Positions 1-64,000 of a DNA stretch of 64,000 nucleotides are shown piece after piece. The notes beneath the pieces are model-generated. The model did no database searches. It saw only the letters and a program-made list of their open reading frames with translations, and was not told where the DNA came from. How positions within the stretch are numbered: the stretch's first letter is position 1; each line of letters starts with the position of its first letter. A program made the position numbers and the translations under genes. The stretch is from Seonamhaeicola sp. ML3. GTDB taxonomy: Bacteria; Bacteroidota; Bacteroidia; Flavobacteriales; Flavobacteriaceae. The stretch spans positions 930,001 through 994,000 of the forward strand of contig NZ_CP096884.1 of assembly GCF_023273855.1 (NCBI RefSeq). Direction: 5' to 3'.

Positions 1-513
1 GTCGGTACGAATTAAATCTTGCTTGGTAATTGTGTACTGAGCTTGTTGAATCTTTAGCTGTTCTTTATTGAATAGAATCTGTAAAAAAGAATTTGCTACC
101 ATGAGCGAAATATCATCTTTCATGTCCTCTAACCTATATTGACTGGCAAGAATGGCTAGATTAGAACGGTGTAACTGATTTACATTTCGTAAACCATTGT
201 AAAGAGTAACATTCGAGGATAAACCGAAAGAAGTAAACTGAGTGGTTAAATTTTCTAATAAACCTGTAGTGATATTCTGGTTTAAACCAATATTCCAAGA
301 ATGACTCCCTGAGGCATTGAGTGTAGGAAGAAAATTTCCTCTAGCATCTTTTTTGTCTATTTCATTTTGCTTAACATTCAACTCACTTTGCTTTACACTT
401 ATATTATTTTCTAGAGCATAATTAACACATTCCTGTAGTGTCCATTTTTTTTGTTGCCCGAAAGAAAACTGTAGTGTGCATAACAGAGCTGCTACCAAAA
501 ACCCATTTTTCAT
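1..513 (-). CDS. TolC-family outer-membrane efflux protein, N-terminal part only
   Basis: I translated this reading frame by hand from the ATG at 511-513 leftward; it is open to the window edge, so only about 170 N-terminal residues are visible. It begins with a Sec signal peptide (MKNGFLVAALLCTLQFSFGQ) followed by WTLQECVNYALENN, the usual start of the first TolC/OEP helical repeat. The following residues are Gln/Asn/Lys-rich amphipathic helix typical of the periplasmic tunnel. It is the last gene of the export operon and lies 22 bp after the membrane fusion protein gene, so it is most likely the outer-membrane exit duct for that system. The C-terminal part lies outside the window. Confidence 0.85.
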   Translation of the reverse strand, partial: MKNGFLVAALLCTLQFSFGQQKKWTLQECVNYALENNISVKQSELNVKQNEIDKKDARGNFLPTLNASGSHSWNIGLNQNITTGLLENLTTQFTSFGLSSNVTLYNGLRNVNQLHRSNLAILASQYRLEDMKDDISLMVANSFLQILFNKEQLKIQQAQYTITKQDLIRTD

Positions 514-535
514 AAACACTGTCTTGAAATTAAAA

Positions 536-1657
536 TTAGTCATCGTCGTTACTTTCATTTTCATCTTCAGAGGCCTTATTCCAAACTTTAATTTTATCAC
601 CTTCCTTTACGCCTTTGGTTATCTCTATATTGATACCGTCAGACAATCCTAGCTCAACGCTTTCCTTTTTGTATTTGTTTTCATCAACTAAAATTTCAAC
701 AAAAGGTTTTTCTGTTATTCTGTTATACTGAAGTAGAGCTTCTCTTATAGCGAGAACACTATCTTTTGCCTCAATATCAATTTCGGCATTCGCACTGTAA
801 CCCGCTCTAATATTTGTTTCAGAATCTACTTCAACATCAGCTTTTACGGTAAACTGAACCGCGCCGTTTTCCTCTTTTCCTTTAGGAGCAACGAAAGTTA
901 ACTTAGCAGGAAACTCTTTTTCTCCAATAGCTCCAAGAATAACTTTTATATCCTTACCCTCTTCTATTTTGCCTACCTCAGCTTCATCTACTTTACCTTC
1001 AAAAATCATAAAACTCATATCGGCAATAGTAGCTATAGTTGTCCCTGCATTAAAGTTATTACTCTGAATAACTTGATCTCCCTCTCTAACAGGAATTTCA
1101 AGAATAGTACCAGATATTTGAGCTATAATGTTCGTATTGGCAGAACTTCCTCCAGATATAGAGCCCCGTTTAATAATTTGATAATCGTTCTGAGCCTGGG
1201 CTAAAGTCTCTTTAGCCTGTTTGTACGACAACTCACTGTTCTCAAAATCCTGCTGGGATATCACACCTTTTTTATGGAGCGCTTCATTTCTTTCATAAAG
1301 GGTTTTAGCATTATCAAAAGACAGTTTAGACGACGCTATTCTACTTTTAGCACTCACTAAGGCTTGCTCATTAGGCACTACTCTAATTTTTGCGATTAAG
1401 TCCCCTTTTTCAACAATATCGCCCTCTTCTACAAGAATTTCATCTACAATACCAGAGATTTGAGGTTTTAACTCAATTTCCTCTTCCGGATTCAATTTAC
1501 CTGTAGCTACTGCTTTGGTATTTATTGAAGTGTAAAAGGGTTCTTCTACATCAAAAACCTCAATTTCCTTAGAATTGGCATCCATGAAATATTTTAATAC
1601 GAAAGCTAAAGCGAGTATCGCTACAAGAACTAAAATAATTTTTACTGTTTTATTCAT
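536..1657 (-). CDS. HlyD/MacA-type membrane fusion protein (efflux periplasmic adaptor)
   Basis: A 373-residue periplasmic adaptor linking an inner-membrane ABC transporter to a TolC-type duct. It has one N-terminal membrane anchor (about residues 5-25), then a split lipoyl/barrel-sandwich half (SGIVDEILVEEGDIVEKGD, about 68-86). A coiled-coil hairpin follows (about 100-165), rich in Lys, Gln and Ala. The second lipoyl half is around 178-200, and a beta-barrel domain and membrane-proximal region complete it. The tail is very acidic (ends DENESNDDD). It starts 12 bp after the second permease gene stops and is followed by the TolC-family gene. The substrate cannot be read from the sequence; macrolide, lipoprotein or peptide export are all possible for MacA-like proteins. 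Confidence 0.9.
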   Translation of the reverse strand: MNKTVKIILVLVAILALAFVLKYFMDANSKEIEVFDVEEPFYTSINTKAVATGKLNPEEEIELKPQISGIVDEILVEEGDIVEKGDLIAKIRVVPNEQALVSAKSRIASSKLSFDNAKTLYERNEALHKKGVISQQDFENSELSYKQAKETLAQAQNDYQIIKRGSISGGSSANTNIIAQISGTILEIPVREGDQVIQSNNFNAGTTIATIADMSFMIFEGKVDEAEVGKIEEGKDIKVILGAIGEKEFPAKLTFVAPKGKEENGAVQFTVKADVEVDSETNIRAGYSANAEIDIEAKDSVLAIREALLQYNRITEKPFVEILVDENKYKKESVELGLSDGINIEITKGVKEGDKIKVWNKASEDENESNDDD

Positions 1658-1669
1658 TTTTTTGATTGT

Positions 1670-2914
1670 TTATTCTTCTCTTAATGCTTCTATTGGCTTT
1701 ACACTTGTGGCTTTAAATGCCGGTATCAATCCAATTAAAGTACCTAAAGTGATTAAAATTACTAGGGCTACAAACACCACATTGATTGAAACCGACGGGT
1801 TTACTAGTGTAGCATCGGGCCCTTGTCCTGCTACTTGATTTAGTATCATTAACGTTATACCGCCAAAAATAATCCCTATGAAACACGCAATTAAACATAG
1901 TACTATAGCCTCTAAAATTACCTGGCTCTTTATTTCAAGAGGTGTTGCTCCTATTGCTCTTCTCAAACCAATTTCCTTGGTTCTTTCCTTAACGGTTATT
2001 AATAATATATTCCCAATGGCAAAAACACCTGCGATAAGCGTTGCGATGCCCACAAACCAAGTTAGGAATTGCATTCCTGTTAAAAACCCAGTGACCTTTC
2101 CAAATTGTTGCCCTGCATTGGCACTCCCAAAGGCCCTTCTATCGCTAGGATGGATTTTATGTATATTTTTAAGCAATAGTTTGCTATCCTTTTCTACCTG
2201 AACAATATTAAACTCAGGCTTAGCCGTTATGACCATCCAGCCAATTCTTCCTCCTTGATTAAATATTTGTTGAAAGGTGGTAAATGGTATATGCATATTA
2301 ATAGGAGGCCCCATGTTTATGTTTGAAACTTTGAAAACCCCAACCACTTTAAAATTTATTCCGTTAATAATTATATACTCACCTATAGCTTTTTCATCTT
2401 TTTCAAACAATTGTTTGTAAATATCTTCGGAAATGACAGTCACCTTTCTCTTGTGTTTCATGTCGTTTTCGTTTATGAAACGTCCGTGAATCAGTTTTTT
2501 CTTTTCTACGGCATCTAAAAGCGGGTAGTCTCCTCCAACTTGAAAAGTTCCAGAGAGTACTCCCCGATCTACTTTGGTACTTCTTTGGCTTCTTGGAACC
2601 ACAAACTCTACTCCCGGAATATGTTCTTCTACGCGATGAGCGTCATCTAAAGTTAACCTTACTCCTCTACCTTCCTGAAAACCCTTAAATGGCTTACTTG
2701 TTCTTTGTCCCCATATAAATACAGTGTTGGTTGCAAAATCACCAAATAGTCTATTAAAACTATTTTCCATACCTCTGGCCGAACCTAATAATGCAATGAG
2801 AAGAAATATGCCAAAGCCTACCCCAAAAATGGTAACTATTGTCCGCAATTTATTTTTACGAATACTATCGTATAATTCCTGCCAAGTATCTCTATCAAAC
2901 AAAAATTTAATCAT
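1670..2914 (-). CDS. ABC transporter permease, MacB/FtsX type (second permease of the pair)
   Basis: A 414-residue FtsX-family permease. The N-terminal transmembrane helix is at about residues 25-47 (IFGVGFGIFLLIALLGSARG), followed by a large periplasmic MacB_PCD domain (about 48-280). Three C-terminal helices (about 285-310, 335-360 and 375-400) complete the 4-TM MacB topology. The motif KERTKEIGLRRAIGATP between the second and third helices is the conserved cytoplasmic coupling loop. It is related to the permease just upstream (2916-4145), with which it is separated by a single base, so the two probably form a heterodimer with one ATPase. Confidence 0.9.
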   Translation of the reverse strand: MIKFLFDRDTWQELYDSIRKNKLRTIVTIFGVGFGIFLLIALLGSARGMENSFNRLFGDFATNTVFIWGQRTSKPFKGFQEGRGVRLTLDDAHRVEEHIPGVEFVVPRSQRSTKVDRGVLSGTFQVGGDYPLLDAVEKKKLIHGRFINENDMKHKRKVTVISEDIYKQLFEKDEKAIGEYIIINGINFKVVGVFKVSNINMGPPINMHIPFTTFQQIFNQGGRIGWMVITAKPEFNIVQVEKDSKLLLKNIHKIHPSDRRAFGSANAGQQFGKVTGFLTGMQFLTWFVGIATLIAGVFAIGNILLITVKERTKEIGLRRAIGATPLEIKSQVILEAIVLCLIACFIGIIFGGITLMILNQVAGQGPDATLVNPSVSINVVFVALVILITLGTLIGLIPAFKATSVKPIEALREE

Positions 2915-2915
2915 A

Positions 2916-4145
2916 CTATTCGTTTCTTAATGCTACTATTGGTTTAATTCTTGAAGCTTTTCGTGCAGGTAAGTAACCCGCAATCACACCAGAAATTATA
3001 AGAAGTATTGTTGCTCCAACAACTACAGAAGTCTCTACCGATGGATTGGTTATAAAATACGTTTTCAGTCCCGGTCCTACCAAGCTTAAAATTGTCGCTC
3101 CTATTAACAAGCCTATATATCCCGCTAATGAAGTAATTAAAATCGCCTCAAGGAGAATTATGGATACTATAGATCTAGGAGAAGCCCCCAGAGCTTTTCT
3201 TACTCCAAGCTCTTTTGTACGTTCTTTTACTATAAAAACCATAATATTACTTATCCCCATTATTCCCGCTATTAACGTACCCAAACCAATGAACAGGACA
3301 ATAAAATTAAGCACGAACATCATTTGGCTAACATTTTTTGTGCCCTCTGCAAAATTCCGCACTCTTATTGCTCGTTGATCATCTCTAGCTACACCAAATT
3401 TATCTTTGAGCTTCGTTGTTAGAGCGTTCCCAAATTCTATGGCTTGGTTGTAGTCTAATTTAGGATTGTAGGTTAAGTGAATAAAATCTATATAATCGTT
3501 ATTACCATAAATTCTTTGAGCTGTTGTTATTGGTGTATAAATAACCTTTTCTTCATTATCACCCTCATCATCGGAAAAAACACCAACAACCTTGTACGGA
3601 ATTCCATTTAGACTGATATACTTACCAATAGACTCAACACCGGCAAACAAATCTTCGTCTATCGCCTCTCCAATAACGGCTACTTTTGTTCTATTTAATA
3701 AATCTGCATTATTAATGTACCTTCCCTTCTCAACAATGTTGTTTTCTATGTACATATGTTCAGGATGGACAGACCTTACCTGATAGGAATCTTTCTCACC
3801 TTTAAAAGAAGCTTCAACATTCCTGTTAACCTTAGAGGTTATGTATTCAACATCATCTCCAAACTCCTCAAGAATAAAATCGTAGTCTTCGTTTTTAAAC
3901 CTTATTCTTCTACCTGACTGAAATCCTTTATAAGCCTTGGTAGTCCTCCCTGGGAAAACAACGATAGAATTTCTGGCATCTGTACCAAAAAATTCCATGA
4001 AGGTGTTTTCTAAACCATTTGCCAAACCAAACAAGATGGTGAATAACATGATGGCAAAAGCAATGGTAAAACCAGAAAGTAAACTCCTGGTTCTATTTTT
4101 ATTGATACTTTGAAATATTTCCCTCCAAAGGTCTAAATCAAACAT
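2916..4145 (-). CDS. ABC transporter permease, MacB/FtsX type (first permease of the pair)
   Basis: A 409-residue MacB-like permease with the same order of parts as its neighbour: an N-terminal helix (about residues 25-47), a periplasmic MacB_PCD domain (about 48-270), and three C-terminal helices with the coupling loop KERTKELGVRKALGASP. The start ATG at 4143-4145 overlaps the end of the ATPase gene by 8 bases, which implies translational coupling. The two permeases are clearly paralogous but diverged (for example SGRRIRFKNED here versus EGRGVRLTLDD in the other), as expected for subunits that form an asymmetric pair. Confidence 0.9.
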   Translation of the reverse strand: MFDLDLWREIFQSINKNRTRSLLSGFTIAFAIMLFTILFGLANGLENTFMEFFGTDARNSIVVFPGRTTKAYKGFQSGRRIRFKNEDYDFILEEFGDDVEYITSKVNRNVEASFKGEKDSYQVRSVHPEHMYIENNIVEKGRYINNADLLNRTKVAVIGEAIDEDLFAGVESIGKYISLNGIPYKVVGVFSDDEGDNEEKVIYTPITTAQRIYGNNDYIDFIHLTYNPKLDYNQAIEFGNALTTKLKDKFGVARDDQRAIRVRNFAEGTKNVSQMMFVLNFIVLFIGLGTLIAGIMGISNIMVFIVKERTKELGVRKALGASPRSIVSIILLEAILITSLAGYIGLLIGATILSLVGPGLKTYFITNPSVETSVVVGATILLIISGVIAGYLPARKASRIKPIVALRNE

Positions 4146-4839
4146 ACTGCTCTGCTCTTACCTGTGTAATTTTAGCGTCCTCCATAATAACACCATCGCG
4201 CAACCTAACAATACGCTTGCACATGTTGGCGATATCCTCTTCATGGGTTACCATCAAAATGGTTTTACCTTCATCATTTAATTGCTGGATAAACTCCATA
4301 ATCTCGTACGAAGTCTTGGTATCTAAAGCTCCCGTTGGCTCATCTGCTAACAATAACTTAGGATTAGCGGCTAATGCCCTTGCAATAGCAACACGCTGTT
4401 TTTGACCCCCCGAAAGTTCTTTAGGCAAATGGTGAGACCAATCTGCCAGACCAACTTTATCTAAGTGAAATAATGCTTTTTCTTGACGCTCCTTACGTTT
4501 CATGCCTTGGTAATAAAGTGGCAAAGCAACGTTTTCTAAGGCATTTTTGTAATTAATAAGGTTAAAGGACTGAAATATGAAACCCAAAAACTTATTTCTG
4601 TAAACGGCTGCCTTTTTTTCAGTTAAATCTTTTATGGGCAAGCCATCAAGAATATATTCCCCTTCCTCGGCAACATCCAGCATACCTATAATATTCAACA
4701 AGGTAGACTTTCCAGAACCCGAAGACCCCATTATGGCTACCATTTCTCCTTCTTTAACAGAAAGATTAATTCCTTTTAAAACATGTAAATGAGAATCTCC
4801 TATAGGATAGGATTTGTGTAAGTCTTTGATTTCTAACAT
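4138..4839 (-). CDS. ABC transporter ATP-binding protein, MacB/LolD-like
   Basis: A 233-residue nucleotide-binding subunit that powers the MacB-type exporter. Visible motifs are Walker A GSSGSGKS (38-45), Q-loop Q90, signature LSGGQ (142-146) with KQRVAIARAL after it, Walker B LLLADE (162-167) and H-loop in MVTHEEDIA. The protein is a stand-alone NBD, unlike E. coli MacB in which it is fused to the permease. It is the first gene of the five-gene operon; the 88 bp upstream contain no clear promoter consensus and no stem-loop that I can see. The family (MacB, LolD, FtsE) is certain; the cargo is not. Confidence 0.93.
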   Translation of the reverse strand: MLEIKDLHKSYPIGDSHLHVLKGINLSVKEGEMVAIMGSSGSGKSTLLNIIGMLDVAEEGEYILDGLPIKDLTEKKAAVYRNKFLGFIFQSFNLINYKNALENVALPLYYQGMKRKERQEKALFHLDKVGLADWSHHLPKELSGGQKQRVAIARALAANPKLLLADEPTGALDTKTSYEIMEFIQQLNDEGKTILMVTHEEDIANMCKRIVRLRDGVIMEDAKITQVRAEQYV

Positions 4840-4927
4840 CTCTTGGCTGATTATTTAGGTAATAACACTTTGTAGTAAGACTACCAATGCAAAGAAATGT
4901 TACAAAAACTAGGCTAAAAAGTTTTTA

Positions 4928-5146
4928 TTATTTTTTTAACGTGCCGTATTTCTTGTAGATAATAAAAATAATACCTCCAACTAGTAAGTAAGGAATAGCC
5001 ATTAGGTAAACAATACCGTCGTTTATACCCTCTGCAGCACTCTTGGTTTCTTCACTTTCAAGAACCGCTCTACACATGGCACATTGTGCATTACTCTTTA
5101 GAAAAGAGAGCAGAGAAAAAAGAAGAAAGGCCGTTTTATATTTCAT
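4928..5146 (-). CDS. small exported CxxC membrane protein of unknown function
   Basis: A 72-residue protein with a Sec-type leader (KTAFLLFSLLSFLKSNA), followed immediately by QCAMCRAVLES, so a CxxC pair would sit at or near the mature N-terminus in the periplasm. A single transmembrane helix follows (about residues 45-66) and a Lys-rich C-terminus remains in the cytoplasm. I do not recognise a named family. It is the last gene of the run that contains SCO, DUF420 and oxidase subunit genes, 34 bp after the DUF420 gene. A role in copper or thiol handling during oxidase assembly is an inference from that position and from the CxxC pair. Confidence 0.75.
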   Translation of the reverse strand: MKYKTAFLLFSLLSFLKSNAQCAMCRAVLESEETKSAAEGINDGIVYLMAIPYLLVGGIIFIIYKKYGTLKK

Positions 5147-5180
5147 CTTAGAGGTTCTTACGTTTCGATAAGAGCTATAT

Positions 5181-5702
5181 TTAGTAGTAAGGCGAAATCA
5201 TGATATAAACTACAACACCTGTTATAGCCACATAAAGCCAAAGTGGGAATGTTATTTTAGCTATTTTTTTATGCTTTTCAATATTATTGGTAATGGCCCT
5301 TACATAGGTAATAAGCACAAAAGGAATAACCGCAATAGATAATAGTATATGACTTATTAAAATAAAGTAATACACATATTTGATGGGACCTTCTCCAAGA
5401 AATTCGGTGGAATCTGTTGTCATGTGGTGTACAATGTACATTAACAAAAACAGAACAGATAACGCTATGGCAAACTTCATTAAGCGTTCATGACGTGTTA
5501 TATTTTTATTTTTTATTGCAACAAAAGCCAACACTAGAACTAAAGCAGTTACGGCGTTTATCATAGCATATACTGGTGGCAAGAATATGGGGAGCTCTAC
5601 ATCTATTCTAATTCCAAAAAGTGCTGCTACAGCCAATGGAATAATAATTGACAATGCCACTATTAGCTTGTTGTACTTTTTATCGTCTAAAGTTTCTTTC
5701 AT
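5181..5702 (-). CDS. DUF420 family integral membrane protein
   Basis: A 173-residue protein with five hydrophobic segments and little else, matching the size and pattern of DUF420 (YozB/CtaM-like) proteins. The stretch MYIVHHMTTDSTEFLG contains a His pair followed by a short polar loop, typical of this family. Members are commonly encoded beside SCO and cytochrome oxidase genes, and the Staphylococcus homologue CtaM is needed for an active heme-copper oxidase. Here it follows the SCO gene by 35 bp, which fits an oxidase assembly function. The exact molecular activity is not known. Confidence 0.85.
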   Translation of the reverse strand: MKETLDDKKYNKLIVALSIIIPLAVAALFGIRIDVELPIFLPPVYAMINAVTALVLVLAFVAIKNKNITRHERLMKFAIALSVLFLLMYIVHHMTTDSTEFLGEGPIKYVYYFILISHILLSIAVIPFVLITYVRAITNNIEKHKKIAKITFPLWLYVAITGVVVYIMISPYY

Positions 5703-5737
5703 GGTTTAAAGACTTTGCTTTGCACTTAACAACAAAG

Positions 5738-6490
5738 CTATTCGTTTAATAGTTTTTTAATGTCTTCTTTTAAAATACTTATTTGCTCTCTTTCGCCTTC
5801 GTCATTAACTTGTTCATCTTCTGATGTTATTCCTCTGTAATAAACAATAGGATTTCCATCTTCTATTCTAGAACGTATAAATCCGTTTTTATCTATTAAA
5901 GCGAAATTACCGGAATGTTCAAAACCACCTTCAGCATCTTTATTCTCCCCAGCGTAAATATAGAATCCTTTATTAGCCAAATTGTATATTGCCTCTTTGT
6001 CTCCCGTCATTAAATGCCAATTAGGATTGGTAATTCCATAATTATCGGCATAGGCTTTTAACACCTCTGGGGTGTCGTAATCTGGATTTATAGTGAACGA
6101 TGCCACGCCAAAATTTTCGAAATCCTTGAATTCATTTTGAATCTTAACGAGATTCACGTTCATTCTTGGGCAGATAGTCGGGCAGGTGGTAAAGAAAAAT
6201 TCAACAACATAAACGCGACCTTCAAAATCTTTATTGGTTATGGTTTTTCCATGCTGATTGGTAAAACTAAAATCTGGAACTTTTCGTTTTTCCCCAAAAC
6301 TCTCTATAAAGGCTAAATCTGATAGTTTGGAATCTACTGCCTTTTTTTCTTCGGCATAATCACTTCGGCTCTCCTGTCTGGTAATATCGCCTTTGGTAAT
6401 ACGGTCTATTATTCTGGGCACGAATATGATACCGAAAACGAGAATGATAAAAGCTATCCCTATGTACGAATAATTATTTTGCTTGCTCAT
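5738..6490 (-). CDS. SCO1/SenC family copper chaperone for cytochrome c oxidase
   Basis: A 250-residue membrane-anchored periplasmic protein that delivers copper to, or reduces, the CuA site of cytochrome oxidase subunit II. It has an N-terminal anchor (about residues 9-27), then a thioredoxin fold with the copper-binding motif CPTIC (Cys103 and Cys107, in FFTTCPTICPRMN) and the third ligand His192 (GGFEHSGNFALID). All three SCO ligands are present. The gene starts 1 bp after the stop of an upstream gene coding a cysteine-less relative, so the two are probably translated together. The CuA-bearing partner CtaC is encoded about 27 kb to the right. Confidence 0.93.
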   Translation of the reverse strand: MSKQNNYSYIGIAFIILVFGIIFVPRIIDRITKGDITRQESRSDYAEEKKAVDSKLSDLAFIESFGEKRKVPDFSFTNQHGKTITNKDFEGRVYVVEFFFTTCPTICPRMNVNLVKIQNEFKDFENFGVASFTINPDYDTPEVLKAYADNYGITNPNWHLMTGDKEAIYNLANKGFYIYAGENKDAEGGFEHSGNFALIDKNGFIRSRIEDGNPIVYYRGITSEDEQVNDEGEREQISILKEDIKKLLNE

Positions 6491-6491
6491 G

Positions 6492-7208
6492 CTATTCTTC
6501 TATCGGTTTTAAATCGTTCGCTCGCCTTATGGTAGAATTAAATTCTCCTTTTCTTTTCTGCCTGTACTCTGTAAATAGAATCCGCATATCTTCGCTCATC
6601 TTGTTTTTTATTGTAGCAACCTCAATACAGTTGTAGGCGCTTAAGCCATAAACAGGTCGGTCTTTGGCTATTTCATCATCCTCCCTGTCATCAATACGAC
6701 CTCTTTGGTTTAGTTCCTTATCAATTACAAAAACATCATCTGTCGCCAAATCGTTATCTAATGTTGGCACAACTTTTAAGGTGCTGTATAATCTTTTAAT
6801 AGTTTCTGGTTCCCCATAAACAAAATGCCAAAACTTTAAATCCTCGTAGTGACTTATTTCCTGTCTCAGTTTATTTGCCGTAATCTCAGCGCCTGTTGGC
6901 AACACAATCACCACTTGAAACTTTTTAAATCCCTTAAACTTGTCGTAAACCAGTTCTTTTAGATTAGAGGCCGCTGTTGTTTTATTCATGGGATTGTTTC
7001 CAAAGAACCCTAAAACCGTTATATGGTCTTTAAGCTGAATGGGCGTATCGCTATTTGAAGTAAACGCCTTTAATTCAATGACATCTTCATTAACAATATC
7101 CAGTGGTGTATAGTTGTGAGTGGCAGGATAGAGTAGTAACAAAAAGGTTACGGGCAAAAAAAACAATACTACTAAAACTGTATATCTACCTACTTTCTTT
7201 AAATCCAT
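6492..7208 (-). CDS. membrane-anchored thioredoxin-fold protein lacking the SCO cysteines
   Basis: A 238-residue protein counted from the ATG at 7206-7208; an upstream TTG at 7233-7235 would add nine residues but falls inside the T-tract of the upstream terminator, so I reject it. There is one membrane anchor (about residues 10-27), then a region with the strand order of a SCO/thioredoxin fold. Where SCO has FFTTCPTICP, this protein has FFGNNPMNKT (from about residue 68), with no cysteine. It still carries VFVIDKELNQRGRIDDRE, similar to the SCO C-terminal strand. A non-catalytic partner or scaffold for SCO is an inference. The only Cys is in YNCIEVATIKNKMSED. Confidence 0.75.
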   Translation of the reverse strand: MDLKKVGRYTVLVVLFFLPVTFLLLLYPATHNYTPLDIVNEDVIELKAFTSNSDTPIQLKDHITVLGFFGNNPMNKTTAASNLKELVYDKFKGFKKFQVVIVLPTGAEITANKLRQEISHYEDLKFWHFVYGEPETIKRLYSTLKVVPTLDNDLATDDVFVIDKELNQRGRIDDREDDEIAKDRPVYGLSAYNCIEVATIKNKMSEDMRILFTEYRQKRKGEFNSTIRRANDLKPIEE

Positions 7209-7240
7209 TAAACTAGATTTTATAAAACTATGCAAAAATA

Positions 7241-7270
7241 AAAAAGGTGGTTCTTAAAAACCACCTTTTA
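7241..7270 (-). terminator. rho-independent terminator after the oxidase subunit IV gene
   Basis: The inverted repeat 7242-7252 / 7259-7269 (AAAAGGTGGTT ... AACCACCTTTT) forms an 11-bp stem with a 6-base loop, followed on the minus strand by a T-rich tract. It separates the oxidase subunit genes from the SCO/DUF420 part of the cluster. Confidence 0.8.
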
Positions 7271-7297
7271 AACTATATTTTAACAGGTTTCCCTGTG

Positions 7298-7678
7298 TTA
7301 AAAATCTCTTTTTATAAAGCCGTCTTTGTAAACACTAAATACATAACCTCCTTCTTGTAAAAGAATAAAGATTAAATAAATAATCAAGAATATTCCTGTC
7401 CAGACTACAGCACGTCTTAGACCTGCAGTTTCATCGCGCATGTGCATGAAATCCCAAGTAATGTAATACGCCTTAACAATTGTTAGGATAATGAATATCC
7501 AGTTAAGTAATTTCATTCCTAAAAAAGAAACCATTAAGCTTTCTGGCTTAATTATACCCAAAACAACTTCTACAGCTGTTACAATAGACAATAGTATTAG
7601 TACTCCCCAAATTTTTTGGGTATTGCTCTTAAACTTTATTAGACCTCTTAATATTGCTAAATTATGTCCGTGTCCCAT
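7298..7678 (-). CDS. cytochrome c oxidase subunit IV family protein
   Basis: A 126-residue protein with three transmembrane helices (about residues 23-43, 52-72 and 85-108), the pattern of the small prokaryotic COX4/CyoD-like subunit that stabilises subunits I and III. The N-terminus (MGHGH) and the short loop YYITWDFMHMRDE between helices two and three are typical of the Bacteroidota form. It lies 24 bp after the long CoxIII gene and ends at a clear terminator. Assignment rests on topology and context; primary sequence conservation in this family is weak. Confidence 0.85.
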   Translation of the reverse strand: MGHGHNLAILRGLIKFKSNTQKIWGVLILLSIVTAVEVVLGIIKPESLMVSFLGMKLLNWIFIILTIVKAYYITWDFMHMRDETAGLRRAVVWTGIFLIIYLIFILLQEGGYVFSVYKDGFIKRDF

Positions 7679-7702
7679 GATATATCTTAAAATCTATATT
7701 TA

Positions 7703-8686
7703 TTAAACTAGGTAGAAGAATGTAAATACAAATACCCAAACTAAATCTACAAAGTGCCAGTACAATCCAACTTTTTCAACCATCTCGTAGCTCTTACGAC
7801 GTTCGTAAGTTCCTAGTACCACATTAAAGAAGATGATAATATTAATTACCACACCAGAAAATACGTGAAAACCATGGAAACCAGTTATGAAGAAAAAGAA
7901 ATCTGCAAATAAAGGCGACCCGTATTCGTTAGCATGAAGGTTGGCACCTTCAACGATAACTTTTCCGTTTTCTTTTATTTGCTTAATAGATTCAGCTCTC
8001 GATAAAACTGTTTTCTCGCCTTCTTCGTTAATAATTTGTGTTCTTACCAATATATTTTCGTTGGCCTCTAAACCGTGAAGCACTTCGTCTACTGTGTAAG
8101 TTGGCAAGCTGCCTTCAGAAGTAAACCACAAGCCTTTGTCACGCGTGTTTTGCACTCTTTCTTTGTGAGCATCTGCTATTGCAAAATCCCTAAGAGCAAC
8201 CCTTTCACCTTCAGTATCTACAAACTGTAAAATATTACCACCTTTGGTTTGTACAGCGCCATAATCTCCTTTAATGAATGTATTCCATTCCCAAGCCTGA
8301 GAGCCTACGAATATTAAACCTCCTATTATGGTTAAGAACATGTAAATGGTTACTTTTGCTTTGTTCATGTGGTGACCAGCATCTACCGCCAATACCATAG
8401 TTACAGACGACATAATAAGAACAAACGTCATAAATGCCACATAGTACATAGGAGCATCTACACCATGTAAGAAAGGAAAGTGGGTAAACACCTCATCGGC
8501 AATTGGCCATTCTTTGATGAATTTAAACCTTGAAAAACCATAGGCTGCTAAAAAGCCCGAAAATGTTAATGCATCTGAAACGATGAAAAACCACATCATC
8601 ATTTTACCGTAACTCGCCTTTAGCGGCTGGTTACCGCCTCCCCAAGTTTTTCCTTCTGCTTCAGCATTTACAACTGTAGTACTCAT
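7703..8686 (-). CDS. cytochrome c oxidase subunit III with a large internal insertion
   Basis: A 327-residue heme-copper oxidase subunit III. Conserved blocks are MMMWFFIVSDALTF (about 29-42), GFHGFHVFSG (269-278) and the C-terminal YWHFVDLVWVFVFTFFYL. Between helices in the middle of the protein there is a soluble, highly charged insertion of about 115 residues (about 140-255), absent from the neighbouring 193-residue CoxIII protein. It follows that shorter paralogue by a 148-bp gap that holds a promoter-like element (8716-8746). The membrane-embedded part is a confident match; the role of the insertion is unknown. Confidence 0.9.
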   Translation of the reverse strand: MSTTVVNAEAEGKTWGGGNQPLKASYGKMMMWFFIVSDALTFSGFLAAYGFSRFKFIKEWPIADEVFTHFPFLHGVDAPMYYVAFMTFVLIMSSVTMVLAVDAGHHMNKAKVTIYMFLTIIGGLIFVGSQAWEWNTFIKGDYGAVQTKGGNILQFVDTEGERVALRDFAIADAHKERVQNTRDKGLWFTSEGSLPTYTVDEVLHGLEANENILVRTQIINEEGEKTVLSRAESIKQIKENGKVIVEGANLHANEYGSPLFADFFFFITGFHGFHVFSGVVINIIIFFNVVLGTYERRKSYEMVEKVGLYWHFVDLVWVFVFTFFYLV

Positions 8687-8715
8687 ATATAAGGTTGTTA
8701 TTTAAAAAAGTTGCA

Positions 8716-8746
8716 CAAAAATAATCATTTTATTCATGTAACGAAA
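8716..8746 (-). promoter_or_regulatory. Bacteroidota-type promoter for the long coxIII gene
   Basis: On the minus strand TATTTTTG (8716-8723) matches the -7 consensus TAnnTTTG, and TTTC (8743-8746) sits 19 bases upstream in place of the -33 TTTG. It lies 30 bp before the coxIII start in a 148-bp non-coding gap (8687-8834) where I see nothing else. Confidence 0.5.
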
Positions 8747-8834
8747 CAGAACCTCTAAATTTTAAACTATGATAAAAATCAGTTTCAAAAAAATTAGAAA
8801 TACGCTAATTAATTTCGTTAAATTTTAAGAATCC

Positions 8835-9416
8835 TTAACGTACAAAATACAAGAACAAGAATAGGTAAACCCAGAGCACGTCTACAAAGTGCCAAAAAAT
8901 GGCCGACAACTCGAAACCTAGCATTTGCTCTGCTGTATACTTTTGTTTAAAATGATTATAAATTACCACCAATAAACTGATAATACCGGCTGCTACATGC
9001 ATAATATGCACCACTGCAATGAGGTAAATATAAGACATGGTTACATTACTGGTAGGTCCTGTAAAATTGTATCCTAAGTCTATTATTTGCTGAAAGCCCT
9101 TAAATTGAAACACTATAAAGAAAACACCTAAAGTTAAGGTTAACAACAACCATATGGTTGTTGCCGCCCTATTTCCTTGCTTTAAGGTTTTCTTTGCTGC
9201 AATAAAGGCAAAACTGCTAATAATGATAAGCACCGTGCTGGTAATAAAGGCATTTGGCAATTGAAAATCCTTTAACCAATCTGGCCTTGAGCTACTTACC
9301 AAAAAAGCACTGGTCCATCCCATAAAGGACATAATTAACGAAATGATACCGAACCAAAGCATCATTTTTTTTGCCCTAGCTTGCTTTTCTTGAGGTGTTC
9401 CTTGAGTTAAATCCAT
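8835..9416 (-). CDS. cytochrome c oxidase subunit III-like protein (short form)
   Basis: A 193-residue subunit III with five hydrophobic helices. The first conserved block is MMLWFGIISLIMSFMGWTSAF, followed by SRPDWLKDFQLP, and the C-terminus carries the signature FWHFVDVLWVYLFLFLYF. At this size it is the usual compact five-helix form. It starts 2 bp after the stop of the heme O synthase gene, so the two are translationally linked. A second subunit III gene follows; such pairs are usual in Bacteroidota oxidase clusters. Confidence 0.9.
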   Translation of the reverse strand: MDLTQGTPQEKQARAKKMMLWFGIISLIMSFMGWTSAFLVSSSRPDWLKDFQLPNAFITSTVLIIISSFAFIAAKKTLKQGNRAATTIWLLLTLTLGVFFIVFQFKGFQQIIDLGYNFTGPTSNVTMSYIYLIAVVHIMHVAAGIISLLVVIYNHFKQKYTAEQMLGFELSAIFWHFVDVLWVYLFLFLYFVR

Positions 9417-9418
9417 GG

Positions 9419-10405
9419 TTATCTTATAAATTTATCAACTACATATACTATTTGAACAAGTGTTATATAGAGCACACTGGCAAGCATTAATTGCCTGGCC
9501 GCTTTGGCGGTCATTTCCTTGAATAGCTTGACAGCATAACTTAACATTCCTAAACCTAGCGCAAAAACAGTAATAGCCGCTACAACAGATAATTGTAACT
9601 TACCCGTAAACCCAAAAACAGGAATAATAGATACAATAATCGTCCAAATGGTGTACATAATGGTTTGTACCGTTGTACCTTTATCTTGCTTACCTGTAGG
9701 AAGCATTTTAAACCCTGCTTTTTCGTAATCCTCAAATAAAAACCAGCCTATGGCCCAGAAATGCGGAAACTGCCAAAAGAACTGCAGCGCAAATAAAGTT
9801 CCGGGTTCTATCCCAAAGTCATCGGTTGCAGCTACCCAACCCAACATAAACGGTATTGCTCCTGGAATGGCACCCACAAATACTGCAATGGGCGTCATTG
9901 TTTTTAGTGGGGTATAGGCACAGGTATATAAAAATATAGATATGGCACCAAACATTGCTGTTTGTTTGTTTATGGTGTATAGAATTATAATGCCCAGTAT
10001 GGTGAAAATGGAAGAGATTACAAATGCCGAATTCACAGACATTCTACCCGACGGAATTGGCCTGTTTTTAGTACGCTTCATTAAAGCATCTAAATCCTTC
10101 TCTATAATTTGATTGAAGCCGTTGGAAGCACCCACCATAAAATACCCACCAAAAGCAAGTAATATGAGTGTTTGAATATCTATGGTTTCTACACCTAACA
10201 AATAACCAGCAAGCGAGGAGAAAACGACGCTCAATGACAAACGCATTTTTGTAATTTCCTTAAAATCTGAAATTACCGAAGGTGTTGCTACTGAAGATTT
10301 TGACCTACCCAATGCGATATCATGTTTTGCGAGTGCAAAGATACGCCATAATAGCTTTTTGGCAATGGGTTTGTAAAAATAAACCATCATGATTTTAAAA
10401 TCCAT
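9419..10405 (-). CDS. ctaB: heme O synthase (protoheme IX farnesyltransferase)
   Basis: An integral membrane UbiA-family prenyltransferase that attaches a farnesyl group to heme b to make heme O, the precursor of heme A for the aa3 oxidase. The diagnostic motif NGFNQIIEKDLDALMKRTKNR holds the Asp residues that bind diphosphate-Mg; PIPSGRM follows it. The second motif region YEKAGFKMLPTG is also present. About eight or nine helices are visible. I start at the ATG at 10403-10405 (328 residues); the TTG at 10415-10417 is unlikely, and ATGs at 10390 or 10387 are possible because the first 40 residues are poorly conserved in this family. It is the first gene of the oxidase run. Confidence 0.9.
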   Translation of the reverse strand: MDFKIMMVYFYKPIAKKLLWRIFALAKHDIALGRSKSSVATPSVISDFKEITKMRLSLSVVFSSLAGYLLGVETIDIQTLILLAFGGYFMVGASNGFNQIIEKDLDALMKRTKNRPIPSGRMSVNSAFVISSIFTILGIIILYTINKQTAMFGAISIFLYTCAYTPLKTMTPIAVFVGAIPGAIPFMLGWVAATDDFGIEPGTLFALQFFWQFPHFWAIGWFLFEDYEKAGFKMLPTGKQDKGTTVQTIMYTIWTIIVSIIPVFGFTGKLQLSVVAAITVFALGLGMLSYAVKLFKEMTAKAARQLMLASVLYITLVQIVYVVDKFIR

Positions 10406-10440
10406 AGTTTTAAACAAAATGGTGAAATTCTTTTCAACTG

Positions 10441-10510
10441 CAGGTTGTTATTATTGCGAAGACAGGAATCCTAGAGCAAAACTAGATTCCGAAACAAGTG
10501 CGGTACTTTA
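10441..10510. repeat. dispersed intergenic repeat of the flavobacterial type
   Basis: The 242-bp gap 10406-10647 holds a stretch reading GCGAAGACAGGAATC, and AGATTCCGAAACAAGTGCGG downstream of it, with an imperfect inverted relation between GGAATC and GATTCC. I recall similar wording between genes in many flavobacterial genomes. A TAnnTTTG-like octamer (TAGTTTTG on the minus strand, 10477-10484) sits inside it, but it has no good -33 partner. Confidence 0.4.
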
Positions 10511-10585
10511 AAGATTAGGTAATTATATTGAAAAAAGTTTATAAGAACTATAGTATTACATGGCATTCTCCTTTAACTTGAAACT

Positions 10586-10613
10586 AAAAAAGCCACTTTA
10601 AAAAAGTGGCTTT
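10586..10613 (-). terminator. rho-independent terminator after the T9SS sorting-domain gene
   Basis: The inverted repeat 10589-10598 / 10604-10613 (AAAGCCACTT ... AAGTGGCTTT) forms a 10-bp stem with a short A-rich loop and runs into T residues on the minus strand. It is 34 bp beyond the stop of the gene at 10648-11883. Confidence 0.8.
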
Positions 10614-10647
10614 ACAAAAAGAAATAATCTTTACCTTAAATCTATTT

Positions 10648-11883
10648 TTACTCAATTACTATTTGATGGGTTTCCTCTTCACCATTGGCATTAATTTTAA
10701 GAATATATGTGCCCTTCTTGAGCTTTGATACATCAATAAGAGTTTCATCATCCATTTGCCCAGATATCACCAAGTTACCGCTAAAGTCAAAAAGCCTGTA
10801 AGTGTTTACACTTCGAGAACTTGTGACCATAGCACTTCTGTTCATTGCAGAAAACTCAAAAGGGCTACTTGCAAAATCTTTTGAAGTTTGCGTATTCATG
10901 ATGGTTAATGTACTTGATGTTGGATTAGGATAAGCCCTAAACATACCTGGATTACTGCAATCTTGATATGATACAAAATAATGAAACCATGGTGACCAAC
11001 CACAGGAATTTTTAAACCTGATTTCAAATTGGTAGGTTCCGGGGATTAGATTGGGCATAACACCTTCTATGGGATTATTATTAGAAGTTTTTAATGAAGA
11101 AATATAGGTATAAGTTGAACTGCCCCATAACTTAATTTTATACTCATAATTTATGGTACCGTTGGCACCATTTAAACTAAACCTATACCTATTATCGTTA
11201 TGATAAGAGCAAAGATAACCCATAGCCCCTGTGTTAAGGTTATAAAACTCTATAAAACTGGCTAATTGCGGTGCCCCTACCCAAATTTCCTTTTCTATGG
11301 TTTCACTAAAACTACATCGATTACTGGATAAAGTACCTTGTAAAATTAATTTTCCGGTGGAATTTAAGTTATTTGTTGTTAAACTTACCGTTTGAGTATT
11401 GTTCCCATTGAGACTCGCTAAATGACCTCCAGATAAAATTTGCCAAAAATAGCTTTCTGCTCCAGCCGTTAAACTATAATTATTAGTAACACCATTACAC
11501 AAAAAACTATTCCCTGACATATTTATACTAGCTCCACAAGCAAAAGCACAGGACTCTGATACAGGTGTATCGGTAAGCTCAGACATTAACCAATTACTGT
11601 TGTTTAATGTAAATTGGATATGCTGTTCACTTGTTAATTCATTGGTGTAGAAATTATCAAAGGGTATATGCTTGGGAGCTCTAGGTGGACGAGTAGGCGA
11701 ATAGGTCTTAGCTAAATCTGTTGTATTAATTACTTCCTGTCCTTCACCAATATCTAAACTACTAAAAGTAGGTATAAAATTAAATGAGGTTTCTAAAAAG
11801 GCATCTTCTATAGCCTGTGGCAATTGTACACCTAAGGCTTGAATATCATAAATGCCACCACCTGCATTGTCCAATGGCAACAT
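10648..11883 (-). CDS. C-terminal part of a split T9SS cargo hydrolase (T9SS type A sorting domain)
   Basis: A 411-residue frame with no signal peptide. The middle part has Cys-containing, PKD-like beta-sandwich wording (SLTAGAESYFWQILSGG). The C-terminus is a clear type A T9SS sorting domain: YPNPTSSTLTI, LFDFSGNLV, DVSKLKKGTYILKI and final HQIVIE. A protein exported by T9SS needs a Sec leader, which is missing here but is present on the gene just upstream (11944-13782). The two are in the same frame: the upstream stop TAA (11944-11946) is followed by 20 sense codons and then this ATG. It is therefore almost certainly the 3' end of one original gene of about 1044 codons. Unless it is reached by readthrough, this piece would stay in the cytoplasm. 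Confidence 0.8.
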   Translation of the reverse strand: MLPLDNAGGGIYDIQALGVQLPQAIEDAFLETSFNFIPTFSSLDIGEGQEVINTTDLAKTYSPTRPPRAPKHIPFDNFYTNELTSEQHIQFTLNNSNWLMSELTDTPVSESCAFACGASINMSGNSFLCNGVTNNYSLTAGAESYFWQILSGGHLASLNGNNTQTVSLTTNNLNSTGKLILQGTLSSNRCSFSETIEKEIWVGAPQLASFIEFYNLNTGAMGYLCSYHNDNRYRFSLNGANGTINYEYKIKLWGSSTYTYISSLKTSNNNPIEGVMPNLIPGTYQFEIRFKNSCGWSPWFHYFVSYQDCSNPGMFRAYPNPTSSTLTIMNTQTSKDFASSPFEFSAMNRSAMVTSSRSVNTYRLFDFSGNLVISGQMDDETLIDVSKLKKGTYILKINANGEEETHQIVIE

Positions 11884-11943
11884 ATTTGATGAAGAGTATA
11901 CGCTCTTTTCATCTATCAGAGGTTCATGAATGATAATGAAAAA

Positions 11944-13782
11944 TTAAACCTCCTTTCTAATAAATATTTTCCCTTTGTATATCTCTTTTGATTGTTGGTT
12001 GGGTAAACCTTTCAAGTTAAATTGCAGGTGAATATCTGAATCTGTTGTCAAAACGGATGAAACAAGCTTTAATGGATTTATTGAAAATGCATTCAAAACT
12101 GTCAAAATGAAAGCTAATCCTGATTGAAAACCAACCGTATCATTAATATCTAGAAGTGTGGCGTTGTCGGCAAAACCTAATGGCGTACCACATTCTGAGC
12201 CATTGGCAATAGCAATGTTACGTATGCCATTTTGTTGAGGGTAACCCATATTACTGTATTCCGTAGCAAAGCTACTGTGCAATGTATTGGTGTCTATAGC
12301 AACATTCCCACCTGTGCCTTGTAATTGGTAAATCAACATTTGTTGGGCGGCAGGCGTTTGTAACAGTTCTAAGGCATTTTCAAGCTCTCGCACAAATTTT
12401 TTTATATCTACAACATCAACATCAAAAAGGCTAAGAAAGACCGGTATGTTTATGGTTTCCCCAACCAAATGCCTTACCATAGCTTGATACGCCAAAGGCA
12501 CATTAGCTCCTTGATGCGGGGCATCATGGCTTATGTATAGCTTTGTGTCATGCGTTTCACTATTAAGTTCCATGTCGCGCAAGGCATAGCGGGCTATTAA
12601 GCCGCCCATACTCATGCCCAATACCACGTTTTGCTCCGTACTGCTTCCCTTTAAACCGTTAACCCAATCAATAACGGCTTCTACTACATAGGCATTACGT
12701 TGAATATAATCTGTACCGTTTACAAAGTCTATAAATACCAAATCGTAGTCTTCGGCTTCTATAGCATCATTCAAAGTATATAAAACTGCTGGATCTGGGT
12801 CTAAATCAACCTCTAATCCTCCTGGATCATCTCTATCAATTAGACTGCGATAATCAAACCTGCTATCTGGGTCAAAACCTTCCACCACGATTAGGGGCTT
12901 GGTGAGTTGCATATGCCCTGGTGCCAATTCAACGGTAACCAAAGCCGTACCTGCTATACCTTGCCATGTATTACCTGTTATAGGCTGTCTATTAAAAATA
13001 ACATCAGTACCAGTACCATTGAAACGTGCAAAAAGCCCACCCTGAGGAGCTATATAATCCACCCAAATTTTAGAATGACTGTATAACGTTGGCCCACCAC
13101 TATATACAAACTTTACCTTAAGTTCCTTTTCGCCTCCAGAGGTATAGCTTATGGTTTTAACTGCATTAATGGCAACGGTTTGGTAGCCCTGTCCGTTATC
13201 AAAATCTATTTGCAATTGGCTTAAGGTCAATCCAGAATTGGTGTATACCAAACTACTCGGCAGTTTGAAGGTAAATGTATCGCCCTGCAACTCATTTTTT
13301 AAGGGTGCTACACCAAAAATGGTCTTGGTGTCGTAGGGGTTTCTGCCAGATACATCATAGATGCGGTCATTGCTTACCGTAACATCCCCATTGCTTACCG
13401 CATTGGTTTTATATTGTTGGTAATTGTAATATTGTGCTGCCAGTAGCACATCTTCGGTACTATTGGCCTGTTGGGTTTTTAGGTTATCAAACACCACATC
13501 TGGCGCGGTCATATTTTGGGCCACTGTACCCACGCGCATGGTGTAAAGCGAACTGTAAAGGGATTGCCACTGGCTTTTATCCACTAGATTATTGGAACTT
13601 ATAACGCCATTATAGGCTTCTGTCTCATTAAAACGAATGCCAAATTCCTTTAAGTAACCAGTGGTTACCTTGGTTTTATCAATGTTCCCAAAGATGTGTT
13701 GCATACGGTTGTAGTAGTTGTTTTGTGCATTGCCGTAAAAAAAGGCAATACAGAGCAGTGTAAAAACGAGTCGTTTTTTCAT
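11944..13782 (-). CDS. secreted alpha/beta hydrolase (lipase/esterase-like), N-terminal part of a split T9SS cargo
   Basis: A 612-residue protein with a Sec signal peptide (MKKRLVFTLLCIAFFYGNAQ). The first half is beta-rich and unrecognised. The second half is an alpha/beta hydrolase: the nucleophile elbow is GMSMG (VVLGMSMGGLIARYAL, Ser at about residue 392), preceded by VVEGFDPDSRFD and YDLVFIDFVNGTDY, and followed by SHDAPHQGANVPLA. This arrangement resembles lipases and PGAP1-like enzymes acting on esters, but the substrate cannot be read. The stop TAA at 11944-11946 removes the T9SS sorting domain, which continues in the same frame from 11943 on. The truncated product would be exported to the periplasm and probably retained there. 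Confidence 0.8.
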   Translation of the reverse strand: MKKRLVFTLLCIAFFYGNAQNNYYNRMQHIFGNIDKTKVTTGYLKEFGIRFNETEAYNGVISSNNLVDKSQWQSLYSSLYTMRVGTVAQNMTAPDVVFDNLKTQQANSTEDVLLAAQYYNYQQYKTNAVSNGDVTVSNDRIYDVSGRNPYDTKTIFGVAPLKNELQGDTFTFKLPSSLVYTNSGLTLSQLQIDFDNGQGYQTVAINAVKTISYTSGGEKELKVKFVYSGGPTLYSHSKIWVDYIAPQGGLFARFNGTGTDVIFNRQPITGNTWQGIAGTALVTVELAPGHMQLTKPLIVVEGFDPDSRFDYRSLIDRDDPGGLEVDLDPDPAVLYTLNDAIEAEDYDLVFIDFVNGTDYIQRNAYVVEAVIDWVNGLKGSSTEQNVVLGMSMGGLIARYALRDMELNSETHDTKLYISHDAPHQGANVPLAYQAMVRHLVGETINIPVFLSLFDVDVVDIKKFVRELENALELLQTPAAQQMLIYQLQGTGGNVAIDTNTLHSSFATEYSNMGYPQQNGIRNIAIANGSECGTPLGFADNATLLDINDTVGFQSGLAFILTVLNAFSINPLKLVSSVLTTDSDIHLQFNLKGLPNQQSKEIYKGKIFIRKEV

Positions 13783-13816
13783 GATTAAAAATGGATTAAA
13801 AGGTTTAAGAATTATC

Positions 13817-14335
13817 TTAGGGAGTATATTTTACATCGAAACGTCCGTTTGTTATTTTTATATCTTCACAATCATTTGTAACAGTTGAAAATTCAAATGT
13901 TCCTGACAATATTAAGTTCTGACTATCTACATTAGAGAAGGTAATTGAACCCTCATATGCATCCTCAATATCATATTTACATTTATCTAAAACATTGAAG
14001 TTAGTATATTTAGAGAGTTTTACTAAACTGTAAGAAATATTTTCTTCTAAAGGTCCACCAACAAACAATGCAATATCAACATCTATGTCATCATTTGTTA
14101 CTCCCCCCCCTAATTGCAATTGGTTTTGTTGGTATATTGCGGTTATTTTCCTTGTGGTAGAAACCACAACAGCTTCACCATTTACCAAATACCCAAACGT
14201 ATTCTCGCCGGTCTTTGTAGCCAGTGGCAGTTGGTCTATAGGGTCGGTAGAGTTATCATCATCTTTGTTGCAACATGCAGTACTCAGCACAAATAGGCTT
14301 AGAAGTAGGACTGTAAGTAGGTTTAATTTTTTCAT
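13817..14335 (-). CDS. hypothetical exported lipoprotein containing a G8 tract in its gene
   Basis: A 172-residue lipoprotein counted from the ATG at 14333-14335; the TTG seven codons upstream is rejected because the ATG gives a compact signal peptide. The lipobox is LSTAC followed by CNKDDDN, an acidic stretch typical of surface-exposed Bacteroidota lipoproteins. The mature part is beta-rich with the wording NTFGYLVNGEAV, which I associate with DUF6252-type flavobacterial lipoproteins; that match is tentative. A run of eight G (minus strand; C8 at 14103-14110) encodes Gly-Gly-Gly in the mature part. It sits 34 bp upstream of the split hydrolase gene, so they may be co-transcribed. Function unknown. 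Confidence 0.75.
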   Translation of the reverse strand: MKKLNLLTVLLLSLFVLSTACCNKDDDNSTDPIDQLPLATKTGENTFGYLVNGEAVVVSTTRKITAIYQQNQLQLGGGVTNDDIDVDIALFVGGPLEENISYSLVKLSKYTNFNVLDKCKYDIEDAYEGSITFSNVDSQNLILSGTFEFSTVTNDCEDIKITNGRFDVKYTP

Positions 14336-14561
14336 AGTTTTATTTTTTTGTTTCAACTTAAAAATACTGCTTTATTTGAGAGAAGTTTTAGGCCTAAATA
14401 CGCTGCTGAAAGATTTGCATATTTATTTCTTTAAAACAGTATTTTTCCTTTTAACAATGTAGTAAAAATATGTCAGAAAAAACTTTTAACTTATGACAAA
14501 TGTTAGTTCTTTCTTTTTACTTTAAAAATTTATACACCTTAAAGTTTCAGGTAATTTATTA

Positions 14562-14590
14562 GAGATTCTTCGCTCTGCTCTGAATGACAT
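14562..14590. repeat. dispersed intergenic repeat fragment
   Basis: The words GATTCTTCGCTCTGCTCTGAATGACA recall the repeat at 44271-44303 (ACGCTCGTACCTCGCTCAGAATGACG): both end in CTC(A/T)GAATGAC. It lies in the 254-bp gap 14336-14589, which is otherwise AT-rich and without a gene that I can see. Confidence 0.45.
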
Positions 14591-16689
14591 TAGTTGTCGA
14601 AATACCAATTAAACAAATCGGTTCTTAAACCAAAATTAAACCAAACGGTATTGTTGCTAAAGGTTGTAGAAGTGGTAGCGCTAGGGTCGAAATTCCTAAC
14701 CGTTATATCTGTAAACAACTTTAAATTAGACGCAGTATTTATAATATATCCGGCCTGTAAATTACCGTAAAAAGATGTAGCCTTTATGCCTTGCCCTACC
14801 TCCACACCGGTATCGAAAGGTCTGTCGGCTTCGTCGCGGTAAATATCGCCACCATAACTAAAGTTATCGGTGCCGTTATTAAAATCTAAACCTCGGTTTC
14901 CAAAAATAAATTTGGCATCGGCAAACCAGCGGTTTAAACGATATCGACCTATTAAAATCAGTTCACTAAAATTCGCTCCCCAAAGATGCGCTAAAGACTG
15001 GTTGTTATGCGCATAATTGAGCACTATAGTGTTGTGCGAATAGGTATAAGGTCGAATTCTGTTATACTCCAACTGCAAAAACAGATTATCTACCTTAAAG
15101 GCATTGTAATATTTCACCCCTACTTGATAACCGTATTTATTCTTCCAACTTTTTTCACCGCCTTTTATATCGCTTAACGAAAACTCATCTAAGATAAACT
15201 GAGCATAGGCGTTTATGTTATCTGTAAACTTATACTTGGCAGCAGCCCCTAAAAGCGCGTTACCTGCCCCTTGACCTGTTTCGAATTCTATGGCCCTGTA
15301 AAATATAACCGGATTAAGGTAATTTACATCAAAACCGCGGTCGTTACTGTTGGTCCAAAGTACAGACTCAAACAAACCTAAATTAAAGCGTTTAGATACA
15401 TTCCAACTTAGGTAATGGTTGGCAACGTACTTGGTTAAAAAAGCTTTGTCTTCGACCACCTCATCGCGTACGTCTTTCATCCACATAAACGTGTTGGTGT
15501 ATTTTAGTTTCCAAAACTTTGTGTTTAACTTTAAAAATGGGTGCGGACTCGTAACATCGCTTAGCAATAAAGAACGGTATCCATCTCCAATAAAGTTTTT
15601 ACCGTGCCCGAACTGAATATTTAAAAAATCTACAGGTGAATACGACAGATAGGCTTCGGCCACAGGATAATCGTAAGAGTCTGTTTTAAAGCGCTTGGCA
15701 ATGCCCCGACCGGGAATTATGGCTGGATCTGGCCCAAAAGCCTTTAAGGTTTCAGCATACCTATTTACGTAATCGGCAAAACGCCCCTGACTTTCGAACA
15801 CAGCCGAATAAAAATTAAATCTTTTACCCAAACCGCCCTGTACTACAAATCCTCTGGTATTGTTATAGGTTGAATTAAAATCGGCGTCGGTATCTTTACC
15901 CACTTGTAAATCGAAAACCGGGTCTATAACAAACCAATAATCCTTTCCTTGAATTTGCACCAAATGTTCGTTCCATAGCTTTTTGCCAACCCAAGTTTCG
16001 GTGTCTTTTTGGAGCTTTTTATGTTCGGCTTCAAAATCATAATACTGTGAAACTTCACTATACAAAAATGGTTTTGATGCCGTATGGTTGTTAGTTCCAA
16101 GAAGATTCATAGCTCTATCGAATCTGGCATAATCGCTATGAATAAACTGTATGTTTAGCGCACTGGAAAATCGATTATTAGTATACGGTTTAAGTGTTTT
16201 ATTGAGCTTATCATATTCTTGCTTGGCCGCCATTTCTAATTCAGAAAGTGGTTTTTCTGCCTTGGTATCTTGCAAAACAGCCTTTTCCTTTACCAAAGGA
16301 ATTCTTATGGGTATTGTGTATTGTTTAAATGTTTTTCTGCCATTGTAAGTTCCGGGCGTAATTTTAGGAAATGTTTCAAAAACCCTATGAACTTCTGCTT
16401 TGAGTTCTTTGTAAGCCGCATTTACATAAATGACCTTAAACGTTCCTGTGGTATCTACTTCAAACAGTACCGATACTTTCCCCTTATAATCGGCGTCCAC
16501 TATATTTTGAGGGACTTTAAAATTTTTAAAGATCAGCTCTGAAACGGTTTTATTAAAACAAAATTGAAGGGAATCTGTACTTACCGATTGGCAATCTGGA
16601 AATATAGGAGGTTTTTCGTTAAACGACGTTATCTGAGCGTATCCACTTAATTGAACTAAAAACAGTAATAGTACAAGATATCTCGCCAT
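14590..16689 (-). CDS. remB: gliding motility protein RemB (outer-membrane protein)
   Basis: A 699-residue protein with a Sec signal peptide (about residues 1-18), a TonB C-terminal-like module (about 28-135: FPDC at the start, a second Cys, KGKVSVLFEVDTTG, VFETFPKITPG, YTIPIRIPL) and a long C-terminal region of alternating aromatic strands (about 230-699), which ends in an aromatic residue pattern typical of an outer-membrane beta-barrel. In Flavobacterium johnsoniae remB lies four genes from sprA; the same order remB-tonB-VanZ-gcvH-sprA is seen here (with one extra tonB), which supports the call strongly. It is required for normal gliding there. The barrel part resembles Wzi-type capsule assembly proteins. 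Confidence 0.88.
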   Translation of the reverse strand: MARYLVLLLFLVQLSGYAQITSFNEKPPIFPDCQSVSTDSLQFCFNKTVSELIFKNFKVPQNIVDADYKGKVSVLFEVDTTGTFKVIYVNAAYKELKAEVHRVFETFPKITPGTYNGRKTFKQYTIPIRIPLVKEKAVLQDTKAEKPLSELEMAAKQEYDKLNKTLKPYTNNRFSSALNIQFIHSDYARFDRAMNLLGTNNHTASKPFLYSEVSQYYDFEAEHKKLQKDTETWVGKKLWNEHLVQIQGKDYWFVIDPVFDLQVGKDTDADFNSTYNNTRGFVVQGGLGKRFNFYSAVFESQGRFADYVNRYAETLKAFGPDPAIIPGRGIAKRFKTDSYDYPVAEAYLSYSPVDFLNIQFGHGKNFIGDGYRSLLLSDVTSPHPFLKLNTKFWKLKYTNTFMWMKDVRDEVVEDKAFLTKYVANHYLSWNVSKRFNLGLFESVLWTNSNDRGFDVNYLNPVIFYRAIEFETGQGAGNALLGAAAKYKFTDNINAYAQFILDEFSLSDIKGGEKSWKNKYGYQVGVKYYNAFKVDNLFLQLEYNRIRPYTYSHNTIVLNYAHNNQSLAHLWGANFSELILIGRYRLNRWFADAKFIFGNRGLDFNNGTDNFSYGGDIYRDEADRPFDTGVEVGQGIKATSFYGNLQAGYIINTASNLKLFTDITVRNFDPSATTSTTFSNNTVWFNFGLRTDLFNWYFDN

Positions 16690-16783
16690 GAAATAAAGGG
16701 CTTTTGTTTTACCACGGAAAGATAGTGTATTTTTTAGTAACCTTGTCTGGGTCTTTAAATCGTAATGCTAACTTGATATACCG

Positions 16784-16820
16784 AAAAAACCGCTACCAAC
16801 TAAGTTGATAACGGTTAAAT
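16784..16820 (-). terminator. rho-independent terminator after the first tonB-like gene
   Basis: On the minus strand an imperfect stem (AACCG-TTA-TCAAC paired with GTTGG-TAG-CGGTT, 16788-16815) is followed by TTTTTT (16784-16789). It is 20 bp after the stop of the tonB-like gene at 16841. Confidence 0.7.
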
Positions 16821-16840
16821 ATGCTTAAAATTATTTTTGC

Positions 16841-17626
16841 TTAATTCTGTACGTCAAACACAATGGGGAGCGTATATCTTACCTTTACAGGTTTATCGCG
16901 CTGCTTTCCGGGTTTCATCTTTGGTACTTTATTAATAACGCGTACTGCTTCGCTTTCTAGTTTTGGGTGTGGCGCTCTCGTTCTTATATCAATAACTTCA
17001 CCTTCTTTGTTGATTGTAAATTGAGTCGTAACAGTTTGTCTTCCAGACAAGCCCAACGCATCGCCCAACGATGTATTAAACTTACTCCTAATTAATTTAC
17101 TCAGTTTCTCCGACATGCATTTTTTCTTTGCATCATTGGTTTTCTTCTTTTCACATCCAGGATATACGGGCACTTCTTCAATAAAAAGAAAATCTACAAT
17201 GGGTTCATCTGTTGGTTCATCAACCAAGGTCATATCCTCTAGTGGTGGATTCTTATCGGCTATAGGGTCATCAGGAGTATCAAAAATCTCAGGTAAGATT
17301 TCAATGTCATCTGGGACTTCTATGGGGTTTGTAGCCTTCTTTACATCCTTTTGCTCAATGGTCTTTTCTGGCTCTGGTTCTTTTGGCTTGATTAAAGGTA
17401 TATCAATACTATAAGGATCTTCTACAGTGTACAAATCTGTAACCTCTTGAGGCGTTGTTTCAAAACGCATTTCTAACATCCCATAGGTTACCAAAAGGCA
17501 AACTATTAGCCCGACTTGAAAGTACAGGGTGGAGTTTTTTTGTAAATTTGTGTCGTGCTTGTGTGATTTTTTCACAGCTGGGTCATTTTGCCGAATGCCG
17601 CTGTGAGAGTCTTTACGATTTCTCAT
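16841..17626 (-). CDS. energy transducer TonB-like protein (copy 1)
   Basis: A 261-residue inner-membrane anchored protein that would couple proton-motive force to outer-membrane receptors. The N-terminal cytoplasmic tail is Lys/His-rich. One transmembrane helix is at about residues 36-50, followed by a Pro/Glu/Lys-rich periplasmic spacer (about 60-145). The TonB C-terminal domain runs from about 155 to the end. It begins with VPVYPGC and a second Cys in KKKCMSEKLS, and carries SGRQTVTTQFTINKEGEV and PKMKPGKQR. It is closely similar in its last 110 residues to the next gene (17809-18528), so they are tandem paralogues. Its promoter is not evident; a small hairpin (17646-17663) lies in its leader. 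Confidence 0.88.
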   Translation of the reverse strand: MRNRKDSHSGIRQNDPAVKKSHKHDTNLQKNSTLYFQVGLIVCLLVTYGMLEMRFETTPQEVTDLYTVEDPYSIDIPLIKPKEPEPEKTIEQKDVKKATNPIEVPDDIEILPEIFDTPDDPIADKNPPLEDMTLVDEPTDEPIVDFLFIEEVPVYPGCEKKKTNDAKKKCMSEKLSKLIRSKFNTSLGDALGLSGRQTVTTQFTINKEGEVIDIRTRAPHPKLESEAVRVINKVPKMKPGKQRDKPVKVRYTLPIVFDVQN

Positions 17627-17645
17627 AATAAATTATAGTTTAAAT

Positions 17646-17663
17646 GCCTGCTTTTTAGCAGGC
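17646..17663 (-). other. short leader hairpin before tonB-like copy 1
   Basis: GCCTGCT (17646-17652) and AGCAGGC (17657-17663) form a 7-bp stem with a TTTT loop about 20 bp before the start codon. It is not followed by a T-run on the minus strand, so it is not a simple terminator. Confidence 0.5.
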
Positions 17664-17707
17664 TGGTTAATATTATGTTAAAATCGCAATAAGCATACCA
17701 AAAAAGA

Positions 17708-17737
17708 AATCCCGCTACATTTCTGTAACGGGATTTC
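17708..17737 (-). terminator. rho-independent terminator after tonB-like copy 2
   Basis: AAATCCCG (17708-17715) pairs with CGGGATTT (17730-17737), with further pairing inside, and is followed on the minus strand by TTCTTTTTT. It lies 72 bp after the stop of the tonB-like gene at 17809 and separates the two tonB copies transcriptionally. Confidence 0.75.
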
Positions 17738-17808
17738 GCTTTATGTATTTATTCCTTTAAATTAACACTTAGACTCCGCTAGTGTATTGTGGGGAATTAT
17801 AATTTCAA

Positions 17809-18528
17809 TTAATCTTGTACCTGGAAAATAATCGGTAAAGAATATGGTACGTTTACTGGCTTACCACGTTGCTTTCCTGGTTTCATTTTTGGCAACAAAC
17901 CAATAACGCGTTTTGCTTCTTTCTCTAATCCAGGGTGTGGTGCTCTAGCTCTGATACCAACGACAGACCCTGTTTTGTCTATTTTAAAGATAACGTTGAT
18001 ACGTTGTCTTCCTGATAAACCTAAATCACTTGCTAACTCTGTGTTAAACTTTTTATTAACAAACTGAGATATCTTTTTAGACATACAAGCTCTTTTGGCG
18101 TTGTTATCCCCTCTATCACATCCAGGGAAAATTGGCACGTTTTCAATAACTGCAAATGGAACGTCGATATCTTCTTCTACTTCTTCTACAACTACCTCTT
18201 CTACTTCAACAATTTCAGTTTCTTGGTCAGCCTCGGTAGATTCGATTACAGTCTCTTCTACTTCCTCCTCATCTTCTACAATCTCTATGACTTCTGGTGC
18301 AGCTGGTGGCGGTGGTGGAGGTGGTGGTGTTTGGATTTGCTCCGTGATTGGAATTTCTTCTTCTAGCTCTTCATCCATATTAACCATACCTATATCTGTT
18401 TCAGACTTATCATAAGTTTTATGGTTAATGGCTAAATTGGTTAACAACAACATTAACGCTAGTCCTATAGCAAAGTACAAGGAACTGTTACGTCCCACAT
18501 TGGCTTTAGAATTTTTCTTAGGTTCCAT
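17809..18528 (-). CDS. energy transducer TonB-like protein (copy 2)
   Basis: A 239-residue TonB-like protein. The transmembrane helix is at about residues 14-32, then comes a spacer made of an unbroken run of eight prolines (about 68-75) and a strongly acidic Glu/Val segment (about 85-120). The C-terminal domain (about 130-239) starts NVPIFPGC with a second Cys in KRACMSKKIS, and carries GLSGRQRINVIFKIDKTG and PKMKPGKQRGKPV. The domain is almost the same length and order as in copy 1. It is 60 bp downstream of the VanZ-family gene, probably a member of the sprA operon or separately transcribed. Confidence 0.88.
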   Translation of the reverse strand: MEPKKNSKANVGRNSSLYFAIGLALMLLLTNLAINHKTYDKSETDIGMVNMDEELEEEIPITEQIQTPPPPPPPPAAPEVIEIVEDEEEVEETVIESTEADQETEIVEVEEVVVEEVEEDIDVPFAVIENVPIFPGCDRGDNNAKRACMSKKISQFVNKKFNTELASDLGLSGRQRINVIFKIDKTGSVVGIRARAPHPGLEKEAKRVIGLLPKMKPGKQRGKPVNVPYSLPIIFQVQD

Positions 18529-18588
18529 AATTTGTTTAGTTTATCAAGATTGCTAAAATAACTTTTTTTTTACCAAAAAAGCAAGAGT

Positions 18589-18966
18589 TTATATTTTTTT
18601 AATGTAGAAACTTTTGGTTATCCACAAGACCGCCAACGCCAATGCTGCCCCTAAGGTATTCGCAAAGGCATCGTAAACATCTAACCCTCTATATTTGGTA
18701 AGTGTACCTTGTAATACTTCAAGAATTATACCAAAAATTACGGCTAAGAAAAAAGCATAAAATAATGCCTTGCCTATTCTAAATTTAAATTTAACTAAGA
18801 ATGAAAAAGACCATAGCATAGTTAATAGACCATAAGCCCCGCAATGAAAAATTTTGTCGGCAAACGATATATCTAGGTCAGGTAAATTTTTTAGCCGTAT
18901 CAGGCTTATATAAGCTATAAATACTGTGTAGGCAATACTTATTGCTAATATACTTTTTCTAAGCAC
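18589..18966 (-). CDS. VanZ family membrane protein
   Basis: A 125-residue protein with four transmembrane segments and the VanZ-type wording [16 protein letters not shown] in the second part and [16 protein letters not shown] near the C-terminus. VanZ proteins contribute to teicoplanin resistance in enterococci, but most homologues, including this one, have no known role. The start is a GTG (18964-18966) because no ATG precedes the conserved region; it overlaps the gcvH stop by 8 bases, which implies translational coupling. The same gene follows gcvH in the sprA region of Flavobacterium. Confidence 0.88.
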
Positions 18967-19339
18967 CGATTAACTCCTTGTAGCCTTCGGCAGATAATAA
19001 ACTATCGGCCTCAGACAAATCTGAACATTTAATTTTTATCATCCAACCCTCACCATAAGGATCGGTATTTACTTTTTCAGGGTCGTCTTCCAAGGACTCA
19101 TTGAATTCAATGATTTCACCCGAAATTGGCAAAAACAAGTCCGACACTGTTTTAACAGCCTCTACCGTACCAAATATTTCATCGGCTTCTAAAGTTTCAT
19201 CTACAGTTTCAACCTCAACATAGACAATATCACCTAGTTCGCTTTGTGCAAAATCTGTAATTCCTACAATGGCAATATCGCCTTCTATTTTAACCCATTC
19301 GTGGTCTTTAGAGTATTTTAATTCTGATGGGATGTTCAT
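18959..19339 (-). CDS. gcvH: glycine cleavage system H protein
   Basis: A 126-residue lipoyl carrier that shuttles the methylamine group between the P and T proteins of glycine cleavage. The lipoylated lysine is Lys63 in [11 protein letters not shown]; the start [12 protein letters not shown] and the end GEGWMIKIK are family hallmarks. I choose the ATG at 19337-19339 because the protein then has the usual length and the upstream 13 codons are not conserved in the family. None of the other glycine-cleavage genes are nearby; gcvH sits 63 bp after sprA, an arrangement I also recall from F. johnsoniae. Confidence 0.95.
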
Positions 19340-19402
19340 AATGCTTTTATATTGTTTTAGACAAATGTATTTATTCAAAAAGGAAAATCAAACGCTTGTT
19401 CG

Positions 19403-22400
19403 TTAATTTCCAAAATTATATCGTAATGTTATACCAGACCTTACCGTAGTTTGGGGAAATGCCGTTGAAATAGCATACTCAGAAAACGCATAATCAAAAT
19501 AAAATATGCCCGTAAGGTTTCTACTGAAGGCATAATCTGCGGTGTACTTTAGGCCCCAAATGGTTTGACCGGAAGTAACTTGATTATTATCTAAATCTAA
19601 GTATCGTATTATCGTTTTGTTATCCCGAACAGAAACATCTGCTTTCATATTTAAATCGCTAACAATACGCTTTTTTGGCCCTGCCAATTTGGAGCGAATT
19701 CGTAAGTCTTTAATACGATATCCGAGACCTATTGTATATTCGTTGCCAAGTACTTCGGTTAATAAATTATTATCGAAACTAAGCGATAACATACGGTCTC
19801 TGGCGACTTCTGCTAAAATCTTTACCGAATTTTTCATTTCGAAATCTATTCGCACTAACGGACTAAAAGATTCGGTTAAATTAACACCTCCAAAAAGACG
19901 TTCGTTTTTAAAATTACCCGATTGATCAAAAGCTTCTTGGGGTTGGCTTGCATAATCTACCCCTGGTACCGGCGCTTCATTATCAAAAGGATCTGTGTTT
20001 AGATTTAAGTTTGTATTAAACTGGTTTATGGTGTAAGACGAACGGTAACCGTGGGTAACGGAAAAACGTCTGAAGCGTTTTTTAAACCACGCAAATTTCA
20101 TAAAACCAGAATATTTCAAGTCCCAGTTAGGAATTGGAATATCCCTGAAAGCACCTGTTTTAACTTTGCCTGCATCCTGCCCAGTATACGCTGCTAAAAA
20201 TGCAGGTAGTAGTACTTTTTGGTTGTTTTTCCCAAAGCCTAGAGGATACCCCTCACTGTCTCTAGCAAAGGTGGAATTTCCATAGAACTCCTCTGCCAAA
20301 CGATCGGCTATCTTAAGCCTATTGTTACTAAACTCTGTAAAAGGCGCAGAACTAATTTCATCACTCTGCTTAAAAGCAGTCTTAATCAAGACTGTAGAGA
20401 TATTAAAATTACCAAAAGTATTTGGTGCTAAGGATTGATACTCTAACTCTCCTGCTATGTTATCTACACGGTAATTTTCGGTGTAATTTTCAAAGTAAGT
20501 TCTATTACTAATGATATCTATCTTTAAATCCTTAACAGGTTCCAAACTGGCAGAAACATCTATTTGTTTGGTATGTGTAGCTGTATACTGTTGGTTAAAC
20601 GCATCGAAAACGGTTAACCAGCCTTTTCGAGCGGCCAAAAATCTCACATCGCTTTGGCTACCAAATGTAAAGCCTAAAGTAGGCTTAAACGTACCTATAA
20701 ACCCTGGTGTTTGCGTAAAACCAGGCAAGAAGGTTCCGTTATTTTCAGAATAACGTATTTGCATTCTTTTAATGCTTGTAAGCAATCCTATACCGGCATT
20801 TAAAATCTTAGTAGCAGTTTGGTTTTTAACTTTTGGTTTTGGTTTCTTTTTTACCCCTGGACCTCCTGGTGGCGTTCCTCCTTGAGTAACTCTACTTCTG
20901 GCTCTTTTTATTGGCTTTTTTACCAAGCCAATATACCTATAGAACTTGTTCATGTCTAACGATGCATTTAAATCATGAATATTAGAGTTTTGAACTGTAT
21001 GTGCCGGTGTACCTATACCGCCATCTGCAATGGGTCTTTCATAAAAATCCGAGCCTTTATCCCATTGAAAAGCACCTGTGTATTGATATGTCGCATCAAT
21101 AAAACTGAACGCTGGAATTTTCTTTAAAGGCAATTGGTAGATTATTCCTAAATTTTGACTTTGTCTATTAGGATCACCAAGATCCAATAAACCGTCCCAA
21201 ACATCAAGTGTTTCATCTTGTTCTCCCCTAATTAAATCGTTGTCCTTAAAATAATTACGTACTATATTATTGTTTGCAGCCGTAAAATTAAGCTGTAGGG
21301 CATCTGTTAAGTTATAGTTGATAGTATACTGAAAATCGAAGGTGTAATTTCTCCTAAACAGTTCTTCTACCGCTATATTATTACCCGTTAAATCAACCTC
21401 TCTAAACTTTTGTGTATTAAACTGTCGGTTGATGTCTGTATTTATTGCCACACTCGATGGTAATAAATTAAAGTTCATGTCTTTTAAGAATTTCCAGTAG
21501 CGCCCCGTAAATAAGGAATCGTTTTTCTTAAAAGGTTCCACTTTAACCGGATTAAAATTGAAGGCATAATTCGCCCCCATTCTTACGGTTTTATTTACCG
21601 AGTTCTCTATTTCGAAATCCCGATGCTCCACTTTATTATAAGAGTAATTGAGTGTTAGATTTTCTACATCGTAAAAACGCGGTGTTTTTTCTGTTGTCCT
21701 CGTTTTCCTAACCCCTATAAAATTGATACTCTGGCGCTTTGTATAATCTTCAGATTGTTGTTTAACGGTTTCTCTTTCCTCGGCACTATTAGCCGCTGCC
21801 AATCGAGACTCTAAAGTTAAATCCTTATAAAACTGATCGTATTTTGGCGTAATAAGTTCTTCGCTTTGCGCATAATTAAATGGTACTTGAACACCCCATT
21901 TTTTTGGTAATAGCTGCCCAACTTGAACATTAGTGACTACATCGTATTGTTTTATATCTTCTAAACTACGCTGAGTTGGGCCTTGCTCAATCCCACCAAA
22001 ACCAGAGGTACTTTGCCTACCCGTAGCACTAATGTTTGCAAAATCAGCAATATTGGTATCCATACTTACCACAGCTGCCCAACCACCTTCATTATCCATA
22101 TCGGATAAACGCAATTCGTTGAACCAAACTTCGGCACAAACATCATTTCTACTGGTGGCATTCTTTACACCAACCATCAAGGTTCTAATATCTCCAAAGT
22201 TAGGATTACCCTTTATCCCTATTCTTTGCTGTCCGGTAACATACCCCGAAAAAGCATCGTTTACCAATACCAAATCATTACCAACCACATCGTAAAACGT
22301 GGGGTCTTCGTCTCCTAGAGTTCCGTCGGAAATCCCCTGTGATTTTATCCTACCTAGAAGTTCTATAGGTAAATTGATTTCATTGACTTCAGGCCAAAGC

Positions 22401-25400
22401 CCTTCTCTAGTTAGAGACGTGGAAACCTGCAATGGTATTTCAATTTGGTAGAAGTTATCGTTTAAATCGTTACCAATTCTTATGAATCCTACAACTTCAT
22501 TATCGGATAAGCTTTGTCCGTCGTCGGCACCAGCATGCATAAACATCCTAAGACGTTTAAACTGACGCATATCCACATTAATATTTTTGAATACTGCCTT
22601 AGAATCTTTGGTTTCCAAATTACAAACATTCACAACTAAGGATTGTTCGTTTTGTTCGATAACCGTGTTATTATTAAATAACTCCTCTGGCTCAATTCCT
22701 GGTGGTCTGTCGTAACTCCCTTCATTTTCCAGTGTTCCTATTACACCCACAGAAAAATCGGTTTGCGGATCATCTGGAGTAGGGTCGTCTTTATCCAGAG
22801 CTTGGGTGTAACGTCGCCAATCACTTCGAACCAAATCTAAAGTACCAAAACGGAAAATGGTTTGCTCAGTAAACTCTTTTAGATACATACGCACAAAACG
22901 AACCGATCTGATATCTGGACTGTTAACCAACTTTACATGGCTTCCTTGTACTGGAATTCGTAATAAATACCATCTCACATTTTCAGTACTTCCATTGGGC
23001 ATGTTTCGAGGTCTTTCCTTAAAATCCCTTAAAAAATCCCGAAGAGGATTACTCAATGGTAAGTTATCGAATTCTGCCTGTGTAGCTGGTAGCGTTTGCC
23101 TAGTAATATCTAACTCGTATTCAAAGTAACTATCAATAGTATTCATTGTATTATCTCTATTGATATCTTCTACATCGGGTTGCGTATTGGCTGCTCTCTG
23201 CGTATCTGTAAAGGTATCTGGTGTATTACCTTCTACCCCATTAAACTTTTTATAGCGATCAAAAATATTTCCTGAAGCGTCAAGGAAATAGGTGTAGTTA
23301 TCTTTTGAAGGATCTGGTAAATCTCCATAGGCTGGTGGCAACCCTTCTCTACCAACAAATTTAACCTCTTCCGGATCATTATACCCATCATAACCAACAT
23401 CTTGATTTGTACGTTCCTGACCTGTTGTATCGAATGCGTAAATCAAAGATTGGTTTTGTGGTACTATAGATCCCCATGTTGTAGGGTTTTGGGTAAGTAA
23501 ATCTACATTACCATCTTCAGGAAGGCCATTTTCATATAGCTTCTTACCATCTTTGATAATGTCTTCTGAAATATTACCGAGGTTGAACACCAATTTACCT
23601 CCAGGGTTGGACGGATTTTCTTGAAAAGGATCTTGTAACCAGAACTCTATATACTCTACATTTTGTTGCTCAAAGTCTGTAGAGGTTAACTGTCTTGTTA
23701 TTCCTGCCCAAGAATCTTCTGGTCTTGTAAGTGTTTCAGAAGTTATATCTATATCGGTAGTTTGAAAATTATAAGGCCCTCTTTCCGTAGGATAATAAGC
23801 CAAATCTAAAGTAAAAAGCACTGAATTTTGCCCTTGTACTAGATCTCTATCTGGGAACAGCTCATTAATGAATACTCTACTGGTAAATAACGATGATAGG
23901 TCATTATCTGTAATCCCAGTTGGTCTTCTTGAACTGTAAAAAATAGGATCTATGCTATACCAGTTTAACATCGCTCTACCATAACCATTTTGAATTCCTT
24001 GACTATCTTCAATCTCATCATCTATACCATTCCCATCCACGTCCAGAGGTCTACTGGATAGAAACCACGATTGTTGTGCCCTTAGATCTATGGCGTTTTG
24101 TGTGCCTTCGAAATCGTCTATGTAAGAGGTAGCCTCTCCATTAAAATCAGTACCATTAGGAGCTCCAGGAGCCAAATAGGCAAACTCACCCCGTAAGGAC
24201 AGGTTAGATTCTGCATCGGTATCTATATTTGGTAATTTGTTAGCCAACCTAGTAAGGAAAGGTACTTTTGTGGCATAATTACCATTAAAACCAAAAATAG
24301 TGTTGTTTGTAGGCTCTGTACCAAAATTAGCCTTTTGTGTTATTGGGCGCTCATTTAAGTTTAAAAGTGTTGCTCCAAGCACAAAATCCTCGCTAAACTT
24401 ATGTTCTATGTTAAGCCCAGTAAATCGTCTGGTTTGTTGTCCAAAAACCGCATTACTCTCGTTTGAAACTTCGATGGGGGTGTTCGATTGCAATAAGGCT
24501 TCATCAAGAATTTGAACAGTTCCAACCTGATAGTTAACCGTATAATCAATACCTTCTACCAAAACACGACCCCCGGCTCTCACAACGACCGATCCTGGTG
24601 TAGCTGCAAAACCAATAGGAATACCGCTGGAACCTTCAGATTTAAATCGTCCTTTTAATTTAAATTTGTTCTTTTCAGCTTCTTCTAAAGCCGCGGTTTT
24701 TGTTTCTTTATAAAGAATATCGTAAACATATTTTCTTTGATTTTCATTGTATAGACTGTTATCGTCCTCGTAGGTTCCTCCTCCTAACACATCAAAGAGA
24801 TACTCTCCGAAAGGCTCGGCATTGGTGAAAATAATTTTACCGCCCTGTGGAATGACCGTAATACCCGGAAAGAAATCGAAGAAACCATCACCATTGGCCT
24901 GTGGATCGTTATTAAAGTTTAATTTATCGAGATTAAAAACTCTTAGGAGCGGTATATTCTCAATAAGATCTTCTTCAGGAGTAGATCCGTTTACCGGGTT
25001 TCCGTTTATATCTAAGTCAAAATTAGCTCCAACTGGTGTAATATAATTTAATGGAGAGGCTTCGTTGTAAAAAATATTTAATGTAAAATCATCGGGACTT
25101 AGGGTGAATGCTCCCGTATCATAGATATTTTTCATCATTAAGTCCCAAACGGGTTGATCTACATTGGTAATACTACTCTTTAACATTTTTAAAACCAATG
25201 CTTTATTTACCACATTGGTTACTTGACCAGAATTACTATCTACATTAACAGCTGTTGCTTCTACACCATCGTTTGCAAATTCACCTACTTGATAAACTTC
25301 ACCACCAAGGGTATATTGAAATGCTACCGCTAAAACTTCATCATTATTTAAACGCTGCTGAAGTGATATGTATCCCAATTGCGGGTTTAACGTATACTCT

Positions 25401-26701
25401 TGCGGTGATAACTTTCTGGCATTTTCCAGCTTCGCATAATCAAACCCTTCATTAAGACCAGAGATTAAGAATCCACCTGTATCTACGGTAGAAATATCTC
25501 GTATGGCCTCGGTTATTTGAGAACCGGCTCCACCAATATTATTGGGGTCAAAATCGTTGTTACCGTTATCTGGATTAGCATTAGGCCCAACATTTACAAA
25601 TCCTGGAGGAGGTGATTGCAACCCTATTCTATTCGATTCTCCAATATCTTGAATCGCCACGATATTCCTTACATTCTCAGTTCTGTTGCTTCTGTTGGTT
25701 ATCCATACTTCTAATCTGGTAATCTGAAGTCCCCTATTATTTATGTTAGGATAAAACTCTAACGATTTATCATAGGTCTCCCTAAAGTATTGCGATAAGA
25801 AGAAGTGCCTATTTTCATCGTAGTCTCTTATAAAAAGTTCAAACTCCTCTACCGTTCCACCACCTTGGGCAACTACCGTATTACCTTGTGATCGCTGTTC
25901 TGAGAAAACCCCTGTTATGGTTGTCCTCCCAAATTGCAATTGTGTTTTTACACCAAATAAACTTTGTGCTCCTGTTATTAAAGAACTGTTTAAAGGCATG
26001 TTAACGTTACCTACTTCTATCTTTTGAATGATATCATCTTCCGTTGGGGTATACTCTAACTTTATTAAGTTTTGGAAATCGAAGGATGCCTGCGTATCGT
26101 AATTTGCATTAACTTGCAACCTCGTACCAACTTTCCCTTGAAGACTTAAATTAATTCTTTGATCAAAATCGAAAGTAAAATTACTTCTATTTCGGGGTGA
26201 AAACGATGGATTATCCTGTCTTGAAAATAGAATACCTAAATCCATTTCAACAGAACCTTGTGGTATAACCTCTATAGTGTTGCCGCCAAATATACTTTCA
26301 AACAATCCAGATTTAACATAAAATTCTGGCAATAAGTTCTTTTGGGCTTCTTCACCGCCTTTTTTTCCATCGAACGCATCAATCTTTTCTTTGTAATACG
26401 ATTTTATATTTTCCTTGGCAACAAGTTGATGGTATTCTTGTGGCGTTAATATTACCGGGTACTTGATATTAAAACTCCCTAACTTTTCGGTGTAGATGTA
26501 CCTATCTGTTATAGGGTCGTAAGTATACTTAGATTCTATACTATTTGGCAATGGTGCTTTAATACTTCCTTTGCTAAACCCTGTTTTTGTTGAATCTTGA
26601 GCTGTTTCTTGAGACCAAGATACTATTGAAAAAAGCAGTAGCAAGGTCAGGATTGTAGATTGTTTTTTCGAATTATAAAATTTGAGGTTGGCTTTATTCA
26701 A
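19403..26701 (-). CDS. sprA: cell-surface protein SprA, T9SS outer-membrane translocon (Sov homologue)
   Basis: A 2432-residue protein, about the length of the known SprA/Sov. It forms the giant outer-membrane barrel through which T9SS cargo leaves the cell, and it is needed for gliding in Flavobacterium. A Sec signal peptide is at the N-terminus (residues about 15-31, ending SWSQ). The mature region begins with proline- and charged segments and then has very long runs of alternating strands with Asn/Tyr/Arg; the last strand is RSGITLRYNFGN, with the canonical aromatic/Asn ending. The start is unusual: between the ruvA stop (26708-26710) and the signal peptide the only candidates are TTG (26699-26701) and ATT, so TTG is most likely. 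It starts 6 bp after ruvA. Confidence 0.97.
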   Translation of the reverse strand: MNKANLKFYNSKKQSTILTLLLLFSIVSWSQETAQDSTKTGFSKGSIKAPLPNSIESKYTYDPITDRYIYTEKLGSFNIKYPVILTPQEYHQLVAKENIKSYYKEKIDAFDGKKGGEEAQKNLLPEFYVKSGLFESIFGGNTIEVIPQGSVEMDLGILFSRQDNPSFSPRNRSNFTFDFDQRINLSLQGKVGTRLQVNANYDTQASFDFQNLIKLEYTPTEDDIIQKIEVGNVNMPLNSSLITGAQSLFGVKTQLQFGRTTITGVFSEQRSQGNTVVAQGGGTVEEFELFIRDYDENRHFFLSQYFRETYDKSLEFYPNINNRGLQITRLEVWITNRSNRTENVRNIVAIQDIGESNRIGLQSPPPGFVNVGPNANPDNGNNDFDPNNIGGAGSQITEAIRDISTVDTGGFLISGLNEGFDYAKLENARKLSPQEYTLNPQLGYISLQQRLNNDEVLAVAFQYTLGGEVYQVGEFANDGVEATAVNVDSNSGQVTNVVNKALVLKMLKSSITNVDQPVWDLMMKNIYDTGAFTLSPDDFTLNIFYNEASPLNYITPVGANFDLDINGNPVNGSTPEEDLIENIPLLRVFNLDKLNFNNDPQANGDGFFDFFPGITVIPQGGKIIFTNAEPFGEYLFDVLGGGTYEDDNSLYNENQRKYVYDILYKETKTAALEEAEKNKFKLKGRFKSEGSSGIPIGFAATPGSVVVRAGGRVLVEGIDYTVNYQVGTVQILDEALLQSNTPIEVSNESNAVFGQQTRRFTGLNIEHKFSEDFVLGATLLNLNERPITQKANFGTEPTNNTIFGFNGNYATKVPFLTRLANKLPNIDTDAESNLSLRGEFAYLAPGAPNGTDFNGEATSYIDDFEGTQNAIDLRAQQSWFLSSRPLDVDGNGIDDEIEDSQGIQNGYGRAMLNWYSIDPIFYSSRRPTGITDNDLSSLFTSRVFINELFPDRDLVQGQNSVLFTLDLAYYPTERGPYNFQTTDIDITSETLTRPEDSWAGITRQLTSTDFEQQNVEYIEFWLQDPFQENPSNPGGKLVFNLGNISEDIIKDGKKLYENGLPEDGNVDLLTQNPTTWGSIVPQNQSLIYAFDTTGQERTNQDVGYDGYNDPEEVKFVGREGLPPAYGDLPDPSKDNYTYFLDASGNIFDRYKKFNGVEGNTPDTFTDTQRAANTQPDVEDINRDNTMNTIDSYFEYELDITRQTLPATQAEFDNLPLSNPLRDFLRDFKERPRNMPNGSTENVRWYLLRIPVQGSHVKLVNSPDIRSVRFVRMYLKEFTEQTIFRFGTLDLVRSDWRRYTQALDKDDPTPDDPQTDFSVGVIGTLENEGSYDRPPGIEPEELFNNNTVIEQNEQSLVVNVCNLETKDSKAVFKNINVDMRQFKRLRMFMHAGADDGQSLSDNEVVGFIRIGNDLNDNFYQIEIPLQVSTSLTREGLWPEVNEINLPIELLGRIKSQGISDGTLGDEDPTFYDVVGNDLVLVNDAFSGYVTGQQRIGIKGNPNFGDIRTLMVGVKNATSRNDVCAEVWFNELRLSDMDNEGGWAAVVSMDTNIADFANISATGRQSTSGFGGIEQGPTQRSLEDIKQYDVVTNVQVGQLLPKKWGVQVPFNYAQSEELITPKYDQFYKDLTLESRLAAANSAEERETVKQQSEDYTKRQSINFIGVRKTRTTEKTPRFYDVENLTLNYSYNKVEHRDFEIENSVNKTVRMGANYAFNFNPVKVEPFKKNDSLFTGRYWKFLKDMNFNLLPSSVAINTDINRQFNTQKFREVDLTGNNIAVEELFRRNYTFDFQYTINYNLTDALQLNFTAANNNIVRNYFKDNDLIRGEQDETLDVWDGLLDLGDPNRQSQNLGIIYQLPLKKIPAFSFIDATYQYTGAFQWDKGSDFYERPIADGGIGTPAHTVQNSNIHDLNASLDMNKFYRYIGLVKKPIKRARSRVTQGGTPPGGPGVKKKPKPKVKNQTATKILNAGIGLLTSIKRMQIRYSENNGTFLPGFTQTPGFIGTFKPTLGFTFGSQSDVRFLAARKGWLTVFDAFNQQYTATHTKQIDVSASLEPVKDLKIDIISNRTYFENYTENYRVDNIAGELEYQSLAPNTFGNFNISTVLIKTAFKQSDEISSAPFTEFSNNRLKIADRLAEEFYGNSTFARDSEGYPLGFGKNNQKVLLPAFLAAYTGQDAGKVKTGAFRDIPIPNWDLKYSGFMKFAWFKKRFRRFSVTHGYRSSYTINQFNTNLNLNTDPFDNEAPVPGVDYASQPQEAFDQSGNFKNERLFGGVNLTESFSPLVRIDFEMKNSVKILAEVARDRMLSLSFDNNLLTEVLGNEYTIGLGYRIKDLRIRSKLAGPKKRIVSDLNMKADVSVRDNKTIIRYLDLDNNQVTSGQTIWGLKYTADYAFSRNLTGIFYFDYAFSEYAISTAFPQTTVRSGITLRYNFGN

Positions 26702-26707
26702 AATAAA

Positions 26708-27289
26708 CTATAAATTTTTTAGAGCTTGTTTTATAATGGTCTCGACGTTGGCTTCTGGTTCTGAAGCTACAATCTTATCGACCACGCGTTCTGCCTGTTT
26801 TTTTGCAAATCCAAGTACTTCTAATGCAGATAACGCTTCTTCTTTACTGGTATTGTCTTGAGATACCGAAACTTCGTCGATATCATAAATCTTTAATATT
26901 TTGTCCTTTATATCTAAAATTACACGTTGTGCCGTTTTAGCGCCAATACCTTTAACAGACTGAATTAAAGCTACATCGCTATTAGCTATACCTTCCCGAA
27001 TCTGTTTAGGAGTAAGTGAGGATAACATGGTACGCGCTGTGCTTGCTCCTATACCGCTTACCGAGATTAATAATCTGAAAATCTCTCTTTCGGCAACTGT
27101 AGAAAAACCATAAAGTGCATGCGCATCCTCCCTAACTTGAAGATGTGTATATAACTTCAGAAATTCATTATCTGGAATTTGAGAGAATGTGTTTAAAGAA
27201 ATATTAATCATATAGCCTACACCATTACAATCAATAACTACATGTGTTGGTTGTTTTTCGGCAAGCTTACCCTGTATATGCGTAATCAT
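26708..27289 (-). CDS. ruvA: Holliday junction branch migration protein RuvA
   Basis: A 193-residue tetrameric DNA-binding protein that loads RuvB onto Holliday junctions. It has the N-terminal OB fold (MITHIQGKLAEKQP, residues 1-63), two helix-hairpin-helix motifs (ISVSGIGASTARTML and SVKGIGAKTAQRVIL), and the C-terminal domain III (about 145-193) that contacts RuvB. It follows maeB by 49 bp and precedes sprA by 6 bp, the order also found in Flavobacterium. Confidence 0.97.
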   Translation of the reverse strand: MITHIQGKLAEKQPTHVVIDCNGVGYMINISLNTFSQIPDNEFLKLYTHLQVREDAHALYGFSTVAEREIFRLLISVSGIGASTARTMLSSLTPKQIREGIANSDVALIQSVKGIGAKTAQRVILDIKDKILKIYDIDEVSVSQDNTSKEEALSALEVLGFAKKQAERVVDKIVASEPEANVETIIKQALKNL

Positions 27290-27338
27290 TTAATCATTTT
27301 CCTTGACCTCCAAATGTACTAAAATTATTGGCATATCA

Positions 27339-29636
27339 TTACTTACCAAGTACATTTTCCTTGTCTTGTTTTTCCTTCTCTTGAGCATCGATTACAGCAA
27401 TAGCCGTAATATTTACAATTTCGTCAACACTTGCGCCCAATTGAAGAATATGTACCGGTTTACGCATACCCATCATAATGGGGCCAATAGAGTCTGCTTC
27501 ATGTAGTTCTTTCAAGAATTTATATGAGATATTTGCCGAATCTAAATTAGGGAATACTAACGAATTAACTTTTTTTCCTACCAACTTTGAAAACGGGAAT
27601 TTCTCTCTGAGCATATTATCATTTAATGCAAAATCTGTTTGCAATTCACCATCTACTATCAAATTTGGGAAATGACGATGCAAATAGGTAACCGCTTCAC
27701 GAACCTTAGAGGCTTTCTCATTTGGTGACGACCCAAAATTAGAATAGCTCACCATGGCCATAACAGGCTCCAAACCAAACAGTTTAACTACCGAAGCAGT
27801 TAATTGCGCTATTTTAGCAAGATCTTTAGCAGATGGGTCTATGTTAATAGAGGTATCACTTAAAAACAAAGGACCTCGTTTAGTCATCATAAGATTGGTA
27901 GTTGCCACCCGTGTTACTCCAGGCGCCATGCCTATAAGCTCTAACATAGGTTTCACCACAGTTGGATAGTTTCGTGAATATCCAGATACTAGGGCATCGG
28001 CTTCACCTTGGTCTACCATCATGGCTGCAAAATAATTACGCTCTCGCATTAATCTTTGCGCCGAGTAATAAGTTACTCCCCTGCGTTTACGTTGTTCCCA
28101 GTATACTTTAGCGAACCTATCTTTTCTTGGGTTTTCTGCTTCGGTCTTGGGATCAATTATAGGAATATCTGCATCAAATTCAATTGACGCCATGAGTTCT
28201 TTTATTGTCTCCGTTCTTCCCAATAATATAGGTTTAGCAATACCTTCTTCATAAACTATTTGTGCTGCTTTTAACACATCTAGCTGATCAGCCTCGGCAA
28301 AAACAACACGTTTAGGATTGGTTCGTGCCCTATTCATTAAGAGTCTAATCAATTTATTGTCAGACCCTAATCGTTGTAACAAGGTGTCTTTATACTTCTC
28401 CCAATCTTTTATTTTCTTTTTAGCTACTCCAGATTTTATAGCTGCCTTGGCTACCGCAGGTGGAACTTCGGCAATTAAACGGGGATCGAACGGCTTGGGG
28501 ATGATGTAATCTCTACCAAAGGTTAACTTAGTTTCTCCATAGGCAATGTTTACTTGTTCTGGCACGGGTTCTTTTGCTAATTTCGCTAAGGCTTTAACTG
28601 CGGCCATTTTCATGTCTTCGTTAATTGCAGTTGCTCTTACATCTAGAGCGCCTCTAAATATAAAAGGAAAGCCAAGAACATTATTTACCTGATTAGGATG
28701 GTCGCTACGGCCGGTAGCCATAATGATATCGTTTCTGGTTTTAATAGCTAGATCGTATTTAATTTCTGGATCTGGATTGGCCATTGCAAAAACTATAGGG
28801 TTATCTGCCATAGCCAATAACATATCTGGTGTTACGATATTTGCCATAGATAAGCCTATAAAAACGTCGGCATTTTTCATGGCTTCATCTAGGGTATTTA
28901 TTTTTCTGTGAGTTGCAAACTCGGCTTTTTCGGCAGTAAGGTTTTCACGATCATCTCTTATCACTCCTTTGCTATCCAACATGACCATATTTTCTTTTTT
29001 GGCCCCAAAAGCCTGGTATAATCTTGAACAAGAAATAGCCGCAGCCCCTGCTCCACTTATTACAATTTTGGCTTCAGATATATTTCTATTGGTAAGTTCT
29101 ATAGCATTAATAAGTGCCGCCGCAGAAATGATGGCCGTACCATGTTGATCATCGTGCATTACTGGTATGTCCAACTCCTCCTTGAGACGTCTTTCAATTT
29201 CGAATGCTTCAGGTGCCTTGATATCCTCAAGGTTTATACCTCCAAAAGTTGGCGCTATATTCTTTACGGTTTCTATAAATTCATCAACATTTTCTGTGTC
29301 TACCTCAATATCGAACACATCAATATCTGCAAATATTTTAAAAAGCAACCCTTTACCTTCCATTACCGGCTTAGATGCTTCCGGACCAATATTACCTAGT
29401 CCTAAGACAGCTGTTCCATTAGAAATTACAGCAACTAGATTTCCCTTAGAAGTATACCTATAAACCTGATCTTTATCCTTTTCAATTTCAAGACAGGGTT
29501 CTGCAACACCAGGAGAATATGCTAAAGACAAATCTCTTTGAGTAGCATACTTTTTTGTTGGAACAACTTTTATTTTACCAGGAGTTGGTTTCGCGTGGTA
29601 TATCAGTGCCTCTCTTCGCTTACTTTCTTCGCTCAT
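27339..29636 (-). CDS. maeB: NADP-dependent malic enzyme with C-terminal phosphotransacetylase domain
   Basis: A 765-residue MaeB-type enzyme converting malate to pyruvate and CO2 with reduction of NADP. The malic N-terminal domain begins with SPGVAEPCLEIEKD and has YTSKGNLVAVISNGTAVLGLGNIG; the catalytic and metal region is VMHDDQHGTA; the nucleotide-binding fold is GAGAAAISCSRLY. From about residue 435 to the end lies a phosphotransacetylase-like domain (RVVFAEADQLDVLKAAQ), which in MaeB acts in allosteric control by acetyl-CoA instead of catalysis. Upstream on the minus strand, TATCTTTG at 29704-29711 could be the -7 element. Confidence 0.96.
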   Translation of the reverse strand: MSEESKRREALIYHAKPTPGKIKVVPTKKYATQRDLSLAYSPGVAEPCLEIEKDKDQVYRYTSKGNLVAVISNGTAVLGLGNIGPEASKPVMEGKGLLFKIFADIDVFDIEVDTENVDEFIETVKNIAPTFGGINLEDIKAPEAFEIERRLKEELDIPVMHDDQHGTAIISAAALINAIELTNRNISEAKIVISGAGAAAISCSRLYQAFGAKKENMVMLDSKGVIRDDRENLTAEKAEFATHRKINTLDEAMKNADVFIGLSMANIVTPDMLLAMADNPIVFAMANPDPEIKYDLAIKTRNDIIMATGRSDHPNQVNNVLGFPFIFRGALDVRATAINEDMKMAAVKALAKLAKEPVPEQVNIAYGETKLTFGRDYIIPKPFDPRLIAEVPPAVAKAAIKSGVAKKKIKDWEKYKDTLLQRLGSDNKLIRLLMNRARTNPKRVVFAEADQLDVLKAAQIVYEEGIAKPILLGRTETIKELMASIEFDADIPIIDPKTEAENPRKDRFAKVYWEQRKRRGVTYYSAQRLMRERNYFAAMMVDQGEADALVSGYSRNYPTVVKPMLELIGMAPGVTRVATTNLMMTKRGPLFLSDTSINIDPSAKDLAKIAQLTASVVKLFGLEPVMAMVSYSNFGSSPNEKASKVREAVTYLHRHFPNLIVDGELQTDFALNDNMLREKFPFSKLVGKKVNSLVFPNLDSANISYKFLKELHEADSIGPIMMGMRKPVHILQLGASVDEIVNITAIAVIDAQEKEKQDKENVLGK

Positions 29637-29703
29637 AATGGATATTTTTAAAGGTTTTTACTTTTCCTGGGAAATGTAAAATCTATAGAATAATTTAAAG
29701 TTT

Positions 29704-29711
29704 CAAAGATA
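29704..29711 (-). promoter_or_regulatory. putative -7 element for the maeB-ruvA-sprA operon
   Basis: TATCTTTG on the minus strand matches the Bacteroidota consensus TAnnTTTG; no matching TTTG was found at the usual -33 distance. It lies 68 bp before the maeB start, in a 96-bp gap. Confidence 0.35.
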
Positions 29712-29732
29712 AGAATCCTCAAAACTATAGCA

Positions 29733-30698
29733 TCAATCTTTCAGAAATTTGATGTTTCTTTTTAGTCCAGTAAATTTAGTTCGCTTAACCGCCGATTTTT
29801 TAAATACCTTACGGAACGTGTCTTCGGTTATTTCCTCCCAGTCTTTCTTAGACATAGACAGCAACTCTGGTTGGGGGTTGAATAAAGGCTCACTATGGGA
29901 TTTTGAAAATCGATTCCACGGGCAAACGTCTTGACAGACGTCGCAGCCAAACATCCAATCATCAAATTGCCCTTTGAATTCTGTTGGAATATTATCTTTA
30001 AGTTCGATGGTGAAATACGAGATACATTTACTACCATCTACCACATAAGGTTCGACGATAGCTTGTGTGGGACAAGCATCAATACATGCCGTACAGCTAC
30101 CACAATGATCAGTTGTAGGGCTATCATAATCTAACTCTAAATCAACAATTAACTCGGCTATAAAATAAAAAGACCCTACCTGCTGGGTTAACAAATTACT
30201 GTGCTTACCAATCCAACCAAGACCAGATTTTGCCGCCCAAGCCTTGTCTAATACTGGTGCAGAATCTACAAAAGCACGTCCACTAACTTCTCCTATTTCA
30301 TCTTGAATAAAATGTAGTAGTGACTTTAATTTGTCTTTAATTACGAAGTGGTAATCTGTTCCAAAGGCATATTTAGAAATCTTGAACGTGTTATCTGTTT
30401 GGGTTTCTTCTGGAAAGTAATTTAGCAACAAGGATATAACACTTTTAGAACCTTCAACCAGTTTAGTGGGATCTAAACGTTTATCAAAATGATTTTCCAT
30501 ATAGCGCATTTCGCCATGCATATTAGCATGTAACCATTTTTCTAAACGTGGTGCTTCTTGCTCTAAAAATTCAGCTTTACTAATACCACAAGACAAAAAA
30601 CCGAGGCGTTTGGCTTCGGTTTTGATAATTGAAGCCCTCTCTCTAGCTCTCTCCCGAGGGGAGAGAGAACTCATACTCAAGTCTTTTTTTCTATTCAT
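29733..30698 (-). CDS. queG: epoxyqueuosine reductase QueG
   Basis: A 321-residue cobalamin-dependent iron-sulfur enzyme that reduces epoxyqueuosine to queuosine in tRNA. The N-terminal half is the cobalamin-binding DUF1730 domain ([20 protein letters not shown]), followed by two [4Fe-4S] sites: [12 protein letters not shown] with [10 protein letters not shown], and [12 protein letters not shown]. The conserved core begins at about residue 24 ([15 protein letters not shown]). Residues 1-23 (MNRKKDLS then [15 protein letters not shown]) are encoded in part by a palindromic repeat (30647-30667), so the 5' end looks rebuilt. The start may be ATG 30698 or ATG 30674; both are plausible. Confidence 0.93.
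30636..30668. repeat. palindromic CTCTCTCCC repeat inside the queG 5' end
   Basis: CTCTCTCCC (30647-30655) and GGGAGAGAG (30659-30667) form a perfect 9-bp stem with a 3-base loop, with a flanking CTCTCTAG word on the left. The element codes for residues about 11-22 of QueG. Similar words occur between genes in many flavobacteria. Confidence 0.7.
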
Positions 30699-30705
30699 AA
30701 AATTT

Positions 30706-30722
30706 CCTCCCCTTTGGGGAGG
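30706..30722. repeat. palindromic CCTCCCC/GGGGAGG repeat between queG and ruvB
   Basis: CCTCCCC (30706-30712) and GGGGAGG (30716-30722) pair over 7 bp around TTT. It lies 13 bp downstream of the ruvB stop on the minus strand and could also act as a weak terminator or processing site. A second partial copy, TAGGAGGGG, follows at 30724-30732. Confidence 0.6.
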
Positions 30723-30734
30723 TTAGGAGGGGCT

Positions 30735-31757
30735 TTAGAACAACCCTCCTTGAATATTACCTTTAATACGTCCCAAATGTTTATACGCTAATTCAGTAAC
30801 TTCACGACCTCTGGGGGTTCTCATAATAAACCCTTGCTGGATTAAGAAAGGTTCGTAAACCTCTTCGATAGTTTCTGGACTTTCGCTCACCGCTGTAGCA
30901 ATTGTAGTAATACCAACGGGCCCGCCTTTAAACTTATCTATAATTGTAGACAAAATTTTATTGTCCATTTCGTCTAAACCATGGGCATCAACATTTAGAG
31001 CCTCTAGAGCGAACTTGGCAATTTTTATATCGATACTACCGTTCCCTTTAATTTGAGCAAAATCACGTACCCTACGTAATAACGCATTGGCAATACGAGG
31101 TGTTCCTCTACTTCTACCTGCAATTTCTATAGCCGCTTCCATAGAAATAGGAACATTTAAAATGGAAGCACTTCTTTGTATAATCGTAGTAAGTAAGTCT
31201 GTTTTATAATACTCTAGCCTGCTTTGAATACCAAACCTGGCTCGCATTGGGGAAGTTAACAGTCCCGAACGGGTTGTTGCTCCAACTAGTGTAAATGGAT
31301 TTAAGTTGATTTGCACCGTTCTGGCATTAGGGCCAGTTTCAATCATGATGTCAATCTTATAGTCCTCCATAGCCGAGTATAAATACTCTTCTACTATAGG
31401 GCTTAAGCGATGGATTTCATCTATGAACAATACATCGCGTTCCTCTAAATTAGTTAATAATCCAGCTAAATCGCCTGGTTTATCTAAAACAGGTCCGGAA
31501 GTTACCTTAATACCAACACTTAACTCATTGGCCAAAATATGAGCTAGTGTGGTTTTTCCTAAACCTGGAGGGCCATGAAACAACGTATGGTCTAAGGCTT
31601 CGCTACGTAAGTTAGCCGCTTGAACAAAAACTTGAAGATTATCCAAGACCTGATCTTGTCCGGTAAAATCATTAAATGCCAATGGCCTTAACTGCTTTTC
31701 AACATCTAATTCTTCTGATGAATAATTTTCGTTGGATGGATTTAGGTTTTCGTTCAT
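30735..31757 (-). CDS. ruvB: Holliday junction branch migration ATPase RuvB
   Basis: A 340-residue AAA+ motor that drives branch migration with RuvA. Motifs are Walker [12 protein letters not shown], Walker [10 protein letters not shown], sensor wording [18 protein letters not shown], arginine finger region, and the C-terminal winged-helix DNA-binding domain ([14 protein letters not shown] and [15 protein letters not shown]). It lies upstream of queG and is separated from ruvA by queG and maeB. The region between ruvB and the oxidase genes holds two palindromic repeats and a terminator. Confidence 0.97.
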
Positions 31758-31763
31758 GCTAAC

Positions 31764-31781
31764 TTCCCACGAAAGTGGGAA
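31764..31781. repeat. palindromic TTCCCAC/GTGGGAA repeat
   Basis: TTCCCAC (31764-31770) and GTGGGAA (31775-31781) form a 7-bp stem with GAAA loop, 6 bp upstream of the ruvB start codon. The same palindrome is a common intergenic element in Flavobacteriaceae. Confidence 0.6.
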
Positions 31782-31841
31782 TCTCTTTTAGGTTTTCTAT
31801 AAAGAAATTGAAATAAATTCAATGCAAAACAAATATAATGA

Positions 31842-31883
31842 AAAAGACCTTTAGAAGTATTTGATACTATCTAAAGGTCTTTT
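31842..31883 (-). terminator. rho-independent terminator of the act-cta operon
   Basis: A long inverted repeat (AAAGACCTTTAGA ... TCTAAAGGTCTTT) forms a stem of at least 11 bp, followed by TTTTTC on the minus strand. It is about 40 bp after the ctaD stop and closes the eight-gene respiratory operon. Confidence 0.8.
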
Positions 31884-31898
31884 ATTATTTCTTGTAAG

Positions 31899-31918
31899 AT
31901 TCCTGCATTCGCAGGAAT
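31899..31918. repeat. palindromic ATTCCTGC/GCAGGAAT repeat
   Basis: ATTCCTGC (31899-31906) and GCAGGAAT (31911-31918) form an 8-bp stem around ATTC. It lies 3 bp past the ctaD stop, before the true terminator. Confidence 0.6.
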
Positions 31919-31921
31919 AAC

Positions 31922-33712
31922 TTAATGTTGTAGTTCTTCTTCGCCGTCTTTTAAAGGAACATCCTGAGGTACAAAGTCAACATCGTGTCCAGGTTTACTG
32001 TAATCGTAAGGCCAACGGTGTACATGAGGTATTTCTCCTGGCCAGTTACCGTGAATATGCTCTACAGGAGCAGTCCATTCTAAAGTCGTAGATTTCCAAG
32101 GGTTTTGTGTAGACTTCTTACCGTAAAAAATACTGATAAAGAAGTTATATAAATAAACCAACTGTACAACACCTCCAATTAAGGCGAAAATGGTTATGAT
32201 AACGTTCACATTAGATACATCATCAAACAAAGGGAAGTTACTGTTGGTATAATATCTACGTGGTAAACCTGCCATTCCTATAAAATGCATTGGAAAAAAT
32301 ACACCGTAAGCACAAACTGCTGTTATCCAGAAATGGATATACCCTAAGTTTTTGTTAAGCATTTTTCCATACATTCTAGGATACCAATGGTAAATACCAG
32401 CAAACATACCATACAATGCAGAGATTCCCATTACTAAGTGGAAGTGAGCCACTACAAAGTAAGTATCGTGAACATTAATATCTAAAGCACTGTCCCCTAA
32501 AATAATTCCAGTTAAACCACCAGTGATGAATGTAGATACGAAACCTATAGAGAATAGCATCGCCGGATTCATTTGGAGATTACCTTTCCATATGGTCGTT
32601 ATCCAGTTGAAGGCTTTTACAGCCGATGGAATAGCAATTAATAAAGTTGTAAATGTAAATACAGACCCTAAGAACGGATTCATTCCTGATACGAACATAT
32701 GGTGACCCCATACAATCGTTGATAAGAATGCAATTGCTAATATAGAGGCAATCATTGCACGGTAACCAAAAATAGGTTTGCGTGAATTTGTTGCCATAAT
32801 CTCCGATACAAGACCCATTGCTGGTAATATTACAATATATACCTCTGGGTGACCTAAGAACCAGAATAAGTGCTCGAATAATACTGGAGAACCACCTTGA
32901 TAATGCAATACTTCTCCTTGAATGAATATATCTGATAAGAAGAAGGATGTACCGAAACTTCTATCCATTATTAACAATAATGCAGCAGATAATAACACTG
33001 GGAACGATATAATACCTATTACAGCTGTAATGAAGAACGCCCAAATTGTTAATGGCAATCTTGTCATAGACATTCCCTTAGTTCTAAGGTTTAAAACCGT
33101 AACTACATAGTTTAATGATCCCAATAAAGAAGAAGCAATGAATATAGCCATAGATACTAACCACAATGTCATACCTGCACCAGAACCACCTTGAGCCATT
33201 GGTAATGCCGATAATGGCGGATAAATAGTCCATCCAGCTGCTGCTGGTCCAGCTTCAACAAACAATGAGATTATCATTACAACACTAGACAAAAAGAACA
33301 ACCAATAAGATACCATGTTCAAAAAGCCTGAAGCCATATCTCTCGCTCCAATTTGAAGAGGAATTAAAAGGTTACTAAACGTACCACTTAATCCTGCCGT
33401 AAGTACAAAGAATACCATAATGGTACCGTGAATAGTTACTAATGCTAGATAGATATCTGCATCCATTACACCATCTGGAGCCCACTTACCAAGTAAAGCT
33501 TCAAATACCACATTAGGTTGCTCTGGCCATGCAATTTGCATACGGAACAATAATGACATCATAACACCAATAACTCCCATAATAGTACCTGTAACTAGAT
33601 ACTGCTTGGCAATCATTTTATGGTCTTGACTAAATATATATTTAGTTACAAACGTTTCTTTGTGATGATGTCCGTGGTCGTCGTGTGCGTGTGTATCTGC
33701 GTGTGCTGACAT
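31922..33712 (-). CDS. ctaD: cytochrome c oxidase subunit I (aa3-type)
   Basis: A 596-residue heme-copper oxidase catalytic subunit with about 12 transmembrane helices. Ligands visible are His95 (TIHGTIMV, heme a), His288 and Tyr292 in GHPEVY (CuB and cross-linked Tyr), His337-338 (VWGHHMF, CuB), and His423/His425 (VAHFHLVMG, heme a3 and heme a). This is a full A-type site. The N-terminus has an unusual His/Asp-rich tail (residues 2-18). It is downstream of ctaC by 28 bp and is the last gene of the act-cta operon; subunits III and IV are encoded separately at 7298-9416. Confidence 0.97.
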   Translation of the reverse strand: MSAHADTHAHDDHGHHHKETFVTKYIFSQDHKMIAKQYLVTGTIMGVIGVMMSLLFRMQIAWPEQPNVVFEALLGKWAPDGVMDADIYLALVTIHGTIMVFFVLTAGLSGTFSNLLIPLQIGARDMASGFLNMVSYWLFFLSSVVMIISLFVEAGPAAAGWTIYPPLSALPMAQGGSGAGMTLWLVSMAIFIASSLLGSLNYVVTVLNLRTKGMSMTRLPLTIWAFFITAVIGIISFPVLLSAALLLIMDRSFGTSFFLSDIFIQGEVLHYQGGSPVLFEHLFWFLGHPEVYIVILPAMGLVSEIMATNSRKPIFGYRAMIASILAIAFLSTIVWGHHMFVSGMNPFLGSVFTFTTLLIAIPSAVKAFNWITTIWKGNLQMNPAMLFSIGFVSTFITGGLTGIILGDSALDINVHDTYFVVAHFHLVMGISALYGMFAGIYHWYPRMYGKMLNKNLGYIHFWITAVCAYGVFFPMHFIGMAGLPRRYYTNSNFPLFDDVSNVNVIITIFALIGGVVQLVYLYNFFISIFYGKKSTQNPWKSTTLEWTAPVEHIHGNWPGEIPHVHRWPYDYSKPGHDVDFVPQDVPLKDGEEELQH

Positions 33713-33740
33713 AATCTTATATCGTTTTTTCTTTTTTTAA

Positions 33741-34820
33741 TTAGTTAATTAGAGAGTTTTTGAATTCTTTTTGCTCTTTAATCCAAGCATCATATTCTTC
33801 CTGTGTTTCAACCACAATCTTCATTTGCATGTTGTAGTGTGATTTTCCACAAATTTTATTACAAATCAATAAGTAATCAAATTCGTAGCGTTCAAGAGCT
33901 TCCTCGCCCTTAGCTACTAAATCTTTACTCTTTTCAACTCTAATTTTATTAATGTTGGCTACTTTATCTTTCATTTGCTGAGTATCTCTCATCTCAGCGG
34001 TAGTCTTAGTAGGCGTAAAACCAAACTGCGTAATCATACCAGGAACACAGTTCATTTGCGCTCTAAAGTGTGGCATGTAGGCAGAGTGTAATACATCTTG
34101 AGAACGCATTTTGAATAACACAGGCTTACCTACTGGTAAATGTAATTCTGTTGTAATAATGTCATCTTGAGCATTAGGATCAGATTCATCAAGACCTAAG
34201 ATATTTGCTCTATCGATATCAATTAATCGAACATTAGCTTTACCCAATGTATTATCTGCCCCTGCATATCTCGCTTTCCAGTTAAACTGTTGTGCGTATA
34301 ATTCAACAACTAAAGGATCATCACTTTCATCAACACCCATAATGTTAATCCAAGTATTTAATCCGTAGATTATCAATCCAGCTAATACAATTACAGGAAT
34401 GATTGTCCAGATGGCTTCTAATTTATTATTATCAGCAAAAAACAAGGCTTTCTTTCCTTTTTCACCTTTGTATTTAAATGCGAAATAGTGTAGTAAAAAT
34501 TGTGTTACAGTTTGTACAAAAAAGATAATTACCATAGAGATAACCATTAAATTATCAATGGTTGGCCCATGCTCTGAAGCAGAGTTAGACATTAACGGTA
34601 AATCTCCCCATTTCACACAACTAACAATGGTTATTATATAGATGAATGCTAAAAAGCCCATCATTAAATATCCGTTTAAGGCATTGTCTTTGTCTGTAGC
34701 TACACCTGGTGTGTCGTCGCTACTCCCGTTCTTAGCCTGCGCCAAATCGAATATTTTAACCATTTGCCAAATGGCAATTAAAATAAATACTAAAACTATA
34801 ATTGTTAATAAAGCAGTCAT
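33741..34820 (-). CDS. ctaC: cytochrome c oxidase subunit II (CuA subunit)
   Basis: A 359-residue subunit that receives electrons at the CuA centre. After an N-terminal helix, two further helices (about residues 45-65 and 90-115) precede a third at about 135-155, giving one more helix than the classical subunit. The CuA motif is CNKICGKSHYNM (Cys320, Cys324, His328, Met331), with the first His in VLHSAYMPHF. No CxxCH is present, so unlike caa3 subunits there is no fused cytochrome c; this fits direct electron delivery from alternative complex III. It is 30 bp after actF. Confidence 0.95.
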   Translation of the reverse strand: MTALLTIIVLVFILIAIWQMVKIFDLAQAKNGSSDDTPGVATDKDNALNGYLMMGFLAFIYIITIVSCVKWGDLPLMSNSASEHGPTIDNLMVISMVIIFFVQTVTQFLLHYFAFKYKGEKGKKALFFADNNKLEAIWTIIPVIVLAGLIIYGLNTWINIMGVDESDDPLVVELYAQQFNWKARYAGADNTLGKANVRLIDIDRANILGLDESDPNAQDDIITTELHLPVGKPVLFKMRSQDVLHSAYMPHFRAQMNCVPGMITQFGFTPTKTTAEMRDTQQMKDKVANINKIRVEKSKDLVAKGEEALERYEFDYLLICNKICGKSHYNMQMKIVVETQEEYDAWIKEQKEFKNSLIN

Positions 34821-34850
34821 TGGTATTGTTCGTCTTTATTTAATCTTTAA

Positions 34851-36233
34851 TTAATAATGAAAATCTTCGCTCTCCTTTTTGAAAGGATATCGCTTTACAA
34901 GTAATGGTGCTTTTGTTAATGACGTAAACACCACGAATATAAATAGCCCTGCGAATAATAATATTGAACCTATCTCAGGAATTCCTATAAACCATCTATC
35001 TCCTACAGTTGCAGGCATAATCATATTGAAAACATCAATATAGTGACCTAAAAGAACAACCAAACCAGTCATAACTACAAACCAAGGTATACGTTTGTAA
35101 TCAGCGCTCATAAGCATTAAGATAGGGAATACGAAGTTTAATACTACCATACCTAAGAATGGTAATTTATAATCGTTAAACCTAGAAACGAAATATGTTA
35201 CCTCTTCTGGTATATTTGAATACCAAATAAGCATGAATTGCGAGAACCATAAGTATGTCCAGAAAATACTAATAGCGAACATAAATTTAGCTACATCATG
35301 TAAATGGTTTTCATTTACAAACTCTAAATACCCTCTAGATTTAAGATATAAGGTAATTAAAGCGATAGCTGTAATACCACTTACAAACATACTAGCAAAT
35401 ACATACCATCCGAATAATGTAGAGAACCAGTGAGGATCTACACTCATGATCCAATCCCAAGACATCATAGATTCTGTGTATATAAAGAATACTAAGAATC
35501 CAGCTGCTATACGGAATGATTTCTTGTAGTTACTATTATCATCTGCTGTATCTTGAGCAATTGAAAATTTACGTGCAAAATGACGATACGCTACCCATCC
35601 TCCTATAAACACAATAGCTCTGATAGTAAATCCAGTAATATTTAACCATCCTGATTTACCAGCTACTAGTTTATCGTAATGCACACTAGCTTCATCGGTT
35701 AATTCTGGGTTCATCCATACAAACAGGCTATCGTGGCCTAAGAAATGAGAAGCTAAGGCAATAATAACAACGATTACCGCACCAGGCAATAGATAAGATG
35801 TGATGCCTTCCATGACTCTAAACAGTACAGGAGACCATCCCGCTTGTGAAGCAATTTGAACCGCATAGAACGCTAAAGTTCCTAAAGCAATCATCATGAA
35901 GAAGAATGCCGCAACATATAATGCTGCCCAAGGTCTGTTATGGATTTGGTGCATAACATGCTCAACATGTTTCTTGTGCCCATCACCATGATGTGCTTCT
36001 TCACCATGTCCTTTTCCATGATTGTCGTGAGATGCATCTGCGTGCGCATTATGAGCAGGAGCTGCATGAGCTGCTTCTTCACCATGTCCTCCATGATGAG
36101 CTTCTTCAGCTAATAAATGCTCAACGTCTTCAAAAGATTTATGAGATGACATAAAACCAATTCCTACTCCTACGGCTCCTAAAACCATTAGAATGAAAGA
36201 AAATGTCTTTAATTTATTTGAAAATGTGTACAT
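34851..36233 (-). CDS. actF: alternative complex III subunit ActF (membrane subunit with His-rich loop)
   Basis: A 460-residue integral membrane subunit of the quinol:cytochrome c oxidoreductase, homologous to ActC and NrfD-like proteins. About ten transmembrane helices are visible. Between the first helix (about residues 11-28) and the second (about 103-125) lies a His/Glu/Ala-rich loop (about 46-98) with more than twenty histidines, unlike its neighbours. The gene is the sixth of the act genes, 20 bp after actE and 30 bp before ctaC. Confidence 0.92.
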   Translation of the reverse strand: MYTFSNKLKTFSFILMVLGAVGVGIGFMSSHKSFEDVEHLLAEEAHHGGHGEEAAHAAPAHNAHADASHDNHGKGHGEEAHHGDGHKKHVEHVMHQIHNRPWAALYVAAFFFMMIALGTLAFYAVQIASQAGWSPVLFRVMEGITSYLLPGAVIVVIIALASHFLGHDSLFVWMNPELTDEASVHYDKLVAGKSGWLNITGFTIRAIVFIGGWVAYRHFARKFSIAQDTADDNSNYKKSFRIAAGFLVFFIYTESMMSWDWIMSVDPHWFSTLFGWYVFASMFVSGITAIALITLYLKSRGYLEFVNENHLHDVAKFMFAISIFWTYLWFSQFMLIWYSNIPEEVTYFVSRFNDYKLPFLGMVVLNFVFPILMLMSADYKRIPWFVVMTGLVVLLGHYIDVFNMIMPATVGDRWFIGIPEIGSILLFAGLFIFVVFTSLTKAPLLVKRYPFKKESEDFHY

Positions 36234-36253
36234 ATCTGTATAATCTTATCTTC

Positions 36254-36805
36254 TTACTTTTCTAAATCTGCTTTTAACTTTAACACGTATGCTACAACTT
36301 GCCAACGCTCTTCTTCATTCAATTGGTTAGCATAAGAACCCATAGAGTTCTTTCCGTAGTAAATGGTGTGATAAATACTTCCTTCGTTGATTGCTCTACC
36401 GGCATCATCATAGCTAGGAATACCAAGAATTTTTTCGCGCTTTACTAAATTTCCTTGACCGTTACCTTTATTACCATGACAAATACCACAGTATATATCG
36501 TAAAGTGCTTTTCCTGTAGCTAAGTCTACTTGGGTAGAATATAACGGACTTGTTAAAGTAGCTTTTGCCAATTCATAGCCTTCAGTTGAATTTTCAATAT
36601 CGAAAGGAATATGGCCTCTGGCTACGGTACCATCAACTGGTAACTGAGCTTCTACTCCGTTAGGGAAAGCAGCTTCACCATAAGTTTCATAACCTTGAGA
36701 TTCATACATATTTGGCATGAATTGATAGTTAGGAGCTGTATCTTTTTTACATGATACTGCTACAAAAACGATTGCTATTGCAAATATTTTAATTAAGCTC
36801 TTCAT
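36254..36805 (-). CDS. actE: alternative complex III subunit ActE (monoheme cytochrome c lipoprotein)
   Basis: A 183-residue exported lipoprotein (lipobox VAVSC, then KKD) with a single heme-binding motif CGICH, followed by GNKGNGQGN and a distal Met in NSMGSYANQL. It is the monoheme subunit of alternative complex III and relays electrons towards the oxidase. It is 8 bp after actD and 20 bp before actF. Confidence 0.93.
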   Translation of the reverse strand: MKSLIKIFAIAIVFVAVSCKKDTAPNYQFMPNMYESQGYETYGEAAFPNGVEAQLPVDGTVARGHIPFDIENSTEGYELAKATLTSPLYSTQVDLATGKALYDIYCGICHGNKGNGQGNLVKREKILGIPSYDDAGRAINEGSIYHTIYYGKNSMGSYANQLNEEERWQVVAYVLKLKADLEK

Positions 36806-36813
36806 AATACTTA

Positions 36814-37350
36814 TTAATGCGCTTCTTCTTTATCTACTAAATTTACTTCTACAGCTCCAGTTTCCTTAAGTAAGCTCTCTAGTTCACCCTCGTTACCATG
36901 TACAGCAATTTCCATTAAGAAATGATCATCTGTGGTTCTTGGATCTGGATTTTCAGCTTTTTTGAATGGCCACATTCTACTACGTAAGTAAAAGGTGATT
37001 ACCATTAAATGCGCTGCAAAAAACACCGTTAGCTCAAACATAATTGGTACAAACGCAGGCATGTTTTCTATGTAGCTAAAACTTGGTTTACCACCAATGT
37101 TTTGTGGCCAGTCTTCAATCATAATGAAATTCATCATGGTAATAGCCACTGTTAAACCAACTAAACCATACATAAACGCCGTAATGGCAATTCTTGTTGG
37201 CGCCAATCCCATGGCTTTGTCTAGTCCGTGTACTGGAAATGGTGTATAAATCTCTTCTATATGATGTTTAGCAGCCTTTACCTTTTTTACGGCAGACATT
37301 AATACATCATCATCGTTATAAATAGCGTGAATTACTTTTGAAGCTTCCAT
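36814..37350 (-). CDS. actD: alternative complex III subunit ActD (DUF3341)
   Basis: A 178-residue membrane protein of the DUF3341 family. It has a cytoplasmic N-terminal domain (KAKHHIEEIYTPFPVHGLDKAMGL), then two transmembrane helices (about residues 60-80 and 100-122), and an acidic C-terminal tail. It is the small ActD subunit that stabilises the ActC-ActF core. Genes are tight: 9 bp after actC and 8 bp before actE. Confidence 0.92.
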   Translation of the reverse strand: MEASKVIHAIYNDDDVLMSAVKKVKAAKHHIEEIYTPFPVHGLDKAMGLAPTRIAITAFMYGLVGLTVAITMMNFIMIEDWPQNIGGKPSFSYIENMPAFVPIMFELTVFFAAHLMVITFYLRSRMWPFKKAENPDPRTTDDHFLMEIAVHGNEGELESLLKETGAVEVNLVDKEEAH

Positions 37351-37359
37351 ATGCTACTT

Positions 37360-39084
37360 TTAGTTTATTAAATTTTTAGCTTGACCAGACCAATCATCAC
37401 GTTCCGCTCTTCCTGGGAAAGAACCAGTAATAGAATCCAGTAAGTCGTATTCTTTCTTTGTCATTTTGCTCACCTGAAGGTAAGTGAAGATACCGATGCT
37501 ATTAAGCACTTCTTCCATCTTTGGTCCAATACCATTGATTTTCTTCAGGTCATCAGCTGTTTGAGTGTCTTTATCAAAAGTTCCTATAGAACTTAGTAAG
37601 TCCCCAACTTTTTCGGTATTGTCTTCAACTGAAGCAGTAGTTTCTTCTAGAGTGCTAGCGTTAGAAGTGCGTTCATCTGCACCAGTTCCAACCAAACTTT
37701 CACCAGCTTCTCTTATTCTCTTGTATCTTTCTCCAGAAGACTTTAATATCGTCTTAACCTCTGCCTGAGCAATTACCGGGAATGTTCTCGAGTATAATAG
37801 GAATAGTACGAAGAAGAATCCGATGGTACCAATAAAGATTCCTATATCTACAAACGTAGGAGAGAACATCGTCCATGATGATGGCAAGTAATCTCTGTGT
37901 AATGATGTTACAATAATTACAAAACGCTCGAACCACATACCAATGTTTACAACAATTGAGATAACAAATGAGAACATGATACTTGTTCTAAGTTTCTTAA
38001 ACCACATGAACTGTGGAGAGAATACATTACAAGTCATCATTGCCCAATATGCCCACCAGTAAGGTCCTGTTGCTCTGTTTAAGAAAGCATATTGCTCATA
38101 CTCTACACCAGAGTACCATGCAATGAACAACTCGGTAATATAAGCCACACCAACAATAGAACCTGTAATCATGATAATGATGTTCATTAATTCTATATGC
38201 TGAACTGTAATGTAATCTTCTAGGTTACACACTTTTCTCATGATGATAAGTAATGTGTTTACCATTGCGAATCCAGAAAATACCGCACCTGCAACGAAGT
38301 AAGGAGGGAAAATTGTTGTATGCCATCCTGGAATAACGGACGTTGCGAAGTCAAACGATACAATAGTATGTACAGAAAGTACTAATGGTGTTGCTAAACC
38401 AGCAAGTACCAAAGATACTTCCTCAAAACGCTGCCAATCTTTAGCTCTACCAGACCAACCAAAACTTAATAAAGAATATATCTTTTGTTGGAAAGGTTTC
38501 ACCGCTCTATCACGTAACATAGCAAAATCAGGTAATAAACCAGTCCACCAGAAAACTAATGATACCGATAAATACGTTGAAATTGCGAATACGTCCCATA
38601 ATAATGGCGAGTTAAAGTTCACCCAAAGTGACCCAAACTGATTTGGTATTGGTAACACCCAGTAACCTAACCAAGGACGACCCATGTGGATAATTGGGAA
38701 TAACCCTGCCTGAACTACAGAGAAAATTGTCATTGCCTCAGCAGAACGGTTAATTGCCATTCTCCATTTTTGACGGAATAATAAAAGTACCGCAGAAATA
38801 AGTGTTCCTGCGTGACCAATACCTACCCACCAAACAAAGTTTGTAATATCCCAGGCCCAACCTACGGTTTTATTTAAACCCCAAGTTCCAATACCCGTAG
38901 ATATGGTATATAAAATACATCCAATACCCCAAAGAAAAGCGGCTAGTGAAATTCCAAAAACAATCCACCATTGTTTATTTGCTTTTCCTTCTACAGGCTT
39001 AGCCACATCCACAGTAACATCGTGGTATGATTTTTCTCCTGTAACTAAAGGTCTTCTAATAGGTGCTTCGTAATGAGACGCCAT
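37360..39084 (-). CDS. actC: alternative complex III subunit ActC (NrfD family) with HhH tail
   Basis: A 574-residue quinone-binding membrane subunit. The NrfD/PsrC-like part (about 1-450) has ten helices and the conserved N-terminus RPLVTGEKSYHDVT. After it comes a charged linker (about 450-510), and the last 64 residues (511-574) form a helix-hairpin-helix-like domain: DLKKINGIGPKMEEVLN, followed by YLQVSKMTKKEYDLLD and FPGRAERDDW. Such a domain is typical of soluble proteins that bind nucleic acids or mediate assembly. The main body is certain; the role of the tail is not known. It is 29 bp after actB. Confidence 0.92.
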   Translation of the reverse strand: MASHYEAPIRRPLVTGEKSYHDVTVDVAKPVEGKANKQWWIVFGISLAAFLWGIGCILYTISTGIGTWGLNKTVGWAWDITNFVWWVGIGHAGTLISAVLLLFRQKWRMAINRSAEAMTIFSVVQAGLFPIIHMGRPWLGYWVLPIPNQFGSLWVNFNSPLLWDVFAISTYLSVSLVFWWTGLLPDFAMLRDRAVKPFQQKIYSLLSFGWSGRAKDWQRFEEVSLVLAGLATPLVLSVHTIVSFDFATSVIPGWHTTIFPPYFVAGAVFSGFAMVNTLLIIMRKVCNLEDYITVQHIELMNIIIMITGSIVGVAYITELFIAWYSGVEYEQYAFLNRATGPYWWAYWAMMTCNVFSPQFMWFKKLRTSIMFSFVISIVVNIGMWFERFVIIVTSLHRDYLPSSWTMFSPTFVDIGIFIGTIGFFFVLFLLYSRTFPVIAQAEVKTILKSSGERYKRIREAGESLVGTGADERTSNASTLEETTASVEDNTEKVGDLLSSIGTFDKDTQTADDLKKINGIGPKMEEVLNSIGIFTYLQVSKMTKKEYDLLDSITGSFPGRAERDDWSGQAKNLIN

Positions 39085-39113
39085 AATTATATAATTGATT
39101 CTTTAATTTAGAT

Positions 39114-42100
39114 TTATGCTTCTGTTGTATTTCTCACCTTAGTTTGGTAAATCACGTTTGGTTTTGTTCCAACATGCTCTAACAAGTGATACATACGATT
39201 ATCTTCCTTAAGTTTTGCAACTTTACTTTCCTTATCGTTGATATCTCCAAATACCATTGCACCACTGCTACAAGCCGAAGAACAAGCGGTCTGAAGTTCA
39301 CCATCTTTAATTGGGCGTCCGTCACGTTTAGCATCAAGAATTGTTTTCTGTGTCATTTGGATACACATAGAACATTTCTCCATAACACCACGAGAACGTA
39401 CTACAACATCTGGATTTAATACCATACGTCCTAAATCATCATTCATATGGTAATCGAACTCATCATTACTAGAGTATAAGAACCAGTTGAAACGACGTAC
39501 TTTATAAGGACAGTTGTTGGCACAGTATCTAGTTCCTACACAACGGTTATAAGCCATGTGATTTTGACCTTGACGACCGTGTGATGTTGCCGCAACCGGA
39601 CAAACCGTTTCACATGGTGCGTGGTTACAGTGCTGACACATTACCGGTTGGAAAGATACCTGAGGATTCTCAGAGGCATTTTCCATTTCTCCGAACTCAC
39701 TCAATGAGCTGCCTAAACCAGAAATATTTTCTTTTTTCTCGTTATCTCCCTCGAAAGATTCTTCAGAAGAATAATATCTATCTATACGTAACCAGTGCAT
39801 ATCACGTGATCGACGCACTTCTTCTTTACCTACAACAGGCACATTGTTCTCTGCATGACATGCAATAACACAAGCACCACAACCTGTACACGCATTTAAG
39901 TCGATAGATAAGTTAAAATGATGTCCTATTGAACGATCAAACTCATCCCATAAATCAACTTCTGGAGATGTTACTTCAACAGGCTCGTGATTTAACGATA
40001 CTGTTGGAATAGGGTTCCAAACGTTAGAATCTTTAGTATTGAAAATCTCTAAAGACGTTTCTTTAAGGATATCACCACGTCCCATTAATGTATTGTGCAA
40101 CTGAACACATGCAAACTCATGCATTCCAGATGCTGGCTCAACAGTTACGTTTTGAACCGTATTAAATCCGCTGTATAATGCATACGCATTAACACCGGTT
40201 TGCATTTCTTCTTTTAATCCAGCACTTCTACCATAACCAAATGATAATCCAACCGAACCTTTCGCTTGACCTGGCTGAATGATTACAGGAACTTTCACTG
40301 GCTCACCACCTGCTATAGAAATATTAGCATAACTACCATTTAAAGCTCCAGTCGCTTCATGCTCATTTACTAATCCAATAGCTTCAGCATCTGCTTTAGA
40401 AACCGTTAAGTAGTTATCCCATGAAGTTCTTGTGATTGGATCTGGAAACTCTTGCAACCATGGGTTATTGGCTTGTTGACCATCACCCATACCAGTTTTG
40501 GTATATAGTGTTAATTCTAAACCGTCAGTAGATTTCACAGAAGAGGCTAAAGCACTTGCTGCATTACTTGATGGAGTTTCAGCATCATCAGCAGCTTCGG
40601 TAGTATCTTCAGTTTCTGTAGCAATTTCACCAACAAAAACACCATCGTGTAAGGCTTTATTGAAAGAACCACCACCTAAAATGCTAGTTCCCCAAGCGTC
40701 TTTGATATAATCTAGGTAAGATACATCGTTACCAGTCCACTTTAGTAAAGCTTCTTGGAACTGTCTTGTATTAAACAACGGACGAATAGTCGGTTGTGTT
40801 AGAGCATAGTGCCCTTTCTTTATTTCAACATCACCCCAAGACTCTAAATAGTGAGGTGCAGCAGCTATATAATTGGCTAAGGTTGAAGTCTCGTCTGCTT
40901 TCATAGAAAAAGCAACAGAGAATGTGTTTTTTAAGCCTTCAGCAAAGTCAGCAGCATTCGGTAATGTGTAAACTGGATTTACACCACTCATAATTAACAC
41001 ACCAACTTTACCAGCTTTTAAAGCTGATACTAAAGCAGCAACATCTTTATCACTACCTTGTCTTGTTTTAATAGGTGTTTTTGGGTTAAACGCTTTACTT
41101 CCTAAAGCTTCGTTGATTTCTAATGCTACTGTCTGTGCATTCACATCTTGAATCCCAGTTACTACAACACCATTACTTCCAGCTTTTTTAAGTTGAGAAG
41201 CCGCTTTTTGAACAGCATCTTCCACTTTAGCAGGCAAATCTTTGGTAGCTACAGTCTTTCCAGTTATTAAACTATATAATTTAGACAAAACCGTTCTTTG
41301 CTGACTTGGCGTCAAAGGCACACGCTTATCAGCATTAGCACCAGATAATGTCATATTAGATTCAAACTGAATATGACGAGACATTTTACCATGATCAGGA
41401 ATTCTATTTTTAGCATATCCAGAATCGAATCCGCCTCCTTGCCAATCTCCTAAGAAGTCAGCACCAACAGATACGATTGTCATGGCTTTAGAGAAATCGT
41501 AATCTGCAAGACCACGCTCTCCGTATTTAGCTTGGTAAGCATCTAATGCAGCAGATTCTGAAACAGCATCGTAAACTACATGACGAACATTACCACATTT
41601 TTCTTTGAATTCAGCAATTAACTTACTTGTTGATGGGCTTGCAAACGTTTGTGTTAATAACACAACTTCTTTACCAGCTGTTGCAGCTTTAGTCAATTCT
41701 GAAGTTACTTCAGCATCTAATTCATCCCAAGAAGACTTTTCTCCACCTTTCTTTGGACCTTGAACTCTTAAACTATCGTACAAGCCTAAAACCGAAGCAT
41801 TCACCCTAGCATTAGCACTACCATTGGCAGCAGCTAAAGCATTGTTTTCAATTTTGATTGGACGACCTTCACGAGTTTTTACTAAAACACTAGCGAAATC
41901 AAAACCATCTGCAACCGTAGTAGCATAGTAGTTAGCAACACCAGGAATGATTTCCTCTGGTTGTACTACATAAGGAATTGATTTTTTTACTGGCCCCTCA
42001 CAAGCTGCTAACGAAGCTGCAGCTGTACTAAACCCAACATATTTTAAGAAATCGCGACGAGTTGTAGAACTTTCTTGTAAAGTTTCTTTATCTCCTAAAA

Positions 42101-42209
42101 ATTCATCTACAGGAATTTCTTGAACAAACTCGTTTTGTTTTAGCGTCTCAACAATAGAGCTGTCTTTTAGCTCTTCAACACTTTTCCAGTATTTCTTGTT
42201 TGATGACAT
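39114..42209 (-). CDS. actB: alternative complex III subunit ActB (molybdopterin-like and iron-sulfur protein)
   Basis: A 1031-residue peripheral subunit combining a molybdopterin oxidoreductase-like part with a ferredoxin-like C-terminal domain. A variant Tat signal lies unusually far in: RR at 51-52 (TTRRDFLKYVGF) with a lipobox-like AAC at 68-70. The C-terminal part has the cysteine sets CTGCGACVIAC, CQHCNHAPCETVCP, CVGTRYCANNCP and CSMCIQM with TACSSAC, giving positions for three [4Fe-4S] and one [3Fe-4S] cluster. No molybdenum cofactor is bound in known ActB proteins. It is 71 bp after actA and 29 bp before actC. Confidence 0.95.
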   Translation of the reverse strand: MSSNKKYWKSVEELKDSSIVETLKQNEFVQEIPVDEFLGDKETLQESSTTRRDFLKYVGFSTAAASLAACEGPVKKSIPYVVQPEEIIPGVANYYATTVADGFDFASVLVKTREGRPIKIENNALAAANGSANARVNASVLGLYDSLRVQGPKKGGEKSSWDELDAEVTSELTKAATAGKEVVLLTQTFASPSTSKLIAEFKEKCGNVRHVVYDAVSESAALDAYQAKYGERGLADYDFSKAMTIVSVGADFLGDWQGGGFDSGYAKNRIPDHGKMSRHIQFESNMTLSGANADKRVPLTPSQQRTVLSKLYSLITGKTVATKDLPAKVEDAVQKAASQLKKAGSNGVVVTGIQDVNAQTVALEINEALGSKAFNPKTPIKTRQGSDKDVAALVSALKAGKVGVLIMSGVNPVYTLPNAADFAEGLKNTFSVAFSMKADETSTLANYIAAAPHYLESWGDVEIKKGHYALTQPTIRPLFNTRQFQEALLKWTGNDVSYLDYIKDAWGTSILGGGSFNKALHDGVFVGEIATETEDTTEAADDAETPSSNAASALASSVKSTDGLELTLYTKTGMGDGQQANNPWLQEFPDPITRTSWDNYLTVSKADAEAIGLVNEHEATGALNGSYANISIAGGEPVKVPVIIQPGQAKGSVGLSFGYGRSAGLKEEMQTGVNAYALYSGFNTVQNVTVEPASGMHEFACVQLHNTLMGRGDILKETSLEIFNTKDSNVWNPIPTVSLNHEPVEVTSPEVDLWDEFDRSIGHHFNLSIDLNACTGCGACVIACHAENNVPVVGKEEVRRSRDMHWLRIDRYYSSEESFEGDNEKKENISGLGSSLSEFGEMENASENPQVSFQPVMCQHCNHAPCETVCPVAATSHGRQGQNHMAYNRCVGTRYCANNCPYKVRRFNWFLYSSNDEFDYHMNDDLGRMVLNPDVVVRSRGVMEKCSMCIQMTQKTILDAKRDGRPIKDGELQTACSSACSSGAMVFGDINDKESKVAKLKEDNRMYHLLEHVGTKPNVIYQTKVRNTTEA

Positions 42210-42280
42210 ATGATATAATTGAATTACTTCTTTTAATTAATTTTATAGTTTTCCGTTTTCACGGAAAGTAAAAACCACTT

Positions 42281-43567
42281 TTAATAGTGACACTTACCAC
42301 ATTCCAGTCCGCCCATTTCGGCAACTGTTAACTTCTCAACACCATACTTCTTAGACAACTCTTCATGAATCTTGTCGTAGTATTCATTATCCTCAACTTT
42401 GACGTTAGTCTCTCTGTGACAGTTAATACACCACCCCATTGTTAACGATGAGTATTGATACAATACTTCCATTTCCTCAACTGGTCCATGACAGGTTTGA
42501 CACTCTTGACCACCAACAGTAACGTGTTGTGAGTGATTGAAGTAAACAAAGTCTGGCAAGTTGTGAATTCTAACCCATTTTACAGGACTAGATTCTCCCG
42601 TATATTTTTGCTGTGAATCATCCCAACCTGCAGCGGCATATAATTTCTTGATTTCACCATCATAAAACTCTTTAGAGTACTCAGGTGTTGTTTCTCCGTT
42701 ATATTCGTAGATAGATTTGTGACAGTTCATACAGATGTTCAACGATGGAATACCAGAGTGTTTACTAACCCTAGCAGACGAGTGACAGTATTTACAATCT
42801 ATACCGTTATCCCCAGCATGTATCTTGTGAGAAAAATGAATAGGCTGTACTGGCTGATACCCTTGATCAACACCAATCTGCATTAAATATCCGTATGCAA
42901 AATAAGCACTAGACAACAAGAAGAAAATAGCAACAACCAACATTAGGAATTGATTTTCTACAAAAGCCTTCCATAATGGCTTTCTTTTTGTAGCTTCAGG
43001 CAAGTCTATATTCTGAGCCTCGGCAAATCTTCTTAAGGTCTTATTTACCAGATAAAGCCCCGATGCTAACAATATGAAAAGAATAGCTAACGCACCTAAA
43101 ATAATTTCGTTAGAAATTCCTGGCTCAACCGGCTTAGGTGCCACTATAACATCACCAGAACCCGCAGACTTTTGTGGCTCCGCAGCTGTGTAAGCCAAGA
43201 TGTTATTTAAATCTTCATCAGTTAACTGAGGAAAGGCAGTCATTGCCGCCTTATTGTATTCGTTATAAATCTTGTTTGCGTAAGCATCTCCAGATTTAAT
43301 AAGAGCTGAACTATTTCTAATCCAGGCATAAATCCATTCTCTATCCAAGCCTTCTTCCTCAGCTAAACGCGCTTCCACGTTACGCAAAGCAGGCCCTGTC
43401 ATCTTTTTATCTAACTTATGACAAGCCGCACAGTTGGCATTAAATATTGATTTTCCTTTGACTGGGTCCCCGTCCTGAGCAGAGATCGAGGTTGTAAACG
43501 CTAATAAAATAACTAAGCCAAAATGAAGAATGTTTTTGCTTAATCTACGGTGAATCACCTGTTTCAT
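42281..43567 (-). CDS. actA: alternative complex III subunit ActA (six-heme cytochrome c)
   Basis: A 428-residue membrane-anchored multiheme subunit, first gene of the operon. I start at the ATG at 43565-43567, which gives a good signal peptide (FGLVILLAFTTSISA); ATG 43612 is an alternative. There are six CxxCH motifs: CAACH at residues 46-50 in an N-terminal monoheme domain, then CKYCH, CMNCH, CQTCH, CINCH and CGKCH in the C-terminal half. The C-terminal five form the classical pentaheme ActA; the N-terminal one is an additional cytochrome c domain, joined by a linker and a membrane helix (about 155-175). Confidence 0.93.
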   Translation of the reverse strand: MKQVIHRRLSKNILHFGLVILLAFTTSISAQDGDPVKGKSIFNANCAACHKLDKKMTGPALRNVEARLAEEEGLDREWIYAWIRNSSALIKSGDAYANKIYNEYNKAAMTAFPQLTDEDLNNILAYTAAEPQKSAGSGDVIVAPKPVEPGISNEIILGALAILFILLASGLYLVNKTLRRFAEAQNIDLPEATKRKPLWKAFVENQFLMLVVAIFFLLSSAYFAYGYLMQIGVDQGYQPVQPIHFSHKIHAGDNGIDCKYCHSSARVSKHSGIPSLNICMNCHKSIYEYNGETTPEYSKEFYDGEIKKLYAAAGWDDSQQKYTGESSPVKWVRIHNLPDFVYFNHSQHVTVGGQECQTCHGPVEEMEVLYQYSSLTMGWCINCHRETNVKVEDNEYYDKIHEELSKKYGVEKLTVAEMGGLECGKCHY

Positions 43568-43648
43568 ATTATTGGTTAAATTAACTTCTAATCTTTGGTA
43601 TGATTTTTTCATAAAACATGACAAAAGTCATACTTCTAAAATCTCAGG

Positions 43649-43679
43649 CAAAAGTAAGATTAAAAGTCGATTTTAGAAA
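43649..43679 (-). promoter_or_regulatory. promoter of the actABCDEF-ctaCD operon
   Basis: On the minus strand TACTTTTG (43649-43656) matches TAnnTTTG, and TTTC (43676-43679) is 19 bases upstream in place of TTTG. The predicted start is about 75 bp before the actA ATG at 43567. The 210-bp gap (43568-43777) also carries the divergent promoter of the SPOR-protein gene; I see no hairpin other than a 5-bp ATGAC/GTCAT pair at 43618-43630. Confidence 0.6.
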
Positions 43680-43754
43680 TGTTACAGAGTTGTTAATTGC
43701 TAATTTAGAGAAATTCTAAATAAAAAAATAAACCATAGTTTCGTTAATAACGTA

Positions 43755-43762
43755 TACATTTG
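43755..43762 (+). promoter_or_regulatory. putative -7 element for the SPOR-domain gene
   Basis: TACATTTG matches TAnnTTTG and sits 15 bp before the ATG at 43778; a convincing -33 element was not found. Confidence 0.4.
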
Positions 43763-43777
43763 TAGAAATAATTAATT

Positions 43778-44179
43778 ATGAAAAATTTGAGTTGTAAAAT
43801 TAAAGCTGTAATTACCATGTTTTCAATAACTTTTGCAGTACAGAGCTTTGCTCAACAAGGTCAAGTAGAAATCAATCAAGACCAAAACATCACACGTTTA
43901 TTAAACGTTAAAAAACAACTCAACAAAACCGAAAATAGTTCTGATAGGTACAAAATTCAAATTTATAACGGCAATCGACCTGGTGCTTACGAGGCTCAAA
44001 AAGAATTCCGTGAATCTTTTGCCGATTGGCGCTCAACCGACATTTATGAGCCTCCAAACTTTAAAATTTGGGTGGGAAACTTTAGAACACGACTAGAGGC
44101 TGATAGAGCTTTAAAACGTATTAAAAGAAAATTTCCTAGCGCATTTATCTTTAAGCCGAAAAAAGAAAAAAACGGATAA
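43778..44179 (+). CDS. exported SPOR-domain protein
   Basis: A 133-residue protein with a Sec signal peptide (MFSITFAVQSFAQQ). The last 75 residues are a SPOR domain (YKIQIYNGNRPGAYEAQKEF, FKIWVGNFRTRLEADRALKR, FPSAFIFKPKKEK), which binds denuded glycan strands of septal peptidoglycan. It has no transmembrane anchor other than the leader, so it is probably a free periplasmic or secreted protein. Small proteins of this type are frequent in Bacteroidota and are usually single genes. It stands alone, divergent from actA, and is followed by a bidirectional terminator shared with infB. Confidence 0.85.
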   Translation: MKNLSCKIKAVITMFSITFAVQSFAQQGQVEINQDQNITRLLNVKKQLNKTENSSDRYKIQIYNGNRPGAYEAQKEFRESFADWRSTDIYEPPNFKIWVGNFRTRLEADRALKRIKRKFPSAFIFKPKKEKNG

Positions 44180-44270
44180 AAAGGAGCGTCATTTAAAGAA
44201 ACGTAACTAAGTGATAATCGCTTCTTTTTTAAAGACAAACCTAACAATGATTTAAATTTATTTCGTATAT

Positions 44271-44303
44271 TCTTACGCTCGTACCTCGCTCAGAATGACG
44301 AAG
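44271..44303. repeat. dispersed intergenic repeat fragment
   Basis: TACGCTCGTACCTCGCTCAGAATGACGA resembles the fragment at 14562-14590. It lies in the 282-bp gap between the SPOR gene and infB, which holds only repeats and a terminator. Confidence 0.45.
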
Positions 44304-44311
44304 AAAAACAT

Positions 44312-44344
44312 AAAAAAAGCGAACCGATTTAGGTTCGCTTTTTT
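44312..44344. terminator. bidirectional rho-independent terminator between the SPOR gene and infB
   Basis: AAAAAAGCGAACC (44313-44325) pairs with GGTTCGCTTTTTT (44332-44344) around the loop GATTTA, giving a T-tract on both strands. It serves the convergent transcripts of the SPOR gene and infB. Confidence 0.85.
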
Positions 44345-44352
44345 AATTCGTT

Positions 44353-44440
44353 TTGTCATGCTGAATTTATTTCAGTATATCAAATAGACTGTCAAACAAC
44401 ACTTTATTTATGAGACCTTGAAACAAGTTCAAGGTGACAA
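44353..44440. repeat. dispersed intergenic repeat pair with inner palindromes
   Basis: Two blocks are seen: TGTCATGCTGAATTTATTTC at 44355-44374 and CCTTGAAACAAGTTCAAGG at 44416-44434, the latter a perfect 7-bp inverted repeat around ACAAG, followed by TGACA. The same wording is common in flavobacterial genomes between genes. Its function is unknown. Confidence 0.5.
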
Positions 44441-44461
44441 TTATTTGGTTTTTAGCCAGTT

Positions 44462-47200
44462 CTATTTCAAAGTTTTCTTAACGGCTACTTCTTGGAAGGC
44501 TTCGATAATATCACCTTCTTTTATGTCGTTATAATTCTTCACCTGCATACCACAATCGTATCCTTTAGAAACTTCCTTAACATCGTCTTTAAATCGTTTT
44601 AAGGTTGCTAATTCGCCTGTAAAGATTACCACGCCTTCTCTAATCAATCTAACACCAGAACTTCTGAATATCTTACCATTGGTTACCATACAACCTGCAA
44701 TAGTTCCGATTTTGGAAATCTTGAACGTTTGTCTGATTTCTGCAGTACCAGTAATTTCTTCCTTGAACTCTGGCGACAACATACCTTCCATAGCATCTTT
44801 CAAATCGTTGATGGCATCATAGATAATTGAGTATGTTCTAATATCGATTTCTTCCTTATCGGCTATCGAACGAGCATTACCCATTGGCCTTACGTTAAAT
44901 CCGATAATAATCGCATCAGAAGCCGATGCCAATAGCACATCACTTTCTGTGATGGCTCCAACACCTTTATGCAAGATATTCACTTGAATTTCTTCAGTAG
45001 ATAGCTTCTGGAAGGAATCTGTAAGTGCTTCAACAGAACCATCCACATCACCTTTAAGGATAATGTTAAGCTCTTTAAAGTCACCTAATGCAATACGTCT
45101 TCCAATTTCATCTAGTGTAATATGACGTTGTGTTCTAACCGATTGCTCACGTTGTAATTGTGCACGCTTGGTTGCAATTGCCTTGGCCTCACGCTCATCT
45201 TCAAATACATTGAACTTATCACCAGCCTGTGGCGCACCATCAAGTCCTAAAATGGATACTGGCGTTGATGGCCCTGCTTCTTTAACATTATTTCCGCGCT
45301 CATCGTGCATAGCTTTTACTTTTCCACTATGCTGACCAGCTAATACATAATCACCTACTTTTAACGTTCCTGCTTGCACTAAGATCGTAGACACATAACC
45401 ACGGCCTTTATCTAAGAACGCTTCTACAACTGTTCCAACAGCTGGCTTATCTGCGTTGGCTTTTAATTCTAAAAGCTCGGCTTCTAACAATACTTTTTCA
45501 AGTAACTCTTTAACACCTTGTCCTGTCTTAGCCGAAATATCATGTGATTGCACTTTACCACCCCAATCTTCAACCAGAAGGTTCATATTTGCTAAGCCTT
45601 CTTTAATCTTTTCTGGGTTAGCTGTTGGTAAATCTATTTTATTGATTGCAAATACAATTGGAACACCTGCAGCCTGAGCATGCGAAATGGCCTCTTTTGT
45701 TTGCGGCATGATATCATCATCTGCTGCAGCAACAATAATAGCGATATCTGTAACTTGAGCACCACGTGCACGCATTGCGGTAAACGCTTCGTGACCTGGA
45801 GTATCTAAGAATGCTATTTTTTGCCCATCTTCTAGTTCTACACCGTAAGCTCCAATATGCTGGGTTATTCCACCAGATTCACCGGCAATTACATTTTCCT
45901 CTCGGATGTAATCCAGCAACGAAGTTTTTCCGTGATCAACATGTCCCATTACTGTTACAATTGGTGCTCTTGGCGCTAGATCTTCTGGCTTATCCTCAAC
46001 CTCTTCAATCGCTTCCTCAATATCGGCAGTAACAAACTCTACTTTGTATCCAAATTCTTCAGCAACAATAGATAATGTCTCAGCATCTAATCGCTGATTC
46101 ATGGTAACCATCATACCCAAAGACATACAAGCCGAGATGATTTGTGTAACACTTACATCCATCATGGTTGCCACCTCACTCGCTGTAACGAACTCGGTTA
46201 CCTTCAGAATTTTACTTTCTGCTGCTTCTGCCTGTAACTCTCTTTCAGTTTGATCTCTATGTTGATCTCTTTTTTCTCTACGATATTTAGCCCCTTTACC
46301 TTTAGAACCTTTACCCTGTAGCTTTTCAAGAGTTTCTCTTACCTGACGTTTTACATCTTCATCACTAGGCTCTTCTTTTACAATGTTGCGTCTTCCGCCA
46401 CCTTGCTTCCCTTTAAAACGGTCATTTCTGTTTTGACCACCTCTATTATTTCCACCTTGTTGCGGACCACCACCAACTTTGCTAATTCTTCTTCGCTTTT
46501 TCTTGGCAGTATCTCCTGTTTTAGCATCAGGCTTTTTCTCTTCTTTCTTTTTCTTAGGCTTATTGAACTGAGATAAATCTATTTTATCTCCGGCAATTTT
46601 TGGCCCTGTAAGTTTTTGGTATTGGGTTTTTACCCTGCCATCTTTAGGAGCACTATCATCTTGAGCTGGTGCTTCTTTTTGTTCCACCTCCTTTTTTGCC
46701 TCTGACTGTTCTACTTTAGGCGCTTCTTCCTTAGAAGGTTCTGCTACTGGCTCTTCAACTTTGGCCTCTTGTGGCTCGCTCACTTGTTCTTCAACAGGCT
46801 CTGGAACTGAGGCTTCTTTTACTGGCTCTTCTTTAACCTCAGGCTTTTTTGGAGATAGGTCTATCTTACCAACCGTCTTAGGTCCAGTAATAGTTCCCGA
46901 AGCTTTTACAACGTCCTCTTTTTTGGCTGACTCTTTTTGTTTTGCTTCTAGTTCACGCTCTCTTTGCTCACGTAACTCATCTTTCTCTTTTTGCTTGGCC
47001 TCACTAACCTCTTTTGAAGCCACTTTTTTGTTAGCATCCGTTTCAAATTCACCTGAAAGGATACCATAAACCTCTTCAGAAATTTTGGTAGTAGGACGCT
47101 TTTCTATCTCTATACCCTTAGAATCCAAGAACTCTACTGCACGGTCTAGTGAGATATTAAGCTCGCGTAATACTTTATTTAATCTTATTGTTTCAGCCAT
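44462..47200 (-). CDS. infB: translation initiation factor IF-2
   Basis: A 912-residue GTPase that places initiator tRNA on the ribosome. The N-terminal IF2N segment is followed by a long low-complexity Lys/Glu/Pro-rich region (about 60-330), then the GTPase with G1 [10 protein letters not shown]2 [14 protein letters not shown]3 DTPGHEAF, G4 NKID and later beta-barrel domains ending [12 protein letters not shown]. The length and the very charged N-terminus are typical for Bacteroidota IF-2. It is third in the rimP-nusA-infB operon. Confidence 0.97.
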
Positions 47201-47262
47201 AAATTGCCATTAAAATACTCAAATATATATGTTATACCACTTCAACCCTAATCGAATTGGTA

Positions 47263-48495
47263 TTATTCTTCAAACTCTTCTCTTAGAATTTTAATTACTT
47301 CGTTAATCGTTTCTTCTTCAAGATCGGTTCTTTTTACTAAATCCTGCGCATCTAACTCTAACACGCTTTTAGCAGTATCTAAACCTGCTTTGTTAAACTC
47401 TTGGATGATCCACTCATCTATTTCATCAGAGAACTCACTCAATTCAACATCTTCTTCGGCACCTTCTCTAAATACATCTATCTCGTAACCTGTTAATTGT
47501 CCTGCCAAACGAATGTTGTGACCTCCTCTACCTATCGCCTTGCTTACTTCTTCTGGTTTTAAAATAACCTCGGCACGCTTAGCTTCCTCGTCTATTTTTA
47601 CCGATGTTACCCTTGCTGGGCTCAACGATCTGGTAATGAACAATTGTAGGTTGTTGGTGTAGTTTATTACATCTATATTTTCGTTACCCAACTCACGTAC
47701 AATACCGTGGATTCTTGACCCCTTCATACCTACACAAGCTCCAACAGGATCGATTCTGTCATCATAAGAGTCTACTGCTACTTTTGCTTTCTCTCCAGGT
47801 ATTCTAACTACCTTTTTTATTGTGATTAAGCCATCAAATACTTCAGGAATCTCTTGTTCAAATAATTTCTCTAAGAATACAGGAGATGTTCTAGACATGA
47901 TTATGGATGGCTTAGCACCTTTCAACTCCACACTGTCAATTACCCCTCTCACATTATCTCCCTTACGGAAAAAGTCTGATGGAATTTGTCTGTCTTTTGG
48001 TAAAACAATCTCGTTCCCTTCATCGTCCAACAAAATAATAGCTCTGTGGCGAATGTGGTGTACTTCAGCTGTATATATTTCTCCTTCTAAATCTTTAAAC
48101 TGCTTGTAGATAATGGTATTATCGTGCTCATGAATTTTAGAAATTAAATTTTGACGTAAAGCCAAAATAGCGCGTCTACCTAAGTCTGTTAATTTTACTT
48201 CTTCAGATACATCTTCCCCAACTTCAAAATCGGGCTCAATTTTTCTAGCGTCTGTTAACGAAATTTCTTGATTAGGCTCTTCAACTTCACCATCGGCTAC
48301 AACGATTCTATTTCGCCAAATCTCTAAATCCCCTTTATCTGGGTTAACAATGATATCAAAATTGTCGTCATCACCAAACTTCCTTTTTAATGCGCTTCTA
48401 AACACATCTTCCAGAATGGCCATTAACGTTACTCTATCAATTAACTTATCGTCTTTGAATTCTGAGAAAGATTCAATTAACGCGATATTCTCCAT
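47263..48495 (-). CDS. nusA: transcription termination/antitermination factor NusA
   Basis: A 410-residue RNA polymerase-associated factor. It has the N-terminal domain, an S1 domain (YTAEVHHIRHRAIILLD), and two KH domains (PVGACVGMKGSRIHGIV and KAIGRGGHNIRLAGQLTGYEID). The C-terminal segment (about 345-410) has a short helix-hairpin-helix and acidic region; the E. coli acidic repeats are absent, as is common here. It is 13 bp after rimP and 62 bp before infB. Confidence 0.97.
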   Translation of the reverse strand: MENIALIESFSEFKDDKLIDRVTLMAILEDVFRSALKRKFGDDDNFDIIVNPDKGDLEIWRNRIVVADGEVEEPNQEISLTDARKIEPDFEVGEDVSEEVKLTDLGRRAILALRQNLISKIHEHDNTIIYKQFKDLEGEIYTAEVHHIRHRAIILLDDEGNEIVLPKDRQIPSDFFRKGDNVRGVIDSVELKGAKPSIIMSRTSPVFLEKLFEQEIPEVFDGLITIKKVVRIPGEKAKVAVDSYDDRIDPVGACVGMKGSRIHGIVRELGNENIDVINYTNNLQLFITRSLSPARVTSVKIDEEAKRAEVILKPEEVSKAIGRGGHNIRLAGQLTGYEIDVFREGAEEDVELSEFSDEIDEWIIQEFNKAGLDTAKSVLELDAQDLVKRTDLEEETINEVIKILREEFEE

Positions 48496-48508
48496 AACTC
48501 TTACTGAA

Positions 48509-48970
48509 TTAAAATTTAATCATAACTTTTGCTTCTACAATATCTTTGTAAGCGACGTACGCTTCTTTGGTTACTGTTACTTTGCCTTTACCAATGGGTT
48601 TAGGCTCCCTAACTTTCCACTGTAAAGTAATCCCTTCTTCTGATGCTTCTGAAAGTGTTCCTTCAAACTTTTCAGATTCGGTCTTTACCTTAAGTGTTCT
48701 ATTAACATTCTTTACATATTGTCTTTCTTTTACGAGTGGCGCAGTTGCACCAGCAGACATCACATCTAAAGAAAAATCTTGTGCTTCACGATCCAGATTA
48801 TGTTCTATAGCTCTGCTTATAAAAATGCAATCTTCTACTAAAACCCCATTATCGCCGTCGATAATCACTTTAATTTGATTGTCCCCCTGAATAGAAAAAT
48901 CTATAAGAAATAAATCTGGTCGGTCTTTTAAAGCAGCCTCCAGCAAATTTTCAACCTTAGCTTTAAACAT
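48509..48970 (-). CDS. rimP: ribosome maturation factor RimP
   Basis: A 153-residue factor needed for 30S maturation. The N-terminal alpha-beta domain has VIIDGDNGVLVEDCIFISRAI, and DFSLDVMSAGATAPL joins it to the C-terminal SH3-like domain (YVKNVNRTLKVKTES). This is the first gene of the operon; the leader carries a strong hairpin (48986-49006) discussed separately. Confidence 0.93.
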   Translation of the reverse strand: MFKAKVENLLEAALKDRPDLFLIDFSIQGDNQIKVIIDGDNGVLVEDCIFISRAIEHNLDREAQDFSLDVMSAGATAPLVKERQYVKNVNRTLKVKTESEKFEGTLSEASEEGITLQWKVREPKPIGKGKVTVTKEAYVAYKDIVEAKVMIKF

Positions 48971-48985
48971 TTTCTAGTATAAAAA

Positions 48986-49006
48986 GAGGGGACTTTCCGT
49001 CCCCTC
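48986..49006 (-). promoter_or_regulatory. leader hairpin followed by U-tract before rimP-nusA-infB
   Basis: GAGGGGAC (48986-48993) and GTCCCCTC (48999-49006) form a perfect 8-bp GC-rich stem with a 5-base loop. On the minus strand it is followed directly by TTTTTATACTAG and then the rimP ATG, 15 bp further. The proposed promoter is at 49035-49064, so the hairpin lies inside the leader of the transcript and looks like an attenuator. Confidence 0.65.
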
Positions 49007-49034
49007 ATAATCTTTTTTTCGTCTAACAACGCTG

Positions 49035-49064
49035 CAAATATAGATTTTTTTATTGATTTTTAAA
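49035..49064 (-). promoter_or_regulatory. promoter of rimP-nusA-infB
   Basis: TATATTTG (49035-49042, minus strand) matches the -7 consensus TAnnTTTG. At 18 bases upstream is TTTA (49061-49064), one mismatch from TTTG. The predicted transcript starts about 58 bases before the rimP ATG. Confidence 0.5.
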
Positions 49065-49105
49065 GTATTAATTCATAAATTTAAGTACACCATCTTTGCT
49101 AAATC

Positions 49106-49930
49106 ATGAAAAAAATTCTCGTTCCAACTGATTTTTCAGAGCAATCTGAAAATGCCCTTAAAGTGGCTGCTCAATTAGCTAAAACATATAACGCTGAAAT
49201 TTACCTGTTGCATATGTTAGAACTACCCTTGCATAAAGTAGACCCCTTAAATTCTTATAACGACCTACCGGAAGCTGTATTTTTCATGAAATTGGCGCAT
49301 CAAAAATTTGAAAAACTTTTAGATAAAGCATACTTAAAAGGGCTTACCATTCATGAACTTGTTGATTTTCATGAGATTTTCAAGGGGATTTTCCAAACCT
49401 GTAAAAAACATGATATAGACTTAATTGTTATGGGATCTCATGGTATTAGCGGATTTAGGGAACTTTTAATAGGAAGCAATACCGAGAAGGTGGTAAGAAC
49501 CTCTGAAGTCCCTGTGCTTGTGATAAAAAAGGAACACACCGATTTTAAAGTAAACCATTTTGTTTTTGCTTCAGATTTCAAGGAAGATTCTAAAGTGCCT
49601 TTTTTAAAAGCACTTAAGTTTGCCGAGTTGTTTAAAACCGAAATCCATTTGCTCATGGTAGTCACCGCCAATAAGTTTGTGACCACGATTGAGGCCAAGA
49701 AACGCATTCAGAAATTTTTAGATACTGTAACCCCTAATTTCTGCACCATTCATATCTACAACGACGAGACCATTGAAAAAGGTATTATGAATTTCTCGCA
49801 ATCTATAAACGCCGATTTAATAGGTATGAGCACTCATGGTAGACAGGGGATTTCACATTTCTTTAATGGTAGCATTAGTGAAGATTTGGTAAATCATTCT
49901 AAACGGCCTGTGATTACTTTTAAAATATAG
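49106..49930 (+). CDS. universal stress protein, tandem UspA domains
   Basis: A 274-residue cytosolic protein with two UspA domains (about 1-145 and 148-274). Each ends with the nucleotide-binding motif: GSHGISGFRELLIGSNTEK in the first and STHGRQGISHFFNGSISED in the second. Both match the G-2X-G-9X-G(S/T) pattern for ATP binding. The start MKKILVPTDFSEQSENAL is standard. Single gene, divergent from rimP; CATCTTTG at 49091-49098 is one base from a -7 element and would place the start close to the ATG. Confidence 0.93.
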   Translation: MKKILVPTDFSEQSENALKVAAQLAKTYNAEIYLLHMLELPLHKVDPLNSYNDLPEAVFFMKLAHQKFEKLLDKAYLKGLTIHELVDFHEIFKGIFQTCKKHDIDLIVMGSHGISGFRELLIGSNTEKVVRTSEVPVLVIKKEHTDFKVNHFVFASDFKEDSKVPFLKALKFAELFKTEIHLLMVVTANKFVTTIEAKKRIQKFLDTVTPNFCTIHIYNDETIEKGIMNFSQSINADLIGMSTHGRQGISHFFNGSISEDLVNHSKRPVITFKI

Positions 49931-49998
49931 TTGCTTCTCGCGAAGTCGCTAAAACGCCGAGAACATTTGTTAGGTGGCAAAAACTAATAGGTAGTTTT

Positions 49999-50388
49999 TC
50001 AATAACAATTCTCCAAAACTGAACGAGAATAGAAAGACCCCCAAAACAACCAAGAAACACCAACAATAGTAAATACTGCAACAACTAAAACAGAAAGTAA
50101 ATTGCTATTCCCTATTTTCGGTCTTTTATTAATAATGTCTTCGGCTGAATGCATCTTATTGTAATAGATATAATTCAAAATTATAATTAACAATAATACT
50201 CCTAACATTAACCACTTGTCAATTTTATAACAAAGAGTGTTTAGGGTAATCATTTCCACAAAACCGTTAACCCATAAAGACTCCGTGAAACTTAAAGCAA
50301 ATATTACTGTAGCGTGGGGATGGACATCAGGAATAACCCGTGTATAAAACTGATAATAATAGAAATATAAAATCTTAAGCAATCTCAT
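49999..50388 (-). CDS. hypothetical small membrane protein
   Basis: A 129-residue protein counted from the ATG at 50386-50388. The TTG 16 codons upstream overlaps the T-tract of the tRNA-Gln terminator and is rejected. It has two clear helices (about residues 59-75 and 100-116), and a conserved-looking HPHATVIFALSFTESLWVNGF segment, cut here after the first 20 residues: HPHATVIFALSFTESLWVNG. A Cys near the C-terminus ends the protein (VLENCY). I do not recognise the family, though similar small proteins are common in Flavobacteriaceae. It lies downstream of tRNA-Gln on the same strand. Confidence 0.65.
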   Translation of the reverse strand: MRLLKILYFYYYQFYTRVIPDVHPHATVIFALSFTESLWVNGFVEMITLNTLCYKIDKWLMLGVLLLIIILNYIYYNKMHSAEDIINKRPKIGNSNLLSVLVVAVFTIVGVSWLFWGSFYSRSVLENCY

Positions 50389-50434
50389 TTTTCGTTTAAC
50401 TATTAAGTTTTCTGTTGAATTACTAATATTAAAC

Positions 50435-50466
50435 AAAAAACCCTAACTACTTGCGCAATTAGGGTT
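50435..50466 (-). terminator. terminator after tRNA-Gln
   Basis: AACCCTAA (50439-50446) pairs with TTAGGGTT (50459-50466), followed by TTTTTTG on the minus strand. It lies 11 bp beyond the 3' end of the tRNA. Confidence 0.8.
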
Positions 50467-50476
50467 CAAATTACTG

Positions 50477-50549
50477 TTGGCCTACTAGGGCTCGAACCTA
50501 GACTCTTCTGGACCAAAACCAGACGTGTTGCCAGTTACACCATAGGCCA
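50477..50549 (-). tRNA. tRNA-Gln (anticodon TTG)
   Basis: On the minus strand the acceptor stem TGGCCTA pairs with TAGGCCA at the 3' end, followed by discriminator A. The anticodon stem TCTGG / CCAGA encloses the 7-base loop TTTTGGT, whose bases 34-36 are TTG, reading Gln CAA codons. The T loop is GGTTCGAGC. The CCA end is not encoded. It has its own promoter (50567-50597) and terminator (50435-50466). Confidence 0.95.
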
Positions 50550-50566
50550 TTGTGTAATTGAGGGTG

Positions 50567-50597
50567 CAAATTTAGAACAAACTTTTATCTGTACAAA
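50567..50597 (-). promoter_or_regulatory. consensus Bacteroidota promoter for tRNA-Gln
   Basis: On the minus strand TTTG (50594-50597), 19 bases, then TAAATTTG (50567-50574): a perfect match to TTTG-N19-TAnnTTTG. The transcript would start about 10 bases before the mature tRNA. The rest of 50598-50790 is AT-rich and shows no gene. Confidence 0.75.
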
Positions 50598-50790
50598 CAT
50601 TTTTTAAAAAAATAATACTAAAACCGATGCGTTTATTTAAAAAAACATGACATAACACATAATCGCTTTAATTGATTTTTAGTAGCCTGGCATATATTGT
50701 ACTCGGCATTTATGTTAAGACTAACCTAATACTTATACCTTGTTTCATATTTATTGTTAAATTCGCCACAGCATATAAACACCTCATTTT

Positions 50791-53700
50791 ATGACCAATT
50801 CTATATTTAAAAAATGGAATACTATTTTAGGATGGTTCTCTTTTTTAATTGCGTTAATCACTTACAGCTTAACAGTTGAACCTACTGTAAGTTTTTGGGA
50901 TGCAGGAGAATACATTTTAACGTCTTCTAAGTTACAGGTTGGTCATCCTCCAGGGGCACCTTTGTTTCAAATGCTGGGCGCATTTTTCTCGATATTTGCT
51001 TTCGAGCCTTCTCAAATTGGTTGGGTAATGAACATGATGAGTGCTGTAGCCAGTGCATTCACGATTTTATTTATGTTCTGGACCATTACTTTATTACTTA
51101 TGAAGTTAGTAGGCTCCAGTGAAGACAGTCAACCAAAGGCTGTAGCTATCTTAGGTAGTGCTTTGGTAGGTAGTTTAGCATTTACGTTTACAGACTCCTT
51201 CTGGTTTAATGCTGTAGAAACCGAGGTTTATGCTATGGCAACGCTTATCATGTCGGTTCTTTTTTGGTTGGGTCTGCGTTGGGAGCAAGATATGGACACA
51301 CCACGGGGCAATCGTTGGCTTGTTTTAATTGCTTTTATTATTGGGCTTTCTTTTGGGGTTCATTTTATGGGACTATTAACCATCCCGGCAATAGGACTCA
51401 TCTACTACTTCAAAAATTATAAGGACGTAATGGTAAAAAACTTTATAATAGCCAATGCAGTTTCTGTAGCCATTTTGCTATTTGTATTTAAACTTTTGGC
51501 ACCTAATATTCTTAAAGTCTTTAGTGTTTCAGAAATTTTCTTTGTAAACTCAATTGGGCTGCCATTTAATTCAGGCTCAATAATAGCAGCCATAATTTTA
51601 GTAGGACTCATTGTTTACGGTTTAAATTACACCCGTAAAAAGCAATACAAACATCTCAATACTGGTGTGTTATGTTTAACATTCATAATTATAGGGTTCT
51701 CTACTTGGCTCATGCTACCTATTCGCGCAAATGCCAATGTGGTGGTTAATGAGAACAACCCTTCAAGTGCAAGAGAGCTATTAGCCTATTATAATCTAGA
51801 ACAATACCCAGAAACCCATTTGTTCTATGGCCCATTATTCACAGACATGTTTGCGCCTTTAGACAAAAACAACCCGTACAAGGACGACAAACCCAAGTAC
51901 GAAAAAGACGAAGAAAAAGGTAAATATGTTGTTGTAAACGACTATAAGAACGCTAGACAAAACTATAACTCTGAACACGCTGCCATTTTACCAAGAATGT
52001 GGAGTGGCGAAAATGCCGAAAATTATATGATGTTTTGTGGTTTTCTTGATTTTAACCTTAAACCAGAATATCAATCGAACAAAGATTTACGGAGTCTAGT
52101 GAGCAACTTTAAAAGAGAAGTAGCACAAGGTAATGTAGATTACGAAGGGTATATTAAGTTTTTGAAACAATACGGGGTCTCTTACTTTGATATTGAAAAA
52201 CCATCTTTTGGTAGTAATTTAAGGTATCTTTTCGAATATCAGTTAGGCTATATGTATTGGCGCTACTTTATGTGGAACTTTACAGGTAGACAAGACGATA
52301 TTCAGGGACGATACGATAACCATGGTAATTGGATTAGCGGCATTAAACCTATTGACGAGTGGCATTTAGACTTCCCTCAAGAAAATTTACCAAGCGATGT
52401 TAAAAATAATAAGGCTAGAAACACCTATTATTTCTTACCGCTTATTCTTGGACTTATTGGCTTTTTCTTTTTGTTTAATAAAGACAAGAAATTGTTTTGG
52501 GTGATGCTGGTATTCTTCTTATTTACCGGATTGGCCATTCAAGTATATACCAACGTTAGACCATTCGAGCCAAGGGAAAGAGACTATTCTGTTGTAGGTT
52601 CGTTTTATGTATTCGCCATTTGGATTGGTTTTGGGGTATATGCCATTTATGAAGCTATCAAAAAATATATTCCACAAAAGTTATCTGCGCCACTTGTTAC
52701 AGTAATATGCTTAATCTTAGTTCCAGTGATTTTAGCCGTAAACAACTGGGATGACCATGACCGTTCTGGCAAATATACAGCTCAAGCTATGGCCAGAAAA
52801 TATCTGGACTCTTGTGCAGAAAACGCCATTTTATTTACCATTGGCGACAACGATACGTTTGCCTTGTGGTATGCCCAAGAAATTGAAGGATATAGAACCG
52901 ATGTACGTATCGTTAATACAAGTTTGTTCCAAACAGATTGGTATATTGACCAAATGAAGCGCAAAGCTTACGAGAGCGACCCTATTCCATCGCAACTAAC
53001 CCACAACGATTACAAACACGGCACCAACGATTATGTTCGTATTGCTCCTATAATGAAAGACACACTTTCAATTAAAAGAGCATTAAACTTTATAACCAGC
53101 GATAATCCTAAAGCTAAGTTCAAATTTTATTTAGAAAACTTCGCAGGCGCAGACCCTAGCAGATACCCTTCGCAAGAACTTAATGCCAGGTACTTCCCAA
53201 CCGAATTTTTAAGATTACCTGTTAATAAAGACAATGTCCTTAAACACGGTATTGTAAAACCGGAAGACGCCCATAAAATTGTACCGCATATAGATATTCA
53301 AATTGATGGCGGCGCCGTTTATAAAAACAGGCTACTTATGTTGGATATCGTAGCTAATAACAACTGGAAACGCCCCATATACTTTACTGGCGGAAGCTTT
53401 GGAGATGATGATTACATTTGGATGAAAGACTATTTACAGTTAGACGGTATGTGCTATAAACTCGTTCCTATAAAAACTGCTATAGACCGAGCAAATCCTT
53501 TTGATATGGGAAGAATAGATGCCGACCTCATGTATGAAAAAGTTAAACAATGGGACTGGGGTAATAGTGGTAGTCCAGATATTTACCACGATGTAGAAAC
53601 CCGAAAAAACTCCATTACTTACAGAGGAAATCTAGCCAGATTAATTGAACAGCTTATAAACGAAAATAAATTAGATAAAGCTGAAGAAATAGCAGACTTA

Positions 53701-54102
53701 GCCATGGCTAATATGCCCGTAGATTACTTCGGCTATTACACACTATTAGAACCATACATTAGCGCCTACTACGAAGTAGGTAATACAGATAAGGCCAGAC
53801 AACTGTACAAAGATGTAGTTGTGAAATATCAAGAAAGTCTCAAGTATTATAGCAGTATGGAGCCTAAAGACCAAAATCGTGTTTTTGAAGAAATTTACAC
53901 CGATGTTCAACGCTATAAAGCATTACTGGATGTTCTTATAAGACATGATGATATCGAGTTTGCGAGCTCAGAAGGCGATATATTTAACGACTACCTAAGA
54001 TTGTTTAAAGCGCTCTATGGAGAAGATGAAGAAGAAACTCCCGTTGATAGGGATTTGCCTTCTCAACCAGATACTGTAATTAACGGACTTAGTGCAGATT
54101 AA
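50791..54102 (+). CDS. DUF2723 / GT117-type membrane glycosyltransferase-like protein
   Basis: A 1103-residue protein with an N-terminal membrane domain of about 11 helices (about 10-330), a soluble insertion, more helices (about 545-655), and a large C-terminal periplasmic part. The N-terminus FWDAGEYILTSSKLQVGHPPG is typical of DUF2723 (TMEM260-like) proteins, which are related to protein O-mannosyltransferases; human TMEM260 adds O-mannose to receptors. Asp and Glu in the first loop (FWDAGE) are the expected catalytic region. The last 150 residues are helical and TPR-like (LDKAEEIADLAM, NTDKARQLYKD). The substrate in bacteria is not established. It starts the + strand pair with a NodB deacetylase gene 3 bp downstream. 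Confidence 0.88.
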   Translation: MTNSIFKKWNTILGWFSFLIALITYSLTVEPTVSFWDAGEYILTSSKLQVGHPPGAPLFQMLGAFFSIFAFEPSQIGWVMNMMSAVASAFTILFMFWTITLLLMKLVGSSEDSQPKAVAILGSALVGSLAFTFTDSFWFNAVETEVYAMATLIMSVLFWLGLRWEQDMDTPRGNRWLVLIAFIIGLSFGVHFMGLLTIPAIGLIYYFKNYKDVMVKNFIIANAVSVAILLFVFKLLAPNILKVFSVSEIFFVNSIGLPFNSGSIIAAIILVGLIVYGLNYTRKKQYKHLNTGVLCLTFIIIGFSTWLMLPIRANANVVVNENNPSSARELLAYYNLEQYPETHLFYGPLFTDMFAPLDKNNPYKDDKPKYEKDEEKGKYVVVNDYKNARQNYNSEHAAILPRMWSGENAENYMMFCGFLDFNLKPEYQSNKDLRSLVSNFKREVAQGNVDYEGYIKFLKQYGVSYFDIEKPSFGSNLRYLFEYQLGYMYWRYFMWNFTGRQDDIQGRYDNHGNWISGIKPIDEWHLDFPQENLPSDVKNNKARNTYYFLPLILGLIGFFFLFNKDKKLFWVMLVFFLFTGLAIQVYTNVRPFEPRERDYSVVGSFYVFAIWIGFGVYAIYEAIKKYIPQKLSAPLVTVICLILVPVILAVNNWDDHDRSGKYTAQAMARKYLDSCAENAILFTIGDNDTFALWYAQEIEGYRTDVRIVNTSLFQTDWYIDQMKRKAYESDPIPSQLTHNDYKHGTNDYVRIAPIMKDTLSIKRALNFITSDNPKAKFKFYLENFAGADPSRYPSQELNARYFPTEFLRLPVNKDNVLKHGIVKPEDAHKIVPHIDIQIDGGAVYKNRLLMLDIVANNNWKRPIYFTGGSFGDDDYIWMKDYLQLDGMCYKLVPIKTAIDRANPFDMGRIDADLMYEKVKQWDWGNSGSPDIYHDVETRKNSITYRGNLARLIEQLINENKLDKAEEIADLAMANMPVDYFGYYTLLEPYISAYYEVGNTDKARQLYKDVVVKYQESLKYYSSMEPKDQNRVFEEIYTDVQRYKALLDVLIRHDDIEFASSEGDIFNDYLRLFKALYGEDEEETPVDRDLPSQPDTVINGLSAD

Positions 54103-54105
54103 GGC

Positions 54106-54756
54106 ATGACCTTAACACCTATTAAAACACCTGTAGTCGCTAAAAAAATGTTCCCAAATTATGTTTGGGACATGGCTACTACAGACAAAACCTTATATCT
54201 AACATTTGATGATGGCCCTACTCCAGAAATCACCAACTGGGTACTTAGCACTTTAAAACAATACAATGCCAAAGCCTCATTTTTCTGCATTGGCGACAAC
54301 GTTAAAAAACATCCAAAACTGTTTCAACAGATTATTTCTGAAGGTCACGCCATAGGAAACCATACTCAAAATCACTTAAAAGGCTGGAAAGTAACATCGA
54401 AAGACTATTTAAAAAATGTAGAGGCATGCGATAAAGTTTTCAAATCTGAAATGATAGATGATCAATCGCAAATGGTTAATCTCTTTCGGCCACCCTATGG
54501 AAAAATAACGCCAAAACAAGGAAAAAAACTCATCAAAATAGGTTACAAAATAATAATGTGGGATGTTTTATCTTTTGATTGGGACAAAAATGTTAGTCCT
54601 AACAATTGTCTAAACAATGTTATTACTAAAGCCAAACCGGGCAGTATTGTAGTATTTCATGATAGTGTAAAAGCCTCTAAAAACATGATGCATGCGCTAC
54701 CGAAAGTTCTGGAGCATTTTAGAGATAAAGGTTACAGATTTAAGAGCCTTTCTTAA
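54106..54756 (+). CDS. polysaccharide deacetylase (NodB domain, CE4)
   Basis: A 216-residue CE4-family deacetylase that removes acetyl groups from a glycan. It has TFDDGPTPE with the catalytic base Asp35 and metal Asp36, metal ligands His86 and His90 in HAIGNHTQNH, RPPYG (128-132), and His185 in VVFHDS. No signal peptide or membrane helix is visible, so it may be cytoplasmic or exported by another route. It starts 3 bp after the DUF2723 gene and is therefore co-transcribed and probably functionally linked; it overlaps the convergent thioredoxin-like gene by 4 bp. Confidence 0.92.
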   Translation: MTLTPIKTPVVAKKMFPNYVWDMATTDKTLYLTFDDGPTPEITNWVLSTLKQYNAKASFFCIGDNVKKHPKLFQQIISEGHAIGNHTQNHLKGWKVTSKDYLKNVEACDKVFKSEMIDDQSQMVNLFRPPYGKITPKQGKKLIKIGYKIIMWDVLSFDWDKNVSPNNCLNNVITKAKPGSIVVFHDSVKASKNMMHALPKVLEHFRDKGYRFKSLS

Positions 54757-55049
54757 AGGTATTCTTGTAAGACATCTATTAACGAATTTGCATCTACCTC
54801 ACCGCTTTGGCGCCATTTCATTTCACCGCCTTTATAAATAATTAACGTAGGAAGTGCTTTTACCCGAAGTGCCTCAGCGAGTTCTTCATTCTTATCGACA
54901 TCAATTTTAATCACTTTTGCTTTATCGCCCAATGCAGCTGCAACGTCTCTTAAAACAACGTGCATTGCAGTAGATTGGTCGTTCCAGTCTGTATAAAACT
55001 CCAATAACACTGGAATCTCAACATCTATAAGTTCCCCAAATTTAGACAT
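54753..55049 (-). CDS. thioredoxin-fold protein without the CxxC active site
   Basis: A 98-residue protein with the thioredoxin fold: VLLEFYTDWNDQSTAM replaces the usual WCGPC by WNDQS (Asn23 and Ser26), and the cis-Pro motif ALPTLIIYKGGE (Pro67) is retained. No cysteine is present at all, so it cannot be a disulfide reductase; a chaperone or protein-binding role is an inference. It is short and cytoplasmic. Upstream, TAGGTTTG at 55083-55090 with TTTG at 55113-55116 is a promoter candidate. Confidence 0.85.
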   Translation of the reverse strand: MSKFGELIDVEIPVLLEFYTDWNDQSTAMHVVLRDVAAALGDKAKVIKIDVDKNEELAEALRVKALPTLIIYKGGEMKWRQSGEVDANSLIDVLQEYL

Positions 55050-55082
55050 AGGCTTTAGTATTAATTGGTAAATGCCATATTA

Positions 55083-55116
55083 CAAACCTAAACATTTTTT
55101 TCGGCATAAAGTCAAA
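55083..55116 (-). promoter_or_regulatory. promoter of the thioredoxin-like gene
   Basis: TAGGTTTG (55083-55090) on the minus strand matches TAnnTTTG; TTTG (55113-55116) lies 22 bases upstream, slightly more than the usual spacing. The 146-bp gap (55050-55195) holds nothing else. Confidence 0.5.
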
Positions 55117-55195
55117 CCCTTAATTATCAGGGCCAAAACAAAAGTTATTCTCAAGTCTAATTTATTAAAAAAGGACGAAACAGCACAATTTAATT

Positions 55196-56431
55196 TTATA
55201 CTGCTTTAGGGCCTCTTTTAAGTTCTATAACCGTAATCTCTGGCCATATACCTACACGCCCTGGAAAGGCCAAATAGCCAAAACCTCGGTTTACGTTAAT
55301 GTATTGCCCCAATTCTTCGTAAATACCGGCCCAATGTTTGTAACGCCACTTTACAGGGCTCCATTTAAACCACCCCGGTATTTCTATCCCAAATTGCATA
55401 CCATGAGTATGGCCGCTTAACGTTAAATGATAGTGATACTTATCTTTAACCACCTCTTTTTCCCAATGGGATGGGTCATGGCTTAACAATATTTTAAAGT
55501 CTTCTTGATTTACTTTAGAAGAGGCTTTTTTCAAATCTCCTGCTTTTTTAAATCCGCCGGCTCCCCAATTTTCAACACCAACTAAAGCAATACGTTCTCC
55601 GTTTTTTTCGATAAATCTACTATCGTTGAGAAGCAAATCGAAACCTATTTCCTTTTGAACGGCCTTTAAATCTTCTAGATTTTGCCGCTTAGCTTCTTCA
55701 GATTCCCAACGTACATAATCCCCATAATCATGATTACCAAGTACAGAGTACAGACCATCTTTGGCTTTAAGTTTACCAAAAACATCAATGTAAGGTTGCA
55801 TTTCAGTCGCTTTGTTATTCACCATATCACCGGTAAAAAGAATAACGTCGCTTTTTTGTTCGTTTATCAAATCTATAGCGTAGCTTACCTTTTCTTTATC
55901 ATCAAAACTACCGGAGTGTACATCACTAATCTGGGTGAGTTTATAGCCATCGAAAGCTTCTGGTAAATCTTCAAAATGAAGCGTATACTTCAAGACTTTA
56001 AAATTGTATTTCCCTTTAATTACACCGTAAAGAATGGATGCAAAAGGGATAGCAGCTACACCAAGAGCCAGTTGGGAAATAAATTTTCGTCTGCCACTTA
56101 AAGTTACCGGAACTTCGGTGCTACTGGAAAACTTTTCGACAACAAAGACCAAACCTCGAATAAGGTCTTCTGCTAAAAGCGTTAATCCGATAATAATTTT
56201 TGGAACATAGAATAGAACACACAATATGAGTGCAAGTGAAAAACTAAATGGAATACCGTTAGACCTATCGAAGGTGAAAATCTGAAACAAAAAATTACCT
56301 AAAATCGCCAAGGACACAAAAACATAAATGTAGGTAACCAAATGGCTTTTAAAAATTGCCTTTAGGGATTGTAGCGTATAGAAATCCAAAAGCAATAAAA
56401 CTAGAATAAAAAACAGTAATCGAAGCAACAT
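55196..56431 (-). CDS. membrane-anchored metallophosphoesterase
   Basis: A 411-residue calcineurin-type phosphoesterase. Three hydrophobic helices at the N-terminus (about residues 1-95) are followed by a Tat-like RRKFISQLALGVAA at 114-127, then the catalytic domain: ISDVHSG (Asp170, His172), GDMVNN (Asp202), GNHDYG (Asn233, His234), LLSHDPSH and LSGHTHGMQFG. All metal ligands are present. The substrate (lipid, UDP-diacylglucosamine-like or nucleotide) cannot be read. Its promoter may be TATCTTTG at 56444-56451, 13 bp upstream. Confidence 0.9.
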   Translation of the reverse strand: MLLRLLFFILVLLLLDFYTLQSLKAIFKSHLVTYIYVFVSLAILGNFLFQIFTFDRSNGIPFSFSLALILCVLFYVPKIIIGLTLLAEDLIRGLVFVVEKFSSSTEVPVTLSGRRKFISQLALGVAAIPFASILYGVIKGKYNFKVLKYTLHFEDLPEAFDGYKLTQISDVHSGSFDDKEKVSYAIDLINEQKSDVILFTGDMVNNKATEMQPYIDVFGKLKAKDGLYSVLGNHDYGDYVRWESEEAKRQNLEDLKAVQKEIGFDLLLNDSRFIEKNGERIALVGVENWGAGGFKKAGDLKKASSKVNQEDFKILLSHDPSHWEKEVVKDKYHYHLTLSGHTHGMQFGIEIPGWFKWSPVKWRYKHWAGIYEELGQYINVNRGFGYLAFPGRVGIWPEITVIELKRGPKAV

Positions 56432-56443
56432 TTAATTTTTCAT

Positions 56444-56451
56444 CAAAGATA
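56444..56451 (-). promoter_or_regulatory. putative -7 element for the metallophosphoesterase gene
   Basis: TATCTTTG matches TAnnTTTG on the minus strand, 13 bp before the ATG; no good -33 partner was found. The 189-bp gap before polA holds this and the polA promoter element. Confidence 0.4.
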
Positions 56452-56590
56452 GCGGTAATATAAATTACAGTTAAAAAACGGTTATTTATTTAACGAATAG
56501 TTAAGATTTACAACTAAGACGAAAAAATTGAGTATGTATTACGAATTGCTTTCATTTAAATTCTTGTGAATTTTTAATAAAAAATTCATG

Positions 56591-56598
56591 TACATTTG
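56591..56598 (+). promoter_or_regulatory. putative -7 element for polA
   Basis: TACATTTG matches TAnnTTTG and ends 22 bp before the polA ATG; the nearest upstream TTG (56564-56566) is 24 bases away, so the -33 element is doubtful. Confidence 0.45.
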
Positions 56599-56620
56599 AT
56601 TTTCTATCAAATTGAATCCA

Positions 56621-59470
56621 ATGTCTGAACAAAAACGCCTTTTTTTAGTTGATGCTTACGCCCTTATTTTCCGTGGTTACTACGCTTTTATAAAGAACCC
56701 TAGAATAAACTCCAAAGGCACAGATACGTCAGCTATTTTGGGTTTTATGAACTCTCTATTGGATGTAATTAAACGTGAACGCCCAGACCATTTGGCCGTT
56801 TGTTTTGATAAAGGCGGTAGTGCTGACCGCGTTGAGATGTATGAAGCCTATAAAGCCAATAGAGACGAAACTCCCGAAGCCATAAAAATAGCGGTGCCAT
56901 ACATTCAAAGTATTTTAAAAGCTATGCACATCCCCATTATGGTAAAAGAGGGCTATGAGGCCGACGATGTTATTGGCACACTTTCTAAACAAGCCGAAAA
57001 AGAAGGCTATAAAACCTATATGGTAACTCCAGATAAAGACTTTGCCCAATTGGTATCTGAGAACATTTTTATGTACCGCCCCGTTTTTGGTGGTGGCTAT
57101 GAAACTTGGGGTATTCCTGAAGTTCAGAAAAAATTTGAAGTTGAAGACCCTTTACAGGTTATAGACTTTTTAGGTATGATGGGAGATTCGAGCGATAATA
57201 TCCCTGGTTTGCCTGGTGTTGGCGAAAAAACAGCTAAGAAATTCATCAACCAATTTGGTTCAATGGAAGGTCTTCTTGCTAATACAGATCAGCTTAAAGG
57301 TAAAATGAAAGAGAAAGTTGAGGCCAATGGCGAATTAGGTTTACTTTCAAAGAAGTTAGCGACCATTATGCTCGATGTACCTGTAACTTTCGATGCTAAA
57401 GATTTTGAACTAGACCATCCAGATATAGAACAGGTGAAAACGATTTTTCAGGATTTAGAGTTTAGGCGATTGACCGATAATTTCCTAAAAACTTTTGCCG
57501 AGAATAGTGAGCCTTTAGCGACTGAAAACCCTACATCTACAACCGAATCAAAAAGTCCTGCAAAGGCAAAATCATCAGCAGGAGCCGGTCAGTTTTCCTT
57601 ATTTGATACAGACGGCTCAATTGGAACAGATACTGAAACAAGTTCAGCATTTACAAGAAAAACAGCAGAAACCACATCACATTTTTATCAATATATAAAC
57701 ACCAGCGTAGCTAAAGCATTGTTCTTAAAAAAGTTGATGCAACAAAGTAGTGTTTGCTTCGATACGGAAACCACTGGAATAAATCCAATAACTGCCGAAT
57801 TGGTTGGGATTGCTTTTTCTTGGGAAGCTGGTAAGGGCTTTTATTTACCTTTTCCAGAAAACAAAGATGAGGCCCAAGAATTAATTGAAGAATTACGTCC
57901 ATTTTTTGAAAGCGAAGACATTGAAAAAATTGGTCAGAATTTAAAATACGATATCAAAGTTTTAGCAAAGTATCATGTAGAAGTAAGGGGTAAATTATTT
58001 GATACGATGTTGGCCCATTACCTCATAAATCCAGATATGCGCCACAACATGGATGTGCTGGCTGAAACCTATCTAAACTACACGCCAATTTCTATTGAAA
58101 CCCTAATTGGTAAGAAAGGAAAAAATCAACTTTCTATGCGCGATGTAGCCTTAGATAAACAAACAGAATATGCTGTTGAAGATGCCGATATCACTCTTCA
58201 ATTAAAGGAACATTTTCAAAACGAACTAGGCGAAGCCAATATCCAAAAACTGTTTGATGATATAGAACTACCTCTTTTAAGGGTTTTAGCCAATATGGAA
58301 CTAGAAGGCATTAATTTAGATAAGGCCTTTTTAAATTCCTTGTCTGAAGATTTAGATACCGATATTAAGGATTTAGAACAGAAAATATACGTAGCTGCAG
58401 GTGAAGAATTCAACATAGCTTCACCAAAGCAATTAGGGGTTATCCTCTTTGAAAAAATGAAGTTGGTTGATAAACCCAAAAAGACTAAAACAGGACAATA
58501 TTCCACCTCGGAAGATGTATTAAGCTATTTAGCTAAAGATCATGAAATCATCCAAAACATCTTAGATTTTAGAGGACTTTCAAAATTAAAAAGCACTTAT
58601 GTAGACGCTCTGCCAAATCAGGTTGAAACTAGTACAGGGCGAGTGCATACAGATTATATGCAAACCGTAGCTGCTACGGGACGTTTAAGCAGTAATAACC
58701 CCAACCTTCAAAATATACCCATTCGAACGGAACGTGGCCGACAAGTCAGAAAAGCGTTTATTCCAAGAAATGGAGATTATACACTTTTAGCTGCCGATTA
58801 CTCTCAGATAGAATTACGTGTTATTGCGGCTTTAAGCCAAGAGGAAACCATGATAGAAGCCTTTAAAAACGGGGAAGACATTCATGCTTCAACGGCTTCA
58901 AAAGTTTTTAATGTGCCTATTAATGAAGTTACCAGAGAACAACGTAGCAATGCCAAAACGGTTAACTTCGGGATTATTTATGGTGTCTCTGCATTTGGAT
59001 TAAGCAACCAGACCAACCTAAGCAGAAGTGAATCTAAAGACCTAATAGACACCTATTACACTACATACCCTAAACTTAGAAACTTTGTAAGTGAGCAAGT
59101 GGCCTTTGCACGCGATAATGGTTACGTACAAACTGTTCTAGGAAGACGTCGCTACCTAAAAGATATCAATTCAAGAAATGCCGTAGTTCGTGGTGCTGCT
59201 GAACGAAATGCTGTAAATGCTCCTATTCAAGGGAGTGCGGCAGATATTATAAAAATTGCCATGATTAATATTCACAACAAATTAAATGAAGGCAATTTTA
59301 ATACTAAAATGCTATTGCAAGTACATGATGAATTGGTATTCGACGTATATAAGCCCGAATTGGAAGCCATCAAATCTTTAGTTAAAACCGAAATGGAAAA
59401 TGCTTATAAACTAGAAGTACCTTTAGATGTGGATTTAGACATTGGTGATAACTGGTTGGAGGCGCACTAA
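56621..59470 (+). CDS. polA: DNA polymerase I
   Basis: A 949-residue replication and repair polymerase. I start at ATG 56621 because the earlier codon (56612) is TTG. All three activities are intact. The 5'-3' nuclease domain (about 1-290) has FLVDAYALIFRGYYAF and GDSSDNIPG. The 3'-5' proofreading domain (about 345-520) has the active-site DTETTG and the later Asp residues. The polymerase domain (about 560-949) has LLAADYSQIELR, RSNAKTVNFGIIYG and LQVHDELVFDV. A Ser/Lys/Thr-rich linker (about 295-340) joins the first two domains. Confidence 0.97.
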   Translation: MSEQKRLFLVDAYALIFRGYYAFIKNPRINSKGTDTSAILGFMNSLLDVIKRERPDHLAVCFDKGGSADRVEMYEAYKANRDETPEAIKIAVPYIQSILKAMHIPIMVKEGYEADDVIGTLSKQAEKEGYKTYMVTPDKDFAQLVSENIFMYRPVFGGGYETWGIPEVQKKFEVEDPLQVIDFLGMMGDSSDNIPGLPGVGEKTAKKFINQFGSMEGLLANTDQLKGKMKEKVEANGELGLLSKKLATIMLDVPVTFDAKDFELDHPDIEQVKTIFQDLEFRRLTDNFLKTFAENSEPLATENPTSTTESKSPAKAKSSAGAGQFSLFDTDGSIGTDTETSSAFTRKTAETTSHFYQYINTSVAKALFLKKLMQQSSVCFDTETTGINPITAELVGIAFSWEAGKGFYLPFPENKDEAQELIEELRPFFESEDIEKIGQNLKYDIKVLAKYHVEVRGKLFDTMLAHYLINPDMRHNMDVLAETYLNYTPISIETLIGKKGKNQLSMRDVALDKQTEYAVEDADITLQLKEHFQNELGEANIQKLFDDIELPLLRVLANMELEGINLDKAFLNSLSEDLDTDIKDLEQKIYVAAGEEFNIASPKQLGVILFEKMKLVDKPKKTKTGQYSTSEDVLSYLAKDHEIIQNILDFRGLSKLKSTYVDALPNQVETSTGRVHTDYMQTVAATGRLSSNNPNLQNIPIRTERGRQVRKAFIPRNGDYTLLAADYSQIELRVIAALSQEETMIEAFKNGEDIHASTASKVFNVPINEVTREQRSNAKTVNFGIIYGVSAFGLSNQTNLSRSESKDLIDTYYTTYPKLRNFVSEQVAFARDNGYVQTVLGRRRYLKDINSRNAVVRGAAERNAVNAPIQGSAADIIKIAMINIHNKLNEGNFNTKMLLQVHDELVFDVYKPELEAIKSLVKTEMENAYKLEVPLDVDLDIGDNWLEAH

Positions 59471-59502
59471 GAGTTGACCAGAACTCATATAACACCCCTA
59501 TA

Positions 59503-59518
59503 ATCCCCTCGAGGGGAT
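59503..59518. repeat. palindrome ATCCCCTCGAGGGGAT after polA
   Basis: The 16-bp palindrome ATCCCCTCGAGGGGAT is perfect. It lies 32 bp past the polA stop, in a 178-bp gap, and resembles the CTCCCC-type repeats near queG. It is not followed by a T-run, so it is not a clear terminator. Confidence 0.55.
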
Positions 59519-59648
59519 ATTGTGTTGGGTTGTCACCTTTAAGGCATATTCTCTAGCCCAATATAACCCTTGTCAATACCTCCCAAAAGTTAAAATTAGT
59601 AAGGCTTAAACCAAGCAAACGACCTCTTACAGGATAGAGATTGTTGCT

Positions 59649-60635
59649 ATGGGAGCTGTCAAAAAGATTTGTTGCATCTTAAGTTTTATGTATGCCATGC
59701 ATGCCGTGGGACAAACCTGCTGTTCTGGTGGTATTCCCCTTTCCAACAACATAGGTCTGCCTTTATCTGAAAAAGGCACTTTTCAATTCGGACTCAATTA
59801 CGATTTTAATAATCTAAACACTTTAAATGCTGGCTCCGAACGACTGAATGACGACACACGTCTAAGAACTACACATTCTGTACTTCTTAACAGTAGCTTT
59901 GCTCTTACAAATACTTTGTCTGTTGAAGGATTATTTACATGGGTAAATCAACGTCGTATCATTACAAGTCCTTTCGACGGAAGCAGAAATTTAGAAGCCT
60001 CTTCTGGCGTTGGTGATGCCATTCTGTTAGTTAAACATAATTTCCTGAACCTCATATCAAAAGATAGCGATTTAACCTTGGGATTGGGAACAAAGATGCC
60101 TTTAGGCTCATCTACCGAAGTAGACAGGAACGGTATTTTACTTATTAACGATTTACAACCCGGAAGTAATGCTTGGGATATCATCTATTGGTTATCTACT
60201 GCGAAACGCTTTAATTTCAGGCCTTCGTTAAACGTCTCTACAAGGTTTGTATACAGAAATACGGGTACTGATACAGAATACCTAGGAAACTCTACTTATA
60301 AATTCGGTAACGAATTTCAGGCTTTTTTAGGTTTTTCAGATCAATTTACGCTGCTAAAAACACTTGTATCTCCAAGTATAAACTTCAAGTATCGCAACAC
60401 AGTAAAAGATAGAATTGAAGGTAGACAGCTTGATAACACTGGTGGTAATTGGATTTTTTTAATCCCTAACATTTCCATAAACTTAACTCCTAATCTAACG
60501 CTATCAACCAAGGCCGAATTACCACTTTACAGTAATGTAGACGGTACACAATTAACACCTACTTATAGATTAACAACTGGCTTCCTGTATAAGCTATCTC
60601 CAAAAGAAAGTCCATTAAATTTTAATTCAAAATAA
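59649..60635 (+). CDS. outer-membrane beta-barrel protein, transporter-like
   Basis: A 328-residue protein with a signal peptide (MGAVKKICCILSFMYAMHAVGQ) followed by TCCSGGIPL and repeated amphipathic strands with aromatic girdle residues (for example TFQFGLNYDFN, LSTAKRFNFRPSLNVSTRFVY). This pattern and the closing strand YRLTTGFLYKL indicate an outer-membrane barrel of about 12 strands, similar in style to PF13557-type transporters. I do not recognise a characterised relative. It is the first of three genes with tight spacing; the next (DUF3179 protein) begins 2 bp after its stop. Confidence 0.72.
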   Translation: MGAVKKICCILSFMYAMHAVGQTCCSGGIPLSNNIGLPLSEKGTFQFGLNYDFNNLNTLNAGSERLNDDTRLRTTHSVLLNSSFALTNTLSVEGLFTWVNQRRIITSPFDGSRNLEASSGVGDAILLVKHNFLNLISKDSDLTLGLGTKMPLGSSTEVDRNGILLINDLQPGSNAWDIIYWLSTAKRFNFRPSLNVSTRFVYRNTGTDTEYLGNSTYKFGNEFQAFLGFSDQFTLLKTLVSPSINFKYRNTVKDRIEGRQLDNTGGNWIFLIPNISINLTPNLTLSTKAELPLYSNVDGTQLTPTYRLTTGFLYKLSPKESPLNFNSK

Positions 60636-60637
60636 AA

Positions 60638-61702
60638 ATGAAAAAGCATTTAATTTTCTTGTTTACCATTACCCTTTTATGGTCTTGTAGCAGTTCTGAA
60701 ACCATACCATTAGATAACCCGAACCCGTCACCACAAGCCTTGGAATGGCTAATCCCTATAAACGAAGTAAGAGATGGCGGCCCAGGGAAAGATGGGATTC
60801 CCTCAATCGATGACCCAAAATTTACCAACGCCAATAATGTCGATTTTTTGAACGATGATGACTTGGTTATTGGTATTTTCCAAAACGGTATTGCTAGAGC
60901 TTACCCACACGTGGTTATGGATTGGCACGAAGTTACCAACGATGAAATAAACGGGGCTTTTTTTACTTTAAATTATTGTCCGCTTACAGGCACAGCATTT
61001 GCTTGGGAAAGTGTATCGAAAAACGCAAGGACGACTTTTGGTGTTTCAGGACTCCTTTACAATGCTAACTTGATAATGTACGATAGAAACACAGACAGTA
61101 ATTGGTCGCAATTAGGATTAGAGTGTGTAAATGGCGAACTCATTGGAGACCAACCTAAACTGTATAATGTGATAGAAACGAATTGGGCTACTTGGAAAAC
61201 CCTATATCACGATTCTCAGGTTTTAAATACCAATACCGGTTTTTCAAGATCTTATGGTATTTCTCCTTATGGCGATTATGCTGTAAACAACGAACGCTTT
61301 ATTTTTAGGCCAGCCATAACAAACCCAGCCCTACCAAACAAACAAAGGGTCTATACTATTATTGATGATGACAAGGCAAAAGTTTATCAATTCTCTGACT
61401 TTGAAAACGGAAAAGTAATTCGCGATAATTTTAACGGCAATGATTATTTGATTGTTGGAAATAGCAATGTTATTAATGCCTTTAAATTAGATCCTAATAC
61501 TTCTAACCACAATTTTAGCTACAGCTTTAATAATTCTGAAGTTTTTTTTAGTGATGATAATGGTAATAGCTATTCTATTTTTGGGAATGTTGTAAGTAAT
61601 TCTAGAAATGGCATATCTTTTGAACCAGTAAAATCTGTAATGAGTTATTGGTTTGCTATCGCTGCATTTTACCCTAATCCAGAAATTTATGAGACTCCTT
61701 AA
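60638..61702 (+). CDS. DUF3179 domain lipoprotein
   Basis: A 354-residue lipoprotein (lipobox LLWSC, then SSSET). The rest is a DUF3179 domain: the early FTLNYCPLTGTAFAWE with its Cys is typical, followed by GVSGLLYNANLIMYDRNT and the final YWFAIAAFYPNPEIYET. The function of DUF3179 proteins is not known. It is encoded 2 bp after the barrel gene and 27 bp before the GH26 gene. Confidence 0.85.
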   Translation: MKKHLIFLFTITLLWSCSSSETIPLDNPNPSPQALEWLIPINEVRDGGPGKDGIPSIDDPKFTNANNVDFLNDDDLVIGIFQNGIARAYPHVVMDWHEVTNDEINGAFFTLNYCPLTGTAFAWESVSKNARTTFGVSGLLYNANLIMYDRNTDSNWSQLGLECVNGELIGDQPKLYNVIETNWATWKTLYHDSQVLNTNTGFSRSYGISPYGDYAVNNERFIFRPAITNPALPNKQRVYTIIDDDKAKVYQFSDFENGKVIRDNFNGNDYLIVGNSNVINAFKLDPNTSNHNFSYSFNNSEVFFSDDNGNSYSIFGNVVSNSRNGISFEPVKSVMSYWFAIAAFYPNPEIYETP

Positions 61703-61729
61703 AATAATGCTCTAATACCATAACAATTG

Positions 61730-62869
61730 ATGAAACACATTATCAAAATTCTGATACTAATTGTTTTTTTTTGTTTTAGTTGCCAAACTGATGACTTGGA
61801 TTTATTTGACCCCAATGCGGTTAGAGACCCTATAACTATAGATTCTCAAATTACCTTTGCAGACCCCAATTTGGTGCAAGAGGCAAAGGATTTACATGCC
61901 AGGTTGCAGCACATTACACAAAAAGGAATTGCCTTTGGCCAACAAGAGGCTATTTTTGGTGGTTTGGACTTTTATGAATACAATTCACTCGAAAGCGATT
62001 TTAGTTTAGCAGCAGGAGATTACCCGGCCATTATTGGCTTCGATTTAGAGGGTTGGGAGCGCTGGGACACTTCAATCCCAATTGAGCGTTTTTTGTCTCG
62101 ATGGGAAAGCGCTATAAAGAACGCCCATAATAATGGCAGTATAATTACGATAAGTTGGCATGCCTCGAATCCATTATCAGGGGGCGATGCCTTTGACAGG
62201 ACAAAAGTTGTAGGTGAAATGCTAGAAGGCGGATCCGTAAGGAGTAGGTTTCTACGCTACTTAGAAGATATTGCTTTCTTTCTTAACGAGTTAAAAGACG
62301 AGAATGGTCGCCCTATACCCGTTCTCTTTCGCCCATGGCATGAAATGAACGGGGATTTCTTCTATTGGGGCGAAGGTCTTAGAACAAACGAAGAGTTTAA
62401 ACAGCTCTACAGGGATACCGTAACTATATTGAGTGAAACGTATAATGTACATAATGCTCTATATGTTTATTCGCCCAACATTGTAACCAACGCGGCTGAG
62501 TACATGAAGAATTACCCAGGTGACGATTATGTAGATATGCTCGGTATAGACCTCTATGACTTTAGAAATGGTAATTTTCTCAATGATGCTATTCGGAATT
62601 TAGATATCGTTGAAAATATAGCTCGTGAAAAAAATATGCTCTTTGCACTTACCGAAACTGGGATAGAGAATGTACCACAGAGCAACTGGTGGACCGATAA
62701 TCTATATAGAGCTATAAGAAGTAGTTCAATAACTTATGTTATGATTTGGAGGAATGCCAGAAAAGACCACTTTTTCGGACCTTATGAAGGGCATCCTTCC
62801 GAAGAGGATTTTAGAACCTTTGTATCCAAAGACGTTATCCTATTAAACAGTGATATACAAACGGAATAA
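61730..62869 (+). CDS. glycoside hydrolase family 26 lipoprotein (beta-mannanase-like)
   Basis: A 379-residue lipoprotein counted from the ATG at 61730; the TTG one codon earlier is rejected. The lipobox is CFSC with Cys18. The GH26 domain has its catalytic acid/base Glu205 in RPWHEMNGDFFYWG and the nucleophile Glu309 in LFALTETGIEN, both in the expected strands 4 and 7 of the barrel. It would cleave beta-1,4-mannan or a related beta-glycan at the cell surface. No SusC/SusD genes accompany it. It is convergent with the next gene, 3 bp apart. Confidence 0.9.
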   Translation: MKHIIKILILIVFFCFSCQTDDLDLFDPNAVRDPITIDSQITFADPNLVQEAKDLHARLQHITQKGIAFGQQEAIFGGLDFYEYNSLESDFSLAAGDYPAIIGFDLEGWERWDTSIPIERFLSRWESAIKNAHNNGSIITISWHASNPLSGGDAFDRTKVVGEMLEGGSVRSRFLRYLEDIAFFLNELKDENGRPIPVLFRPWHEMNGDFFYWGEGLRTNEEFKQLYRDTVTILSETYNVHNALYVYSPNIVTNAAEYMKNYPGDDYVDMLGIDLYDFRNGNFLNDAIRNLDIVENIAREKNMLFALTETGIENVPQSNWWTDNLYRAIRSSSITYVMIWRNARKDHFFGPYEGHPSEEDFRTFVSKDVILLNSDIQTE

Positions 62870-62872
62870 TGC

Positions 62873-64000
62873 TTAACGCCTCTTCTTCTTAGACCTAAAC
62901 TTGGCTTTATTTTTTCTTTGATTAAAAGGCACGGCGTCATTAAAGGTATTCTTGGTTTTACCAGGTTTGTTTTTGCGCCATTTGTCGTTTTCTGGCAACA
63001 GCACTTTTAGTAGATCCTGTCTGCCCAACTTATCCAAGGTATTTTTAATCCAAGCCTTATTCTCATTTTTATACCAAAAGAAAAAACGGTGTTGTTCGTC
63101 TTTTTCCTTTTGAGTCTTTGGTGTTTTAACCTTTTCCAGAGTATACGGGTGATAACCACTGTAATAAATCACGGTAGCCACGGTCATAGGTGTAGGCGTA
63201 AACCCTTGTACTTGTTCTAATTGAAAGCCCATGTCTTTGGTTTCAGCAGCCAGGTTGGCCATATCCTCAGCTTCACAGGCCGGATGATTCGAAATAAAAT
63301 AAGGTATTAATTGAAGTTTCAGCTTATGCTTTACATTGATTTTATCAAATCGATCCTTGAATTTATGAAAATATTTAAACGAAGGTTTTCGCATCAATTT
63401 TAAAACGGGATCGCTAGTATGTTCAGGTGCTACTTTTAATCTACCTGAAACATGCTTGGTCATGACCTCTTCGGTATAATCATCAAGTTCTTTGGCATCG
63501 GCATTTTTATTGAATTCGGGTACTAACATATCATGACGAATACCACTACCAATAAAAGACTTTTTCACCTTTGGATGACTATCAACCGCTTGATATAGCT
63601 GCGTTAAAGGTTTATGAGATGTATCTAGATTACTACATATAACAGGCGAAATACAAGAAGGCGCCACACACTTATCGCATATAGATTGAATCTTACCTTT
63701 CATTTTGTACATGTTGGCACTAGGCCCACCAATATCTGATAAATATCCTTTAAAATCAGGCATATTAGCCACTTTATCAACTTCTTTCAATACCGATTCC
63801 TGACTTCGCGAAGCAATAAATTTCCCTTGGTGGGCTGATATGGTACAAAAACTACATCCGCCAAAACAGCCTCTGTGAACATTTATAGAGAACTTGATCA
63901 TTTCAAAAGCAGGTATAGGACCGCGCTTATTGTATTTAGGGTGTGGTAATCTGGTGTAGGGCAAATCAAACGAAGCATCAATCTCATCCTCTGTCATCGT
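62873..64000 (-). CDS. YgiQ family radical SAM protein, C-terminal part
   Basis: The frame is open to the right edge of the window; about 375 C-terminal residues are visible from a protein that is usually 600-700 residues. The radical SAM cluster motif CFGGCSFC (Cys-X3-Cys-X2-Cys) is seen in NVHRGCFGGCSFCTISAHQG, followed by YLSDIGGPSANMYKM and a Cys-rich CDKCVAPSCISPVIC segment. The tail is very Lys/Arg-rich (FRSKKKRR). The family has no established reaction. The ATG at 63995-63997 is not the real start. Confidence 0.92.
   Translation of the reverse strand, partial: TMTEDEIDASFDLPYTRLPHPKYNKRGPIPAFEMIKFSINVHRGCFGGCSFCTISAHQGKFIASRSQESVLKEVDKVANMPDFKGYLSDIGGPSANMYKMKGKIQSICDKCVAPSCISPVICSNLDTSHKPLTQLYQAVDSHPKVKKSFIGSGIRHDMLVPEFNKNADAKELDDYTEEVMTKHVSGRLKVAPEHTSDPVLKLMRKPSFKYFHKFKDRFDKINVKHKLKLQLIPYFISNHPACEAEDMANLAAETKDMGFQLEQVQGFTPTPMTVATVIYYSGYHPYTLEKVKTPKTQKEKDEQHRFFFWYKNENKAWIKNTLDKLGRQDLLKVLLPENDKWRKNKPGKTKNTFNDAVPFNQRKNKAKFRSKKKRR

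What the first reader, a model, noticed from the sequence alone, without database searches (positions are those of the whole stretch)
11944..11946. In-frame stop splits a T9SS-secreted hydrolase from its sorting domain
The TAA at 11944-11946 ends the 612-codon hydrolase frame, which has a signal peptide. After it the same frame stays open for 20 codons and then enters the ATG of a 411-codon frame that has no signal peptide but a complete T9SS type A sorting domain. Each half lacks what the other half has. The joined protein of about 1044 residues would be a normal T9SS cargo. The stop is therefore a point mutation, a sequencing error, or, less likely, a site of readthrough that would yield a periplasmic short form and a surface long form.
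Basis: partly seen in the sequence, partly recalled or inferred. Interest (0 to 1): 0.7.

Follow-up and report, generated by a model that had tools for sequence, protein, structure and literature searches.

The report
Broken lipase-like gene beside its partner
A secreted enzyme gene of a flavobacterium carries a stop codon that probably cuts off the end of its catalytic part, and the gene belongs to an enzyme-plus-lipoprotein pair whose history looks like that of bacterial weapons and their antidotes, though this has not been tested.

Summary
A TAA at 11944-11946 (minus strand) ends a 612-codon frame; the same frame then stays open for 431 codons, ending in a T9SS type A sorting domain. In relatives this is one protein: 14 of 14 loci read at the junction, and 29 of 29 aligned open frames, have no stop there. 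Best reading: a nonsense mutation. Sequencing error needs reads to exclude. Nothing supports readthrough.

One correction: the stop probably does not separate enzyme from sorting domain. About 120 residues after it are conserved like the enzyme and hold a probable catalytic His.

The context is the interest. A surface-type lipoprotein (Riean_0653 family) lies directly upstream. Elsewhere it precedes this hydrolase, forms polymorphic tandem arrays, shows transfer between genera, and persists where the hydrolase is truncated or absent. The hydrolase is broken in 12 of 34 lipoprotein-linked copies and 0 of 36 unlinked homologues. This resembles an effector-immunity pair exported by T9SS. Function is inferred; structure prediction could not be run.

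The parts
11944..13782 (-). Upstream piece of the interrupted hydrolase (612 codons + TAA): signal-peptide-like start (by eye), N-terminal region, alpha/beta-hydrolase-like core with GMSMGG
   Evidence: sub-threshold PGAP1 match 19.4 bits (cut-off 24.3); conserved Ser and Asp
11944..11946 (-). In-frame TAA; sense codon in all relatives examined
12610..12612 (-). Ser N391 of GMSMGG, probable nucleophile
   Evidence: 29/29 linked-set rows, 36/36 unlinked homologues; role inferred
12523..12525 (-). Asp N420, invariant
   Evidence: 29/29 and 36/36; role inferred
11584..11943 (-). About 120 residues after the stop that are conserved like the enzyme core
   Evidence: identity profile
11620..11622 (-). 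His C108, probable catalytic His, lost from the short product
   Evidence: 27/29 and 34/36; role inferred; two other conserved His (N411, N423) lie before the stop
10648..11943 (-). Downstream piece, 431 codons + stop, no signal peptide seen by eye: end of the conserved core, PKD-like region (11311-11523, below cut-off), T9SS type A sorting domain (10654-10932)
13817..14335 (-). Partner lipoprotein gene (172 aa, NF052634 Riean_0653 family), intact, 34 bases upstream of the hydrolase start; mature start C-N-K-D-D-D fits a surface lipoprotein export signal
   Evidence: (133.3 bits, cut-off 57)

Best explanation
The stop is a lineage-specific inactivating nonsense mutation in a T9SS-exported alpha/beta-hydrolase (lipase/phospholipase-like). 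Shown: relatives encode one protein, and the frame is broken at this site only here. Inferred: the short product lacks the catalytic His and the sorting domain and the rest has no export signal, so neither piece works. The gene is one half of a lipoprotein-hydrolase pair that evolves like an effector and its immunity protein. The most likely mechanism is that the hydrolase is exported by T9SS and attacks the envelope of neighbouring cells, while the surface-directed lipoprotein binds the enzyme and protects (and perhaps first activates) its own side. The window genome keeps the lipoprotein and has lost the enzyme, a state seen repeatedly in relatives.
For: Junction open in 14 of 14 loci and 29 of 29 aligned open frames. 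Conservation runs past the stop. Hydrolase directly after the lipoprotein, same strand, in 18 of 40 lipoprotein regions of the family sample; 4 hold only hydrolase fragments, 17 none (one of these, L108, cut by its contig end), 1 has reversed order. Lipoprotein ends 57% identical, middle 26% (496 pairs). Two lipoprotein types are 92-93% identical in DNA between genera whose control gene is 59-61% identical; G353 keeps the lipoprotein of a pair that is intact in G410 but only about 71 codons of the hydrolase. Hydrolase broken in 12 of 34 linked copies against 0 of 36 unlinked homologues (Fisher 5e-5); without the window, which was chosen for being broken, 11 of 33. Acidic pair after the lipobox Cys in 28 of 31 lipoproteins scored, as in known surface export signals (PMC5080379, passages). 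SprA T9SS translocon gene intact in the window. Precedent for a lipoprotein that both neutralises and activates a phospholipase: Tli/Tle (PMC10294624, part 1 of 2 read).
Against: No toxicity, immunity or lipase activity has been shown for either protein. In Riemerella anatipestifer, Riean_0653 insertions greatly reduce hemolysis and a Riean_0653 plasmid restores it (PMC7881567, passages), which fits an accessory or activator role better than pure immunity; whether a hydrolase lies beside Riean_0653 was not tested. In 16 genomes outside the family reached through the lipoprotein, 16 of 16 loci lack the hydrolase (L232 is cut by its contig end), so the lipoprotein may have other partners. The adjacent lipoprotein tracks the hydrolase core (rho 0.80) only modestly better than a random one of the same array (mean 0.69; 52 of 500 draws as high), and shared ancestry was not removed. 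L002 (62% identical) has no lipoprotein within 1.5 kb upstream. A second sample gave 0 broken of 5 linked copies. Two conserved His lie before the stop (N411, N423) and the last 60-residue bin before it is only 36-50% identical, so the catalytic assignment is not certain.
Confidence: 0.55

Rival explanations
1. The lipoprotein is a dedicated folding, activating or anchoring partner of a nutritional or host-acting lipase, not an immunity protein; tandem copies and breakage reflect gene turnover.
For: Riean_0653 is needed for full hemolysis but is not itself hemolytic (PMC7881567, passages); order is lipoprotein then hydrolase in 18 of 18 linked regions of the family sample.
Against: Does not readily explain many lipoproteins without any hydrolase, retention of lipoprotein beside hydrolase fragments, or the polymorphic middle.
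Confidence: 0.3
2. The TAA is a sequencing or assembly error and the gene is intact.
For: No other disruption in 431 codons downstream; all relatives examined have a sense codon.
Against: One-contig, 99.91% complete genome; hydrolases of this linked group are broken in other genomes too; the clean downstream frame only bounds the age to about 59 neutral substitutions, 4.6% of sites.
Confidence: 0.15
3. Programmed readthrough yields a short and a long form.
For: Downstream frame is open and coding.
Against: Stop in 0 of 29 relatives at this column; no tRNA for UAA among the 39 found; the stop seems to lie inside the enzyme core.
Confidence: 0.03
4. Two genuinely separate genes.
For: Two relatives (L107 second copy, L112) have a separate N-terminal piece.
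Against: Those splits lie near profile positions 246-278, not at 616; relatives are fused at this junction.
Confidence: 0.02

Closest known systems
Type VI secretion phospholipase effectors Tle with lipoprotein immunity Tli
   Same: Lipase-like enzyme beside a lipoprotein; immunity that can also be required for activity (PMC10294624, part 1 of 2 read); outer membrane lipoprotein immunity Tli3 (PMC9860674, search listing with start of abstract only)
   Different: Here a signal-peptide-like start plus T9SS sorting domain instead of T6SS; lipoprotein of the Riean_0653 type; no activity shown; sequence relation to Tle/Tli not tested
Riean_0653 family (NF052634)
   Same: Window lipoprotein 133.3 bits, cut-off 57
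   Different: Known to me only from hemolysis mutants in Riemerella (PMC7881567, passages); no hydrolase partner is named in the passages seen
TANFOR polymorphic toxins of Bacteroidetes
   Same: Hypothesised T9SS substrates with adjacent immunity genes (PMC7073777, passages)
   Different: Those carry varied C-terminal toxins such as the BaCT DNase; here the enzyme core is conserved and the T9SS tail varies
rAID orphan immunity arrays of Bacteroidales
   Same: Arrays of divergent orphan immunity genes (PMC12247911, abstract)
   Different: Those answer T6SS effectors; recombinase association was not examined here

Membership tests
T9SS type A cargo | C-terminal type A sorting domain | tested here: met
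   43.9 bits vs cut-off 27; 31.5 vs 23
T9SS type A cargo | Signal peptide and sorting domain on one polypeptide | tested here: not met
   Separated by the TAA in this genome; one open frame in relatives
T9SS type A cargo | Sec signal peptide | not testable with these tools
   Only read by eye
PGAP1-like alpha/beta hydrolase | Curated Pfam score | tested here: inconclusive
   Window 19.4 bits, below 24.3; relative L064 26.3, above it; L062 24.0, below
PGAP1-like alpha/beta hydrolase | Ser in GxSxG and a later catalytic His | tested here: inconclusive
   Ser 29/29 and 36/36; candidate His C108 27/29 and 34/36, after the stop; conserved His N411 and N423 before it; no structure
PGAP1-like alpha/beta hydrolase | Fold | not tested
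   Structure prediction busy at all 22 attempts
Riean_0653 family lipoprotein | NF052634 score | tested here: met
   133.3 bits vs 57
Effector-immunity pair | Conserved adjacency of the two genes | tested here: met
   18 of 40 family lipoprotein regions, lipoprotein then hydrolase on one strand; 1 region (L137) reversed; 0 of 16 loci reached through the lipoprotein outside the family
Effector-immunity pair | Orphan immunity genes and polymorphism | tested here: met
   17 of 40 regions without hydrolase (L108 cut by contig end) and 4 with fragments only; ends 57% vs middle 26% identity
Effector-immunity pair | Enzyme toxic, lipoprotein protective | not testable with these tools
   Needs experiment
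Tle/Tli | T6SS delivery and sequence homology | not tested
   Not searched
Programmed readthrough gene | Stop conserved at the site | tested here: not met
   0 of 29 relatives

The most novel reading that the evidence does not exclude
T9SS of Bacteroidota delivers a large family of lipolytic antibacterial enzymes, each neutralised by a surface lipoprotein; species collect these lipoproteins by horizontal transfer into orphan-immunity arrays and discard the enzyme, and the window shows a recent case of such disarming.
Probability: 0.35. Interest if true: 0.8.

Novelty: new variant of a known kind. Interest (0 to 1): 0.45.

Why it matters
As a stop codon it is an ordinary gene-inactivating event. 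As a pointer it matters more: the TANFOR paper offers a role of T9SS in competition between bacteria as a hypothesis (PMC7073777, passages), and a 2023 review of T9SS effectors has no occurrence of antibacterial, interbacterial or competition in its main text (PMC10202324, term search). If the pair is an effector and its immunity protein, it gives named genes with which to test that role, and could explain why a Riean_0653-type lipoprotein affects hemolysis.

Tried and rejected
Considered and rejected: two ancestral separate genes (relatives fused); readthrough (no shared stop, no tRNA for UAA; that UAA followed by U is a strong terminator is recalled); restart just after the stop from the AAGGAGG before it (the first in-frame ATG is 20 codons on, and the same letters occur in the intact relative L005 as coding sequence). 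For the frameshifts in L066, L067, L068, L070 and L126 I looked by eye for long single-base runs and saw none. The lipoprotein profile gave no convincing solved structure (best E 0.17); the hydrolase profile gave 5 chains at E 0.01 or better, all with their best stretch within positions 869-1043, the Ig-like and sorting part. Papers: 0 for DUF6252, 0 for orphan immunity with phospholipase, lipoprotein and tandem; the library lacks most subscription journals.

Limits of the counts. Of 63 family genomes with the lipoprotein over cut-off, which include the window's own, I fetched 36 others, those scoring about 74 bits or more, as 40 regions. One search added 5 weaker ones of the 63 (G059, G320, G033, G226, G079), one with its best match below cut-off (G046) and a further region of G337; none of these 7 regions had the hydrolase. 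L129, L140 and L109 appear to be the same genomes as L061, L062 and L063 (equal contig lengths) and were counted once; L004 and L005 likewise repeat L118 and L111. The first linked set (29 copies) mixes loci reached through the lipoprotein with loci reached through the hydrolase (window, L003, L064-L070, L178). The 36 unlinked controls were picked from the matches listed, which favours long open frames, and 'unlinked' means no lipoprotein in the fetched flanks, mostly 2-4 kb. In the listed part one further hydrolase match outside the linked loci carries stops (G456, 2 TAA); its linkage was not tested. The window was chosen because it is broken: without it, 11 of 33 linked copies are broken. 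Two of the 12 (L107 second copy, L112) might be natural splits. L137 (lipoprotein weak and downstream) and L002 (no lipoprotein) were left out. G184:C60 (1643-aa open frame with four lipoproteins upstream) was found late and is not in the count. The lipobox count used the wrong Cys and was replaced, where one of 32 rows was not scored.

Full report
Observation. On the minus strand a 612-codon frame (11944-13782) ends at TAA 11944-11946; the same frame continues for 431 codons to 10648, its first ATG lying 20 codons after the stop. The upstream piece has a sub-threshold PGAP1-like hydrolase match (19.4 bits, cut-off 24.3), the downstream piece a sub-threshold PKD-like match and Por_Secre_tail (43.9 bits, cut-off 27). 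The signal-peptide-like start of the first piece and its absence from the second were judged by eye. The window sits in a one-contig genome of 3.47 Mb.

Relatives. Searching the pieces apart in 197 related genomes and the upstream piece in the named species collection gave 14 loci in which both pieces match one after the other; 14 of 14 have a sense codon where the window has TAA. The nearest is Jejuia pallidilutea (73% over the upstream piece). In a wider alignment 29 of 29 open frames from relatives, including ones broken elsewhere, have no stop at this column; 21 align on both sides of it and 8 are diverged there. A full-length profile of intact relatives, run over 395 family genomes, found 10 genomes with end-to-end matches above 1,000 bits: 8 open, the window genome with one TAA, and G442 with one TAA at another place. 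The ancestral state is therefore one protein.

Where the stop falls. Identity to nine close relatives in 40-residue bins is 42-72% over the first 120 residues after the stop and then 3-48% through the Ig-like and sorting part; before the stop, 60-residue bins are 32-91%, the last one only 36-50%. In 29 rows of the linked set and 36 unlinked homologues aligned to the profile, Ser N391 and Asp N420 are invariant, and His C108, the only His of the downstream piece that passes the 80% filter, is present in 27 of 29 and 34 of 36; two His before the stop, N411 and N423, also pass. I infer that C108 is the catalytic His, because it is the last shared one, and that the short product is an incomplete hydrolase. 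This corrects the title of the finding, but it needs a structure; prediction was busy at all 22 attempts.

Readthrough and error. No relative examined shares the stop. All 39 tRNA genes found in the genome were given an anticodon by ARAGORN, and none reads UAA. The downstream frame has no second lesion; since 4.9% of single changes there would make a stop, about 59 neutral substitutions (4.6% of sites) is the 95% bound on the age. The stop is thus recent, or an error; reads would decide.

The partner. A 172-residue lipoprotein gene (13817-14335) lies 34 bases upstream. It belongs to NF052634, Riean_0653 family (133.3 bits, cut-off 57), and weakly to DUF6252 (20.1 bits, below the 27.2 cut-off). 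A search of its own genome with it found no second copy at E 0.1. Its mature start C-N-K-D-D-D fits the optimal C-X-K-(D/E)2-X surface export signal of Capnocytophaga (PMC5080379, passages); 28 of 31 scored family members carry an acidic pair there. In Riemerella anatipestifer four insertion mutants of Riean_0653 (three sites) have greatly reduced hemolysis, the gene on a plasmid restores it in the mutant tested, and the purified protein is not hemolytic (PMC7881567, passages).

The pair across Bacteroidota. The lipoprotein is over cut-off in 63 of 395 family genomes and, at E 1e-15 or better, in 26 of 392 phylum-wide genomes. Of 40 fetched family regions (36 genomes), 18 have the hydrolase directly after the last lipoprotein on the same strand, 4 have only hydrolase fragments, 17 have none (L108 is cut by its contig end), and 1 has reversed order. 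Arrays reach six lipoproteins (L067). After 20 of the 21 regions lacking a full hydrolase the next genes look unrelated by eye (L108 had no sequence left; no family search was run on them); in L120 they look like the same cytochrome-oxidase-region genes that follow the window pair (names recalled). Hydrolase-directed searches find linked pairs outside the family too: a Flammeovirgaceae assembly (L068), a Hymenobacter plasmid (NZ_CP053909.1), and, without sorting-domain match and with only a distant lipoprotein (E 4.8e-9), a mobilizable Bacteroides ovatus plasmid (NZ_CP041396.1). But 16 of 16 loci reached through the lipoprotein in genomes outside the family lack the hydrolase (L232 is cut by its contig end). 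Within the window's genus the hydrolase is in 2 of 7 genomes, and among the other six the lipoprotein is over cut-off in two, one of them without the hydrolase: a patchy distribution.

Signs of an effector-immunity history. (1) Lipoprotein ends average 57% identity, the middle 26% (496 pairs); the middle of the adjacent lipoprotein tracks the hydrolase core (rho 0.80, 0 of 500 permutations as high) and less its tail (0.26), although a random lipoprotein of the same array does nearly as well (mean 0.69; 52 of 500 as high). (3) Linked hydrolases are broken in 12 of 29 copies of the first set (stops in the window and L107; frameshifts or deletions in L066, L067, L068, L070, L112, L123, L126, L132; a transposase-like insertion, by eye, in L178; a lipoprotein between the halves of the second L107 copy) and 0 of 5 in a second set, 12 of 34 together, against 0 of 36 homologues with no lipoprotein nearby (Fisher 5e-5; caveats in Tried and rejected).

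Mechanism. Shown: linkage, polymorphism, transfer, orphaning, breakage, and a SprA translocon gene in the window (2687.8 bits over nearly the whole model). Inferred: T9SS exports the enzyme, which damages envelopes of competitors; the surface lipoprotein binds and restrains it, and may also activate it, as Tli does for Tle (PMC10294624, part 1 of 2 read), which would reconcile the Riemerella phenotype. Against a dedicated immunity role stand the lipoprotein loci without hydrolase outside the family, and L002, a 62% identical hydrolase with no lipoprotein within 1.5 kb upstream, though another hydrolase of that genome has four.

Verdict. The stop is real in the sequence and ordinary in kind: a recent inactivation, most likely a mutation. 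What it breaks is a candidate weapon of a kind that my searches of the held library did not find described (term search of one review), and that is the part worth an experiment.

Noticed in passing
window 19403-26701 (-): SprA/Sov T9SS outer membrane translocon in one open frame (TIGR04189, 2687.8 bits), so export by T9SS is plausible in this genome.
   Followed up: partly
L107 (G442) 4269-12294: A linked hydrolase with its own single in-frame TAA at 5421-5423, followed by a second hydrolase whose halves are separated by a lipoprotein gene.
   Followed up: partly
L178 (G471) 3186-4449: A transposase-like gene (by eye) lies between the two parts of the linked hydrolase.
   Followed up: partly
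L064 4995-8126 and L067 5333-8164: Hydrolase cores 90% identical but the last part of the T9SS tails only 23%: the tail looks swapped or very fast evolving.
   Followed up: no
L216 (NZ_CP041396.1) 4288-8126: Mobilizable Bacteroides ovatus plasmid with a hydrolase relative whose profile match ends before the sorting domain, and a lipoprotein-like gene directly upstream.
   Followed up: partly
L115 (G454) 8851-11438: Three similar hydrolase-core fragments (profile about 263-403) alternating with lipoproteins.
   Followed up: no
G184:C60:36184-40230: Four tandem lipoproteins (two over cut-off) upstream of a hydrolase in a 1643-aa frame, while the G184 hydrolase closer to the window's (L002) has none nearby.
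   Followed up: no
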